64,000 nucleotides of DNA from Zygnema cylindricum (Eukaryota; Streptophyta; Zygnematophyceae; Zygnematales; Zygnemataceae). Below, piece after piece: positions 1 to 64,000 of the stretch. Location: assembly GCA_037447655.1 (NCBI GenBank), contig JBBHKE010002650.1, positions 1 through 64,000 on the forward strand. Reading direction: 5' to 3'. Each line of letters starts with the position of its first letter. The stretch's first letter is position 1. The position numbers and the translations under genes are program-made. The notes beneath the pieces are model-generated. The model worked only from the letters and a program-made list of their open reading frames with translations. It was not told the origin of the DNA and made no database searches.

Positions 1-99
1 GGGAAAAGATTCTCGCAAACAGACAAAAAAGTTGGACAGAGGGACGTGACAGTGGTGGAGGAAAGAGAAGACATGGCTGGGGGTAAAGTCGAAGGACTG

Positions 100-163
100 C
101 TCGGGGGGGAGGGAGGGAGAGAGGGAGGGATGGAGAGAGAGAGGGAGGGAGGGAGAGAGGGAG
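100..163. repeat. GGGA/GAGA purine-rich low-complexity tract
   Basis: Purine-only stretch of GGGA and GAGA units on the plus strand. No coding potential is visible. Confidence 0.85.
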
Positions 164-401
164 ATGCTCGGTTCAGGGGAAAAGAGGCAACTGTTTTTAG
201 GGTTTTTTCCTTCAATTGAGGCTCTTTTCTCAGAGAAATTTCTCTGAGAAAAGACAAGAAATACAAAACAAAGTTTAGCGGGTTCCTTTAGTGAAATACA
301 TTCATTAAATAGACCATCCACACTAATTTAAAGCCCCAATTGTGACCCTTATTTTTCATTCTATCTCTTCCATTTCCGAGTAAATTAAATTGAAAACCAA
401 A

Positions 402-403
<2 letters not shown>

Positions 404-478
<75 letters not shown>
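404..478. repeat. (AG)n microsatellite, about 37 units
   Basis: Uninterrupted AG dinucleotide run of 75 bases. It produces a spurious Ser-Leu repeat in the antisense frame, which I do not annotate. The flanking bases 164-403 and 479-727 show nothing recognisable. Confidence 0.97.
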
Positions 479-481
<3 letters not shown>

Positions 482-727
482 CTTCCTGAATCTATCAAAT
501 TAGTCAAGATTGGTCCCACTCTGACTTTCCGCCATATTGGAAAATGTACGGAAACAGCCCTACTTGACCTTGGGCCGTACGTTCTGCGCGTTTCACTAAA
601 CTGACAAAAGTCCATTACCAGCACGTGGCCGTACAGGAATCTGCAAAGGAAACGACAAGAAAATACCGTTTGTCTTTTTCTGGAGTACACATTAAATAAA
701 GGAATAGAGGTCCTTCCATTACTGTAC

Positions 728-3112
728 TGTAGTGTTGGGTATCGAGGACCATTTGCCGATAATCTATATGTATCGTTTTTCAGGTACCCGCTAATCAATA
801 TATCGCCTCGATATATCGAACAGCTAAATGTCGCGATATATAGTTAATATATTGGCGATATATCGAGACTTTTCTTATAAAAAATTATGACTATTCTTGC
901 TACATAATTTCTAATGAAGTTCCCAGCTCTAGTGTTTCCATATCCGGAAGCAGTTCAGTTTCATTATTCCCTTCACCTCCCATACTGCCTCCCATCCCTT
1001 GGGAAACTATAAAGAAAACTAAAAATGTAACCTTTCTATAAGGGTGAACTTCCATTAGAGGAAAAGTGGGGTTGTTTACTGGACGCCGTAAGATTTTGTA
1101 CATATTCGTACCATTTTTTTTTTCAGACGAAACATGACGAAACATGACGAAACATGTTAACTGGATGGCTCTAATGTTATAAGCGTAAGTATCGTCCCTT
1201 GGATGTTTCACTTTTTTAGATTCGCGAAGAAATCGCGCAAATCGTCCAGTGTGAAGAGACTCTCCTCGGCGAGGAGAGATTCTTCACACAGGTCGAGAAC
1301 CATTAGTACACGTGAAAAGTAAAAAAGTATCCACCACGAACAGGCAATGAGAAACAAACACGTCGTACATGGCATGTGCCTTCCGCCACGGTGTATACAC
1401 GTCGACCGAAATAACCTCGCACACTCCTTCTGACATCTGATGACCTTCAAAGTTTGCGGCGCCTTTTTGTCATTTCGTTTCGAAATTTTGATTTTCAATT
1501 TCAAAATTAAAATGTGGTGGCTAAATTTTTGTAGGAATCGTTAACTACCTTCGCTCGTACAAATATTAAGTACAAATTTTCAGTTTGAAGAATACTTTTA
1601 GATTTTAAGAATCTTAAAATTAACCTACGTGGCGCCAATCATACTTGAGAAACGATGTTTAGTGGCACGACACAATGGAAGGCCGTGCCAGTAAACAGTA
1701 CAAATAGACGTCTCCACATGTTTACTGGGACCGCCTAATGGAGTAGGGGCCTAATACTAGTCGCTGGAAATAGATAAGCATTAATGGCTACCAATCTGTC
1801 TGCAGATTGGAAGGTATTCTTCCCTAAAAGCATGAAACGAATAGTCAGAAATTTTTATTATGCAGATCATACTTTGACTAAATTAGTGGGAACTTTTCGT
1901 ATGTGAAGTTCTCTACTTACAAAATAAGTAATTATATGAATTACATAATTAGTACTTTTTTGTCGGTTACATTTTGCGGCGTCTACCATTTAAGTCACAG
2001 AACGAAAATCACGTCGTACATGGGGTATTAAACATCATTTTCGCTAAAATAACATATTATATAAAATATTAATTTTTAAATATACTATATATCGCGATAT
2101 ATATCGCGATGATTTATGTTGATCACGGTACGATACATCGAGGAGTCTCCGCGATCAATATTCAATATATCAAATATCGAAATTATCGCGATATGAATCT
2201 ACTCAATGTTGGTTTATAAAAGCTTTAGTCCTCTCTATATTATGTGAGAGGAAAATACAAGACTTATAAACTTTTCCAGAGTTGTTTTAAATTGCGTGTC
2301 AAAATTAGTGTAATTTGACAATATGAACTATATTAAACTAATGAGATCACATCGGACGGTTCATAAGAAAAGAAAGATCTCGAAATGGTGCGCACTACTT
2401 AATTGTGACATACCGTCCGATGGACAAGATCAGACAGACAAATACTTAACAGAATCTGAAAGTGGACCACAGTGACACGGCGGATCTCGTCACTTATCAA
2501 AGTCTGAATGTCGGCGATAACCTTATGGAAACCGGAATTTGTCTTCACGTTCATTTATATTAGTATGTACAGTTAAGTGAAAGTCAGACGTAGACAATTA
2601 AGGATTGTCCTTTTGTATGAAACAAGTACACGTAGGATTGTCCTTTTGTATGAAACAAGTACAAGTACCGTTGACTAAATTAACATACATCAGGTACATA
2701 GTCAGATTACTTTAGAGTACGGTTAGAAAGTACCGTAGGACTCTTTACAGTATTGTGATTAGCTAGGTAGGTAGTAGTAGAATTTATTGGTATAAATTCT
2801 ACGACTTAATATTTGTATGTATTCCTTTCATGAGGTTTCAAGGAGCACATATGTGCATTTTAAGAGATATTCTGTGGGATAAATCTCTTTGTTTAATAGT
2901 GCGTTTTGCTTGAAACTTTGTGAGTTAGCACACGCGGAAAACTGTAATCTCATTTAGTTTGGGGCCATTTGGCCAAATTGACTCTTTTATACAGTGGATC
3001 AAAGTTAGTGTCTTGAGTGCTTCCTATCTTTGGTTCTGTGATGGCTTTTACTTCAGCAACAGCTGGAGCTGCACCAGCTGTCATAGAACAACGCTCAATA
3101 CCCAACACTACA
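728..3112. mobile_element. Candidate TIR DNA transposon, non-autonomous, about 2.4 kb
   Basis: A 19-base terminal inverted repeat is present: TGTAGTGTTGGGTATCGAG at 728-746 matches the reverse complement of 3094-3112 with one mismatch. Near both ends are palindromic ATATCGCGATAT-type motifs (about 790-870 and 2085-2200), which resemble subterminal repeats. The interior has no transposase frame. A clear target-site duplication was not found, so the superfamily is unassigned and the call is tentative. Confidence 0.35.
2602..2664. repeat. Tandem duplication of about 31 bp
   Basis: Two adjacent near-identical copies of a unit beginning AGGATTGTCCTTTTGTATGA and ending in a GTACA stretch. It lies inside the candidate TIR element. 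Confidence 0.85.
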
Positions 3113-4075
3113 CCTTGAATCGTTATTAGTGTTGAGAAATTATTAGTGTAAAGAAAAAATTAGCGTTATTCATTCTAATTTAGTGCCATGAGACGTGGCA
3201 GATTATGGTCCACGACCTTAAATAGTGTAGTTTATTCTATTTAAGGTATTAATGTCAAAATTCAGGGGTGCCGATATAGAGTTCATAACGCTAATAACGA
3301 TTCGCGGTGTACCTTCCATCCATCATCCATTTGAATAAAATCAGTGAATCGACAAAAATTCAGAACTACGAAGAACCACCGTTTTACCTCTACTAGTGTT
3401 GATGTTTTTTCGCAATTTTTAAAACCATCTTTTTTTTGGTGCACACCCTGTCCGATTCTTTAATTGGAGTACACCAATCGGAAAATGAGAATTGTTCATT
3501 TCATCCGCAACCGTCGAATTTTAAATCAGGCAGGTGTGCACCTATAAATTTCCAACGTGTGTGCACAAAGAAAATTTTGTTTAGTGGCAAAAAAAACCTT
3601 TACCACTAATAGCGATAAGGGTGTACCGTATGGCCTTGTGAGTGATAAACAATTAAAAAAGCAATTCAAACAAGCAGTAGTAATCGCCAGGGGATTAGGG
3701 GGTTTCTTTTTGTTTTGGCTTTTACCTTTTTGTACCCGTATTGCTTTTTCACAGTTTTTCGATAAATAATTCTTGTTTAGGGCATTTTCCATTTGCCCTC
3801 CATTCGGGTGTCCTTTGTAATAATGGTGTTCCTACAATACAGTACTGTACATCACTGTACTGTACTGTACTTATTTATGGTGTGTCAAAACTGGGGGAAT
3901 CTCAAAGGTTTAATCTCAGCCGTCCGATGACGTTTTCAGTTTAAGCATATTTTTCACATATACTTACGTTGTTTGAACTTTCATTTTTATGTTGCGTGTC
4001 AGAGTGTCAGACTCCGACCGTACAGAATTTTAGTTTTAATACACCTCGTTTCGGTAATTCGGGCAGCTTGCAGGA
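3113..4075. other. AT-rich intergenic stretch, nothing recognised
   Basis: No protein similarity, RNA gene or transposon end is recognised. A short palindromic run of GTACT units lies near 3840-3870. The longest frame (3526-3792, minus) has no recognisable domain. Confidence 0.5.
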
Positions 4076-4360
4076 TAAGGGTGCAGCCCCATGTGGCTAA
4101 GTTCGGGTTTTTTTTTTGGTCGTTTTCCTTTATAACTTAGCGCCATAATGCCTCAGTTGCGACCGTACGAAGAAATCGCAAATTTGTAAACTATAATTTG
4201 CGTCATTCTCGAACTTACGATGTACGAAAATTTGTCGTCTTGCGTTTTTTCGACCCACTTTCACGTCATCTTCAAACTTATCATAAACAATATCGGCAAT
4301 GTGTTTTAAGCTAAGTAAATCCGTTTATACCAATAGGAAAACATACTCCCACGTGTGAAA
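4076..4360 (-). mobile_element. Partial Harbinger-like element H3 (one end)
   Basis: The end GGGTGCAGCCCCATG follows a TAA. The next 280 bases align by eye with the reverse complement of the right half of element H2 (24150-24531), sharing the CGTTTT, TTAGCGCC and GTACGAAG blocks. The opposite inverted repeat was not found, so this copy is truncated or rearranged. Confidence 0.55.
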
Positions 4361-4654
4361 AGTTTAAGAATTTTTTTGACGAAAAAAAAAAGTACAAGGT
4401 TATTGGTTTTTGTCTGCTACTACATTGTACGTTTTTTTTTACAGGGGTCTCAAGGCTGCAGTGGCTTTCGACAGAAAGGTGAAAAATTTGCCAAGTTGTC
4501 AGTGTTAGTCGCCCTCACAGCCACTTTCACCTTGAGCGCCATTCACCCTTTCAAAGTACACTACTTCGCATTTTGCCACAAGTTGGCTTTAAGGGCAGCG
4601 GAAGGGAGCGGAAGAAAATATTCAGAGGGACGGTTTCAACCACCGCTGAAGGTA

Positions 4655-5066
4655 TAAAAACCAAACATTTTAAAAGAAGGAAAACATTTTTATGTTTTGG
4701 TAGAGTTTTCTAATTTCTAGCAGTAACCACACTGTTTATGGCGAATTTGACGGAAGCTTGTTTGTGAGAGTGCTGTTTTTTTCCGTCAACATGCTTCACA
4801 ATAAATACAAAGCAAACTTTCTAAAAGAAAAAAAACTTTTCTGTTTTGGTACAGTTTTCGATTTATGGCACTAACCACAATATTTATGTTGACTTTGACG
4901 GAAGCTTGTTTGTGGAAGTGGTGTTTTTTTTCGTCAACCTGCTTCACAAAAAATACAAAACAAACATTATAAAAGAAAGAAAACACTTTTGTTTCTTGGT
5001 ACAATTTTCGAATTTCTGGCTCCATCTACACTATTTATGGTGAATTTGACGAAAGCTTGTTTGTGA
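4655..5066. repeat. Tandem repeat, period about 150 bp, nearly three copies
   Basis: The landmark CGGAAGCTTGTTTGTG recurs near 4751, 4899 and 5050 (last copy CGAAAGCTTG), giving periods of 148 and 151. Each copy also has an AAAAGAAA block and a TTTTGGTA(C/G)A block. Copies are diverged, so the array is old. No coding signal. Confidence 0.85.
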
Positions 5067-5535
5067 GGTATAAATTATGGCTAAAAACGCATGATTGAAA
5101 ATCAACGAAAAATCTTAAGATTTGCACATGACACGCGCTTTCCAAAATACAACCGAAAATAAAGACGAAATTTCGTAATATTCATTCGTTACTCTATTTT
5201 TGGTAACTTTTGTTTGTCACACTATTTTTTCAAAGGACTTTCGTTATGTTCGAAAATAAAAGCCCTAAAAAAATGAGCTGGTGTACAGAGTGTTGAGTGC
5301 AAAAAGTATAAAAGTTTTGTCGTGTGATTACTTCGTACGCAGGCACATGGTACGAAAGTGAAGATTTGAAGTAAAGTTTGTCGACGCTAAAAAAATGAAA
5401 TATATTCAATATAGGATCGTGGCTTGCGTGGCACTAGTCAATTTAGAACAGGTGGCTTACAAACTCTTCGTGATGAAACATCGACTCATAGCCTGTTCCC
5501 ACTGGAAAAGAATTCACTTCCGCAACAGACGGGCG

Positions 5536-5615
5536 TTCGAATAATGTACGGATTTTAGAGCACCGACTTTTTTGTTTCGAATAATGTACGGATTTTAGAG
5601 CACCGACTTTTTTGT
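5536..5615. repeat. Perfect tandem duplication, 40-bp unit
   Basis: The 40 bases at 5536-5575 are repeated without change at 5576-5615, which suggests a recent replication-slippage event. The sequence around it (5067-5535 and 5616-5770) shows nothing recognisable. Confidence 0.95.
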
Positions 5616-5770
5616 TTTAGGAAATTTTCAGAGAACCGTACAAACTAACTTCTTCAAAATATTGGGGGATATTGAAGTCGGGTATTTTTGTGAAAGAAAC
5701 CAACGGTAAATCGAAAATTTGACGTAGCAAAAACAACATCCGAACAGCTATTTTGTTGTTTTCGCGCGTA

Positions 5771-6100
5771 TTAGGGCGTGTTCCCATGTGTTCAAGTACG
5801 GGTTTTTTTTCGTCGTTTTCACAGAAAAATGGGACTTCCAACGAGAAAATATTACGCCATACAAAAAAAAGGCAAAAACACAAGTACATTTTGCTTCATC
5901 TTGGAACTTGGAAGGTGCGGCAATTTGGCGTTATTATCATCGCAACCCACTTCCAGCTCATCTTCACACTTGCACTAGAATCATATCACAATCTGATTTT
6001 AATCAAAATACTACCTTATTGAGGAATAGAAAACTTGGTTTGCACGCGTCAAACGTTTTCAATTTTTTTTTTTGCAATTGGGAGAGTACACGAAAATAAA
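5771..6100 (-). mobile_element. Possible Harbinger-like end H4
   Basis: TTA followed by GGGCGTGTTCCCATGTG, then a GTACGGG-T(8) stretch, resembles the right-end inverted repeat of H2 and H3. Only this end is visible and similarity fades within about 100 bases, so the call is weak. Confidence 0.35.
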
Positions 6101-6328
6101 GTTATTTGTCTGTTTGCAAACAATTTGTTTGTTTGTTTAGTTGTATGGACAAGCAGCCGGACATGATCCGCCAAAACTACGCACATGGCAGTGAAAAAAA
6201 ACCCGACGTCTACAATGTCACGATGAACATTCAATGACACTTTCAATAACACTACTGTATATCCCATTTGTTGACGTATGCGATTGCTTATGTTGTCCAC
6301 GTGTGGGCGTCTACAAATGTCAGGAGCT

Positions 6329-8485
6329 TGCAATTCTCTGGTCTCCATTGATTTATAAAATGGGCAGCCTGTAATTCTATGGGCTCTATTGCCACACAGA
6401 ATTCACAGGTCCAAAAAAGCTAATCTAGATAGTGCCGACTCTAAGTATATATAAACCCAAATGATTGACCCCTTGACAATAAAAACCCCATTACAACTTC
6501 ACCCTTGTGAAATAAGACTTTATGTGTGCTCAGTTCCACCACAGAATGCAAAGTTAGAATATGAGTTTTGGACACATTCACCCACTTTGACTTTCTCTTA
6601 GAAATGTTGCCACATTCACCCACTTTTACTTTCCCTTGGAAATGCAGCCATCCTGGCAGGCAAAAAATCTAGCCGAGTACACGCCTGTGTAGCTTGGACC
6701 CCCCTTAGTCCGCAACAAAAAAAATCACTAATAATGGTCAATTAAATTAATAGTTATGGCTGCCCAAAGTTAGCATTTTATACAAGGTGCTCTCTCAGAG
6801 AGGCTTCGACCTACCAGAAATATTTTAAGTCTTAAAACCCCTACCTAAGCCCCCTAGTACTGAGGTAAGGACCAATCACAAGATTGAACGGTATAAGAAA
6901 GTACAGGTGTCGGAGTACTTTCTGTACGGTGCTTGTACGGCATGTCTATAATGGTGATATTTGTCATATCCGAATTTGTCATCTTGCGTTTTGGAGATCA
7001 CGCAATCCTCCAGGATGGTGCCACGTGTCATCCGGTGTCGGCGTGTCCAAAAACCGCCAAAATTGCCATTCTGTACAGTCGGTTTAAGCAGGAGCCGTTC
7101 GATTATATTTCGTACTTTCAATCTCGACCGTCGAAACAAATGTCTTCGATATTTATTTCGTGCGCCCCAAATTATTTCAGTGCGATACCTTTCCATGTTC
7201 ATTTAATTTGGTTTAGCCGTTAAATATATGATATCGGTGAATCTTACTTTATTAATTATTTAAACCATATAGACGTATCGAACACCTCTACATCTAGCGG
7301 ATAAGGTGGGAAACCAAATATGTACGGCAGTTGGCTGGATGTATCAGGTACAATTCCTGGTCCATCCGGTTACCATTTTGGTAACGCCTAGACATACTCC
7401 CTTCCATCTTGTCTCCTTGGATAATTAGGCAACTCCCCTCCTACTTGTCTCCTTTGCAATTTAGGCAGCCATGGCTATCCCAGTCTTCTAGTGACTACAA
7501 CAAATATGGATGACTTAGACAGACCATCTGACAAAAATAAAAATAAAAATTCAGACCTAGAAAATACCCAAATATTAGCACAGCCTATGTAAAGCCTTTA
7601 GGATAATATTTACCCCTTTCACTTTCCCACTGAATAAGTGCCACCAAGGCACACAAACATTCTGACCACCCTCACCCTTGTGAGGACAAGACTCTCTTGA
7701 GCCACCCTGGCACGCAAAGACTCTGACCGACTACACCCTTGTGTAGCTTAGACTCCCCTGAGTCCGCAGCAAAAAGAATCACTGAATTTGCTCACCCGAG
7801 CATTAAGTTATGGCTGGTCAAAGATGACATTTATAGTTACAAGCTCTCTTAGAGAGAGGTACCTAAATATCACTAAGTCTTGGTCTGCCTACTCACGACT
7901 ACCTACTTCTAAACCCTAGTCCAATAAGAACACTATATAGTACAAGAAGGTACAATGGGCGATGTACGTCCATTGTACGACATGGTCTACAAGGTGACAC
8001 CTCTCAAATCAGGTGCCATGGTTCCTCCTCCCATCTTCTCCGGTATTAAATAATGCGGCGCTACGTGGCACCACATGACACAATATCCGAATGTCGCGAA
8101 AAGCTCACTTCATGTTGCGGCTACAATGCAAGTCGTCTGATCAAAACATATTTTACACGGTTCAGAATCGCGTACGTGCATGAATTGTCTTCTTCGTTAA
8201 TTTGGTGTTAATGAGCCGTTGCGTTAATATGAATATATCTTTGAAATCCGTCACGTGTATCGTTTCGATTACGCCTCAGTGGATAAGGTTGTCGCCTATA
8301 TAGTGAACCACAAACCTAGATTCAAATGTAGACGTAGGAAACATTTTGGTAAAATATCCTCTACTTCAAAATATGCCACTTTCTAAATATGGCGGCAGCC
8401 ATGGCGTGCATTTGATCCTCACTCTCTCTCTTTTTAAAATATAACTAAAATAGAGAAGTGAACTATTAATTACCTCTTTTCGACA
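6329..8485 (-). repeat. 3' LTR of Copia C1, split by a solo LTR
   Basis: Minus-strand LTR: its last 41 bases are at 6329-6369 and the rest at 7581-8485. It starts (minus strand) TGTCGAAAAGAGGTAATTAA and is followed at 8486 by a purine-rich tract and the C1 RNase H frame. A tRNA-like module lies on the plus strand at about 8266-8338, with an A-box-like AGTGGATAAGG. A reverse TATA box is at 7830-7836 and two AGGG-loop-type hairpins lie near 7680-7770. Same family as the LTRs of Copia C4. Confidence 0.8.
6370..7580 (-). repeat. Solo Copia LTR, 1.2 kb, TSD CAGCC
   Basis: A complete LTR (TG...CA on the minus strand) with no internal region, flanked by the 5-base duplication CAGCC at 6365-6369 and 7581-7585. 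A reverse TATA box lies at 6776-6782. An Arg-like tRNA module is on the plus strand at about 7283-7370: A-box region CTAGCGGATAAGG and B box GGTACAATTCC, whose stem TCAGG/CCTGG encloses a 7-base loop. A solo LTR is expected after recombination between the two LTRs of an inserted element. Confidence 0.85.
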
Positions 8486-8878
8486 CTCTCCTTAATTCCT
8501 AGTCACTTTTCAATTCTAATCCGCAGTTTTTCCTACAATAAATCAACTTAGGGGAAGACACTGGTTTTGTCATCATGTCCGCAATCATTTCTTTATCAGT
8601 TTTAAGAACCAGTTAAATGTTTTTTTTTTCAACCTTCTCTTCGACAAAGCTTAGTCTAATATCCATATGCTTAGTTTTGAAGTGATGTTTCGGATTAGCT
8701 GCAATAGAGATAGCAGCTTGATTATCACAAAAAACATTTTGAGTTCCAGACTTCATGAACCTACGTTCCTCAACAAGAGATTTCACCCACATTAATTCTT
8801 TGGTGGCAGCACAAGAAACCATGTACTCAGCCTCTATAGTGGAATGAGCAACAACTTTTTGTTGTTTGCTACTCTTAC
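8486..8878 (-). pseudogene. Copia C1 RNase H, C-terminal fragment
   Basis: The minus-strand frame (best at 8613-8822) carries the Copia RNase H signature: LMWVKSL, CDNQAAI, and NPKHHF-KHMDIRLSF. It stops where Copia C2 inserted at 8879 and resumes at 15385. Copia RNase H degrades the RNA strand of the RNA-DNA hybrid during reverse transcription. Decayed. Confidence 0.85.
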
Positions 8879-9947
8879 TGTAGAAATTGATGGTCTGTTT
8901 TTAAGTATTTTCTAGGTTTAAATAGAAATATAGATAGAAGCCGAGGCAGTCTATCTCTATTTTCTCTCTCGAACTCTCACACTTGTCGCAGTCATTGAAA
9001 AGTTGGAGAGGAAGCTAGAGCTATGGCTACCTAGGCTATCTAGAGGTTTACGTAAAAATATATTAATTTATTTACCATTAGGAGTTTATTTCCTAAAAGG
9101 ACATATGCTGCACCCACGATTTGATCTTGGTACCTGCTGGACTTAAAGCAGCCAATAGCCTGTAACCTTATCCGTTAAGTCTAGAACTAGTGTTACGCAC
9201 TATAGGGTTTGATATTTATTTAAACATTTCCACGTAGGATAATTCATTTAACTGAAAATGTTTTTTGGGATACATAGATCCTGTAATGTAAAAGTACGGA
9301 ATAGAGTATGTATATGAAACGAGTACCGCACATTTGTTTCTTTAACGAAACAAATACCGCGCATGTATTTATGACGGCTCCGATTGAAATCTGCATTCAA
9401 TCGGACGACAGGGAAGAAAGCCGAAATCGCGGAAGAGATTCTCGGAGGTTTATAGTCATCACCACATCAGATGACACGTGGCGAAATTAGGTTGGATCGC
9501 GGTATCTCCCCGGATTACGACACCGAATCTGAATATAACATGTGTCGACTTTTAGGCCATCAAGTACAATGTCCGTACAGAAAGTACACTGGCAACTATA
9601 CTTTTATGTCCGGAAATGCAATATGATTGGCTGTGTACGTCAGTAGATAGAGTCTGTGAGAGAGATAGGACTTAGAATAATTAGTAAATAGGACCCTCTC
9701 TCCCAGAGAGCTTCTGTACAAAAGGTCAACTTTGACCCTCCATAACTTACTGTTTAGAGGAGCAAATTCAGAGATTCTTTTTGCTATCGACTCATGGGAG
9801 TCTTCCCTTCACAGCACTGAAGGAAATCAGATTTTTTGTCTGTCAAGGTGGCAGTTGTAATTGCTGAAACACAAAAGGGTCAGGGATATCCTAGAGGCTT
9901 CTTGGAAGCTGTCTATTCTGAGGACTTAGGGAGGTCTCAGAGTTTCA
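8879..9947 (+). repeat. 5' LTR of Copia C2
   Basis: Starts TGTAGAAATTGATGG and ends GAGTTTCA directly before the primer site. It holds an antisense tRNA-like module (9108-9188; GGATAAGG A box, AGATCAAATC B-box core), a CACGTGG G-box near 9475, a GTAC hairpin near 9572-9610, and in U5 the hairpins GACTC-ATGG-GAGTC (9789-9802) and CCTTCA-CAGCAC-TGAAGG (9806-9823). Confidence 0.92.
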
Positions 9948-9962
9948 AGTTATGGGCCCACC
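9948..9962 (+). other. Primer-binding site of C2 (initiator tRNA-Met anticodon arm)
   Basis: AGTTATGGGCCCACC lies immediately after the LTR; other copies have GGTTATGGGCCCACC. The latter is the reverse complement of the conserved anticodon stem-loop GGTGGGCCCATAACC of plant initiator tRNA-Met. Priming from a cleaved tRNA half is established for Drosophila copia and yeast Ty5; its use here is inferred. Confidence 0.8.
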
Positions 9963-10876
9963 CTCTATGGTACGAATCTTTAATGGAACTAGCTTTATAT
10001 AATGGGAATGTATGATGATAGGAGCTCTATGCAAAAAAAGGTTTAGGGGGATAGTGAATGGACGAGTGGGGCGTCCATCAAGTCTTGGAATTCCTCGAGG
10101 GTTTGGAGGATGCAGATTAACAAACAAAGCAGATCCACCTTCAACGAGGAGACAAAGGAAGGAGAGGTGGTGGAAAAAAGAGCGGAGATCGAGGCTACCA
10201 CACCAATAGCAACAGGTTCAACATTCATGTCGCCTATTCCGAGGAACGAGGAGAATGATACTGAAACCTGAACTTCAACAATATGGCGGCAAACCACTTC
10301 ATCCTAGGCCATCTTACTCAAGGACTTGCATGTCCTCATTTGCAAGTAGAAAGAGCATCTAATCTTTGGATGGCTCTCATAGAGATGTACCGAAGTGGTT
10401 TGATTCAGCAACAACAGTTCTTTGATCAGAAAGTTAAAGAGTACGTATACAAAGGGGGGAAGATGTTGTATTTTTGCAATGAGCTTGCTACACTCTTCAT
10501 GGAGCTAGAGAGTGCAGGAAAAATTTTTAGAGAAAAAGAAAAGGTTAACTGTTTACAGATGAAATTACCCGATGAGTTCGAGAACATAGTCAACCGTGTG
10601 CAGGACTTGTCGAACTCAAGGTGGATATTGAACTCAGTGGTAGGGATGATTCTCGTTTCGGAGAATACAATTGAGATCCGAAAGAGAGGAAAGAGTGGGT
10701 AAGACCTGGCAACTGCGTCCAATTGGAGGAACAAGGATTCCCGGAAACCGATTAGAAACTATGGAGGGAGGGAGCAGAAAAATCAGACTGGCGAGTTCGA
10801 ACCAAGGACTCCCAAAGGTTTATGTAATTTTTGTAAGAAACCGGGGCACTATATGGGAGAGTGCACTAAGCTAACC
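9952..10876 (+). pseudogene. Copia C2 gag
   Basis: Begins MGPPSMV at the ATG inside the primer site. An early stop follows (near residue 17) and further frame changes precede the longest clean piece at 10283-10702, which holds the Copia gag core (ATPHL-like and ELATLFMELESAGK). A CCHC knuckle CNFCKKPGHYMGEC ends the gene at about 10825-10866. Gag forms the virus-like particle around the element RNA. Broken by several frameshifts. Confidence 0.8.
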
Positions 10877-11404
10877 GAGCTTCGGTTAAAGGAGGGGCAG
10901 GCCGGTGGAACCCCGAGAGGAAAGAAAAAAGCACTTGTGACACAGGTACATGAGGCGAAATCCGAGGACGAGGACGATGAGCTTCTATTGGATGAGGAGT
11001 TGGAGGCAAAAAATGAGGTCGAAATTCCACGAAGGCATAAATGTGCTTACGGTGGATTGAAAGGTGAAGCAGGTTGGATTTTAGATTCAGGTGCCTCCAT
11101 GCACATGTGTAAAGATAAGCACCTGTTCACTAAGATAAGAATGATTCCCACCGTAGAGATAGAGTATGGGGATAGGAGGATAGTCACTACTACCTTTGTA
11201 GGATCGGTAGATCAGAAAGTGTTAGTTGAAGGAAAGACATCCATAGTAACATTCTTCAATGTATTGTTTATTCTGGAGCTGAACAAAAACCTCATATCTA
11301 CATTTGTATTAGATGATAAAGGTTTTTTTACTAGCACTAGGGAAGGAGTCTTTACTGCTAATTTTGAAGAGGATGTCTATTTCATTGCTAAGAAAAGTAG
11401 CTAA
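10877..11404 (+). pseudogene. Copia C2 protease region
   Basis: The active-site motif WILDSGASMHMC is intact at about 11074-11109, downstream of an acidic linker. The frame ends at TAG in 11402-11404, just before the integrase zinc domain. Copia proteases cut the Gag-Pol polyprotein. The domain looks complete, but the polyprotein is interrupted on both sides. Confidence 0.82.
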
Positions 11405-12592
11405 GGGATGTTAAGGCTGATTTTAAGTAATGAAACAAAGAAAGTGTATTATACTGGTGTTCATGATATTATGATGTGGCATAAGAGGCTTGGGCATAAG
11501 AATCTAGATAAGTTAAAAGATGAAAAAGATGGGAGTGGTGGAAGGGATTCAGTTCAGTGAGAGGGATAATATAAGTGATTGTAGTGGATATGCTCAATGT
11601 AAAGCACACAGATTACCCTTTCCCAAAACAGTCGCCTATAAGGGGGAAAAAATTCTTGATTTAGTATACACAGATATATGGGGACCAGCTAAAGTGCCCT
11701 CACCGAGTGGAAGAGATTTATGATGACTATCAGTGATGATTGGTCTCGGTATTCCAGGGTGTACTTTTTGAAAAACAAGTCAGAAGCTCAGGATTGTTTT
11801 AGACAATATAAAGCATGGAGCGAAAAACTCCATGAAACTCCAATCAAGAGAATAAGGAGTGAAATGGTGGAGAGTATACTTCTAACCAGTTTGAGGATTT
11901 TCTGAGGGAAGATGGAGTACAACACCAAAGACAGTTCCAAAAAACCCGGAACAGAATGGGGTACGCAAAAGGTTAAATAGAACACTAGGTTAAAGAGAAC
12001 ACTAAGTGATATTGCTAGAAGTATGTTGTCGGATAAGAAGATAGGAAAAAGGTTTTCGGTAGAACCAATGAACTGTGCTAATTACCTCAAAAATAGAGTT
12101 CTTACTTCAGCTATAAAAGATCAAACACCTTATGAGAGATGGACAGGTCGGAAACCAAACATATCTCACTTAAAGGTTTTCGGTAGTCAATTATTCAGTC
12201 TAGATACAGATCGGTCTAATTGGAAGTTAGATCCTAAAGGAAAACCGGGATTCTTATTAGGATATGATGAGGATGTTAAAGGATATAGAGTTTATGATCT
12301 AAAAATGGAAGATATAATCTTAGTAAAGCATCTAGTAGTTATGGATGAAGGAAAGTCTGAGGATCCCTTCAAATATACGAAGTCAGTAAAAATCAGATTT
12401 GAGTCAGAAAATTCCGATGACTTTGAGCTTCCTAACTATCCAGGTTTTAGAGAAGATGACATTCTTGCAGGAACAAATCAGACCAAAAAGGACTTGGCTG
12501 TGGAAACTCCAGTGACAACTCTACTCGAAGCGGAAGACGTGGTGGAAATTGATTCGGAATCAAGGGATAGGGGAGAAGCCGAGAGTGTTTGA
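11405..12592 (+). pseudogene. Copia C2 integrase
   Basis: Pieces in several frames: the N-terminal zinc domain (MWHKRLGHKN ... CSGYAQC, in which one zinc Cys has become Tyr), the first catalytic Asp (YTDIWGPAK), SDDWSRYSRVYF, and the C-terminal part at 12023-12592 (NRVLTSAIKDQTPYERW, LDPKGKPGFLLGYDED). The second Asp segment is damaged (IRSEMVES instead of IRSDNGGE). Not functional. Confidence 0.82.
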
Positions 12593-12658
12593 AAGAATCC
12601 ACGAAAACCATCTATTCTAGCCACAGATTTTGAGGGGGGAAGGAGAAGTAGCAAAAGA

Positions 12659-13500
12659 TTGCAAGAAAAACAGGTTAATAATAAGGTTACAAAACTATCT
12701 CATCAAGATGAACCTCAAACTTATGGAGAGGCGATGACTTGTCTAGAAAGGAACCGGTGGAAGACAGCTATCAATGAGGAGATGGCCTCAATTATGGCAG
12801 CCAATACTTGGGAGCTAGTGGATTGTCCACCTAACTGGAAACCAATCAGTTATAAGTGGGTTTTCAAATTAAAACTGTTCCCTGATAACACAATTGAGCG
12901 CTAGAAGGCTCGATTAGTGGCAAATGGATTTACCCAAAAGGAGGGAATTGACTACGAGGAAACCTTTGCCCCGGTCATTAGATTTCCCTTTGTTCACACA
13001 CTTCTCAGTCAGGTTCCAGCGAGGAAGATATAGAGGTGCACGAGATGGACATCAAGATAACCTTTTTGCATGGAGAATTGGAAGAGGAGATCTTCATGCG
13101 AGAATCCGAAGGATTTGTGGAGGAAAGAGAGGAGAGTAAGGTATGTCGGCTGATTAAATCTCTTTATGGTTTAAAACAAGCGCCTCGATAGTGGAATAAG
13201 AAACTTGATGAGTTTCTTACCGGTCTAGGATATATCCGCATCAGCTCAGATCACTCAATCTATGTTTTTGAAGATGATGAAGGTGCTATATTTATTGCAA
13301 TCTATGTTGATGATTTGTTTGTTTTAAGTAAATCAATGGAAAAAATTAACAAACTGAAAACCGATCTTAAAGGGAGATTTGAAATAAAAGATATGGGGGA
13401 AGCAAGATATATTTTGGGAATTCAAGTAGAAAGAGATCAAAAAAGAAAGATTATAAGATTGACTTAAAAGAAAGAAATAGGGAATATGCTTGAAAAATTT
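12659..13500 (+). pseudogene. Copia C2 reverse transcriptase
   Basis: Starts with the Copia RT lead-in ([41 protein letters not shown]), then is broken by a TAG at 12902 and frameshifts. The catalytic segment can be followed as IYVDDLFVLSKS near 13300-13330. Several stops (near 13190, 13465, 13501) make it inactive. Confidence 0.82.
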
Positions 13501-13503
13501 TAG

Positions 13504-14298
13504 ATGGATAAAGCTAATAGTTGTATAACTCCAATGGAGTTAAAGAAAGGAAGTGAGGGGAGTGAGGAAGAAAGAACCATAGTCTTAGACGAGGAATTAT
13601 CTCTTGAAGAATATAAGTTCATGCAGACTATTTCTTACAGGCAAGTAGTGGGAAGTCTAATCTATTCTATGAATTGCACCCGGCCGGATTTAGCTGCAGC
13701 TGTAAGAGTGCTGAGTAGAAGTCAAAATGCTCCCACTAAGAGGGATTGGGAGGCAGCTAAGAGAGTCCTTAGATTTTTGTCAAGAACTAGGGATCTATAG
13801 TTGCATTTGGGTGGGGAGAATACTGACATCGCTACTTGGAGTGATGCCAGTTATGGTGATGCTCCGATGAGGAGATGCACTTCTGGATATGTATTATATG
13901 TGGGTGATGGGGCTTGCTGTTGGAGTAGCAAACAACAAAAAGCTATTGCTCTGTCCACCATGGAGGCTGAGTATATGGCCTCTTGCTCTGCTGTAAAAGA
14001 ATTGATGTGGGTCAAGTCTTTGCTTGGTGAGCTTGGTCACCTTAAGAGTGGTGTGCGTAATTTTTTTTGTGATAATCAGGCAGCAATAGCTATATCTACC
14101 AATCCTAAACATCATTTTAAAGCCAAACACATTGTCATTAGACTCAGCTTTGTTAGAGAGAAAGTAGAAAACAAAATAATCAATTTAGAGTACCGACCAG
14201 ATAGTGTGATTTTAGCAGATATGATGACCAAACCTATACCTTCCCCTAAGCTAATTATCTACAAGGAGAAGTGTGGTATGGAATTAAAGATTGACTAG
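13504..14298 (+). pseudogene. Copia C2 RNase H
   Basis: Two adjacent frames split by a single TAG at 13798-13800: the connection domain (YRQVVGSLIYSMNCTRPDLA) and RNase H (SKQQKAIALSTMEAEYMA, LMWVKSLL, CDNQAAIAI). The stop at 14296-14298 is close to the purine-rich tract AATAGTGGGAG that precedes the 3' LTR. This is the best preserved part of C2. Confidence 0.88.
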
Positions 14299-14311
14299 AA
14301 AATAGTGGGAG

Positions 14312-15379
14312 TATAGAAATTGATGGTCTGTTTTTAAGTATTTTCTAGGTCTAAATAGAAATATAGAATGAAGCCGAGGCAATCTATCTCTAACTTCTCT
14401 CTCGAACTCTCACACTTATCGCAGTTACTGAGAAATTGGAGAGGAAGCTAGAGCTATGGCTACCTAGGCTATCCAGAGGTTTACGGGAAAATATATTAGT
14501 TTATTTACCATTAGGGGTTTATTTACTAAAAGTACATATGTTGCACCCAGGATTTGATCTTGGTACCTGCCGCACTAAAAGCAGCCGATAGCCGGTAACC
14601 TTATCCGTTAAGTCTAGAACTAGTGTTACGTACTGTAGGGTTTGATGTTTATTTAAACATTTCCACGTAGGATAATTCATTTAATTGAAAGTGTTTCTTG
14701 GATACATAGATCCTGTAATGTAAAACTACGGAACACGGTATGTATACGAAACGAGTACCGCGCATTTGTTTCTTTAACGAAACAAATACCGCGCATGTAT
14801 TTATGACGGCTCCGATTGAAATTTGCATTCAAACAGACGACATGGAAGAAAGTCGAGATCGCGGAAGAGATTCTCAGCGGTTTATGGTCATCGCCACATT
14901 GGATGACACGTGGCGAGATTACGTTGGATCGCGGTATCTCCGCGGATTACGACACTGAATATGGATATGACATGTGTCGACTTTTAGGCCATGTCATACA
15001 ATGTCCGTAGAGAAAGTACACCGGCAGCTATACTTTTGTGTACGGAAGTGCAATATAGTTGGCTCCATACATCAGTAGATAGAGTTTGTGATGGAGATAG
15101 GACTTAGAAAAATTAGTAGATAGGACCTTCTCTCCTAGAGAGCTTCTGTACAAAAGGTCAACTTTGACCCTCCATAACTTACTACTCAGGGGAGCAAATT
15201 CAAAGATTCTTTTTGCTATCGACTCAAGGGAGTCTTGCCTTCATAAGGTTGAAGGTATTCAGTGTTTTTGTCTGCCAAGGTGGTAGTTGTTCTTACTGAA
15301 AAAAAAAGGGGTCAAGGCTATCCTAAAGGTTTTTTGGAAGCTGTCTATTCTGAGGACTTATAGAGGTCTAAGAGTTTCA
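14312..15379 (+). repeat. 3' LTR of Copia C2
   Basis: Pairs with 8879-9947; its first bases are TATAGAAATTG (one change from TG). The antisense tRNA-like module is at 14542-14620, the G-box near 14907, and the same GTAC hairpin and U5 stems are present. It ends GAGTTTCA before the CTTAC duplication. Confidence 0.92.
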
Positions 15380-15384
15380 CTTAC

Positions 15385-16610
15385 AACATTCACCGGGTCC
15401 TATTTGCAACACATATCCAGTTGTACACTGCCTTAAAGGCACATCCCTATAATTGGCATCACTTCAAGTAGTGATGTTAGTGTGCTCCCCTCCCAAATGC
15501 AGCCACAATTCCCTTATTCCCACCAAATTTCTCATCACCCTTTTGGCTGCTTCTTAGTCACTCTTCTTGGGCTCATTAATCTCCTACTGAGGACTCCTAC
15601 AGCTGCAGCTATGTCCGGACGAGTATAGTTCATAAAGTAAATTAAATTGCCAACAATCTGTCGATATGGAATTCTTTCCATAAACGTCTTTTCTTCTTCA
15701 TCCATCTCATCATTCAATATCAATATTCCTCCCTTTGATCCCTTTGATCCCTCCTCTTAACTCCCCTTTGATATTTTCTTTAGATCTATGGGAGTAGTAC
15801 ATCCATTTGCTTTGTTCATCTGAAGCATTTCTAGCTTATTACCAATAGCTCCCCTCTAGGTGAGTCTTATAATTCTGTTCCCTCTATCCCTCTCGATTTG
15901 AATCCCCAAAATACACTTTGCTTCACCAAGGTCTTTCATGTCAAACTTGCTTCTTAGATCATGTTTTAGTTTGTTAATCTTATCTAAAGAATTGATTAAG
16001 ACTAACAAATCATCCACATGAATAGCAATAAATATCACTCCATTCTCATCCTCAAATAGATGTATAGAGTGATCTGAACTAATTCTGATACACCCCAAAC
16101 CGGTCGAAAATTCATCCAGCTTTACATTCCATTGTCGCGGGGCCTGCTTAAGGCTTTAAAGTGATATTATCAGTATGCATTCCTTGCTTTCTTCTCCACT
16201 TTCCATGAAACCTTCCAGTTGCTTCATGTAGATTTCTTCTTCTAACTCTCTGTATAGCAAGGCGGTCTTAATATCCATCTGGTGTATTTCCATATCCTCT
16301 GCTCCGGCTAAACCTAAAAATATTCTGACAGAACGGAATCTGACTACGGGTGCAAAGATTTCTTCATAGTCTATTCCTTCTTTCTGAATATAACCTTTAG
16401 CAACCAACCTAGCTTTGTATCTTTCAGTGGTAATATCTGGGTTTAGGTTAAGCTTAAAAACCCACTTACACCTAATTGGTTTTTGGTCCAAGGGACAATC
16501 TACCAACTCCCATGTATTTGCTTCCATGATGGAGGCCATTTTTTCATTTATAGCCGTGATCTACCGGCTACTTTCTGGGGTGTTTATGGCCTCTAAGTAT
16601 GTTTGAGGTT
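15385..16610 (-). pseudogene. Copia C1 RNase H/RT, right-hand part
   Basis: Continues C1 after the C2 insertion. The minus strand shows the connection domain (PYRQIVGNLIYFMNYTRPDIA, 15535-15723), the RT catalytic segment with the first Tyr changed to His (IAIHVDDLLVL, 15856-16098), and the RT N-terminal half ([21 protein letters not shown], 16156-16539). Stops and frameshifts separate the pieces. Confidence 0.85.
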
Positions 16611-16650
16611 AATCCGGATGTGACATCTTTGAGAGTTGGTTGTTTGTTTG

Positions 16651-17745
16651 TCATTCTTGAAGTCGTTTACTACTTTTTTCTCCTTCAAAATGTGACGCCG
16701 GTATGGAAGGCATCCTCGGGTTCCGTTTCACAATATCTTCAGCTCCCATATCTTCCAATTCGGGTGCCTCATCAAGCTCTTTATCGGTTTCCACTTCATA
16801 TTGTGGTGTTACCTCGGTCGTTCTTTCCTCCTTCTCCTTCGATAAATCTACATATTTTTCTTTTTCCCCCTCTTTTTCTTCATTTCCAAAATCAAGGTCA
16901 GAAAGCTGATCCCGTTCAAATCTGATTTTTACTTCCTTGTTATATTTGAATGGATCAATGGACTTTACTTCATTCAACACCACTATGTGTTTTACCAAAA
17001 TGATATCTTTGTTTTTCAAGTCATACACTCGGTATCCTTTTGTGCTCTCATCATATCCTACAAGATATCCTGGTTTCCCTCTTCCCTCAAGTTTCCATTT
17101 AGTCTTATTGAAATCCAAACTGTAGACTTGAATTCCGAACACTCTCAAACTAGACAAATCTGGCTTTCATCCTGTCCACCTCTCATATGGAGTTTCCTCT
17201 TTATTAGCTGAAGCTAGGACTCTATTTTTGATGTAGCTAGCATAATTCATTGACTCGGCCCAAAATTGCAATCCTATCCTCTTATCAATTAGCATACTTT
17301 TGGACATGTCCCCTAAAGTTCTATTAACTCTTTTTGCTACTCCATTTTGTTCATGATTATAAGGAACAATTTTCTCATGATGAATTCCTTCTTCATTAAG
17401 AAATTCCTCAAGTTCCCTTAAGGTGTATTCTTTCCCATTATCACTTCTTGTCTCTTTTATTGAGGTTTCGTGTAATTTTTCACTCCATACTTTGTATTCT
17501 TTGAAACATCTCAATACCTTTGTCTTATGTCTGAGGAAGTATACCTTAGTGTATCTAGTCCAATCATTTGTGATGGTTAGCATCCATTTTTTCCCTCTAT
17601 GTGACCTATACCTAGCTGGTCCCTAAACATCAGTGTGAATTACATCCAATACTACCTCTCTCCTAAAAGTGGTTGCCTTTAAGAATGGAAGTCTATGAAT
17701 ATTCCCTTGGGCACATCCACTGCAATCATCTGAGGTCATATCATC
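16651..17745 (-). pseudogene. Copia C1 integrase, truncated
   Basis: The minus-strand integrase core at 17167-17583 has NDWTRYTKVYFL, RSDNGKEY and EQNGVAKRVNRTLGD, so the second Asp and Glu of the DDE triad are visible. The C-terminal domain follows at 16651-17157 with an acidic linker. The zinc-domain remnant CSGCAQG sits at the edge, where plus-strand LTR L5 begins at 17746. Gag, protease and the 5' LTR of C1 are absent. Confidence 0.85.
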
Positions 17746-18845
17746 TGTTGATATTTGTGTATTTTCTATGCTTGTTTTAAGATAGAAAAAGGCAGAGGCG
17801 CTCTGTCTCTAACTCCCTTCTCTAAGCCCCTACACTTGTTGTAGTCAATGAAGGCTGGATAAGGAGTTAGAGTTCTGGTTGCCTAGGAATTCTAGAGAGA
17901 CAAGAGTAAAAACTAGTAGATTAACCAAAAGAGGGTTTGACGGATCCAGGATTTGATCCTTGTACCTATCGTCCGTCAAACCCGGTAGCCGTTAGCTTTA
18001 TCCATTAAGTCTATGACTAATGCTCAGGTATATAAGGTTTGATAGACATTTAAACGTTTACAAATAGGATATTTTGTTTAACTAATAAATAGTACAGTAG
18101 AACATAGTACTAGTTGTGTACTATAGTACCGCACAAAATAAATGTTGCGAAAACATATATTTCAATGGCTAATACTCAATCCGGACTTCATCGAACAACC
18201 GTGATAGGAGCCGATATCGCGGAAAAGGGCATTTTGGATTTTTCCGGAAGCCGCCATTCCGGATAACACGTGGCAGCATTGTACTGGTTTACGCAATCTT
18301 TGGAGAGCATGACAACAAATTTGGATGTGACAGATGTCACTCTTTTGGCCATGTAGTATAGTTACCGTACATAAAGTACTCCGATACTTGTACTTTTTGT
18401 ACGGTACAGTCTTATGATTGGACCATAATTTAGTAGAAGGGGTTTTAGAGAGGAAATAAGACTTATAATTTTTTTTGATAGGTAGCTGCCTCTTTGAGAG
18501 AGCACCTTGTATAAAATGCTAACTTTTAACAGCCATAACTATTCACTCAGTTGACCTTTTTCAGTGATTTTTTTTGCTGCCAACTCAAAGGAGTCCAAAC
18601 TACACACACGCGTAGTCGATCAGAGTGTTTGTCTGCCACTACACACACGTGTAGTCGGTCAGAGTGTTTGTCCGCCATCGTGGCTGCATTTCTAAGGGAA
18701 AGTCAAAGTGGGGGAATGTATCCAAATACTCGTAGTTTAACTTTGCATTCTGTGAGGGAACTGAGAACACAAAAAGTCTTCTTTCACAGGGGTGAAGCTC
18801 TATTGGGGTTCTGATTGTCAAAGGGTCAGTCATTTGGGTTTGAAT
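17746..18845 (+). repeat. Copia LTR L5, truncated at its 3' end
   Basis: Starts TGTTGATATTTGTG inside C1 integrase. It has an antisense tRNA-like module (17940-18017; stem CAAGG/CCTGG around ATCAAAT), a G-box near 18263, a GTAC hairpin near 18373, a TATA box at 18510 and a doubled U5 hairpin block (two CTACAC...GTGTAG-type stems, 18600-18660). The last 90 or so bases are missing where LTR L6 starts. Confidence 0.8.
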
Positions 18846-19842
18846 TGTTGAAATAAATAGTTTTTGTATTTTCTAGTTTAAAATAAATTCGCGAATATAT
18901 ATATATAAGAAATGATGGCAGCCTGCCTCCATCTCTTCTCTCTTTTCCCCATACTTGTTGTAGTCACTGAAGGAGAGAGAGAGCGATGGAGCCATGGCTG
19001 CCTCAGCTCCATAGCAAGGACTAAAGAGTGACTTAAGTCACTCTCAACAAAAAGGTTGAGTCCGGCAGGACTCGAACCCCCGACCGGTAGAGCGCGGCTT
19101 AGCCGTTAGCTCTAAACCAGTCTGTCGTAGAAGTCCGATAGATTATATAGGGTTTCATTATTATATAAACTATTGTATAGTACCGAAATGGTTTAACTAG
19201 AATATGAAACGAAACGAACATATAACTTGTTAAAGTTTAGTGCGAACGTCACTTCGCACGAAACAAATACTTGAACGGTCGACATTTAATGTGAGATTTA
19301 ATCCGACGGGGCACGTCGTCGCCGAGATCGCGGAATGGTCACTTTGGATTTTATGGACGTGGCATGACGTGGCGCCGCGTGGAAGGATGACATTCGGTCG
19401 CGGGAATTCTGGAGAAACTACGGACAAGTGGAAAAATGACACGCGTCCACTCAAGAGCCTTGTCGTACACCGGCCGTACAGAAAGTACATCGGCCATTGT
19501 ACCTTTCTGTACTTTACAGTAATACTATTGGTTCGTACTTTAGTAGATAGGGATTGTGAGAGGGATTTAGGACTTAGAAAATATTTTGGTAGATAGACAC
19601 CTCTCTCTAAGAGAGCTTTGTATAAATTGGCATTTTTGCCGGCTCATAACTTATCGCCTGGTTGGCCGTTTTCAGTGATTCTTTTTGCTACGGACTCAGG
19701 GGAGTCCAGGCTACACAGGGGTGCAGTCAAATTGTCAGTTTGCCTTCTTGGGCAGCAGTGGTTGTGGCTTAAAGTGGGTTAGTTAAATACTATCTAGAGG
19801 CTTCCTGTATTTCTGTAGTCCAATGGAGGACACAGAATTTCA
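18846..19842 (+). repeat. Copia LTR L6
   Basis: Starts TGTTGAAATAAATAG and ends GAATTTCA. The antisense tRNA-like module (19059-19137) has a consensus-quality B box GGTTCGAGTCC and an A-box-like GGTTTAGAGC. A TATA box is at 19621, the GTAC hairpin near 19479-19515, and GGACTC-AGGG-GAGTCC at 19692-19707. No primer site or 5-base duplication flanks it, so it is a rearranged or recombined copy. Confidence 0.8.
19059..19137 (-). other. tRNA-like module in LTR L6 with consensus B box
   Basis: The minus strand contains GGTTCGAGTCC, a perfect match to the eukaryotic B box, and an upstream GGTTTAGAGC A-box-like segment about 50 bases away. It lies antisense in U3. The acceptor stem is not convincing. 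Confidence 0.6.
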
Positions 19843-19861
19843 CTTACATGGGGACGTACGC

Positions 19862-20841
19862 TAAGGGTATGTCCCCATGTAATCGATACTTTGAAAAAGT
19901 ATTTTGGACTGTAGTAAAGATTCTCCGTACTACTTTGAAGAGCGTCCCTATGCGTGAAAATGAAATCGGAACTTTGACATGTGACGGTTGTAGACGTAGG
20001 TACAACTTGTGACGATTGTAGACGTAGGTACAACTTGTGACGATTCAAGTGGACTACGAAACTTATGATGATTAGTGACGCGAACAAAAACAACGACAGT
20101 TGTAGACGTCTAGATTTTTGTGAAATCGTAGATGTTTAGGGTTTGGTGACATTGTGACGTCATGCTCACTTGTGACAACGTCGACGTCACTGATTCAATA
20201 ACTTTCCGCCATGGATCCCCGATTTCGTTTTTTCTAATTTTCTCACTCGACTTGCCATAAAAAAAAACCTAATTTTTTTAAAAATATTATTTTTAAAAGA
20301 TCTTTCATTTTATACCAATATTGTTGTGTCTCATTCTAAAAAGTGTGAGATAAAAACGATCGTGTGAGAAGGAGAGGGGAGAGGCGACGACGGCGAAATT
20401 TTTTGCAAAGGACCCCATGAATGAAAGTCGAGGTCTGAGACCCCTGCAGATTTTTTTCCATACATGCGCGTGACGGGCACGGAGAAAAATAGCGAGGACT
20501 CTCCCTCGTCCTAAAATTTTCCCACTCTTATGGCGCGTGCGTGGGTCGTTTTTCATTCGCTGTTTGGGCGGTACTTGATCTAAAATCACCCCCTCGAGGT
20601 GATTTTGGATGGAGTTTTTTTTTGGGCTGGATTCTCTTGCTCTGGGTTCGAAAGGGGAAAACGCCAAAATGCGTTCACATGACGACAAACACGCCGTACA
20701 TCCAAAGTACGAATTGACGTTCACTCTACTTTGGTAAAAATGATTTTCTAGTACGGCTATAGTATTTGTCAAAGTTCCCTGAATTTTAGGGCAAAAAGAC
20801 AGAGAAAAGTAGACACATTAATACATGGGGACGTACCCTAA
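19862..20841. mobile_element. Harbinger-like non-autonomous element H1
   Basis: 974 bases (19865-20838) between TAA duplications at 19862-19864 and 20839-20841. The inverted termini are GGGTATGTCCCCATGTA and the complement of TACATGGGGACGTACCC. TAA target sites and GGG...CCC ends fit PIF/Harbinger. It contains a direct repeat around GTAGACGTAGGTACAACTTG (19980-20045). No transposase. The 19 bases just left (19843-19861) look like the end of an older copy. Confidence 0.75.
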
Positions 20842-20869
20842 GTTACGGCTACATTGGAGTACACACTGC

Positions 20870-21010
20870 TGAAACTGTGAGACCTCCATAAGTCCTCAGA
20901 GTGGACAGCTTCCAAGAAGCCTCTAGGATAATCCTGACCCCTTTGTGTTTCAGCAAAAATAACTGCCGCCCTGGCAGACAAAAACTCTGACCACCTGCAC
21001 CCTTGTGAAG
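20870..21010 (-). repeat. Copia LTR fragment L7 (3' end only)
   Basis: Begins TGAAACTGTGAGACC, the reverse complement of a Copia LTR end, and runs through the U5 hairpin region before an abrupt switch at about 21010 to plus-strand U3 sequence. The two LTR pieces are joined head to head. Bases 20842-20869 are unassigned. Confidence 0.7.
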
Positions 21011-21666
21011 ATTTTGGCGGTTTGCGATCACCGCCACATTGCGTCACACGTGGTAACACTACGTTGGATTGCGGCAACTCCGGAGATTACGGGAACAAAT
21101 CCGGATATGACACGTGTCGACATTTTGGCCATGTCGTACAATGGCCGTACAAAAAGTACACCGGCACCTGTACTTTTCTGTACGACACAGTAATTTGATT
21201 GGTGCCATACTTCAGTAGATAGAGTTTTAGAGAGGGAATAGGACTTAGATAAATTTTGGATAGGCACTGCCTCTCCCAGAGAGCACCCTGTATAAATGGC
21301 AAACTTTGGGCAGCCATAACTATCAATTTACTTGACCATTTTCAGTGATTCTTTTTGCTGCGGACTCAGGGGAGTCCACGCTACACAGGGGTGTAGTCGG
21401 TCAGAGTTTTTGTTTGCCAGGGTGGCTGTATTTCTAAGGGAAAGTCAAAGTGGGTGAATGTGTCCAAATCTCATATTCTAACTTTGCATTCTGTGGTGGA
21501 ACTGAGCACACAGAAAGTGTTATTTCACAGGGGTGAATCTATATTAGGGTTCTGACTGTCAAGGGGTCAGTCACTTGGGTTTATATTAACTTGGAGTCGG
21601 CACTATCTAGATTAGCTTCTTTTGGATCTGCATACTTTGAGGGCCAATGGAGGTCTCAGAGTTTCA
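21011..21666 (+). repeat. Copia LTR fragment L8 (late U3, R, U5)
   Basis: Clear example of the promoter half: CACGTG boxes near 21047 and 21111, GTAC hairpin at 21147-21183, TATA box at 21291. It has three AGGG-loop hairpins: GGACTC/GAGTCC (21362-21377), CTACAC/GTGTAG (21381-21396) and TTCAC/GTGAA (21523-21536). It ends GAGTTTCA. Confidence 0.8.
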
Positions 21667-22810
21667 AACAGCTCTCTCTCACAGCTGAGGCATAAAGAGG
21701 ACTAAAGCTTTCTAAAAACAACACCAAATCCTAGCCCACTAAATCATCATCGTTAGCATTAGCTGTGCCTTGAAGGTCAAGCTCCGCAAGCTTCTGTAAC
21801 AACTCGTGTTTTTATCGGTGGAGGATCTGCATTGCAGTGAGAGGTGCAGCTCCGGATGACAATCTTAAGCGGAGGGCAGGCAATTCTATTGCTAGTGCAG
21901 CCAATTGCTAACTCTGTTTTTGAAAAATGAGCTCTGGTGTAAGTCTTGTTGGAAAAACTGATGTTCGCTCGTGTTCGTGTTGGGTGGAAGGTACTCTACG
22001 ACCCCAAGTGTAATGAAGTTGAAGTGGGAGAGGGTTTACAATAGTTTCTCCTTCTTTTGTAAATAGGGCAAACTGCATCATTTCTTTGGGCACCTCATTT
22101 TTGCGAAAACATTAGCTCTCTTTATGCCCCTAGAAATCATAAGCCTCTCACTTTGATCCTTCGGAGGTATATTTGCTGCGTATTTCATTTGATATTCGGG
22201 CGTCGTCAAACTTAAAAAGTTTGATTTTCCTTAGTTGAGATTGGGACATCTTGGAGGTTTCGCTCGGGGTGTTGCACGGTAGGTGTCCTTCATCATGCGA
22301 GTTTTCTCCCCCCACCCTTCTCCTTTGATCCATTCCTTCTGCCTCCGAGTTCTTTTAGCATGTTCTTTTTCCCATTCCTTCAATTTCAGAGCTAGTTCCG
22401 GTTTAAGTTTCCGGGTGCAGTGCTTCCACCCATGACCTGTCTGTTGATAATTTAGGCAATTGTAAACAAAAACTCAGTCATCTGCTCCTATTACCGGTCT
22501 AGCTCGTTGTTAGCCACCTGCTTCCCCTTAGGCTTCCTCAAAGCTTGAAGTTCTACTTGTTCCTCCTCATTCAAAGAGGTCTCCCTGGCAAATCTTGCAA
22601 AATTTAACCGGTACTTGTCGGTCACGGCCTTCTTCCTTGCCTCATTGTGGACGAAGTGGTCGTACAGCTTCATTGCCACCAGCTGAATATCTTTGGCGGA
22701 GGGATTGATGTCCTAAATTGCCAATCTAGAGCAATTATCTAAAGCAATTTGCCCGGTTAGCCGGAAGGAATTACGGACGGTGGTGAAATACTTTGTTGTC
22801 ATGGCCAAAA
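21667..22810 (-). pseudogene. Gypsy G1 gag-like region, distal part
   Basis: Minus-strand frames at 22491-22679 (MAMKLYDHFVHNEARKK...), 22148-22333 and 21908-22093, separated by stops. They are charged and helical-looking, as in Gypsy gag, but I recognise no zinc knuckle or protease. Assignment rests on position: downstream of LTR A and the upstream gag part at 24881-27565, from which it is separated by LTR L9. Confidence 0.45.
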
Positions 22811-24880
22811 TGTTGATAGTTATGTGTTTTCTATGTTTGTTTTAGGATAGAAAAGTAGTAGAGGCAGTCTGCCTCTAACCTCTTTCTCCAAGCCCCCACA
22901 CTTGTTGTAGTCACTAAAGGCTGAAGAGGGAGCTAGAGCCATGGCTGCCTAAGCTATCTAAAGAGACAGGAATAGATAATAGGTATGTTTACTAAAAAGG
23001 TATTTGACGGACCCAAGAATTGATCCTTGTACCTACCTTCCGTCAAACATCGCGTAGACGTTAGCTTTGTACATTTAGTCTAGGACAATTGCTAGGACAT
23101 GTAGGTTTTGATAAATATTTAAGTAGTTACAGGTAGGGTTGTCCATTTAACTGGATTACGGTATATAGGGCATAAAAACAGTTGTACTTTTAGTACCGGA
23201 CGAAATAAATAGTACGGTTATTTTTATGACGGTCTATTTTAAATGGCGATGTAAATCGGACATCCGTGGTTAGCAAAAACATCGCGGAAAGGACAATTTG
23301 GTAGTTTGTAGACGCTGCCACTCGGGATGACACGTGGCAATATCATACTGGCTTACAATATTTCCAGAACGGAAGAAAACAAATCCGAAAGTGACAAATG
23401 TCGCACTATGGCGATTTCATACAATGTACGTACAGAAAGTACTCTGGCACTTTTACTTTCTTGTACAGTACCGTTTTTTAGATGTGGCGTGACCTAGAGC
23501 CACGTGGAGAGATAATATTTGGCAGCACAAATTCTAGGAATTAAAAGAACGAGTTCGGATAAGACACGTGCTAGTTTTTGGCCATGTCGTACGATGGCCG
23601 TACAAAAGGTACAACGGCACCTATACCTTTATGTACTATCTTGTCATTGGTTCGTACTTTAGTAGTAAGGGGCTAAGAGAAGGGTTTTTTAGAATTATAA
23701 TATTTGTGGTAGGTAGCTGCCTCTCCCAAAGAGCACCTTGTATAAATGGTAAACTTTGGCCAACCATAAGGGTTTGTCCCCATGTACTTGTAACTTAGCT
23801 AACTTACTTTGTATTTTAGCGCGGATCCGTCGGACCCGCTTTTCACGTGTCCCTATGTTTGTAATGATGAAATCGTAACTTACGCATATGACGATTGTAT
23901 ACGTCAGTCAACCTCTACAATCTGTGGTCACACGATATTTTTTGGAAGTGCTTGTGACGTCGCATGTCATACCGTGACATTGTAGACGTAGCGCATTCCA
24001 ACCTGTGCCGTTTCACGGTTGAAGACAAGGCGCTTTGCCTTTGCGACTCCTGTCCGATCGACGTGAAATGGCATCTGAATTTGAAAACCCCTGCAAAAAA
24101 GAAATCCGTAATGGACGAAAACGGACAAATCCAAACAAATTGTGTACTTTTATTTGTCGTATTATAATGCAAACGGACAAAAAATAGCGAATTCTGTCCT
24201 TTTATTTGTCCTTAGAAATCGTATGAAAATTTTTCGAATATTACGACACGTTTGAATATATGTTCCTATTTGTTTATAGAAAATCCCTAGTTTTAAAACA
24301 CATCGCGTATGTGTTTTAAAGATAAGGTTGAAGATGACGTTTTTTGTCGTCAAAGTGGGTCGAAAAACACAAGATGACAAATTTTTGTACATCGTAAGTT
24401 AGAGGATGACACAAATTATACTCTACAAATTTGTGATTCCTTCGTACGGTTCGAACTTAGGTAGTACGGCGCTAAGTTTTACAGCAAAACGACAGAAAAA
24501 AACCCTTACTTATGCACATGGGGACATACCCTAACTATCAACACAATTGACCAATTTCAGTGATTTTTGTTGCTGCGGACTCAAGGGAGTCCAAGCTACA
24601 CAGAGGTGTATTCGGTCTGAGTTTTTGACTGCCTCGGTGGCTAGAATTATAATGGAAAGTCAAAGTGGGTGAATGTGTCTAAATATCATATTCTAACTTT
24701 GCATTCTCTGGTGGAACTGAGCACACAAAATGTCTTATTTCACAAGGGTGAAGTTGTAATGGGGTTTTGATTGTCAAGGGGTCAATCATTTGGGTTTATA
24801 TAAACTTGGAGTTGGCACTATCTAGATTTACTTCTTTTGATCTGCGAATTTTGTGTGGCAATGGAGCCCATTGAATTTCA
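22811..24880 (+). repeat. Copia LTR L9, mosaic, split by element H2
   Basis: Starts TGTTGATAGTTATG and ends GAATTTCA. The antisense tRNA-like module is at 23006-23086. U3 contains the hairpin/G-box block twice (23325-23470 and 23490-23640) with different sequences, as if two LTRs had recombined. A TATA box is at 23741. Element H2 interrupts it at 23767-24534. No 5-base duplication flanks the LTR. Confidence 0.78.
23767..24534. mobile_element. Harbinger-like non-autonomous element H2
   Basis: 762 bases (23770-24531) with inverted termini GGGTTTGTCCCCATGT and ACATGGGGACATACCC, flanked by TAA at 23767-23769 and 24532-24534. Removing it and one TAA restores the LTR sequence CCATAACTATC seen in sister LTRs, which proves the insertion boundaries. 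Same family as H1 and H3. No transposase. Confidence 0.85.
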
Positions 24881-27565
24881 CGGAAGGTCAATAGTTGACA
24901 ACTTCATTTTTTAACATAGGTTGGAGAGTCGATTGAAAAGAATCTATGGGGTTTTGTTATTCAAACACCGAAATTTCGTGAATTCTTTGATAACAGACTC
25001 ATTTCTCTCGGTGTCTTAGAGTCTCCAAATGTTTAGAAGAATGGTACACGCTTAGGATTTGCGACCAAACGGATTGCAGCCCGGGCTGCCTAAATAGCTT
25101 GCAGCTGGTTGACGTAGCCACTTCCCGGTGCCTGTATTTCATGTCATATGTGAAGGTGGTTGTCACAGGTGTTGCAGCCGCTGCAACCAAGTCGGCTTCC
25201 GTTTGTAACACTTCCGCATCGAGAGCTTGATCCGAGATCTTGATGTTAGTAGCCATCAAGAGTGGTTGTCGCTCCTTGTAGTTAGCCAATGCCACTCAAG
25301 AAAGGTAATTGACCATCATAAGGAAAAAGGTAGTCTCGAAGTCATTTGGAATGGCCCCTCCCTTGTATTTGTTAATCTCAGATTGGGTGAATGAATTCTA
25401 AAGCAATTCAAAGTCAGAAAAGGCGATTCTCGAGCTGTCTCCCTTGAAGATTTTGACGTCCCCCATTTCCTTTTCTTCCACGGCAAGACTGGTTAATAGG
25501 GGAGAAAAAGGCCTAGTGGGAAAGACAAATCGAGTTTGCGAAATTGCTTCGGATCTACATCTTTTAGATCCGAACTGCTTCCTCCTCCGATAGGATGGAG
25601 GGTGTAACATTTGGGATCATTTCCCCCACAAAGGATGGTCTCACTTATAAAGGATTTGTTGGAGTTATGGCTCCTCTATATCCTTGAGAGTATAGCCTTT
25701 CCCTTAAAATTGTCTCCACTGATGGGATATGGAGACCAGGTCGGCCCAAAGGTCTTTGGTAACTTAAGGGCAACAGGGACAAAAACAGCTGGGGCCCTTT
25801 TGGGAAGGGCGTCTGTCTTCGGGATTCGCATCTCGGATGCCTCGCGAGGTGGATTTCTTAAGCTAGAAGAAGAAGAACGCTTGTGAGGAGGGGAGTAGGC
25901 GTGGATGTCCTATTTTTAGGGTAAGACACGTGGGTCAGGCGACCCACGGATTTGCAGCGAAGAAATGGATGGAGAAACAGAGGAGGCGTGGGGTGGTGAT
26001 GGAGGAGGAGTGGAAAGCCCGAGGGAAATGTGTAATCTCTTATCGGGTTGGAGTTGCACCACGGCTTCCACAATAGAAGATCCAGCCACCGAGACAAAGG
26101 TAGGGCGCTTAGTTGAAACGGCGACCAAGTTACCTGGTAGATCTGCACCCCAGCCCCTCTCCGTTAGGCCCTACTATTTCCTCCCCTTCCCGCTGAAGAG
26201 GAAATTAGTGTCTTTGTCTCGGTGAAGTCCTAGGTGTTTTTGTCGCAAGAGAAGTTCCTCATCCCTGGGCTGGTCTTTCAGCAAGGGGACCTATCCTAAG
26301 AGGATGAGCTACCTGTCTGCTAGAGATTCCCCCTGATCTCCGTCTAGCCTCTTGAATGAGACGTTGTTCGTATTCTAGTGCCCTCTTCCTTTCCTCTTCA
26401 AGAGCTTCCTTGTCTATCGTGACGAGTCCGACCCTCGCCATAGCCTTACTCTGCGACCGCAGGATAACAACGAGTTTTTGTGTGCTGGTAACCACTCCGA
26501 GAGATTAGCAATCCCCAAACCCGACACCTTGAGGTTGGTGGGTCTTTAACGCCAAAACCCTTTGGAAGGTTGAACAATTGGTATTAAAAGAGACTGTGAG
26601 CTAGGAGAAAATAAGGCGAAGGGGAGGAACAGCTCCTCTTTAGGTGGAGGAGTAAACTTGCCCTTGCAGTTTTGAGTGTCGAACCTGTACCCTTTGTTGG
26701 GCTCTAGTAACCCCCGCTTGCCAGTTCCTTCCCCAGCCTATGCCCGAGAGGTCCCCCGGCCCCCAGACGGTCCACTGGTGGCAGTGTCCTGAGATTGAGT
26801 GGGCTAATGGTGTGAAGTTGATGGCATCCACTGTTGCTCCCGGGTTGAGATTAAAGAGCCGCTCTCAGACGAACTGCTCACGATTTCCAATAAACCTCCC
26901 ATTGGGCGTATAATCTTGGCACGGTCTATTCTAGCGACTCGCTACACCAACTCTTTAACATTTTACTCATGGATATTTTGAAAAGCTAAGATTTCCTTCT
27001 GACCTGGCCGGTTAGGATCTCCCAGAATTTCCCAGTCCATGTTCATCTCCACCTTTCGAGCCTCAGATCTTGTAGAGCGCCATATTTTGGGAAGGGGACC
27101 AAGGACCACTTCCTTATGGGCTCACCCTTTCTTCCGAGATTTAGGAGATAACGCCTGTTTCTCTATTTTTTCCGTGGCTAGAGCCTTGGCAGCTTCGGAC
27201 AACGTAGGGAAGTTTTGGGAGAAAAGATACGTGGAGGCAGTGGAGATGGTTTCTTCACTGTCTATTTTGGAGGAGTCTAAGCTATAATAGCCTCAGACAT
27301 CATTCCCTTAAGGAACTGTTGTATGTTTATGGTGGAGGCAAAGGGGGCTGATTCCTCGGGCACCTGTGACTCTTCCTTTTGTGCCACCGTCTGTTTCCGC
27401 TCTTTTTCTTCCGATCCACGCTCTGAAATCTCTCATCCCTCTATGAGGATAGGGAGAAAAAGAATAGAAATAATAAGAAAAACTTAGCTCAATTCTACAA
27501 GATAGCTCTTACAGTCAAAGCTCCTAACCCCTCTAATTCAAGCGGACAAGGTTGCTTTTCAATAC
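24881..27565 (-). pseudogene. Gypsy G1 gag-like region, proximal part
   Basis: Minus-strand frames: 26259-26495 (KEALEEERKRALEYEQRL, a probable coiled coil), 25398-25610 (ending DSSRIAFSDFELL) and 24999-25295 (DQALDAEVLQTEADLVAAAA). Together they read as a degenerate Gypsy gag with a disordered N-terminus. The 5' LTR (A) lies directly upstream on the minus strand. No CCHC motif was found, so gag is inferred from context and composition. Confidence 0.5.
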
Positions 27566-28742
27566 TGTACTTCATCTACTAGAGGTCTTTCACACTTGCT
27601 CCCTCAAAACTCACTGTTTTGATCAATGGGATGGCACTCTTCTCCGAGAATGTCACGCCAAAGCATAAAGTAACTACCAACAAAGACACAAATGCACCAC
27701 CACGTATATATATAGAAAGAATATGATTGGCTGTTTCAGATTTAACAATATTCCCTTGCCTCAGAAAAGAGAATAAAAGATAGAAGATATGAAATATGGC
27801 AAAGCAAGTTCAACATACTCGGAAATAAACGACGACAAAGAGAAAAGGTGAAACCTCTCTCGATGGTACCGCAAATAGGCATGATCCTCCTTCACCCCTC
27901 GGTATCCGCGACCCGGAACCGACTGGACTCTCCTCGGTCTCCAACAACAAAAGTCAAAAAATCACCCAAATGGGAAAAAAAAGTCAACTAACCGGCTGGA
28001 GTATGATTTTCTACACAAGACACATCCAAAACCAAGATGGCAATAGAGTTAAACAAATCAAAAGTTCTCTAAATAAGGTTTGTTGGAATTTTTAAGGTTT
28101 TTCTCAAGAGACAGTATTGAAAAGCAACCTGTCTCCTCCGACCCCAAGTGCCTTATACATCAAAAGTTTGTCCACACTCCGGTCAAAGAATTCAAAGTTC
28201 TACTGTTAACTTATGAGCGGCAAGCCAGTGTAACCGAATTGATATAAGACAAATTAATCCGTACTACACGCGGGGCAAAAGTTGTGCTTCTAATTGCGGC
28301 TAGATCTATAGTCAAAACTTCACTAGTTTTTCCACTATTGTAAGACAAAGTCTTGAAAAGGACACGAAAGTGACAGACTTTGCCCTAAGGTAATTAATAG
28401 CCCAATGGTTAGCTGACCCTAAACGGAATTCCCACTAACAGCTAACAACGTAATCTAGAGGCAAATCCGAAAAGTTACGTGGCAATCCACAATGTATCCC
28501 CCACGAGGGCAAGTGGAAAATGGTTCCATGTTACAGAAAGGCAATCTTGGAGACGGAATAACTTGGCTGTTCGGCCTCCGTTAGGCTCGAAATATAGTGC
28601 GTTCTGTTTAGTTTGGAAAATACAAGAATGTGGTTTGGATGGGTGCACTCCTTCTTCGTGCTCCGATGACTGTACAAGGGAAAAAAGGAGTCGGAAGTCC
28701 TTGGTGATATAAAAGAGTGTCGGAAACGCACACGAGCTTGAC
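27566..28742 (-). repeat. Gypsy G-family LTR A (5' LTR of G1), truncated
   Basis: Over about 1.1 kb it matches LTR B (30387-31852): shared blocks include GATGGTACCGCAAATAGG and GATCCTCCTTCACCCCTCG. The inner boundary begins TGTACTTC on the plus strand, so the LTR ends ...GAAGTACA. Similarity to B is lost after about 28742. Bases 28743-28808 are unassigned. Confidence 0.75.
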
Positions 28743-28808
28743 AGCTTTTGAATTCCATAATCATTTAAATGAGCTAACTTTTCTTCAATCGCGTGCTCAA
28801 CTGCGTTT

Positions 28809-29819
28809 TGTAACTCTGAGATCCCATAAGTCCTCAGAGTGGGCAGCTCACACGAAGCCTCTAGGATAACCCTCACACCTTGGAGTTTCAACAAAAAAAT
28901 GCCACCTTGGAAGACAATAACTCTAACCAATTTCACCCCTATGAAAAGAAGACTCGCGTCAGTCGATAGCTAAAAAAATGGCTTAATTTGCTCCCCTAAG
29001 TAGTAAGTTATGAAAGGTTAATGTTCACCTTTTGTACAAAAGCACTCTGAGAGAGTGGCGACTACCTATTATATTTCCAAGTCCTATACCCCTCTGTAAA
29101 CCCTCTACTACTAGATTACCACACCAATCAAAGCATTGTATCGTACATAAATGTACATGTGTCAATGAACTTTTTGTACAACCATTGCACGACATGGCCA
29201 AAATGTTGACGTTTGTGTGATCCGAATTTGTTCTCATACTCTCCGGAGATGCCGCAAACAAATAGGATGTCGTCACATATCCCTTGGTGTTGCGGTGATC
29301 AAAAGCCACCAAAACGCCCACTACGTGATTTCGGCTCCTAGCTTGGCCGTCTGATCAAACCGACTTTTAATTATAGCCGTCGAAACATATCTGGGATGTA
29401 TTTGTATTGTGCATTACCCTAATTTGTATTAGACATAAATGCTTCTATATGCTACGAATCTGGTCATCCATTTAAATGAATTTCTCAACCTGTATTTGTT
29501 CAGGTAATTATCACACCCTATATATCTCAACACTAGTCCTAGACTATAGGACAACGCTAACGGCCACTTTGACAAATGATAGGTACCAAGATCAAATCTT
29601 GGGTCTGTCAAACCTTTTGGTAAATCTATTAAGATCATGCTCCCTATCTCTATAGACAGCTTAGGCAGCCATGGCTTTAGCTCTCTCACTAGCCTTAAAT
29701 GACAACGGCAAGTGTGGGGGTTTAAGAGAGGAGTTAGAGGCAGACTACCTCCCTTTCTTTATTGCTTTATATCACAATGTAAACTTAGAAAATATAAAAA
29801 AAAAAAATTATTTTATTAT
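28809..29819 (-). repeat. Copia LTR L10 (3' LTR of fragment C6)
   Basis: Minus-strand LTR; end TGTAACTCTGAG at 28809. The tRNA-like module is on the plus strand at 29531-29613 with a perfect five-pair stem CCAAG/CTTGG around ATCAAAT. The start of the LTR is blurred by an A/T-rich run. Next to it on the right is the reverse polypurine tract CTCCCCTTA. Confidence 0.78.
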
Positions 29820-30077
29820 CTCCCCTTATTCTCTAGTCTTAATTTTGAAACCACACTTCTCTTTGAAAAAAATTAATTAAGGGGAAGGTATAGGTTTGGT
29901 CATTATATCTGCAACCATCTCACTATCTGGTCTATACACTAAGCTGATTATCTATTTTTTGCCTTCTCTCTAGCAAAGCTGAGTCTAATGTCCATATGCT
30001 TTGCTTTGAAGTGATGTTTGGGATTGGCAACAATGACAATGGCTGCCTGTCTTTCATAAAATATATTTTCTGCACAC
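29820..30077 (-). pseudogene. Copia C6 RNase H fragment
   Basis: The minus-strand frame has ERQAAIVIVANPKHHFKAKHM and DIRLSFAREK, the C-terminal Copia RNase H. Only this stub and its LTR remain; it abuts Gypsy LTR sequence at about 30078. Confidence 0.8.
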
Positions 30078-30381
30078 CACTCGTAACATGTCCAAGTTGT
30101 CGCCGTGTCTTCGAAGAACATAAGAGAAGAGCCTAGTGCCATATAGTGTGCATTAGAGTCCTGGAAATAACCCCCAAAATGCAGATGCTTTCCATAATGA
30201 TCATCATGCCCATTTCTGCCAACATCCCTCCCTCAAACATGCATGCAACATAGGGAAGACAATCGGATAGGAAATAAGAATGAGTGCATGGGGAGGCGAG
30301 AAGATATTTCCTCTCTTCCCTTCCTTTCCCCACTTTGCCAGGGAAAGGGAGTGGGTATTCAAACTTTGGATTGATCTCCCA
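30078..30381 (-). repeat. Partial Gypsy G-family LTR (start only)
   Basis: About 300 bases matching the first part of LTR B (31570-31852), including GACAATCGGA and AATAAGAATGAGTGCATGGG. It ends ...CTCCCA, the reverse of the LTR start TGGGAG. Five bases (ATTTT) separate it from LTR B. Confidence 0.7.
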
Positions 30382-30386
30382 ATTTT

Positions 30387-31852
30387 TGTGCTTATTCCAG
30401 AATAAGTCTTTAACACTTATACCCTTAAAACCCACTGTTCTGATCAAAAGGGGTTTGCAGTCTACTCCGGCCAAGTAACGCCCAAACAAAAAGGTAACTA
30501 CAAACGAAGATACAAATAAACCACCACGTAGAAATATAGAAAGAAATATAATTGGCTTTTTCAGATTTAACAAATATCACCTTGCTCCTGAAAATAGAAT
30601 AAAACATAAAATATATGAAATATGGCGAAGCAAACTCAACATACCCCGGAAATCAACGATGACAATGAGAAAAGGCGAAACCTCTCCCGATGGTACCGCA
30701 AATAGGTATGATCCTCCTTCACCCCTCGATGTTCGCAACCCAAAACTGACTGGACTCTCCTCGGTTTCAAACAACAAAAGTCCAAAAATAACCCAAAAGG
30801 AAGATAGTGCTAACTAACCGCCCAAACTATGATTTCCACACAAGACAAATCCAAAACCAAGATGGGAATAAATTCAAAACAAAAGAAAATATCTTCAAAG
30901 GAGGTTTGTTGGAATTTCCGAGGGTTTTCTCAGGAGACAATACTAAAAAGCAGCCTGTCTCCTTTGGCCCAAATTACCTTATACTTCAAAAGTTTGTCCA
31001 ATCTCAGGTCCAAAAAGTTAGCTGCGCTGTTAACGAATGAACGGCAAGAAATTGTAACTGAACTGACATAAGAAAAATGAATCTGTACTACACGAAAGGC
31101 AAGAAGTTGTGCTTCTAACAGCGGCTAGATCCGCAGCCGGAACTCAATATTTGTTCCAATATGGTAAAACAAAGTCCTGAAAAGGACACGGAAGTTCCAA
31201 ACTTTGACCTAAGGTAATTAATAGCCCAAAGATTAGCTGAGCCTAAACGGAATTCCCACTGATACCTAACAGCATAATCTAGAGGCAAATCCGAAAAGTT
31301 ACGTGGCAGCCCACAATGTACCCCCCACGAGAGCTAGTGGAAAATGGTTCTATGTAAGTGAAGGGCAATCTTGGAGACCGAATAACTTGGCTCTTCGGCC
31401 TCAATTAGGCACGAAATAAAGTGCGTTCTATGCAGTTTGGAGAATAAAAGAATCTTGTCTGGCTGGGTGCACTCCTTCTCTATTACTTCGATGACCGTAC
31501 AGGTGAAAAAAGTGGTTGGAAATCCTTGGTGATATAAAAGTGTGCCAAAAAAAACACACGAGCTTGATTGTTGTCGAACGTGCCTTGGAAGAACAAAAGA
31601 AGGGCCCACAACCCATAATTGTCTCCATCGGAGTCCTTCAAGCAACACCCAAATGCGGATGCTTCCTCTAAAAATGATCATGTCCACTACTGCCCACATC
31701 CCACCCAGAGACATGCATGCAAAATAGGTGAGACAATCGGACTAGGAATAAGAATGAGTGCATGGGAAGGGAAAAAGATATCTCCTCCCCCTTCCTTTCC
31801 CCACGTGACCGGGGAAAGGAATTTGGTTTTTAGAAATCGGGTTGATTTCCCA
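30387..31852 (-). repeat. Gypsy G-family LTR B (3' LTR of G2), about 1.47 kb
   Basis: On the minus strand it starts TGGGAAATC and ends AAGCACA. It is preceded by a purine tract (AAAGAGGGGGGAAAT), the expected polypurine tract of G2. Flanks are ATTTT on the left and ATTTC on the right, a possible imperfect duplication. Same family as LTR A. Confidence 0.75.
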
Positions 31853-33480
31853 ATTTCCCCCCTCTTTGTCAACTGTGACTAAGACATAAGAATAATTGCC
31901 CGCCCTATTCACAATTTCCGCAGAACCATATGCTGGACGGTAGAGTGCGGGGTTCCAAAGAGGAGGGGAGACACGCTCGATGCCAGCAATGACAACAGTG
32001 ATTGCAGATTAAGATAATGCCCAACTGAGAGGACGGATTGCATGTTGATGAACGAAAGGAGGATCGCCAAGTATGTAAAGTTGAAAGTGGGTTCGTCCTC
32101 CAATCCTCGAAGATGACAAGGGGCCACATTGATGTGATTCTCCTTAATTCTTCGACCATCCTTCCACTCTAATGCAAGAACCCCTTTGTTGGAAACTTCT
32201 ATCACTTTCAAAATTACCCGCCTTGCAGAAATATCAAGGGTGTCCTTCTTCTAATACAACCGATATACAAAGTCCCCCGGCATAAATTGTCGCTGTCGTG
32301 GAATGTAATTCGCGCTCACTCTCTGAGAATACCACAACTGATCCTTGTGATTAGCCTCCTGTAAATTACCCATGGCGAGAAGCATCTCTCGAAGGAATAT
32401 CTTGGCTTTATCGGCTATCAGTTTTTCGACAGTTCCCTTGTCATTTATCTTAGGGAGGATTACTCCTTAGGCCAAGGCAGCCCCAGGCAGGATGGGATGC
32501 TGATCAAATAAAATGAAGAAAGGACTATAAGAGTGGAGTGAAGCTTGTGTGCTGAATCTGTATCCCATGGCAATCTAAGGCACCCTACGGTCATATTCTC
32601 CCAAATCACTGCATATTTACGTAGTGACCACTTCTTTGTCTGTACGCACCTTTTGGCCAAGCCGTCGGCTTAGAGGTGGTCTCCGCTTTTCACTCGATGA
32701 TTGATGAGGAATATCTCTAAAAGATTGGTAAATTCTCAAAAAATTAGGTTTCTTTGTCCGTCAAAACCTCTTCATGCATCCCAAATTGTGATAACACCCA
32801 CTGCAAAAAGGCATCGGCAATTGACTTTGATTCCTTCCGGGGCAAAACCACCAACTCTATCTATTTGGAATAAGGTTCAATCATGACCAGCACAAAAAAG
32901 TTCCCCCTTCTTATAGTTGGAAGCAGTCTTAAAAGATCTAAAGACCACGGATTTAACATCGTCTGGATAGGAAGGGAATGAAGCTCAGTTTCGCCTTTTT
33001 TGTCAAAAGTTGCCTTTACTCTGTCGCACCAAGAGCAAGTTTACACAATTCGGTTGACTTGGGCCCGCAACGCGGCCCAGGGTTAAGAGCCTGTAACTAG
33101 GGAAGTGATCCGCTTCTGCCCAAAGTGTCCTCATTGCTGATAAAGATGAGTAACCACAAAATCTCTATTTGAGGGGAGACGAAGCACTTTCCTCGTGATG
33201 TCAGACCATTTCTATAAGAGAATGCCTAGGTCTCAAACATATGTCGTCATCCGGGTGTGCACTCGCGATAATTAAACTCCAACCAAGTGAGGAAGGGGAG
33301 AACCCTGCTGAATAGATTGGAGAGCATCAGAGTCGTTCCATATATTTTTATGCCCGGCTCCTATAGGCGCTTGTCCCTCCACGTGTGCCGCAAAATTTTA
33401 CAGTTTCCCCCGAGATAGGGGAAGCCAGATGACAGCGGAGGAAGCTCAAATGAGTCCCAAACTGATTTCTAGGTCCTCAT
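31853..33480 (-). pseudogene. Gypsy G2 integrase, decayed
   Basis: The minus strand, with several stops, shows the H2C2 zinc-domain remnant (GHFGQKRI ... CSWCDRVK, about 33000-33130), a core with VLTDKET, the YSPFFILFDQHPILPG segment, and a C-terminal GPY-like domain (LKVIEVSNKGVLALEWKDG, 31909-32211) ending APCHL. Integrase joins the DNA copy to the genome. Order and spacing fit Gypsy pol. Confidence 0.75.
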
Positions 33481-34508
33481 CATGCCGAGCCCGATAGAAT
33501 CCAGGGTGGAGGGATCAGGATTTCGCTAAGTCCATCAGTATTCCTTTGAATTTCCCCTAACCTGTGATCAACGCTAAAATCATATTCTTGCAAGATAAGG
33601 ACCCTTATGGCAATTTTACCGGTTAACTTACTGTTTTCCATGATCCATTTTTGCGGTAGATGGTCAGGAATCAGGGTGAAAAGGACCCCGTACCAAAAGG
33701 GCCTAAAATGCTGGATTGCCCAAATAGCTGCGAAGAGCTCTCCATAGTTACTTCTGTAACTTCCCTCAACTCGGTTATTGCTCCGGCTTACATAAGCCAC
33801 CACATATTCAGCTCCGGCGTCATCGACTTGAGCCAAAATCGCTCCTAATCTAAACCTGCTCCAATCAGTGTAAAGGAGGAAAGGACTTTGGTAATTAGGC
33901 ATCCGCAGCAGAGGGTGTTGATTTAGAGCATCCTTCAAGAACTGGAAGGCGATATGTTGCTCTTCGACCCTGTCCCTTCCTTGGTCCTTCCGCAATAACT
34001 GATTGAGGGGCTTGGCGTGACTACTAAACTCGGGGATAAACCATCGATAGTAGGTGGTTAAGCCTAGGAATGTGCGAAGGGCCGAAATGTCTTGAGGTGG
34101 GCGAAGAGCATCAAGGGTTGCCACCTTGACCATGTGGGGACCCATTGTTCCGAAGTCACTTCTTGTCCAAGGTAAATGATTTTTTCCACCCCAAAAATAC
34201 CTTTGCCCGGGTGGCATTTCAAGCTTATTGCTTGGAGTGCCCGGAGAAGGATCTCGACATGCTCCAGGTGTTCCTCAAAAGTCTTTGGGAATATGATGGC
34301 ATCATCAATATAGCACCCAACACAAAGAATTCCTCGAAGCACTTCGTCCATTGCCCGATGGAATTTCTGCCGGTGCATTCTTCAGCGTGAAAGGCATGTA
34401 ATTCCACTCATACAATCTAAAGCATGCCCCAAATGTCGTTCTCTCCCGGTGTTTTGGTTCCATGGCAATCTGGTGAAATTCGTGCAATTCTATGTCCCCT
34501 ATTTGGAC
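33481..34508 (-). pseudogene. Gypsy G2 reverse transcriptase and RNase H, partial
   Basis: RT core on the minus strand: FHRAMDEVLRGI, catalytic CYIDDAIIF (about 34310), then the thumb and RNase H in a 245-residue frame (33480-34217; TFLGLTTYYRWFIPEFSS, LYTDWSRF, AYVSRSNNRVEGSYRSNYGE). The N-terminal RT half is missing: the element ends at 34508 against a Copia LTR fragment. Confidence 0.85.
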
Positions 34509-34708
34509 TGCAAAATTTAATAAGCCTCTAGGTTGTTTTTCACTAACCCACTTTCAACTAGAACAGCTGCTACCCAAGTAGACATATAGACAATCTGACA
34601 GCACCCTTATGTATTTTGGACTCTCTTGAGTCCAAACAAAAAGAATCACTGAAAACGCCCAACCAAGCGATTAATTTTCAAATGGCAAAGCTGCCAATAG
34701 ACATCTTA
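34509..34708 (-). repeat. Copia LTR fragment L11
   Basis: Starts TGCAAAATTTAATAAGCC (reverse of an LTR end), and includes the GGACTC...GAGTCC-type stem and the AAAAAGAATCACTGAAAACG block seen in L12 and L15. It breaks off near the expected TATA region, at the border with GD1. Confidence 0.7.
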
Positions 34709-34724
34709 CCTGAACCTCCCGGTT

Positions 34725-35401
34725 CCCAAGCACGCTCGACAGTTCCTAACTGACCATCAACCCTTTCATGACCAACGATAAGCTTTCAAGGAAGCTTGCC
34801 CGATGGTCTTTAATTTTAAAAGAGTACGACGTTGAGATCATCCATCAGCCAAGTTTGTTAAGCTTGAACGCCGACGGGATTTCCTGGAATCCACTACCTC
34901 GGACCACCGATAACGGTGTCCGGCAAGATTTCGACGAGGACGAGGTACCGGCCATGTCGGTTGGTTCCTATATCACTTATTGTCTCTCTTCTATTCCTCA
35001 CCCTCGGCCAGCCACAGATCTGTGGCGCGACGGCCCATTAATCCTCTTCCTCTCCTCTCAAAAATTTCGCTCGGTACTACCGCCGAGGAGGAAGACCGAG
35101 TAAAGAAACGAGCCAAAAAAAAATATGTGTGGCTTGGCGGATCTTTACTTCGATTGCTAACGGACGGCAGTCATCGGCATGTCCCTGGCCAGCCGAGCGC
35201 TTGTCCTTCATTGAGCAGATACATACCGAGCTCGGCCACTACCAGACCAAGCGTACTTTGAGCCTTGTACAGGCCCGCTATTGGTGGTCCGAAATGCAAG
35301 CGGATGTGGCGGCCACTCTCCACAAATGCGCTACATGCAACCAGTTACGCACTTCTTTCTCTAATCGGCAGCTGTCTCTACAGCCATTGCCCATCACATG
35401 A
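34725..35401 (+). pseudogene. Gypsy GD1: RNase H tail and integrase zinc domain
   Basis: The RNase H C-terminus (ARWSLILKEYDVEIIHQPS, 34768-35103) is followed in another frame by an H2C2 domain (IHTELGHYQTKRTL ... CATCNQ, 35129-35401). This is a truncated sister copy of GD2 (compare 55920-56307); upstream genes of this copy are missing. Confidence 0.85.
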
Positions 35402-36286
35402 TTGTTTTATCACTGGTCCGTGGATCTTGCTGGATAGTTTCCCTTATCTAGAAAAGGGAAACAATACATCATGATAATGATTAAAAATTTTAGCAAGTGG
35501 GTAGAGGTGGTCGCCTTTCCCCACAAGACCGCTAAATTGACCACCGCTGCTTTTAAAGAGCACGTTCTCATGCGTTATGGACCTCCTGCGGAGGTTCTCA
35601 CGGACCAAGGTACGGAGTTACGAGGGGAATTTCAAAATATGTTGGATGAAGCTTTAATTGATCATCGCCGGACGAGTCGTGATCACCCACAAGCTGATGG
35701 CTTGGCGGAGCGAGCTGTCCAAACTTTTAAGCGGGCTCTCCGAAAGCATTGTTTGGAGAAACACATCTCCGTATGGGACGAATCCTTGGGCTATATCACC
35801 ATGGGCTACCAGATGTCCGTACATGCTAGCTCTGCTAATTTCAGCGTGTACTATATTCTCTTCGGTCGATTACCCTTGCTCGGTCAGAATATTCAGAAAG
35901 CATCAAGTTCACCTTTGCCTCTAATGTTTGACACCATATTTTTGGATGAACTAACTTGCCGTGCTTTGCTTTTCGCTCGTGAGATGCCCATGGCTTTTGA
36001 TAAAGTGCAGATTGCCCAACATCGGGATACTTTAAGGTTCGCCACCACGCGGAGTGGTAGTTACAAGCCACAACAGAAATCCTACCGGGTCGGCGATTAC
36101 TTGTACCTCCGACAACAGTCGTTCGATACTTTGGACACAAATGTTTCACCACACATTCTTCGTGTGGTAGAAATGGATGCTAACGGGATGTTGGGTTTGC
36201 ATGGTGCGGATGCTAGGACAATGCGAGAGCACTCGAAGAACTGTGCACCTTGCTACTTACCTGATTTGTCACAAGATATGGACTAG
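35402..36286 (+). pseudogene. Gypsy GD1 integrase, near-complete
   Basis: The clean frame 35471-36286 (271 codons) starts just after the first catalytic Asp, which lies in broken sequence (HWSVDLAG, preceded by a stop). It keeps the second Asp (VLTDQGTE) and the Glu region (HPQADGLAERAVQTFKRAL), then a C-terminal domain ending NCAPCYLPDL. It is the longest open integrase piece in the window. It is identical to GD2 from about 35731 onward but clearly diverged before that point. Confidence 0.85.
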
Positions 36287-36778
36287 TTTCGCGCTAGGCT
36301 TAGCTTAGGCTAGTTCTCAGACTTAGAGAATGTAGCTATTGGACAAGAATTTTCTCTTGGCGGCGGAGCTTTCTCTTGCTCTCTCTCTCGCCGATTGCTC
36401 ATGCTTTCTATTTGTTATTGCTAGCTCGCTATAGAGGCTAGATAGGTTACGAGTATTTGCTCTTGTATTTCTGCCCACGTTTTTAATCCACGCGGCCTAA
36501 GGCCACGTCCGGAAGGTTTCCCTCCAAACTTGGTCTTTGGGTAGAAGTGTGGAATTGGAGATTGTGGGGGAGCACATCTGGACCTTGCTGTGCCTTCTTT
36601 GGGCAGCGTGACGGTTTGGTTGTGTGTGTGTCTTGTTTGTATTTCGGTTGGCTTAGAAAGAGTGCATTTTTGATCGGATTTGGATTTTCCCTTGTTCCGG
36701 TTGGAATATTTCCTGCTTTGTTGTCATAACGAGAAAAATCTTGTAGGGAATGTGATAAAGACCAGAGAGCCTAGTGGC
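36287..36778 (+). other. GD1 3' non-coding region and presumed LTR start
   Basis: About 490 bases after the integrase stop, matching 63053-63542 at almost every base. A purine tract GATTGTGGGGGAG at 36561-36573 is the likely polypurine tract, which would place the 3' LTR start just after it; the LTR boundary was not proven. Confidence 0.55.
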
Positions 36779-37990
36779 GCTTAACATTCTTGTCCAAAAG
36801 GCTACTAAAAAAAATCCTATTGAATATATAAATTTTATTTTATAAGGAAAAAAAAAAGAAAAAAAAACATTTTGTTTTGTTTTCCACTATTTCTTTCTTT
36901 CAATCTTTGTCTCTTATTGTGCCCCCACTATATTTCTTAGCTTTAGTGTTAAACATAAATTTGCAGCAAATTTAGGGTTAATCTGCAGAATTAGGGTTAA
37001 TCAGCAGAATTAGGGTTTTGGCAGCAGAATTATGGTTGCAACAGATTTAGGGTTTATTCCTTTTTTATTCTAGCCCTTAGGTCGGTATCATTCTACTCAT
37101 TGGCTCCAGATTTAGATTTTTGGCCGTCTGGAACTAAAGTTTAGCGTTGGAATTAGGGTTTTTCAAGTGGAATTAGGGATTGCTGCTGGCTTTAGATTAT
37201 TCTGGTCACAAGTTTAGCTGTATATGTGAAGTTTGAGCAGCCTTTGATTTTTTCTAACGCACTTTTCCTATCTATCGTATTTGTATTTCCTATTTGTTAT
37301 TTTTCTTCTACCGACACCTTCTTTTGTCCTTCAACTGGTCCTCTAACATTCTCCGGTGTACATCTTCACGTTACCGAGAGTCTCGCGGAGGGTCACTTTT
37401 GGAGACGCTGCTCGGAGCGGATTTCGGAGCGAATCACAATCGGGAGCTCTGCAAAATCTGACTGAGTTCGAACCAGCCCGGTTCACTTTTAGTACTCACC
37501 AGAGTGTTAAAAGTGTTTGTAAGTAGCCGATGCCTTACGGGTGCAAGAGCCTTCCGTTATAGTTTGGACGCTCGTTTAGGGGACCGGTGTGGATCGGTTT
37601 CGATCGGAAAATTTTTGATTGAGCATTAACATTTTTCTTGTTTTCCCTGCATGCTATCTGGCTCTAAGTGGCCTTGAAGTTTTCTTGTGACTATCTGGTG
37701 TGGAATTGCTTTCTAGATCTGGCCGTGGGTGACCCTGCATAGGTGTTTTTCACTCTGTGTTGCTTTAGATCTGCACCGAAAGGTGCTTGGATAGCTGCCT
37801 GCTTGTTTATAGACCTGGCCCTTGGGCCTTACCCCTTGTTTGCAAGGTAGAGGATTTTGGTATTTCGACTTTTTGCTAGATGTGACCACCGGGTCTTGAT
37901 AGTGACTGCGTGAGCTGATTGTACGAGTGTGGATTGATCTGACACGTGCTGCATCTCGGTTAGGCCGTTCGAAACATTTCACTATTGTAG
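36779..37990 (+). other. GD2 5' region: presumed LTR/leader, with GCAGAATTAGGGTT repeats
   Basis: Non-coding. The motif GCAGAATTAGGGTT and close variants recur at 36963-37060. Position between GD1's end and GD2's gag suggests a 5' LTR plus leader, but I could not locate an LTR end or a primer site. An in-frame TAG just before 37991 limits gag. Confidence 0.4.
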
Positions 37991-39520
37991 TCAGGGTTTT
38001 CCCCTTGGTTTACGCCCACGGATTGGGATAATCTTCCTTATCAATCCGGGTCTACCCGAGGTGGTACATTTTATCGTCCTCCGCAGTTAGATCCTTCGAA
38101 TTTTCCCGAAACGTTGACCACATCCGATCCGGTTGCGGATCACAGATCGCCGTTAGTGCGGTCTGGTCTGACATCTACGTCATCATTGTCCTCGGTTTCA
38201 TCTAGGTCATACCTAGACGGGACTGTAGAAGACTTTCCAGAGGAAACCTTTCCACGGTTCACTGCCAGCCCAGCTTTGGCACAACCAACGCATCCTCCTT
38301 TTTACGACATGGCTTCCTCTTCAAAGGGATCCATGGGTAAGATGCAATTTTGCTTTTCCGGATTAAAGGACACCATGTCCTTATCGCATTTCGGATGTTA
38401 TACGACACAGAAATGCGGGATCTAGCTTTTAGATATCAAGATTAGTTTGTCCTCCGTGTCGCCTTTTCCCATCTCGGTCGATACCTCCGTGGTTTAGCCC
38501 TCACTCCCTACACTCGCAAGTACAAGGATATTCTTGCAATGACAGAGTACGTGGCTTCCTTTGGTGGGTTACCAAAAGTCTTCGGCCAGGTGGATATCGC
38601 ATATCAGGTTGAGAGACAGGCTGTATTAGATTCTAACGAGGACGAGTTGTATCCAGCTATCCCCGAGGTTCCTCGTCTGTATGCAGTGGCTGCCCGAGCG
38701 TCAGTCCTAGCTAGAGTGGGGGGAACCATTCCTTTACATGACCCTCTCTCATTCATGTTTGACATCCTCTAAGAGGAGTACCAGATGCAAAACCCGGATC
38801 AGATCAAAGAGTTGATGAACTTCGAGCGTAGGCCATGTAAAACAACTCATTCCTTGCGAGCTCGGATGGAAACTCTGCGAAAGGCATTACCGGACCTCAT
38901 GTCTGATGCGGAGGCTGTCCAAAAATTTGTAGGACAGTTTCCAGGTCCATCAAAGAGGTTTATCCAAAACGACCTCAGCCAGATGTATGGACTGAAATTC
39001 ACCTTTGAACAAGCGGCTCAATATGCGGTAGAGTATGAGATGCAGACATCGTGGTGGGACGCCCATGAGCCGTCCAAACCTCCTCATAGAGAACCGGCTA
39101 ATCCATCTCCTCCTCCACCTAAAAACCCATGGCCTTCTAATAGGCCCCAGAAGACGCCAGCCATGGGTACTCCACCAATTAGTCCGGAAACCGAATGTGT
39201 TTTCGAAGTGGAAAATTCGGGCACGATGCTTGCATGTGTTCTGACAAGGCGGACAGTTGCACTCATTGCCACCAAAGGGACATTATGTATATTGGTGCCA
39301 CATCAAGGACCCTAATTTCAATTATCAAAATCAGATAAAGAACGATGGAATTGTGGCTCGTTCCGCGAAACCAGTCACTCCGCCTAAGGAGATCAAGAAG
39401 GAGGAAGCTCCTCCTATGATCTCTCGTAGAGAAAGAGAGAAGGCCGAGCTTCAAGCCACAATGGCGACCATGATGAAAGAGCAATTTGCAGCTTTCATGG
39501 CGGAAATGTAACCCCAATTT
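37991..39520 (+). pseudogene. Gypsy GD2 gag
   Basis: An open frame without an ATG runs from about 37991 to 38425 (TDWDNLPYQSGS ... PQLDPSNFP), then frames 38539-38772 and 38785-39315. The last has the Gypsy gag core (RARMETLRKALPDL, FVGQFPGPSKRF, AAQYAVEYEMQ) followed by a Pro-rich stretch. A zinc knuckle can be read in a shifted frame near 39200-39235 (CFRSGKFGHDAC, second Cys now Ser). A Lys/Glu-rich tail ends near 39511. Several frameshifts and stops. Confidence 0.8.
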
Positions 39521-39971
39521 ACTGGGATGGCTAGGACCGTTGTCCACACGTCGTCGTTGCCGGGAGAACCCTTCGGGATTCCACCGTCCAACAACGGGTG
39601 GCTACATTTGAAAAGGGCTCAGCAGACCATAACCAAGTGGGCAAATTATAAAATTCGCGTGTCCCTCTCTCATTTGCAAAAGAGCCTTTGCCTCCCCTAT
39701 CGGAAACGGCTTCAACCATCGCGGCAGAGGCACTGACCATATTGGATGGCACTATTCATGAGGCTCATTGGGTGAAGGAGCGATGAAATATTCTTTGAGC
39801 GATGATAGAGGATGTACCAAAAGCCCTTCCCCTCTTTGATGAGGTCGCAGCAACAGCCGCTTTGAGGGCTCTGCAGTTAAACTGCAGTCTCTAAGGGTCT
39901 ATGGGCTACTATGGAAGAGCGTCGTAATCTCAATCCCCATATCAATTTCCTTGATAACTCTCGGGGATAAT

Positions 39972-40131
39972 TCTCAGTGAACAGTGTTCACCCCACTCTT
40001 CCCCTCATGGACACTGGGGCCAAACCCGTGTTCCTCGGATCCGGATTTTCATCTTAGTGAACAATGTTCACCCCACCCTTCCTCTCATGGACACGAGGGC
40101 CAAACCTGAGATCCTCGGATCCGGATTTGCG
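39972..40131 (+). repeat. 80-bp tandem duplication over the protease active site
   Basis: Units 39972-40051 and 40052-40131. The first encodes MDTGAK, the expected retropepsin active site; the second reads MDTRAK. The unit length is not a multiple of three, so the duplication shifts the frame. Confidence 0.9.
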
Positions 40132-40276
40132 CTCAAGCTTGATCTGACGACAGACAAGCTTCAAGCGACATCTACCCGCCTTCTTACTTTGGCTGGGACC
40201 ACGGAGCCGGTCCTCGGAATCACAAAGGACCCGCTCATATTTTGATTTCGGACAAAAACCAAAAATGAGTCCGTTG
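39972..40276 (+). pseudogene. Gypsy GD2 aspartic protease, N-terminal part
   Basis: Retropepsin-like: VHPTLPLMDTGAKPV, then FALKLDLTTDKLQATSTRLLTLAG. An in-frame TGA lies at 40243-40245. The reading frame continues (TKNESVEI) to the C3 insertion and resumes at 52848. The protease would cut the Gag-Pol polyprotein. Confidence 0.8.
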
Positions 40277-40281
40277 AAATT

Positions 40282-41282
40282 TGCAATTATGTGTCCCCCA
40301 TTGGAACAATGAATTCAAGAAGCCTCTAGGTAACTTTTGGCTAGCCCTCTTTCAATTTGGATCACTGCTACCCAAGCAGGCAAATAGAAAATCTTACTGC
40401 ACCCCTGTGCAGTCTAGACTCCCCTGAGTTCACAACAAAAAGAATCACTGAAAACGCCCAACCAGGCGATTAATTATAAAGTGGCAAAGATGCCAATATT
40501 TATACAAGCTTGTTGGGAGAGAGGTGGCTACCTCCTCAATCCTCTAAGTCCTAAACCCCTCTCACAACCCCTATCTACTGATGTATCAACGAATCAGAAG
40601 ACTGTACAGTACAGAAAGGTATTGAGGCCGATGTACTTTCTGTACGGCTTGTGTACGACAAGGCCATGGAGTGGATGTTTGTCTCTTTCGAACTCGTCCT
40701 CATGCTCTTTGAGATTCCCACTTCACAAATATATCTTGCCACGTGTCGCCAGGTCATGTCACGTCCGAAAACCGCCAAGACGGCCATTTAGGGATCCCGG
40801 CGATGATGCGGGCCGTCAGTTCAAAACCGACTTTTAATGTTCGTTTTCCAAAATAACAAATGTCCGGTACATTTGTTTCGTGCGCACTAAAACTTAACTA
40901 GTTTCTATGTTCTTAATTTATTATTCTGTTGAATGAATTAATGATCTTGCTAATGTTTAAATAGCTATCAAACCCTATGTATCCTAACGGACTACTACGA
41001 CAGACCGGTAAGAGCTGACGGCTACGCCTCGCTTTGCCGTTCGGAGGTTCAAGTCCTGCCGTGCTCAACCTTATTGTTGAGAGTGACTTAGGTCACTCTT
41101 TAGTCTTGCCTATGGAGCTGAGGCAGCCATGGCTCCACCGCCCTCTCTCTCCTTCAGTGACTACAACAAGTATGGGGGCTAGAGAGAGAAGGTGGAGGCA
41201 GGCTGCCTGTGCTTTGTCTTTTATTTATTTTACCTAATTTAAGACCTAGAAAAATACCTTCTCTAAATCTGTGATTTCAACA
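40282..41282 (-). repeat. 3' LTR of Copia C3 (L12)
   Basis: Minus-strand LTR, TGTTGAAATCACAG...ATTGCA. The tRNA-like module is on the plus strand at 40989-41066, with a consensus B box GGTTCAAGTCC and A-box-like GGTAAGAGCT. A reverse TATA box is at 40498-40505 and a GTAC hairpin near 40611-40657. Pairs with L15. Confidence 0.9.
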
Positions 41283-43629
41283 CTCCCCTTATTTTGAAGT
41301 CTAATTTCAGTTTCTCTTTTAAACCACACTTTTCTCTACAATATTTTAACTTGGGAGATAGCAAAGGTTTTGTCATCATATCAGCCACCATTTCCCCATC
41401 ACCCCTATACACCAGATTCACAATTTTGTTTTCAACTTTTTCTCTCACAAAACTCAATCTTATATCCATATGTTTAGCTTTGAAATGATGTTTTAGATTG
41501 GCTACAATTGCAATTGCAGCTTGATTATCACATAATACTTCATGGAATCCCTTCCTCATATACCCCAGTTCTTGCAATAAAGACTTGACCCACATCAGCT
41601 CTTTCAAGCAAAACAAGAGGCCATGTACTCAGCCTCCATAGTGGACTAAGCAACCACCTTTTGTTGCTTGCTACTCTAGTAGCAAGCACCTTCCCCCACA
41701 TACAACACATACCCAAAAGTGCATCTTCTCATAGGTGCATCCCCATAACTGGCATCACTCCAAGTGGTGATGTCAGTGTGCTCCCCTCCCAAGTGCAACC
41801 ATAAATCCCTGGTTCCTACCAAGTATCTCATGACTCTCTTGGCTGCCTCCCAGTCTCTCTTCCTAGGATCATTGAGACTCCTACTGAGGACTCCGACTGC
41901 TGCAGCTATGTCCAGTCAGGTACAATTCATAAAGTAAATCAAGCTTCCTACAACCTGTCTGTAAGAAATAGACTTCATAAATTGTCTCTCTTCTGGACTC
42001 ATCTGATCATCTAGTATCATCACTCCTTCTACACTCCCATCACTTACTTTCTTCAAGTCCATGGGAGTGGTACAACTGTTTGCCTTTTCCATCTTGAATT
42101 TCTCAAGCATATTTTTGATAGCTTCTCAAGCATATTTTTGATAGCTTCTCAAGCATATTTTTGATATCTTCTTTCTGAGTAAGTTTGATTATCCTCTTCC
42201 CCCTATCTCTTTCCATTTGAATCCCCAAAGTATGTTTAGCCTCCCCTAAATCCTTTATGTCAAATCTGCTCCTAAGATATTTCTTTAGCTTATTGATCTT
42301 TTCCATAGACTTACTTAACACCAGCAAATCATCCACATAAATTGCAATATAAATCACACCATTCTCATCCTCAAACATATAAATAGAATGGTCAGAACTG
42401 ATCCGAATATATCCCAGACCGGTGAGGAGCTCATCTAGTTTCTTGTTCCATTGTCTGGGAGCCTGGTTCAGTCCATATAAGGACATATAAGGACTTTATG
42501 AGCCTGTAGACTTTGCTCTCCTCTCCTTCCTCTACAAAACCCTCTGGCTTTCGCATGAAGATTTCTTCCTCTAGTTCACCGTTGAGGAAGGCGATCTTGA
42601 TATCCATATGGTGAATTTCCATGTCTTCCGCTGCTGCTAGACTAAGGAGAATCCTTACAGATGGGAACCGAACCACAAGAGCAAAGGTCTCCTCATAATC
42701 TATCCCTTCTTTTCGGGTGAACCCCTTTGCTACCAACCGAGCATTATATCTCTCAATGTTTTTATCTGGGTTCAGCTTCAGTTTAAATACCCATTTGAAC
42801 CCGATAGGTTTTCTGTCTGAGGACAGTCCACCAACTCCCAAGTATTAGCCTCCATAATTGAAGCCATCTCATCATTTATGGCTCTAACCCATCTGTCTCT
42901 CTCCGGACTGTCCATTGCCTCCGAGTATGACTGAGGCTCATCTAGGTGAGGTAGCTTTGTTACCTCACGAGCAACCTGTTTTTCTTGTAGTTGTTTGCTG
43001 CTCCTCCGTCCTCCCTCAAAGTCCGAAGCTGGAATTGAGGGAAGTCTTGGATTCCTCCGGACTGTCTCTTCAGCTCCCCTTTTGATGGAAGTCGGTTTTG
43101 GCTCTTCATCCTCTCTCTCTTCAGAGTGTGTAGAAATATGAGGAAATTTTGAGATATCTCCCCCATCTTTGATCTCCCCTAAATCTGCAATCACGATTTC
43201 ACTAGGGTCCATTTTAGGAAGATCTAAGTCCTCATCAATCTCGGACTCAAAACTGATTCTGATTTTCTTAGTGTATTTGAAGGGATCAAAAGACTTCCCT
43301 TCATCCATGACAACTAGTTGCTTTACAAGAATGATATCTTATTTAGCTAAGTCATAGACTCTATATCCTTTGACATCCTCATCATATCCCACAAAGTATC
43401 CCGGTTTCCCTTTAGCATCGAGTTTCCAGTTTTTCTTATATGTGTCAAGACTGTAAACTTGATAACCAAATACTTTCAAGTGAGAAATATTCGGTTTTCT
43501 TTCAACCCATCTCTCATAAGGTGTCATTCCTTTAACGCCTGTAGTGAGGACTCTATTCTTAATATAATTAGCACAGTTCATGGCTTCTGCCCAAAATCTT
43601 CTTCCTATTTTCTTATCTGCCATCATGCT
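41283..43629 (-). pseudogene. Copia C3 integrase C-terminus, RT and RNase H
   Basis: Minus strand, in order: integrase part (KIGRRFWAEAMNCANYIKNRVL, 43339-43626), linker (42778-43308), RT ([30 protein letters not shown], 42431-42841; catalytic IYVDDLLVLSKS in 42103-42486), connection domain (ISYRQVVGSLIYFMNCT) and RNase H (41263-41616). Moderately preserved; a tandem repeat of AGCATATTTTTGATAGCTTC at 42108-42165 disrupts the RT tail. Confidence 0.88.
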
Positions 43630-44740
43630 ACAATGGAATATAAAACTGGACGAATTTCTGACCGGTTTGGGGTATATCAGAATTAGTTCAGATCACTCCA
43701 TATATTTATTTGAGTATGAGAATGGAGTGATATTTATTGCTATTTATGTGGATGATTTGTTGGTCTTAAGCAAGTCCTTAGATAAGATTAACAAACTAAA
43801 ACGGGATCTTAAGAGTCGTTTTGATATAAAAGATCTTGGTGAAGCGAAGTACATTTTAGGAATTCAAATGGAGAAAGATAGAGGGAATAGAATTATAAGA
43901 CTCACACAAAAAGAAGCAATCGGTAATTTGCTAGAAAAATTTTAGATGGAAAAAGCAAATGGATGTACTACTCCCATGGATTTGAAGAAAGTGTTTGAGG
44001 GGAATGAAGAGAGAGGAATATTGACTTTTAATGATGAGATGGATGAGATAGAAAGAAAATTTATGGAAAATATCCCTTATTGGTAGATTGTAGGCAGTTT
44101 AATCTATTTTATGAATTGTACCCGTCCGGATATAGCCGCAGTTGTAGGTGTCCTTAGTAGAAGTCTAAATGAACCAAGAAAGAGAGACTGGGAGGCTGGC
44201 AAAAGGGTGATGTGGTATCTGGTGGGAACAAGGGATTTGTGGTTGCATTTTGGAGGGGAGCACACTGACATCACCACGTGGAGTGATGCCAGTTATGGAG
44301 ATGTGCCTTTAAAGAGGTGTACGACTGGATATGTGTTGCAAATAAGATCCGGTGCATGTTGTTGAAGTAGCAAACAACAAAAAGCAGTTGCTCAGTCCAC
44401 TATGGAGGCTGAATACATGGCTTCCTGTGCTGCAATCAAAGAATTAATGTGGGTTAAATCTCTCCTTGAAGAACTTGGGTTCATGAAGGCAGGAACTCAA
44501 AATGTTTTTTGTGATAATCAAGCTGTTATCTCTATTGCAGCTAATCCGAAACATCACTTCAAAGCTAAACATATGGATATAAGACCAAGCTTTGTCAGAG
44601 AGAAGGTAGAAATTAAAATAATTAAACTGGTTCATAAAACTGGTAAAGAAATTATTGCAGACATGATGACAAAACCAGTGCCTTCCCCTAAGTTGATTTT
44701 TTGCAGAGAAAACTGTGGATTAAAATTGAAAACTGACTAG
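43630..44740 (+). pseudogene. Copia C4 RT C-terminus and RNase H (inverted segment)
   Basis: Plus strand, starting QWNIKLDEFLTGLGYIRISS, i.e. directly after the point where the minus-strand C4 RT breaks off at 46367. It has the catalytic IYVDDLLVL, connection domain and RNase H (STMEAEYMASCAA, CDNQAVISI). Stops at 43943, 44085 and 44364. The purine tract AATTAAGGGAAG precedes the LTR at 44754. Confidence 0.88.
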
Positions 44741-44753
44741 GAATTAAGGGAAG

Positions 44754-45615
44754 TGTTGAAAAGAGGTAATTAATAGTTCACTTCTCTAATTTATTTCCAC
44801 TTTAAAGAGAGAGAGTGAGGATCAAAGGCACGCCCTTGCTGCCCCGATATATAAAAAGTGGCAGCGTTAGAAGTAGAGGATATTATACCAAAATAGTGCC
44901 TAGGTCCAGATTTCAACCTGGGTCTGTGAACCTCTATATAGTCGTACGTCTTAACCACTAAGGCATTATCGAAACGATACACGTGACGGGTTTCAAAGAT
45001 ATATAAACATTAACGCAACAGCTAATTAACACCAGACTAATGAAAAGGAACAATTCATACATGTACGCGAATCTGAACCGTGTAAAATATGTTTTGATCG
45101 GACGGTCGGCATTGGCGGCATACGGAGATAGCGTCACGCGGTGCCACGTGGCGCCATATTAATTGATATCGGAGAAGATGGAAGGAGGAACCATGGCTTC
45201 CAATTTGACAGGTGTCACCTTGTAGACCTTGTCGTACAATGGTTGTACAATAAGTACATCGCCCATTCTACCTTCTTGTACTATATAGTGTTCCTATTGG
45301 ACTAGGGTTTAGTAGTAGGTAGTCGTGAGTAGGCAGACCAAGACTTAGTAATATTTAGGTACCTCTCTCTAAGAGAGCTTGTAACTATAAAGGTCATCTT
45401 TGACCAGCCATAACTTACTGCTCAAGGGAGCAAATTCAGTGATTTTTTTTGCGTTTGACTATGGGGAGTCTTTTCCTCACAGGGGTGAGGGTGGTCATAG
45501 TAATTATGTGCTTGGGCGGCGCCTATTCAGTGGGAAAGTGGTGGGGGCAAATACTATCTTAGAGGCTTTACATAGGCTGCTCATTCTGTGGGTCAATGGA
45601 GACCACAAAATTTCA
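44754..45615 (+). repeat. 3' LTR of Copia C4 (L13, inverted segment)
   Basis: Starts TGTTGAAAAGAGG, ends AAAATTTCA, then TCACC (45616-45620). The antisense tRNA-like module at 44899-44970 resembles Leu/Ser tRNAs (CTTAGTGGTTAAGAC). TATAAAG at 45386. U5 hairpin CCTCAC-AGGG-GTGAGG at 45475-45490. Pairs with L14. Confidence 0.88.
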
Positions 45616-45620
45616 TCACC

Positions 45621-46366
45621 TTCTCAAATGTGCTCTACAATCCCCAGCTGAGTAAAAATCTTGTGTCTACTTCTGTATTAGATGACAAGGATTTTGATAC
45701 CTTTACTAGAAAGGGAGTCTTTAGAGCTCAGTAGGGAGATGAAGTCTACTTCACAGCAGATAAGGGTAGCCAAGGAATGTTTAAGCTTAACCGGAGTAAT
45801 GAAAAGAAGAGTGCTTACTATGGTGGTGTCTCGAGCTTGATCATCTGGCATAAGCGGTTGGGGCATATGCATTTTGATAGGCTGAGGGAAATGAAGAAGC
45901 TGGGTGTAGTAGAAGGCATTCAGTTTGGGGATAATGAAATGATGGATAGGCTATGCCCAAAGTAAGGTTTACAGACTTCCCTTTCCAAAAACTGCAACAT
46001 ATAGAGGTGATAAAATACTAGATCCGGTCCACACAGATATCTAGGGACCAGCCAGAGTACCTTTAGTTGGGGGGAAGAGGTATATGCTGACAATTACTGA
46101 TAATTGGTCCACATATTCTAGAGTCTACTTCCTAAAAACAAAGTCTGAAACACCAAAGTACTTCAAAGAATACCAAGCTTGGAGTGAAAAGTTGCACGGA
46201 ACCCCCATTAAGAGAATAAGAAGTGATAATGGGGGAGAGTACACCTCTTACCAGTTTGAAGAATACTTGAGAGATGAGGGAGTTCAACATCAGAAAACTG
46301 TATCGAATAATCCAGAACAAAATGGGGTAGCTGAGAGGTTGAATCGGACTTTGGGAGATAGTGTGT
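45621..46366 (+). pseudogene. Copia C3 protease end to integrase core (inverted segment)
   Basis: Plus strand: the end of the protease/linker (NPQLSKNLVSTS-like), integrase zinc domain (IWHKRLGHMHFD), catalytic core (TDNWSTYSRVYFL, IRSDNGGEYTS, EQNGVAERLNRTLGD). It stops at the inversion breakpoint; the next integrase residues are on the minus strand from 43629 leftward. Confidence 0.88.
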
Positions 46367-48640
46367 ATAGAGTGATTTTATCAATTTGCAAACCTTGCTT
46401 TCTTCCCCACTTTCCACGAATCCTTTTGGTTGCCTCATATAAATTTATTCTTCCAACTCTCCGTGCAAAAAGGTCGTTTTAATATCCATCTGGTGTATTT
46501 CCATATCCTCTACTGTGGCTAAACTTAAAAGGATTCTAACAGAAGGAAATCTGACTACAGGTGCAAAGGTTTCTTCGTAGTCTATCCCCTCTTTCTGAGT
46601 ATACCCCTTTGCAACTAACCTAGCTTTGTACCTTTCAATTGTATTATCCGCGTTTAATTTAAGTTTAAAAACCCACTTACATTCGATCGGTTTTCGGTCC
46701 GGTGGACAATCTACCAACTCCCATGTATTGGCTTCCATGATGGAGGCCATTTCTTCATTTATAGCAGTGATCTACCGACTACTTTCTAGGGTGTTTATGG
46801 CCTCTAAGTATGTTTGAGGTTCATCTGGGTGAGACATCTTTGTGAGTTGGTTATTTACTTGTCTTTCTTGAAGTCGTTTACTACTTCTTCTTCCCCCTTC
46901 AAAATCGGACGCCGGTATGGAAGGCATCCTTGGGTTTCATTTAGGAATATTTTCAGCTTCCCCATCTTCTAATTCCAGTGTCTCATCAAGTTCCTCATCG
47001 GTTTCCTCTTCGTATTGTGGCGTTGCCTCGGATGTTGTCATTTCCTCCTTCTCTTTTGGTAGATCTGCAGATTTTTCTTTTTCTCCATCTTCCTTCTCTT
47101 CAAAGTCAAAGTCAGAAAACTGATCCGTTTCAAATCTGATTTTGACTTCCTTATTATATTTGAATGGATCAATGGACTTCTCTTCATTCATCACCACTAT
47201 GTGTTTTACCAAAATTATATCTCTCTTTTTCAAGTCATACACCCGGTATCTTTTTGTGCTCTCATCATATCCTACAAGATATCCTGGTTTTCCTCTTCTC
47301 TCTAACTTCCATTTAGTCTTATCAAAATCCAAACTGTAGACTTCACTTGCGAACACTCTTAAACTAGACAAATCAGGCTTTCTTGCTGTCCACCTCTCAT
47401 ACGCAGTTTCCTCCTTATTTGCTAAAGTAAGGACTCTATTTTTGATGAAATTAGCATAGTTCATAGACTCAGCCCAAAATTGCAACCCTATCCTCTTATC
47501 AGTTAACATACTTCTAGACATATCTCCTAAAGTTCTATTCACTCTTTCGGCTACTCCATTTTTTTCCAGATTATAGGGAACAGTTTTCTCATGATGAATT
47601 CCTTCTTCTTAAGATATTCTTCAAATTCCCTTGCGTTTATTCTTTCCCATTATCACTTCTTATCTCTTTTATTAAGGTTTTATGTAGTTTTTCACTCCAT
47701 ACTTTAAACTCTTTGAAACATCTTAATACCTCTGACTTATGTCTGAGAAAGTATACCTTCGTGTATCTAGACCAATCATCTGTGATGGTTAACATCCATC
47801 TCTTCCCGCCATGTGAAACATACCTAGCTGGTCCCCAAACATCAGTGTGAAATAGATCCAATACTTTCTCTCTCCTAAATGTGGTTGCCTTTGGAAATGG
47901 AAGTCTATGAATCTTCCCTTGGGCACATCCACTACAATCATCAAAAGACTCATCATCCTCAAAAGTGATACCCTCCACTTTTTCATTTTTCTTCATTTTC
48001 TTTATTCTATCTAGATGCACATGCCCCAATCTTTTGTGCCAAAGATCATCTCACCTATACACGAGCAAAGAACACTCTTTTCATTGCAAAGAACAATTTT
48101 GAACATCCCTTGACTGACATTCTCAACTATGAAATAAACCTCATTCTCAAAGCTTGCTGTGAAGATTCCTTTCCTAGTTCCTGTTTCAAACTCCTTTTCA
48201 TCTAGGACAGCTATTGAGACTATGTTCTTGCTAAGCTGTGGAATGTAAAGAACGTCTGAGAGTGTTACAATTGAGGCCTTTCCATCAACTTAAACCTTCT
48301 AGTCAACAGTTCCAACAAGACTTGTGGTTTCTACTCTACCATCTTCGTACTCTATTTCAACTGTTTGGATCTTTCTCAGTTTAGTGAATCACCGCTTATC
48401 TTTGCACATATGCATTGAAGCCGCTGAGTCTATGATCCACCCATCCTCGGGTGGATCCCTCTTACCTTCGAAAGCACACTTTTGTCTCCGTGGAATGTCG
48501 ACATGCTTTTCAGTGGTTTTTGGATTAAGAAGAAGTTCCTCAAGCTCCGCTTCCTGTTCGGTTTCTTCGTCCTCTTCCTCATCATGAACTTGAGTCAGGA
48601 AAGCCTTTTTCTTTCCTCCATCCTTTGATATTTCTTGTCC
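46367..48640 (-). pseudogene. Copia C4 protease end, integrase and RT N-terminus
   Basis: Minus strand: zinc-domain and core integrase (GHVHLDRIKKMKK ... CSGCAQGKIHRLPF, DVWGPARY, TDDWSRYTKVYFL, 47637-48029), C-terminal integrase and acidic linker (46937-47542), RT lead ([25 protein letters not shown], 46445-46750) ending KLIKSLY at the breakpoint. Minor stops and frameshifts. Confidence 0.87.
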
Positions 48641-49643
48641 ATCTTTCAGTCGAAGATCTGCAAATTTGACACAATTTGCCATATAGTGTCCCGGTTTCTT
48701 GCAGAAATGACATAATCCTTCTCGAGAAGTTCCTCTCCCCTGTCTTTCAAATCTGCCACCTCCTTGTCCTCTTCCACCAAAGTTTCGATAGGGATCTTTC
48801 CCTCTCTCCTCATCATGCTTCCGCCAATCAGCTCTTGCAGAAAATGCTTGAACACTTGGACTCCCTCTCCTTAGCTCTATGGTGCTTTTTTTCACTAAAA
48901 TCATTCCCACTGTGTCATCCCAATTCCAATTGCTATCTCTCATGTCCTGCAATCAGTTAATGATATTCTCATACTCTTCAGGTAGTTTTATCATTAATGT
49001 ATTCACTCTTTGTCTCTCAGACCATGAGTTACCTGCACTCTCTAGCTCTCTAAACAATGCTCCTAAATCATTGCAATAATTATTCATGCTTCCTCCCTTA
49101 TAAGTATAAGCTGCGATCTTATTTTCTGCCAATTGTTGCTGCTACAATGATCCACTCTTATATTTGTTAACTAGTGATGTCTAAATCTGAGATGAAGATT
49201 TGACATGCATAACGGGAATGGCAATGCCCTTTGCTACACTTTTAAGAATTAAGAGCTTAGCAACCTTGTCTTTGTAGTTCCACTTTTCATACTCTGATCT
49301 TTCGGTCTGAACCCTTGTCGTTGTTGCTGGTGGTGCTGCTGCCGGTATCGCCTTCGGCAATGGTGTTACTTGAGTTGCAACTCCTTCCTTTTCTCCTTCC
49401 ATGACAATCTCCTCTCCTTCCTCATCTTCATCCTCGATGATGGTGGCAGCTGTTCTTGCTACTGTAGTGACGGAGGTGCTAGAAAAACGTGTCCCTCCAA
49501 ACCCAAGTGGAGGTGGGCATCCAATTTGTCCAGACACTATGCCCCATAGATGCTTCTCAAATAGATCTCCCTCCATCATCATTTCCTAATACAAAAAGTC
49601 CGATCCATCAAATATGGGCACCCTAGAGGGTGGGCCCATAACC
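48389..49643 (-). pseudogene. Copia C4 gag and protease active site
   Basis: The minus strand starts MGPPSRVPIFDG in the primer site at 49629-49643. Gag pieces 49181-49582 and 48389-48952 include an intact CCHC knuckle CHFCKKPGHYMANC and, further on, the protease motif WIIDSAASMHMC, where the expected Gly is Ala (DSA, not DSG). Frame breaks lie between the pieces. Confidence 0.85.
49629..49643 (-). other. Primer-binding site of C4
   Basis: GGTTATGGGCCCACC on the minus strand, adjacent to the LTR end at 49644. Exact complement of the initiator tRNA-Met anticodon stem-loop. Confidence 0.82.
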
Positions 49644-50541
49644 TGAAATTATGTGGTCTCCAGTGACCCACAGAATGAGCCGCCTATGTAAAGCCTCTAA
49701 GATAATATTTGCCCCTTCCACTTTCTCACTGAATAAGCGTTTCCCAGGCACAAAAGTGTTATGACCACCAACACCCCTATTAGGACAAGACTCCCTTGAG
49801 TCAAACGCAAAAAAATCACTGAATTTGCTCCCATGAGCAGCAAGTGAGCAGTAAGTTATGGCTGGTCAAAGATGACCTTTATAGTTACAAGCTCTCTTAG
49901 AGAGAGGTACCTAAATATTAGTAAGTCTTGGTCTGCCTACTCACGACTACCTACTACTAAACCCTAGTCTAATAGGAACACTTTATAGTACAAGAAGGTA
50001 CAATGGGCGATGTACTTATTGTACGACCACTGTACGACAAGGTCCACAAGGTGACACCTGTCAAATCGGAAGTCATGGTTCCTCCTTCCATCTTCTCCGA
50101 TATCAATTAATGTGGCGCCACATGGCACCGCGTGATGCTATCTCCGTATGCCGCCAAAAGCTCACTTCACGTGGCGGCTATAATGCCGACCGTCCGATCA
50201 AAACATATTTTACACGGTTCAGATTCGCGTACATGTATGAATTGTTCCTTTTCATTAGTCTGGTGTTAATTAGCAGTTGCGTTAATGTTTATATATCTTT
50301 GAAACCCGTCACGTGTATCGTTTCGATAATGCCTTAGTGGTTAAGACGTACGACTATATAGAGGTTCACAGACCCAGGTTCAAATTTGGACCTAGACACT
50401 ATTTTGGTAAAATATCCTCTACTTCTAACTCTGCCACTTTCTAAATATTGCGGCAGCCATGGTGTGCCTTTGATTCTCACTCTCTCTCTTTAAAGTAAAA
50501 TCAAATTAGAGAAGTGAACTATTAATTACCTCTTTTCAACA
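49644..50541 (-). repeat. 5' LTR of Copia C4 (L14)
   Basis: 898-base minus-strand LTR, TGTTGAAAAGAGG...ATTTCA. The Leu/Ser-like tRNA module is on the plus strand at 50325-50397, with A box CTTAGTGGTTAAGAC and B box GGTTCAAATTT. A reverse TATA is at 49878-49884. Right flank GGTGA (50542-50546) is the complement of TCACC, the other half of the target duplication. Confidence 0.9.
50325..50397 (+). other. tRNA-like module in LTR L14 (Leu/Ser type)
   Basis: Plus strand: TGCCTTAGTGGTTAAGAC resembles the D-arm of plant Leu/Ser tRNAs and AGGTTCAAATTT a T-loop. Its partner in L13 (44899-44970, minus) conserves both boxes. Confidence 0.55.
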
Positions 50542-51862
50542 GGTGAGTATGGAAGTCTTACCCTCCACTAAAACTTTCAGAACTACTGAGACCACTAGAT
50601 TTGTGGTAACTACTCTCCCATCCTCATACTCTATTTCTACAGTAGGGATCTTTTTTAGCTTAGTAGTGAAGAGGTGCCTGTCACGGCACATATGCATGGA
50701 TGCACCTGAATCGATGATCCATCTTTCCTCTGGAGCTTCCAGAATGGCTCCAAGGGCACACTTCTGTTTCCGAGAAATCTCCTTCTCCTCCAAGTTCTCC
50801 TCAAGGAGAAGCTCCCCATCCTCCTCCTTAGAAGACTCGTCTTCCTCGGTCTCTCCTTTCACCCGTGTGACATGAAGTGCTTTCTTCTTCCCTCCGAAAA
50901 ACCCCCTCCTCGGTTTTCTTGGAGCCTCAGCTCTGACAGCTTGATGCAATCAGCTATGAAGTGTCCCGACTTTTTGCAGAAATGGCAAAGACCTTTTGGA
51001 GGCCTGGGTTCTCCAGATTGATCCCCTTTGAAGCTGTTGTACGGCTTTTTTGGGTCCTTCCTCCACCGGTCTGTTCCGGCAGCTAGAGCTTGAATGCTCT
51101 TTCCTCTTCTGCGGAATCTCGAAGGTGTTCTCCTGCATGAGTATCATTCGGACCACTGTGTTCCACTTCCAAGAGCTATCATCCATTTCTTGCACTCGGT
51201 ACACTATGTTTTCTTACTCCTCAGGCAGCTTCATGATGAGAGTGTAAACTTTCATCTTCATTGTGCCTATCCATCCGGCACTCTCCATCTCCATATAAAG
51301 GCAAGAGAGATCATTACAGTAATCTAACATCTTCCCTGTTTTGTAAGTATAACTCCCCAACCTTTGCTCCACCAGCTAGAGCTCTTGAATGGTACCAGCT
51401 CTATAGATCTCCACTAAAGTCATCCACAACTCCTCGGCCTTGAAGATGTGAAGATGAGAGGTCGCCAGAGCTTGAGTGAGGTGCCTCAGAATGAAATGCC
51501 TGGCATTCATGTTGGTGTACTCCCACATTTGAATATCGTTTTCCTTGGTCTTCACGACCACCGCTCCGGGTGACGTGGCAATAGGAGTGAGAGGTGTCCT
51601 TTCCTTTCCCCTTTTCGGACACAATGTTGTCCCCATCAGCCGTCTTCTCCGTTGGAGCAGATGCTACTGCAGAAAACCTCACTGCATCAAAACTAGGTGG
51701 AGTCTCCTGGGATGGACATTTCACTCGTCCACTAACGATACCCCAATATCGTTTTTCACACAATGCCCCCGTCATCATGGCTTCCCAGTAAATGAACCCA
51801 GATCCGTTGAAGATAGGCACCCTAGAGGGTGGGCCCATAACCTGCAATTCTGTGTCCCCCAT
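50542..51862 (-). pseudogene. Copia C3 gag and protease
   Basis: The minus strand starts at an ATG inside the LTR (51862; MGDTELQVMGPPSRVPIFNG) and runs through the primer site (51828-51842). Gag core pieces 51376-51636 and 50950-51204; the zinc knuckle is read across a frameshift near 50960. Protease motif WIIDSGASMHMC at about 50720. It ends SILTC where C4 inserted. Confidence 0.86.
51828..51842 (-). other. Primer-binding site of C3
   Basis: GGTTATGGGCCCACC on the minus strand, directly after the LTR end at 51843 and inside the gag frame. The ATG is the complement of the tRNA anticodon CAU. Confidence 0.83.
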
Positions 51863-52842
51863 TGGAACAATGAATTCAAGAAGCCTCTAGGTAACTTTCG
51901 GCTACCCTCTTTCAATTTAGATCACTGCTACCCAAGCACGCAAATAGACAATCTGACTGCACCCCTGTGCAGTCTGGACTCCCTTGAGTTCACAGCAAAA
52001 AGAATCACTGAAAACGCCCAACCAGGCGATTAATTATAAAGTGGCAAAGATGTCAATATTTATATAAGCTTGTTGGGAGAGAGGCGGCTACCTCCTCAAT
52101 CCTCTAAGTCCTAAACCCCTCTCACAACCCCTATCTACGGATGTACAAACCAATCAGAAGATTGTATAGTACAGAATGGTACTAAGGTCGATGTACTTTA
52201 TGTACGACTTGTGTACGACAAGGCCATGGAGTGGACGCTTGTCTCTTTCGACTCGTCCTCCTGCTCTTCGAGATTCCCGCTTCCCAAATATATCTTGCCA
52301 CGTGTCGCCAGGTCATGTCACGTCCGAAAAACCGCAAAGACGGCCATTCAAGGATCCCAACGATGATGCGGGCTGTCGGATCAAAACCGGCTTTTAATGT
52401 TCGCCGTCCAAAATAACAAATGTCCGGTACATTTGTTTTGTGCGCACTAAAACTTAACTAGTTTCTATGTTCTTAATTTATTATTCCGTTGAACGAATTA
52501 ATGATCTTGCTAATGTTTAAATAGCTATCAAACCTTATGTATCCTAACGGACTACTACGACAGACCGGTAAGAGCTGACGGATACGCCTCGCTCTGCCGG
52601 TCGGAGGGTCAAGTCATGCCGGACTCAACCTTTTTTGTTGAGAGTGACTTAGGTCACTCTTTAGTCCTCCCTATGGAGCTGAGGTAGCCATGGCTCCACT
52701 ACCCTCTCTCTCCTTCAGTGACTACAACAAGTATGGGGGCTAGAGAGAGAAGGTGGAGGCAGGCTGCCTGTGCTTTGTCTTTTGTTTATTTTACCTAATT
52801 TAAGACCTAGAAAATACCTTCCCTAAATCAGTGATTTCAACA
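51843..52842 (-). repeat. 5' LTR of Copia C3 (L15)
   Basis: 1000-base LTR matching L12. The tRNA-like module is on the plus strand at 52549-52626 (GGTAAGAGCT A box; B box mutated to GGGTCAAGTCA). A reverse TATA is at 52058-52067. The outer end TTTCAACA is followed by the AAATT duplication. Confidence 0.9.
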
Positions 52843-52847
52843 AAATT

Positions 52848-52952
52848 TTCGTCAAAGCACTGGTCACTAACGACTATGAGTGTTTGGTGGGTCAAGACGT
52901 TATATTCAGAATTGGGGGTGGAGTGGTCATGCACGACCAAACATTCTCTTAG
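52848..52952 (+). pseudogene. Gypsy GD2 protease, C-terminal part
   Basis: Reads FVKALVTNDYECLVGQDVIF and then RIGGGVVMHDQTFS to a TAG at 52950-52952. The VGQDV segment is the conserved retropepsin C-terminal motif (usually [IL][IVL]G-D-L). It is in frame with the pre-insertion part and with the methyltransferase frame that follows the TAG. Confidence 0.78.
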
Positions 52953-53012
52953 CGACCGACACACTTTCCGAAGCGCAAAATCTGCCTCCCTCTCATTTCA
53001 CCCCGCCAACCT

Positions 53013-54280
53013 TTGCCCACTATGGCTCACTCGGCTATGGCTCAACTCGCATTTTTGGGGAACTATGCTGGGGAGGAAATTTTCCACTCCCTTTCATCCA
53101 AAGAAATCATATCGTATAGTTCTCCCTTACCCAAGCTCTTTGCTGAACCGGGTTTCCTTATCGATTCTCACACATTGGACCACATCTATAAGTCTACATT
53201 ACCTATACCATTAACACCTATCCCTCCCATTCCTTCAGTAGCTACCAATCCTTCAGGGTTCCTCCCTATTAATTGGAAGCCTGTACAGATGAGTCCTCAT
53301 ATGGACAGGGTCGTTATTTTAGACTTATTTGCTGGGATCGGAATTTCCCTGCTGTCATGTTTACGAAATGGGCTTCTTATTCGTCACTATTATGCGGTGG
53401 AAATAGATACTATAGCTAGAAAGGCACAGGTACATCACTGGAATCTCTTACATTCCCAGTATCCAACGTTTGCTTTCTCTCATATGCACACGGCTTTTCC
53501 ACAGGACATCAACATCCTTAAAAACCACCACCTACGGGATGTAGAGCCGATAGACCTTGTTTTCGAGGGGTGGGAGTGTCAAGGCATTTCTCGAGCCGGC
53601 AAAGGTCTTGGTTTGGCGGATCCCCGTATAAAATTATCTTTTGAACTTCTTAGGATCCTTCATTTTCTCCAAACTCAGGACCGGCCTGTCGGATATATTT
53701 TGGAAAAGGTGTCTGCTTATAATGACCCACGGCCCATGGTTTTGGCTGATTATAAGTGTATTGAACACCTAATTGGACCTCCTCTAATAATTGATGCCGC
53801 TCGGCATGGGTCCCTGGCTCATCGAGTTTGCTCCAAATGGACGAACCTAATCGATGTCGGTCGTCTTCGTGAAGCTAATCTGTCAGTAAGGCCTCCCACT
53901 GTCGACATTAAGACCACCTTACTTCCCTTTCACCAATTCCAAACATGCGTCTTCCTAGACTATCCTCCTAATTACCACACCAATGTAGTCAGTCAACCAC
54001 TGAAGGTCCTTCCTACCTTGGTGGCTTTTCTTAATGCACACAAATACTCGCATAGTGGTCCAGGCATGCTCCGAAACATTGTCACAGAGGAGTTGAGGAG
54101 CATACCGCCACAGAGAGGGAGCATCTAATGCATTTTATTCCTGGCACTACTGCGGCCATCGGCCTTACAGAACTACAAAGGTGCACACTGCTAGGTAGAG
54201 TCATGGACCCTCAGTACTTGTCATTTGTTTTGGGTCTGGGTTTGGCAGCTAGTCGCTACGCACAGACTCATCAGTCGTAA
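53013..54280 (+). pseudogene. C5 cytosine DNA methyltransferase domain inside Gypsy pol
   Basis: An open frame of 371 codons (53013-54128; open since 52953) has the ordered motifs of a DNA cytosine-5 methyltransferase. Motif I is DLFAGIG (residues 104-110), the SAM-binding loop; the motif II acid is E130 (YYAVEID). Motif IV is FEGWECQGISRAG with the candidate catalytic Cys189 (53577-53579), but the usual Pro before it is Glu. Motif VI is LEKV in place of ENV. A motif VIII-like block is AARHGSLAHRVCSKWTN (262-278). After a frameshift near 54090 the C-terminal block (MHFIPGTTAAIGLTELQR, resembling motifs IX-X) runs in another frame to a TAA at 54278-54280. It sits between protease and RT in one polyprotein, so it belongs to the element. 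The expected role is methylation of cytosines in DNA, possibly the element's own copy; this copy is broken. A DNMT3-like relative is plausible but not proven. Confidence 0.85.
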
Positions 54281-54289
54281 TCAGCTAAG

Positions 54290-55360
54290 GGGGGGGGATC
54301 ACACACCATTATCACAGTATAGTCTTTTCCGTGCTTCCCTAGGCCTTCGAGGTAATCCGGTTCAGTTTTTTCTCTTTCCATCTCGGACTGAGTCTCGTCC
54401 GGATATCACAATCTACGATTTCCTTAACCCTAGTCACATGTCATGGGAGATTCCAGCCTATACCGCTGTTCAGTCCACCCCTTTCCCTTCTGCCTCGTCG
54501 GTCCCACATTGGACGGCCACATATCCCACTCGCTTCAGGCACCACTGGGTGAACTGCCTGCAGCAAACGCCGGTAAAATACAAGTTAGGCCACTTCCTCA
54601 TTGTTGATAAGCAAATCGCATTTGCTCAGGCGATGGAAGCTTTCACTATCAAGAGTCCTAAGACGCCCAAGTGGAAGTTCGGTTTCAGCCTCACAAAGGC
54701 GGAACATGCACTGTTGAGTGACAAAGTCACCCGTCATATAGACGCGTTTGCTTTCTCCATGAATGACCTTGGACGTCATTCTACTTACAAAATGTTAATC
54801 GACCTTCAAGACGATCGACCCATCTTTAAGCCGAAACACCGTCTCTCTAAGATGGAATGGGAAATGGTGGACAAAAGATGTGCACAATTGGAAGAAGCCG
54901 GTCTAATCTATCGGTTGGATTCCACCTTTGCCGCCCCCACACTCATGCGTAGGAAGAAAGATTCCGACAGAAATTTTACTGAGCGAAGAATGTGTGGGGA
55001 ATACCGAGAGCTCAATGCTCGGACTGTTCAAGACCGCCACCCTATGCCTCTAGCGGAGGAAATATTTGACCATGTAGGTGGTGCAAAGTTTTTTAGCATT
55101 CTTGACTTACGTCAAGGGTTTAACCAGATTGAAATCAAGGAAAGAGATAGGCATAAAACTGCATTTTGGGGTAGTGATGGTCGGTTAGAATGGGCAGTCA
55201 GACCTAGAAAATACTAATAAAACCATTAGTTTCTACACCGTGTTTCAAAAAGTCATGGATTCGGTGTTGGGTGGATGTAAGTTTGCTCGGTGCTACATCG
55301 ATGACTTGATAATTCTTCCGCCACGGTTGAGAAGCACGCCCGCCATATTGAGTGGGTTCT
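54290..55360 (+). pseudogene. Gypsy GD2 reverse transcriptase
   Basis: The frame 54225-55217 is convincing from about 54300: KMLIDLQDDRPIFKPKHRLS (lead-in), CGEYRELNARTVQDRHPMPL, LDLRQGFNQIEI (first catalytic Asp). After a frameshift at about 55217 the active-site CYIDDLIIL follows (YIDD at 55294-55305), then another 1-base loss near 55320. A G9 run at 54289-54297 sits where the frame passes from methyltransferase to RT. Confidence 0.87.
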
Positions 55361-55382
55361 CACCGAGTTAAAGAAAGTCGGA

Positions 55383-56307
55383 TTGAAGTGTCACCCAGCC
55401 AAGTGTACTTTCGGTGCAGAGGGAGTGCCCTATCTCGGCCATTTTAAATCGGCTAAGGGCATCACTCCCTTAGAAGCTAAGGTAGAGGCGATCACCAAAC
55501 TGCCAGCCCCCACCGATCTCACTAGTCTGAGGGCTTTTCTCGGACTAACCAATTATTACCGTCGTTTTGTACTGAATTTTAGTACGATTGCTTCTCCCCT
55601 CAATGATCTTCTCAAAAAAGAAGTGCCTTGTGTTTGGGGACCCGCCCAAGTCAAAGCGTTTCAAAAAATGAAAACCGCCCTTTCCAGGGCTCCAATCCTT
55701 CAACCTCCTAACCACAAGCTTCCCTTTTGCCTACAAACCGATTTCGGAAGGCCTGACATTGCGGCCATTTTAATGCAAAGAGAGTTGAATGGAGAGGAAT
55801 ACGTAGTGGCATACGCCAGCCGGAGAAATAACCGAGCTGAATCTAATTACAGTAGTTACGAGGGTGAATGTCTCGCCGCGGTATGGGGTATTGTTCATTT
55901 TCGACATTATCTTTATGGCAAGCCATTCACGCTCCTAACTGATCATCAACCCCTTCACTGGTTGATGACCAACGATAAGATTTCAGGGAAGCTTGCCCGA
56001 TGGGCTTTAATTTTACAAGAGTACGACGTTGAGATCATCCATCGGCCCGGTTTGTTAAGCTTGAACGCCGACGGGATTTCCCGCAATCCACTACCTCGGA
56101 CCTCCGATAACGGGGTCCGTCAAAATTTTGACGAGGACGAGGTACCAGCCATGTCGGTTGGTTCCTATATCACTTACTGTCTCTCTTCTATTCCTCAACC
56201 TCGGCCGGCAACATATCCATGGCGGGACGACCCATTAATCCTATTCCTCTCCTCTCAAACCTTTCGGCCCAGTACTACCGCTGAGGAGGAAGACCGAGTG
56301 AAGAAAC
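55383..56307 (+). pseudogene. Gypsy GD2 RT thumb and RNase H
   Basis: One clean frame: KCHPAKCTFGAEGVPYLGH, LRAFLGLTNYYRRFVLNFS, then RNase H with TDFGRPDIAA, SSYEGECLAAVWGI and LLTDHQPLHWL, giving the acidic residues of the nuclease. It ends at 56307 where LTR L16 begins. Best preserved enzyme segment of GD2. Confidence 0.9.
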
Positions 56308-57404
56308 TGTTGAAAAACAGGTATTTTGTAGTCTCTCTTGTGACCTTACTGCAGCCCTCATACTTGTCGTAGTCACTGAGGACCTGCAGGCAGCCATGGC
56401 TGCCTCTAGCAGCTAAAGAGACAGGCAGATCACTAACATTAATTTTCCAAAACTAGTCTGGCAGTTGTGGGAACTGATCCAAGGACCTTCTGGATGACCG
56501 TCGTACAGAATTGCCATGCGCCTTATCCAATAGGTCTTAGAAGAGCGATACACGTATATGACGCGATAATTATTTAAAGATGTACGTCGCCGGATATTCC
56601 CTTTAAAACAAATTACGCGACATACCGGTTCGCACGAAATCGAACGGTACAAAATATCCGAATCGACATGTAATTTCGACGGACGAAATCAAATGTTCCG
56701 ATATTATCGAACGGCTCACAGTGGAGCCGAAATGCCGAAATAGAAGTTTGGCGTTTTGCGGACCAGATGTCGGCGTGGCAACATATGGTTGACAGCGGAT
56801 ATTACAAGAGGAGCAACTACGGCTCCGGAACTGACACGCGTCAGCGAACCAGCCATGCCGTACTATGGCCGTACAAAAAAGTACACTGGTACTTATACCT
56901 TCTTGTACTTTACAGTCATATGATTGGTCGAGTATCTTAGTAACAGGTTTAGAGAGGTAGCTTAGGACTTAGAATATTTTTGAGTTTTCAGCCTCTCTCC
57001 TAAGTGCACCGGCCATGAGGTACTATGGCCGTAGAAGAAGTACAACGGTACTTGTACCTTCTTGTACTTTACAATCATATGATTCGTCAAGTATCTTAGT
57101 AATAGGTTTAGAGAGGTAGCTTAGGACTTAGAATATTTATGAGTTTTCAGCCTCTCTCCCAAAGTGCACCTGTATTTATGGACCAACTTTGGTCACCCAT
57201 AACTTAATGCTCAGGGGAGCAATTTCAGTGATTCTTTTTGCAGCGGACTCAGGGGAGTCCAGGCTACACGAGGGTGTAGTTTGTCAGAGTTTTTGCGTCC
57301 CAGGGTGGGACCTATTCATTGTCAAAGTTAAAAGTGCATATACTATTCTAGTGGCTTTACATAAGCTGGACATTCTGTGTACCAATGGAGGTCACAGAAT
57401 TACA
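56308..57404 (+). repeat. Left LTR of Copia C5 (L16)
   Basis: It has the 18-base palindrome AGGCAGCCATGGCTGCCT (56388-56405), an antisense Arg-like tRNA module (56455-56541; CCTATTGGATAAGGCGC), a tandem duplication of about 158 bases covering the GTAC hairpin to the pre-TATA region (56855-57009, 57010-57168), a TATTTAT box at 57173, and U5 stems GGACTC-AGGG-GAGTCC and CTACAC-GAGG-GTGTAG (57243-57280). Confidence 0.88.
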
Positions 57405-58312
57405 GGTTATGGGCCCACCCTCTATGGTGCCCATTTTTAATGGAACAAGGTTTATTTATTGGGAAACCATGATAAAGGGTGCACTAGTTGAAAAACGGCT
57501 ATGGGGCATTGTGAGTGGTCGTGTGCGTCGGCCATCCGCAAAATTGGGAGTTCCATCACGGTTTGGAGGATCTCGGTTCACAAGAGGATCTGCGGGGGCA
57601 GAGGCGTAAGAGGATGTTGGAGAAAGCATCGTGTCGGACATAAGGAAGGAGAAGGGGAAGGAGAAACTTACACCGATGCCTACTGGATCAGTTGACAGCA
57701 GGTGTTCAGAAAATCGAGGCTAATGATAGTGAAATCTGGGATTTCAACAATACCGTGGCGGCTCATTTTATTCTCGGGCGTCTCACCCAGGCAGTGGCTA
57801 CACCTCATCTTCATGTGGACAGGACAGACGAGTTGTGGGAAGCACTTGTCAACATTTACAAGAGTGGTGCTATTGAGCAGCAGCTGGCAGATCAGAAGGT
57901 ACAAGCTTATGGGTACAAAGGGGGAAAGATGTTAGATTTTTGTATTGACTTGGCCAGGTTATTTATGGAGTTAGAGAGTGCAGGGAAAAGGGAGAGCGAG
58001 AAAGAGAAGGTGAATACTTTGTTGATGAAACTCCTGACATTTGAAGATAGAGGGTTTAGGGAGATTGAGGATCTGGAACTCCGTTGGGATATGGTTCGAA
58101 AAAACACAATTGAGATTCGTAGAGGAGGAAAGAGTGTTCAGGCATTGGCTGCTGGAACTAATTGGGGAGATAAGGATTCTAAGAAACTTTATGGAAACTT
58201 TGGTGGAGGGGCAAGAGGAAATCAATTGGAAGGATCTAGATCGAGGCCTCCGAAGGGGCTTTGTCACTTTTGTAAGAAGCCGAGACATTACATGGCGGAG
58301 TTTACTAACTGA
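57385..58312 (+). pseudogene. Copia C5 gag
   Basis: The ATG at 57385 lies inside the LTR; the frame reads MEVTELQVMGPPSMVPIFNG through the primer site, breaks at a TAA at 57607, and continues at 57692-58312 (AHFILGRLTQAVATPHLHV, LARLFMELESAGKRESEKEK). The zinc knuckle CHFCKKPRHYMAEF lacks its last Cys. Gag builds the particle; this copy would not. Confidence 0.87.
57405..57419 (+). other. Primer-binding site of C5
   Basis: GGTTATGGGCCCACC immediately after the LTR end AATTACA; identical to those of C3 and C4. Confidence 0.83.
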
Positions 58313-58317
58313 CATAG

Positions 58318-58734
58318 TTGAGATTGAAGGAGGAACATGTCAGAAAACCAGCTGCAAAGAAAAAGAAGGCATTTGTGGCAACACAAGTTATCGGAGAGGA
58401 CTCCGATGAGGACGATGGAGAACACCTCCACAACGAGGAGCTGGAGGTGAAAGGTGAGCCGGAGATTCCGAGGAGGCAAAAGTGTGCTTCCGGTGGAGTA
58501 AGAGAAGCTCCTGAAGAAGGATGGATTATTAATTCAAGAGCCTCTATGCATATGTGCAGAGAAAAACGATTGTTTACCAAAATGAGAAAGATCCCTAATG
58601 TAGAGATAGAGTATGGGGATGGGAGAATAGTCACCACTAATTTAGAGGGATCTGTGGATCTGAGAGTCTTGGTTGATGGAAAAGACTTCTATACTTACAT
58701 TCTCAAATGTACTCTACATTCCTCAGCTGAGTAA
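58318..58734 (+). pseudogene. Copia C5 protease
   Basis: Acidic linker then WIINSRASMHMC: the catalytic Asp-Ser-Gly is Asn-Ser-Arg, so the enzyme would be dead. It overlaps the start of the next frame, with a frame change near 58680. Confidence 0.85.
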
Positions 58735-60019
58735 AAATCTTGTCTTTACGTCTGTGTTAGATGACAAAGAGTTTGATACCTTCACTAAAAAGGGAGTCTT
58801 TACAGCTATGTATGGGGATGAAGTTTACATCACAGCAGATAAGGGTAGCCAAGGAATGTTTATGCTTAACCTGAGTAATGAAAAGAAGAATGCTTACTAT
58901 GTTGGTGTTCCTAAGTTGATGATTTGGCATAAGCGGTTGGGGCATGTACATTTTGATACGTTGAGGGAAATTAAAAAGCTTCGGGTAGTAGAAGGCATTC
59001 AGTTTGGGGATAATGAAATGATGGATGATTGTAGTGGTTGTGCTCAAGGTAAGGCTCACAGACTTCCCTTTCCCAAAGCCGCCACATGTAGAGGTGAGAA
59101 AGTATTCGATTTGGTCCACACAGATATTTGGGGACCTGCAAAAGTACCTTCGGTTGGAGGAAAAAGGTTTATGATGACAAAAACCGATGACTGGTCTAGA
59201 TACTCTAGAGTATACTTTCTAAAAACAAAGTCTGAAGCATCAACTTACTCCAAAGAATATAAAGCATGGAGTGAGAAGTTGCATGAAAGCCCCATTAAGA
59301 GGATAAGGAGTGATAATGGGGGGGAATATAGCTCTAACCAGTTTGAGGAATATCTGAGAGATGAGGGAGTACATCACCAGAAAACTATACCATATAACCC
59401 GAAACAAAATGGGTTAGTTGAGAGGTTGAATCGAACACTAGGAGATAATGCATGCAGTATGTTGGCCGACAAGAAAATAGGAAAGAGATTTTGGGCAGAG
59501 GCAATGAACTGTGCCAACTACATTAAGAATAGAGTCCTTACCTCAGCAGTAATGGGAGCGACACCTTATGATAGATGGGTTGGAAGGAAACCATATATCT
59601 CACACCTTAAAGTTAAGACTGCTTTTTTTAATGGTGAGTTAGAGAAAGAAATTTTCATGAGGCAAGTCTTTACCTCAGCTGTAATGGGAGCGACACCTTA
59701 TGAGAGATGGGTTGGAAGGAAACCAGATATCTCACACCTTAAAGTTAAGACTGCTTTTCTTAATGGTGAGTTAGAGAAAGAAATTTTCATGAGGCAACCC
59801 GAGGGGTTCATGGAAGAAAGAGAAGAGAGCAAATTCTGCAGGCTCATAAAGTCCTTATATGGACTGAAGCAGGCTCCCCGACAGTGGAATAAGAAACTAG
59901 ATGAGTTTCTCACCGATCTGGGATATATTCGTATCAGCTCTGACCATTCTATCTATATGTTTGAAGATGAGAATGGTGTCATTTTATTGCGATTTATGTG
60001 GATGATCTGCTTTTGTTGA
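58673..60019 (+). pseudogene. Copia C5 integrase fused to RT by deletion, with duplicated junction
   Basis: An unbroken 448-codon frame. Integrase zinc domain (IWHKRLGHVHFD ... CSGCAQGKAHRLPF), core (VHTDIWGPAK, TDDWSRYSRVYFL, IRSDNGGEYSS, KQNGLVERLNRTLGD), then YISHLKV joins directly to KTAFFNGELEKEIFMRQ of RT; the integrase C-terminus, linker and RT N-terminus are deleted. The joined segment then occurs twice (59535-59666 and about 59667-59798), in frame. RT continues as KSLYGLKQAPRQWNKKLDEF and shifts frame just before the catalytic Asp pair. Confidence 0.9.
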
Positions 60020-60994
60020 GTAAGTCTTTGGAGAAGATCAATAGGCTAAAGAAAGATCTTAGGGGCAGATTTGATATGAAGGATTTAGGTTAGGCAAAAT
60101 ATATTTTGGGGATCCAAATGGAGAGAGATAGGGGGAAGAAGATTAGCAGGCTTACTCAGAAAGAAGCACTAGGTAATATGCTTGAGAAATTCCAGATGGA
60201 AAATGCTAACAGTTGTACCACTCCCATGGACTTGAAAAAAGTAAGTGATGGAAGTGTAAAAAGAGGAGTGATGATCTTAGACGATCAGATGAGTCCAGAG
60301 GAGAGAGAGTTCATGAAGTCTATTTCTTATAGACAGATCGTAGGAAGTTTAATCTATTTTATGAACTATACCGGGCCGGACATAGCGGCAGCAGTTGGAG
60401 TCCTCAGTAGGAGTCTCAACGATCCTAAAAAGAGAGATTGGGAGGAAGCCAAGAGAGTCATGAGATATCTGGTTTGAACCAGAGAATTATGGTTGCATTT
60501 GGGAGGGGAGCACATGATATCACCACTTAGAGTGATGCCAGTTATGGGGATCACCTTTGAGAAGATGCACTTCTGGATATGTTTTGTATGTGGGGGAAGG
60601 TGCTTGCTGTTGGAGGAGTAAGCAACAAAAGGTGGTCGCTCAGTCTACTATGGAGGCTGAGTATATGGCATCTTGTTTTGCTGTAAAATAACTAATGTGG
60701 GTGAAATCATTATTGCAAGAACTGGGATATATGAAGAAGGGAGTGCATGATATCTTTTGTGATAATCAAGTTGCAATCGCAATTTCAGCCAATCCAAAAC
60801 ACCATTTCAAAGCAAAACATATGGACATAAGATTAAGCTTCGTAAGAGAAAAAGTTAAAAATAAAATTTTAAATCTTGTGTATAGACCTGATGAAGAAAT
60901 GGTGGCTGACATGATGACCAAACCTGTGCCCTCTCCTAAATTTAAATATTGTCGGGAAAAATGCGGGTTGAAAGAAAAATTAAAATTAGACTAG
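60020..60994 (+). pseudogene. Copia C5 RT tail and RNase H
   Basis: IQMERDRGKKISRLTQKEA, connection domain (ISYRQIVGSLIYFMNYTGPDIA) at 60106-60477, then RNase H with stops near 60474 and 60688 (MWVKSLLQELGYMKKG, CDNQVAIAIS, 60695-60994). The purine tract AATAAGGGGAG precedes the right LTR. Confidence 0.87.
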
Positions 60995-61007
60995 AAAATA
61001 AGGGGAG

Positions 61008-62038
61008 TGTTGAAATTTATAGATTTCTAGAGTATTTTCTAGGTTTAAATATGTTAGTATAAAAGGAAAAGAAAAGGACGGGCAACCTGCCTCCACCTCC
61101 TCTCTCTAGCCCCCATACTTGTTGTAATCACTGAAGGATAGAGAGGGAGGTTGATCCATGGCTGCCCTAGTTCAAACAGGCAGTTATTTTTGGTAGGTTA
61201 CTAAAAATACACCTGACGGACCCGGGATTTGATCCCGGTACCTGCGGTTCGTCAAATTGGCCGATAGCGGTCAACTTTATCCAATTAGACTAAGACCAAT
61301 GCTAAATGCTATAGTATTATATATATATTTAGAGAGGAACAAATCCATTTAACTAAAACTGTATACGGCATGTATATATACAGTTTTATGAAAGTACGAA
61401 GTGCGATACTATTTCAAAACGGATACAACGCATTTTGTTCCGACAGCGAAACAAATGTCGCGCAAGTATTTATAACCGCTAAGATTGCATCTCGCTGCAA
61501 ATCCAATGGCGCACATCATCGCCGAAACCCCGGAGTGGTCACTTTGGCGTTTTGTGACGTGGCATGACTTGGAGCCACGTGGAGAGATGACATTCGGTCA
61601 TGAGAATTTCGAGGAATGTACGGACGAGTGAAAAGTAGACACGCGTCCGCTAAATGGCCTTGTCGTACATAGGCCGTACAAAAGGTACACCGGCAATAGT
61701 ACTTTTTGGTACGGTACAGTAATCTGATTGGTCCATACTTCAGTAGATAGAAGTTATTAGAGGGAATCAGGACTTAGAGAATTTTTGGTAGGTAGTCACC
61801 TCTCCCTTTGAGAGTTTGTACAAATTGGCATTTTTACTGCCTCATAACTTATCGGCTGGTTGGCCGTTTTCATTGATTCTTTTGCTACGGACTCACGGGA
61901 GTCTAGGTTGAATAGGGGTGCAGTCAAATTGTCATTTTGCCTTCTTAGACAATAGTGGTTGTGGCTTGAAATGTGTTAGTTAAATACTATCTAGAGGCTT
62001 CTTCTATTCTGTGGTCCAATGGAGGACACAGAATTGCA
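61008..62038 (+). repeat. Right LTR of Copia C5 (L17)
   Basis: TGTTGAAATTTATAG...GAATTGCA. G-boxes near 61576, GTAC hairpin near 61675-61712, U5 stem GGACTC/GAGTCT near 61889. It holds the cleanest antisense tRNA-like module of the window (see separate entry). Confidence 0.88.
61212..61296 (-). other. tRNA-like module in LTR L17 (best example)
   Basis: The minus strand has A-box-like TAGTCTAATTGGATAAAG, then a T-arm with five perfect pairs CCGGG/CCCGG around the 7-base loop ATCAAAT, i.e. B box GGATCAAATCC. Spacing is tRNA-like. The acceptor ends do not pair convincingly, so a functional tRNA is unlikely; a Pol III internal promoter is possible. Confidence 0.6.
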
Positions 62039-63052
62039 GCACGCTATTGGTGGTCCGGAATGCAAGCGGATGTGGCGCCCATTCTCCACAAATGCGCCAC
62101 ATGGGACCGGTTACGCACCTCTTTCTCTAATCGGCAGGTGTTTCAATAGCCATTGCCCATCAAACGATTGTTTTATCGCTGGTTCGTAGATCTCGCCGGA
62201 CCGTTTCCCTTATCTCGAAAGGGGAAATAATACATCATGATAATGATTGAAAATTTTAGCAAGTGGGTAGAGGTGGTCGCTCTTCCCCACAAGACTGCTA
62301 AATTGACCACCGATGCTTTTAAAGAGCATGTTCTCAAATGTTATGGAGCTCTTGCGGAGGTTCTCACGGACCAGGGTACGGAGTTCCGAGGGGAATTTCA
62401 AAAGATGTTAGATGAAGCTTTAATTCATCATCGCCCGACAAGTCGTGATCACCCACAAGCCGATGGCTTGGTGGAGCGAGCTGTCCAAACTTTCAAGCGG
62501 GCTCTCCGAAAGCATTGTTTGGAGAAACACATCTCCGTATGGGACGAATCCTTGGGCTATATCACCATGGGCTACCAGATGTCCGTACATGCTAGCTCTG
62601 CTAATTTCAGCGTGTACTATATTCTCTTCGGTCGATTACCCTTGCTCGGTCAGAATATTCAGAAAGCATCAAGTTCACCTTTGCCTCTAATGTTTGACAC
62701 CATATTTTTGGATGAACTAACTTGCCGTGCTTTGCTTTTCGCTCGTGAGATGCCCATGGCTTTTGATAAAGTGCAGATTGCCCAACATCGGGATACTTTA
62801 AGGTTCGCCACCACGCGGAGTGGTAGTTACAAGCCACAACAGAAATCCTACCGGGTCGGCGATTACTTGTACCTCCGACAACAGTCGTTCGATACTTTGG
62901 ACACAAATGTTTCACCACACATTCTTCGTGTGGTAGAAATGGATGCTAACGGGATGTTGGGTTTGCATGGTGCGGATGCTAGGACAATGCGAGAGCACTC
63001 GAAGAACTGTGCACCTTGCTACTTACCTGATTTGTCACAAGATATGGACTAG
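62039..63052 (+). pseudogene. Gypsy GD2 integrase
   Basis: It resumes after C5 in the zinc domain (YWWSGMQAD-like, HKCAT-like) and continues through a frame break to 62237-63052, a 271-codon frame with DQGTEFRGEF, HPQADGLVERAVQTF and the NCAPCYLPDL end. The first 260 bases of this frame differ from GD1 at about 22 positions; the rest is identical. Confidence 0.85.
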
Positions 63053-63542
63053 TTTCGCGCTAGGCTTAGCTTAGGCTAGTTCTCAGACTTAGAGAATGTA
63101 GCTATTGGACAAGAATTTTCTCTTGGCGGCGGAGCTTTCTCTTGCTCTCTCTCTCGCCGATTGCTCATGCTTTCTATTTGTTATTGCTAGCTCGCTATAG
63201 AGGCTAGATAGGTTACGAGTATTTGCTCTTGTATTTCTGCCCACGTTTTTAATCCACGCGGCCTAAGGCCACGTCCGGAAGGTTTCCCTCCAAACTTGGT
63301 CTTTGGGTAGAAGTGTGGAATTGGAGATTGTGGGGGAGCACATCTGGACCTTGCTGTGCCTTCTTTGGGCAGCGTGACGGTTTGGTTGTGTGTGTGTCTT
63401 GTTTGTATTTCGGTTGGCTTAGAAAGAGTGCATTTTTGATCGGATTTGGATTTTCCCTTGTTCCGGTTGGAATATTTCCTGCTTTGTTGTCATGACGAGA
63501 AAACTCTTGTAGGGAATGTGATGAAGACCAGAGAGCCTAGTG
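63053..63542 (+). other. GD2 3' non-coding region and presumed LTR start
   Basis: Matches 36287-36778 with only a few differences. The likely polypurine tract is again GATTGTGGGGGAG. The match stops at 63542. Bases 63543-63755 are unassigned T-rich sequence. Confidence 0.55.
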
Positions 63543-63755
63543 GATACCTCTCGGCTTAACATAAATTTTAGGGGTCACTTCACGTTAGGGGAGTATTCTT
63601 CCCCTTTTCTCCTTTGGTTATTTTCACCTTTATTCTTTGGCATGATGTATATACATTTTTTCCTTCTCATTCATTTTTTGTTTGTATATATGGTTGTGAG
63701 CATGACTTAGCTGGTTAGGATGCATAGTTTACCTTGCTTCTCACTTATGCACGAC

Positions 63756-64000
63756 AGTGGCGCCAGGTCATGTCACGTCAAAAACCGCCAGAGTGGCCAT
63801 TCCGAGATCTCGGCGATGATGCGAGCCGTCGGATCCAAACCGACATTTAACAATAGATGTTGAAACTAATGTCTGGTACATTTGTTTCGTGCAGACTCAG
63901 ACTCGCACTTATTTTTAACTAGGCTCCTTGTTCTACATCCGTAATTCCGTTAATTGGATTAAATTCCTTTAACATTGTTTAAATACAATTCAAACCCAAT
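63756..64000 (-). repeat. Copia LTR fragment L18, runs off the window
   Basis: Begins CGCCAGGTCATGTCACGTC and follows L12 (from about 40747) through the late part of U3, toward the tRNA-like module, which would lie beyond the window end. Confidence 0.75.

What the first reader, a model, noticed from the sequence alone, without database searches (positions are those of the whole stretch)
53013..54280. A DNA cytosine methyltransferase built into a Gypsy polyprotein
Between protease and RT of GD2 lies a full methyltransferase-like domain with ordered motifs (DLFAGIG, VEID, CQGISRAG with Cys189, a TRD and a GTTAA-type C-terminal block). It shares its frame with the protease before it and the RT after it, so it is part of the element. 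Methyltransferase-bearing retrotransposons have been reported in dinoflagellates and charophytes (de Mendoza et al. 2018, Nature Communications). Whether this family belongs to that lineage or is a separate capture is open.
Basis: partly seen in the sequence, partly recalled or inferred. Interest (0 to 1): 0.92.

Follow-up and report, generated by a model that had tools for sequence, protein, structure and literature searches.

The report
Retrotransposon carrying its own DNA methyltransferase
A family of jumping genes in this eukaryotic genome carries, inside its own chain of enzymes, a DNA-methylating enzyme of the kind cells use to silence jumping genes, plus a histone-reading finger; a few algae are known to have methylase-bearing elements, and this is a large and apparently young new family of them.

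Summary
Confirmed, with corrections. 52953-54128 encodes a C5-cytosine methyltransferase domain (Pfam DNA_methylase 2e-8) of DNMT3 type inside a Ty3/Gypsy polyprotein. The window copy is dead: a minus-strand Copia sits in the protease (target duplication AAATT), the domain's last motifs lie in another frame, and stops separate it from RT. The family looks alive. The 352.8-Mb host genome gave 106 scored matches. One copy is a single 2395-aa frame: gag zinc knuckles, protease, methyltransferase, RT, RNase H, DDE integrase, PHD finger, between 931-bp repeats that are 100% identical. Divergent copies differ mainly at third codon positions, in the methyltransferase as in RT. The catalytic Cys is kept in 30 of 30 copies, but motif IV reads ECQ, not PCQ, in 29. 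The repeats are split as in DIRS elements, although the integrase is DDE type with 4-bp target duplications. KnitGypsy-Dnmt3 of Klebsormidium nitens (PMC5890265) is the same kind. New here: PHD finger (not in that main text; its figure not seen), ECQ, another host, and termini suggesting integration from a circle. The host species and its DNMTs could not be checked.

The parts
36304..36803 (+). piece of the element's terminal repeat B
   Evidence: 77% to left B of family copy L119
36819..40048 (+). leader and gag region of the element
   Evidence: 85% over 3287 columns to L119 elem 259-3532; gag-like frame 38773-39315 has no Pfam hit on its own
40057..40281 (+). N-terminal part of the protease, ending at the Copia insertion point
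   Evidence: 90% to L119; DTRA and TRLLTLAGTTEPVLGITKDPLIF read directly
40277..40281 (+). target duplication AAATT, left copy
40282..52842 (-). Copia element with nested insertions, inside the protease; LTRs 40282-41282 and 51843-52842, 93% identical
   Evidence: a gag-start-like minus-strand frame at 51401-51886 is named by resemblance only
52843..52847 (+). target duplication AAATT, right copy
52848..52952 (+). C-terminal part of the protease (LVGQD), ending in an in-frame stop
   Evidence: in frame with the N-terminal part when one AAATT is dropped; no Pfam hit on its own
52953..54128 (+). linker and DNMT3-type methyltransferase domain, motifs I to VIII
   Evidence: PF00145 2.1e-8; DNMT3A matches
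53577..53579 (+). catalytic Cys codon of motif IV (ECQ)
   Evidence: Cys in 30 of 30 copies
54095..54270 (+). motifs IX and X of the methyltransferase, in frame +2; ends approximate
   Evidence: the same block is in frame in L109 (=L121) and L117; no Pfam methylase hit on its own
54195..56372 (+). Gypsy RT and RNase H, with a frame break near 55217-55305
   Evidence: RT_RNaseH 3.8e-34; RVT_1 2.8e-5 and 0.0013, both below the family cut-off
62039..63048 (+). integrase part of the same family, without PHD finger
   Evidence: 90% to L119 elem 7311-8320; the 96.7%-identical copy at 35273-36777 hits rve 7e-9
63070..63757 (+). end of terminal repeat B, then A', ending in CACGACA
34744..36282 (+). 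second RNase H-integrase piece of the same family, left of the element
   Evidence: 90% to L119 elem 6780-8320

Best explanation
Shown: this is a degenerate copy of a large Ty3/Gypsy retrotransposon family whose polyprotein, in the best copy, runs gag, protease, DNMT3-type cytosine methyltransferase, RT, RNase H, DDE integrase, PHD finger. Inferred: the protease releases the methyltransferase in the particle; it methylates cytosines de novo on the element's own cDNA (or on DNA next to the insertion), so that a new copy enters the nucleus already marked like host DNA, while the PHD finger at the integrase end binds a histone H3 tail and steers where the copy lands. Also inferred: the cDNA circularises and the integrase opens the circle at a site inside the LTR, which gives the split repeats B-internal-A-B-A.
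For: Domain identity: (family profile: DNMT3A 1e-8, DNMT2 0.0019, HhaI 0.0065, DRM2 0.069). It belongs to the element. Youth: a stop-free 2395-aa frame between 931-bp repeats without a mismatch. Selection: L117 against L119 differ at codon positions 1/2/3 by 0.23/0.08/0.62 in MT and 0.12/0.04/0.60 in RT. Catalytic Cys kept. PHD finger: 5.7e-11 in L117, readable in 5 of 5 near-complete copies, closest solved chains PHF12, KDM5 and BAZ2B, which I recall as histone-tail readers. Termini: outer ends TGTCATGC...GCACGACA and 4-bp duplications exact in 3 of 4 copies; the same two ends meet 2 bp apart (CACGACA-GC-TGTCATG) at the internal A/B junction in 5 of 5.
Against: No activity was shown here. In PMC5890265 the KnitGypsy-Dnmt3 domain gave no methylation in yeast (called inconclusive there, since DNMT3B also failed). 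ECQ in place of PCQ could weaken catalysis. The five fetched copies are hardly CpG-depleted (o/e 0.90-0.94), so there is no strong footprint of self-methylation. C-to-T decay in the copies examined is at CG and CHG, which host enzymes could explain. MT is less constrained than RT (medians 0.51 and 0.40). L118 does not show the left repeat.
Confidence: 0.55

Rival explanations
1. The methyltransferase acts on chromatin at the target, or on other elements and host genes, not on its own cDNA: a weapon, or a way of taming insertion damage.
For: DNMT3-type enzymes act on chromatin (recalled); the polyprotein also carries a PHD finger. PMC5890265 discusses effects on the insertion site and a slower, less harmful element (Discussion).
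Against: The domain sits in Pol between protease and RT, so it should be packaged with the enzymes that make cDNA.
Confidence: 0.2
2. The domain has lost or changed its chemistry (ECQ) and serves as a nucleic-acid-binding or RNA-methylating part that helps RT.
For: Glu stands before the catalytic Cys in 29 of 30 copies; Pro stands there in 86 of 88 viral frames, though most viral loci were picked by patterns that ask for P or E there. The last Gly of motif I is kept in only 20 of 30 copies. The KnitGypsy domain gave no signal in yeast.
Against: Catalytic Cys 30 of 30, Asn of ENV 29 of 30, first Arg of motif VIII 25 of 30; many of these copies are dead, so losses are expected.
Confidence: 0.2
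3. A stray capture: a host or foreign methyltransferase gene fell into one copy and has no part in the element.
For: The window copy alone shows stops and a frame shift.
Against: 106 scored matches, linked PR and RT, correlated divergence, third-position excess.
Confidence: 0.02
4. The domain came from a virus or phage rather than from a host DNMT3 gene.
For: The best sequence matches available are phage-type enzymes: up to 63 bits for the family profile against 37.8 bits for DNMT3A.
Confidence: 0.2

Closest known systems
KnitGypsy-Dnmt3 of Klebsormidium nitens (de Mendoza et al. 2018, PMC5890265; passages, section 9 and Discussion seen)
   Same: DNMT3-related domain in the Pol frame of a Gypsy element; repeats arranged as in DIRS although the domains are Gypsy; purifying selection on the DNMT
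   Different: Another genome (352.8 Mb, unnamed); C-terminal PHD finger (the word is absent from that main text; its Fig. 4c and supplements not seen); ECQ in 29 of 30 copies; 106 scored matches here, while that paper says only that K. nitens has fewer copies
SymbioDIRS-Dnmt3 of Symbiodinium (same paper)
   Same: DNMT3 domain in Pol with RT; split direct repeats; its DNMTs methylate CG in yeast
   Different: Tyrosine recombinase there; DDE integrase and 4-bp duplications here
SymbioLINE-Dnmt (same paper)
   Same: Retrotransposon-borne cytosine methyltransferase
   Different: A LINE with the DNMT in the upstream ORF; another DNMT class
Phage DNMT3-like cytosine methyltransferases (phrog_116)
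   Same: Best-scoring sequences in the collections searched
   Different: Phage genes, not part of a polyprotein; PCQ motif

Membership tests
C5-cytosine DNA methyltransferase (PF00145) | Profile match above the curated cut-off (22 bits) | tested here: met
   34.4 bits in the window, 47.5 in L117
C5-cytosine DNA methyltransferase (PF00145) | Ordered motifs I, IV (Cys), VI (ENV), VIII, IX, X | tested here: met
   motif IV Pro replaced by Glu in 29 of 30; the window copy has EKV and its motifs IX and X are out of frame
C5-cytosine DNA methyltransferase (PF00145) | Methyl transfer to cytosine | not testable with these tools
   Needs an assay
DNMT3 class | Closer to DNMT3 than to DNMT1, DNMT2, DRM and bacterial enzymes | tested here: met
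   against PDB entries only; phage enzymes score higher by sequence
DNMT3 class | Placement inside the DNMT3 clade of a tree with host DNMTs | not tested
   The own-genome search for PF00145 did not complete (last try); no eukaryotic DNMT set at hand
Ty3/Gypsy retrotransposon | Order PR-RT-RNaseH-integrase with DDE integrase | tested here: met
   L117 pieces: RVT_1 9.5e-31, RT_RNaseH 2.2e-35, H2C2 7.8e-16, rve 2.2e-11; protease hit 9e-4, below cut-off
Ty3/Gypsy retrotransposon | Simple LTR-internal-LTR layout | tested here: not met
   B-internal-A-B-A' in 4 of 5 copies; L118 shows only A-B-A'
KnitGypsy-Dnmt3 kind | DNMT3 in Gypsy Pol plus DIRS-like repeats | tested here: met
   against the description seen
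KnitGypsy-Dnmt3 kind | Sequence kinship with the K. nitens element | not tested
   No K. nitens sequence at hand
DIRS retrotransposon | Split direct repeats | tested here: met
   4 of 5 copies
DIRS retrotransposon | Tyrosine recombinase, no target duplication | tested here: not met
   No such Pfam hit in the pieces of the L117 frame at E 0.01; 4-bp duplications exact in 3 of 4 copies

The most novel reading that the evidence does not exclude
One mobile element carries both a writer of DNA methylation (DNMT3 type) and a likely reader of histone H3 (PHD finger), and so copies the logic of the host's own de novo methylation machinery; and it integrates by a DDE integrase from a two-LTR circle whose cutting site lies inside the LTR rather than at its ends, a route that I do not know from other LTR retrotransposons.
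Probability: 0.35. Interest if true: 0.82.

Novelty: new variant of a known kind. Interest (0 to 1): 0.6.

Why it matters
Cytosine methylation is a main brake on transposons in plants and many algae, so a transposon that carries the enzyme itself is a paradox. A family with many copies of different ages, an open frame, a histone-type finger and a clear terminal structure makes the question of what the enzyme is for open to direct test. The terminal structure would also pull apart two things thought to go together: DIRS-type split repeats and a tyrosine recombinase.

Tried and rejected
Stray insertion or chance frame: rejected. Simple LTR layout: rejected for 4 of 5 copies. A first reading of the right end of L117 as tandem LTRs of neighbouring copies was dropped after the left ends were fetched. 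The search for related loci with the single protein found no relative in genome contigs or viral contigs; records very near the window's genome may be left out there. The plasmid search gave only bacterial enzymes among the 20 of 54 rows listed. Rfam and tRNA scans of the window were empty. The AlphaFold model is weak (mean pLDDT 59; blocks of 51-89 across the domain core) and its 23 helper sequences were all from viral contigs. The motif IV search used a faulty pattern and was redone. Pairwise dN/dS was not computable for most pairs of near-complete copies because of saturation, so codon-position differences were used. In one search, 10 of 27 copies, the window's among them, fell out at an identity filter of 0.78. 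The C-terminal 68 residues in frame +2, the adjoining protease piece, the frame-1 RT piece and the stretch 54195-54700 gave no relevant Pfam hit alone.

Not answered: the search for homologous proteins (switched off). The genome search for PF00145 in the own genome, every try (and from 61 to 138). The genome search with the protein; answered. Paper queries 8, 9, 13, 22, 29, 30, 41, 45, 46, 69.

Full report
Observation. The frame 52953-54128 (+) is 391 aa long without a stop, against a longest frame of 211 aa in 100 Markov windows. It hits PF00145 at 2.1e-8, DNMT3A chains at 9e-6, phrog_116 at 3.5e-15 and 357 phage records by tblastn, best E among the 20 listed 1e-9. Motifs I, IV, VI and VIII lie at 53322, 53565-53600, 53697 and 53817. 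Motifs IX and X are in frame +2 at about 54095-54270. Other copies carry the same block in frame with the rest, so the window copy has suffered a frame shift near 54080-54110. Stops at 54126 and 54192 and a broken RT (55217-55305) show that the window copy is dead.

The element in the window. A minus-strand Copia with LTRs at 40282-41282 and 51843-52842 (93% identical) is flanked by AAATT at 40277-40281 and 52843-52847. With one AAATT dropped, the N-terminal part of the protease (DTRA...TRLLTLAGTTEPVLGITKDPLIF) runs in the same frame into the C-terminal part (LVGQD) and the methyltransferase frame, with two stops on the way. The related copy L119 bears this out: its bases 3461-3685 match 40057-40281 and 3681-7149 match 52843-56307, overlapping by the 5 duplicated bases. 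The rest is spread over 34744-36803 (RNase H, integrase, B), 36819-40281 (leader, gag, protease) and 62039-63757 (integrase, B, A'), with Copia sequence between (Pfam at 58664-60016). Both integrase pieces in the window lack the PHD finger, the polypurine tract, A and the start of B, apparently through one deletion (36282/36304 and 63048/63070).

The family. The window lies in a 352.8-Mb genome of 2689 contigs. Of 1986 first-look candidates 106 were scored, with E below 1e-138 and 56-100% identity; counts are lower bounds. Five copies, chosen among those with long frames, were fetched at 10 kb. L117 has one frame of 2395 aa. Searched in pieces it gives zf-CCHC at its cut-off, an aspartic protease hit below cut-off (9e-4), DNA_methylase 2.2e-12, RVT_1 9.5e-31, RT_RNaseH 2.2e-35, Integrase_H2C2 7.8e-16, rve 2.2e-11 and PHD 5.7e-11. 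The PHD finger can be read in L117-L121, 5 of 5; in L121 one of its Cys is Ser, and only L117 was run against Pfam. The closest solved chains are of PHF12 (6e-17), a KDM5 (8e-13) and BAZ2B (3e-12).

Selection and history. Protease and RT were each found next to the domain in 29 of 32 sequences (27 of the first 30 loci, three being duplicates of later ones, plus five). Between L117 and L119 the fractions of codons that differ at positions 1/2/3 are 0.23/0.08/0.62 for MT, 0.12/0.04/0.60 for RT, 0.12/0.04/0.57 for integrase, 0.18/0.17/0.59 for PR and 0.26/0.07/0.64 for PHD. The close pair L120/L121 shows little skew (MT 0.027/0.018/0.055, RT 0.028/0.028/0.036), as would be expected of changes after insertion. 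Median pairwise dN/dS over pairs that could be scored, dead copies included, is 0.51 for MT (248 pairs), 0.40 for RT (125) and 0.41 for PR (159), so MT is somewhat less constrained than RT. MT and RT protein distances correlate over 26 copies (r 0.44, 0 of 999 permutations), as do MT and PR (0.63, 0 of 999); PR and RT give 0.42 (1 of 999). The 30 copies are those most like the window's, not a random sample.

Terminal structure. L117: B (931 bp, 100% identical) - internal - poly-G tract - A - B - A' (99.6%). L120: B 99.5%, A 99.5%. L121: B 96.6% in its main piece, A 96.8%. L119: B 80%, A 95.7%. L118: A-B-A' only, with B cut short by 226 bp against L117 and no left B in the 1.45 kb upstream that were fetched. 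Left outer ends are TGTCATGCCG in 4 of 4; right outer ends CATGCACGACA in 5 of 5. Flanking duplications are TTGG (L117), CCCT (L120) and CCAT (L121), and TCAT against GCAT in the older L119. Inside, A and B meet as CACGACA-GC-TGTCATG in 5 of 5. Standard reverse transcription, with the LTR (A-B) starting at the polypurine tract, would give A-B-internal-A-B; a two-LTR circle of that, opened at one A/B junction, gives exactly B-internal-A-B-A. This is inference. PMC5890265 already notes for K. nitens that the repeats are as in DIRS while the domains are Gypsy (Fig. 4 legend); the passages that I saw do not discuss the mechanism.

Methylation footprint. In 17 of 27 copies that passed the filter, changes away from L119 (L120 as outgroup) are C-to-T at 436/4529 CG, 428/4073 CHG and 674/12866 CHH sites, against 352/11111 A-to-G and 350/11606 T-to-C. 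The rise at both CG and CHG fits plant-type methylation of copies in the genome; it is pooled over related copies and is not proof. CpG o/e is 0.70 in the window and 0.90-0.94 in the five fetched copies. PMC5890265 reports CHG and CHH methylation on KnitGypsy copies (section 9).

Host. Not identified. A streptophyte is likely from the CHG signal and the likeness to KnitGypsy-Dnmt3; this is inference. The search for host DNMTs did not complete.

Literature. Seen: PMC5890265 (passages, section 9, Discussion), PMC12344493 (passages; it mentions DNMT3 members within retrotransposons, there called LTR Copia and DIRS, citing the 2018 paper), PMC6453930 (passages), PMC3286476 (one passage, unrelated). 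The searches showed no other title on a DNMT3-bearing Gypsy or on a PHD finger in one; apart from the papers named I saw listings only (in one search 15 of 16, 10 of 17). Most papers of subscription journals are not in that library.

Noticed in passing
34744-36803 and 62039-63543: An RNase H-integrase-B piece lies directly left of the element's own leader and again at its right end (35273-36777 against 62039-63543, 96.7%), as in a tandem of two copies sharing the same PHD deletion.
   Followed up: partly
33480-34282, minus strand: A different Gypsy RT/RNase H remnant, about 47% identical to the element's; not known whether its family bears a methyltransferase.
   Followed up: no
59533-59796: 132-bp tandem duplication (96%) inside a Copia pol frame, so a protein stretch is repeated.
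   Followed up: no
L118: 99.7% identical to L117 over about 990 bp at the right end but with B cut 226 bp short before A', and no left B in the 1.45 kb fetched upstream: looks like an imprecise circle junction.
   Followed up: partly
L089-L113 (17 copies): C-to-T decay is raised at CG and CHG alike, over CHH.
   Followed up: partly
39972-40128: 77-bp direct duplication (88%) at the protease DT(R/G)A motif, so the start of the protease is doubled in this copy.
   Followed up: no
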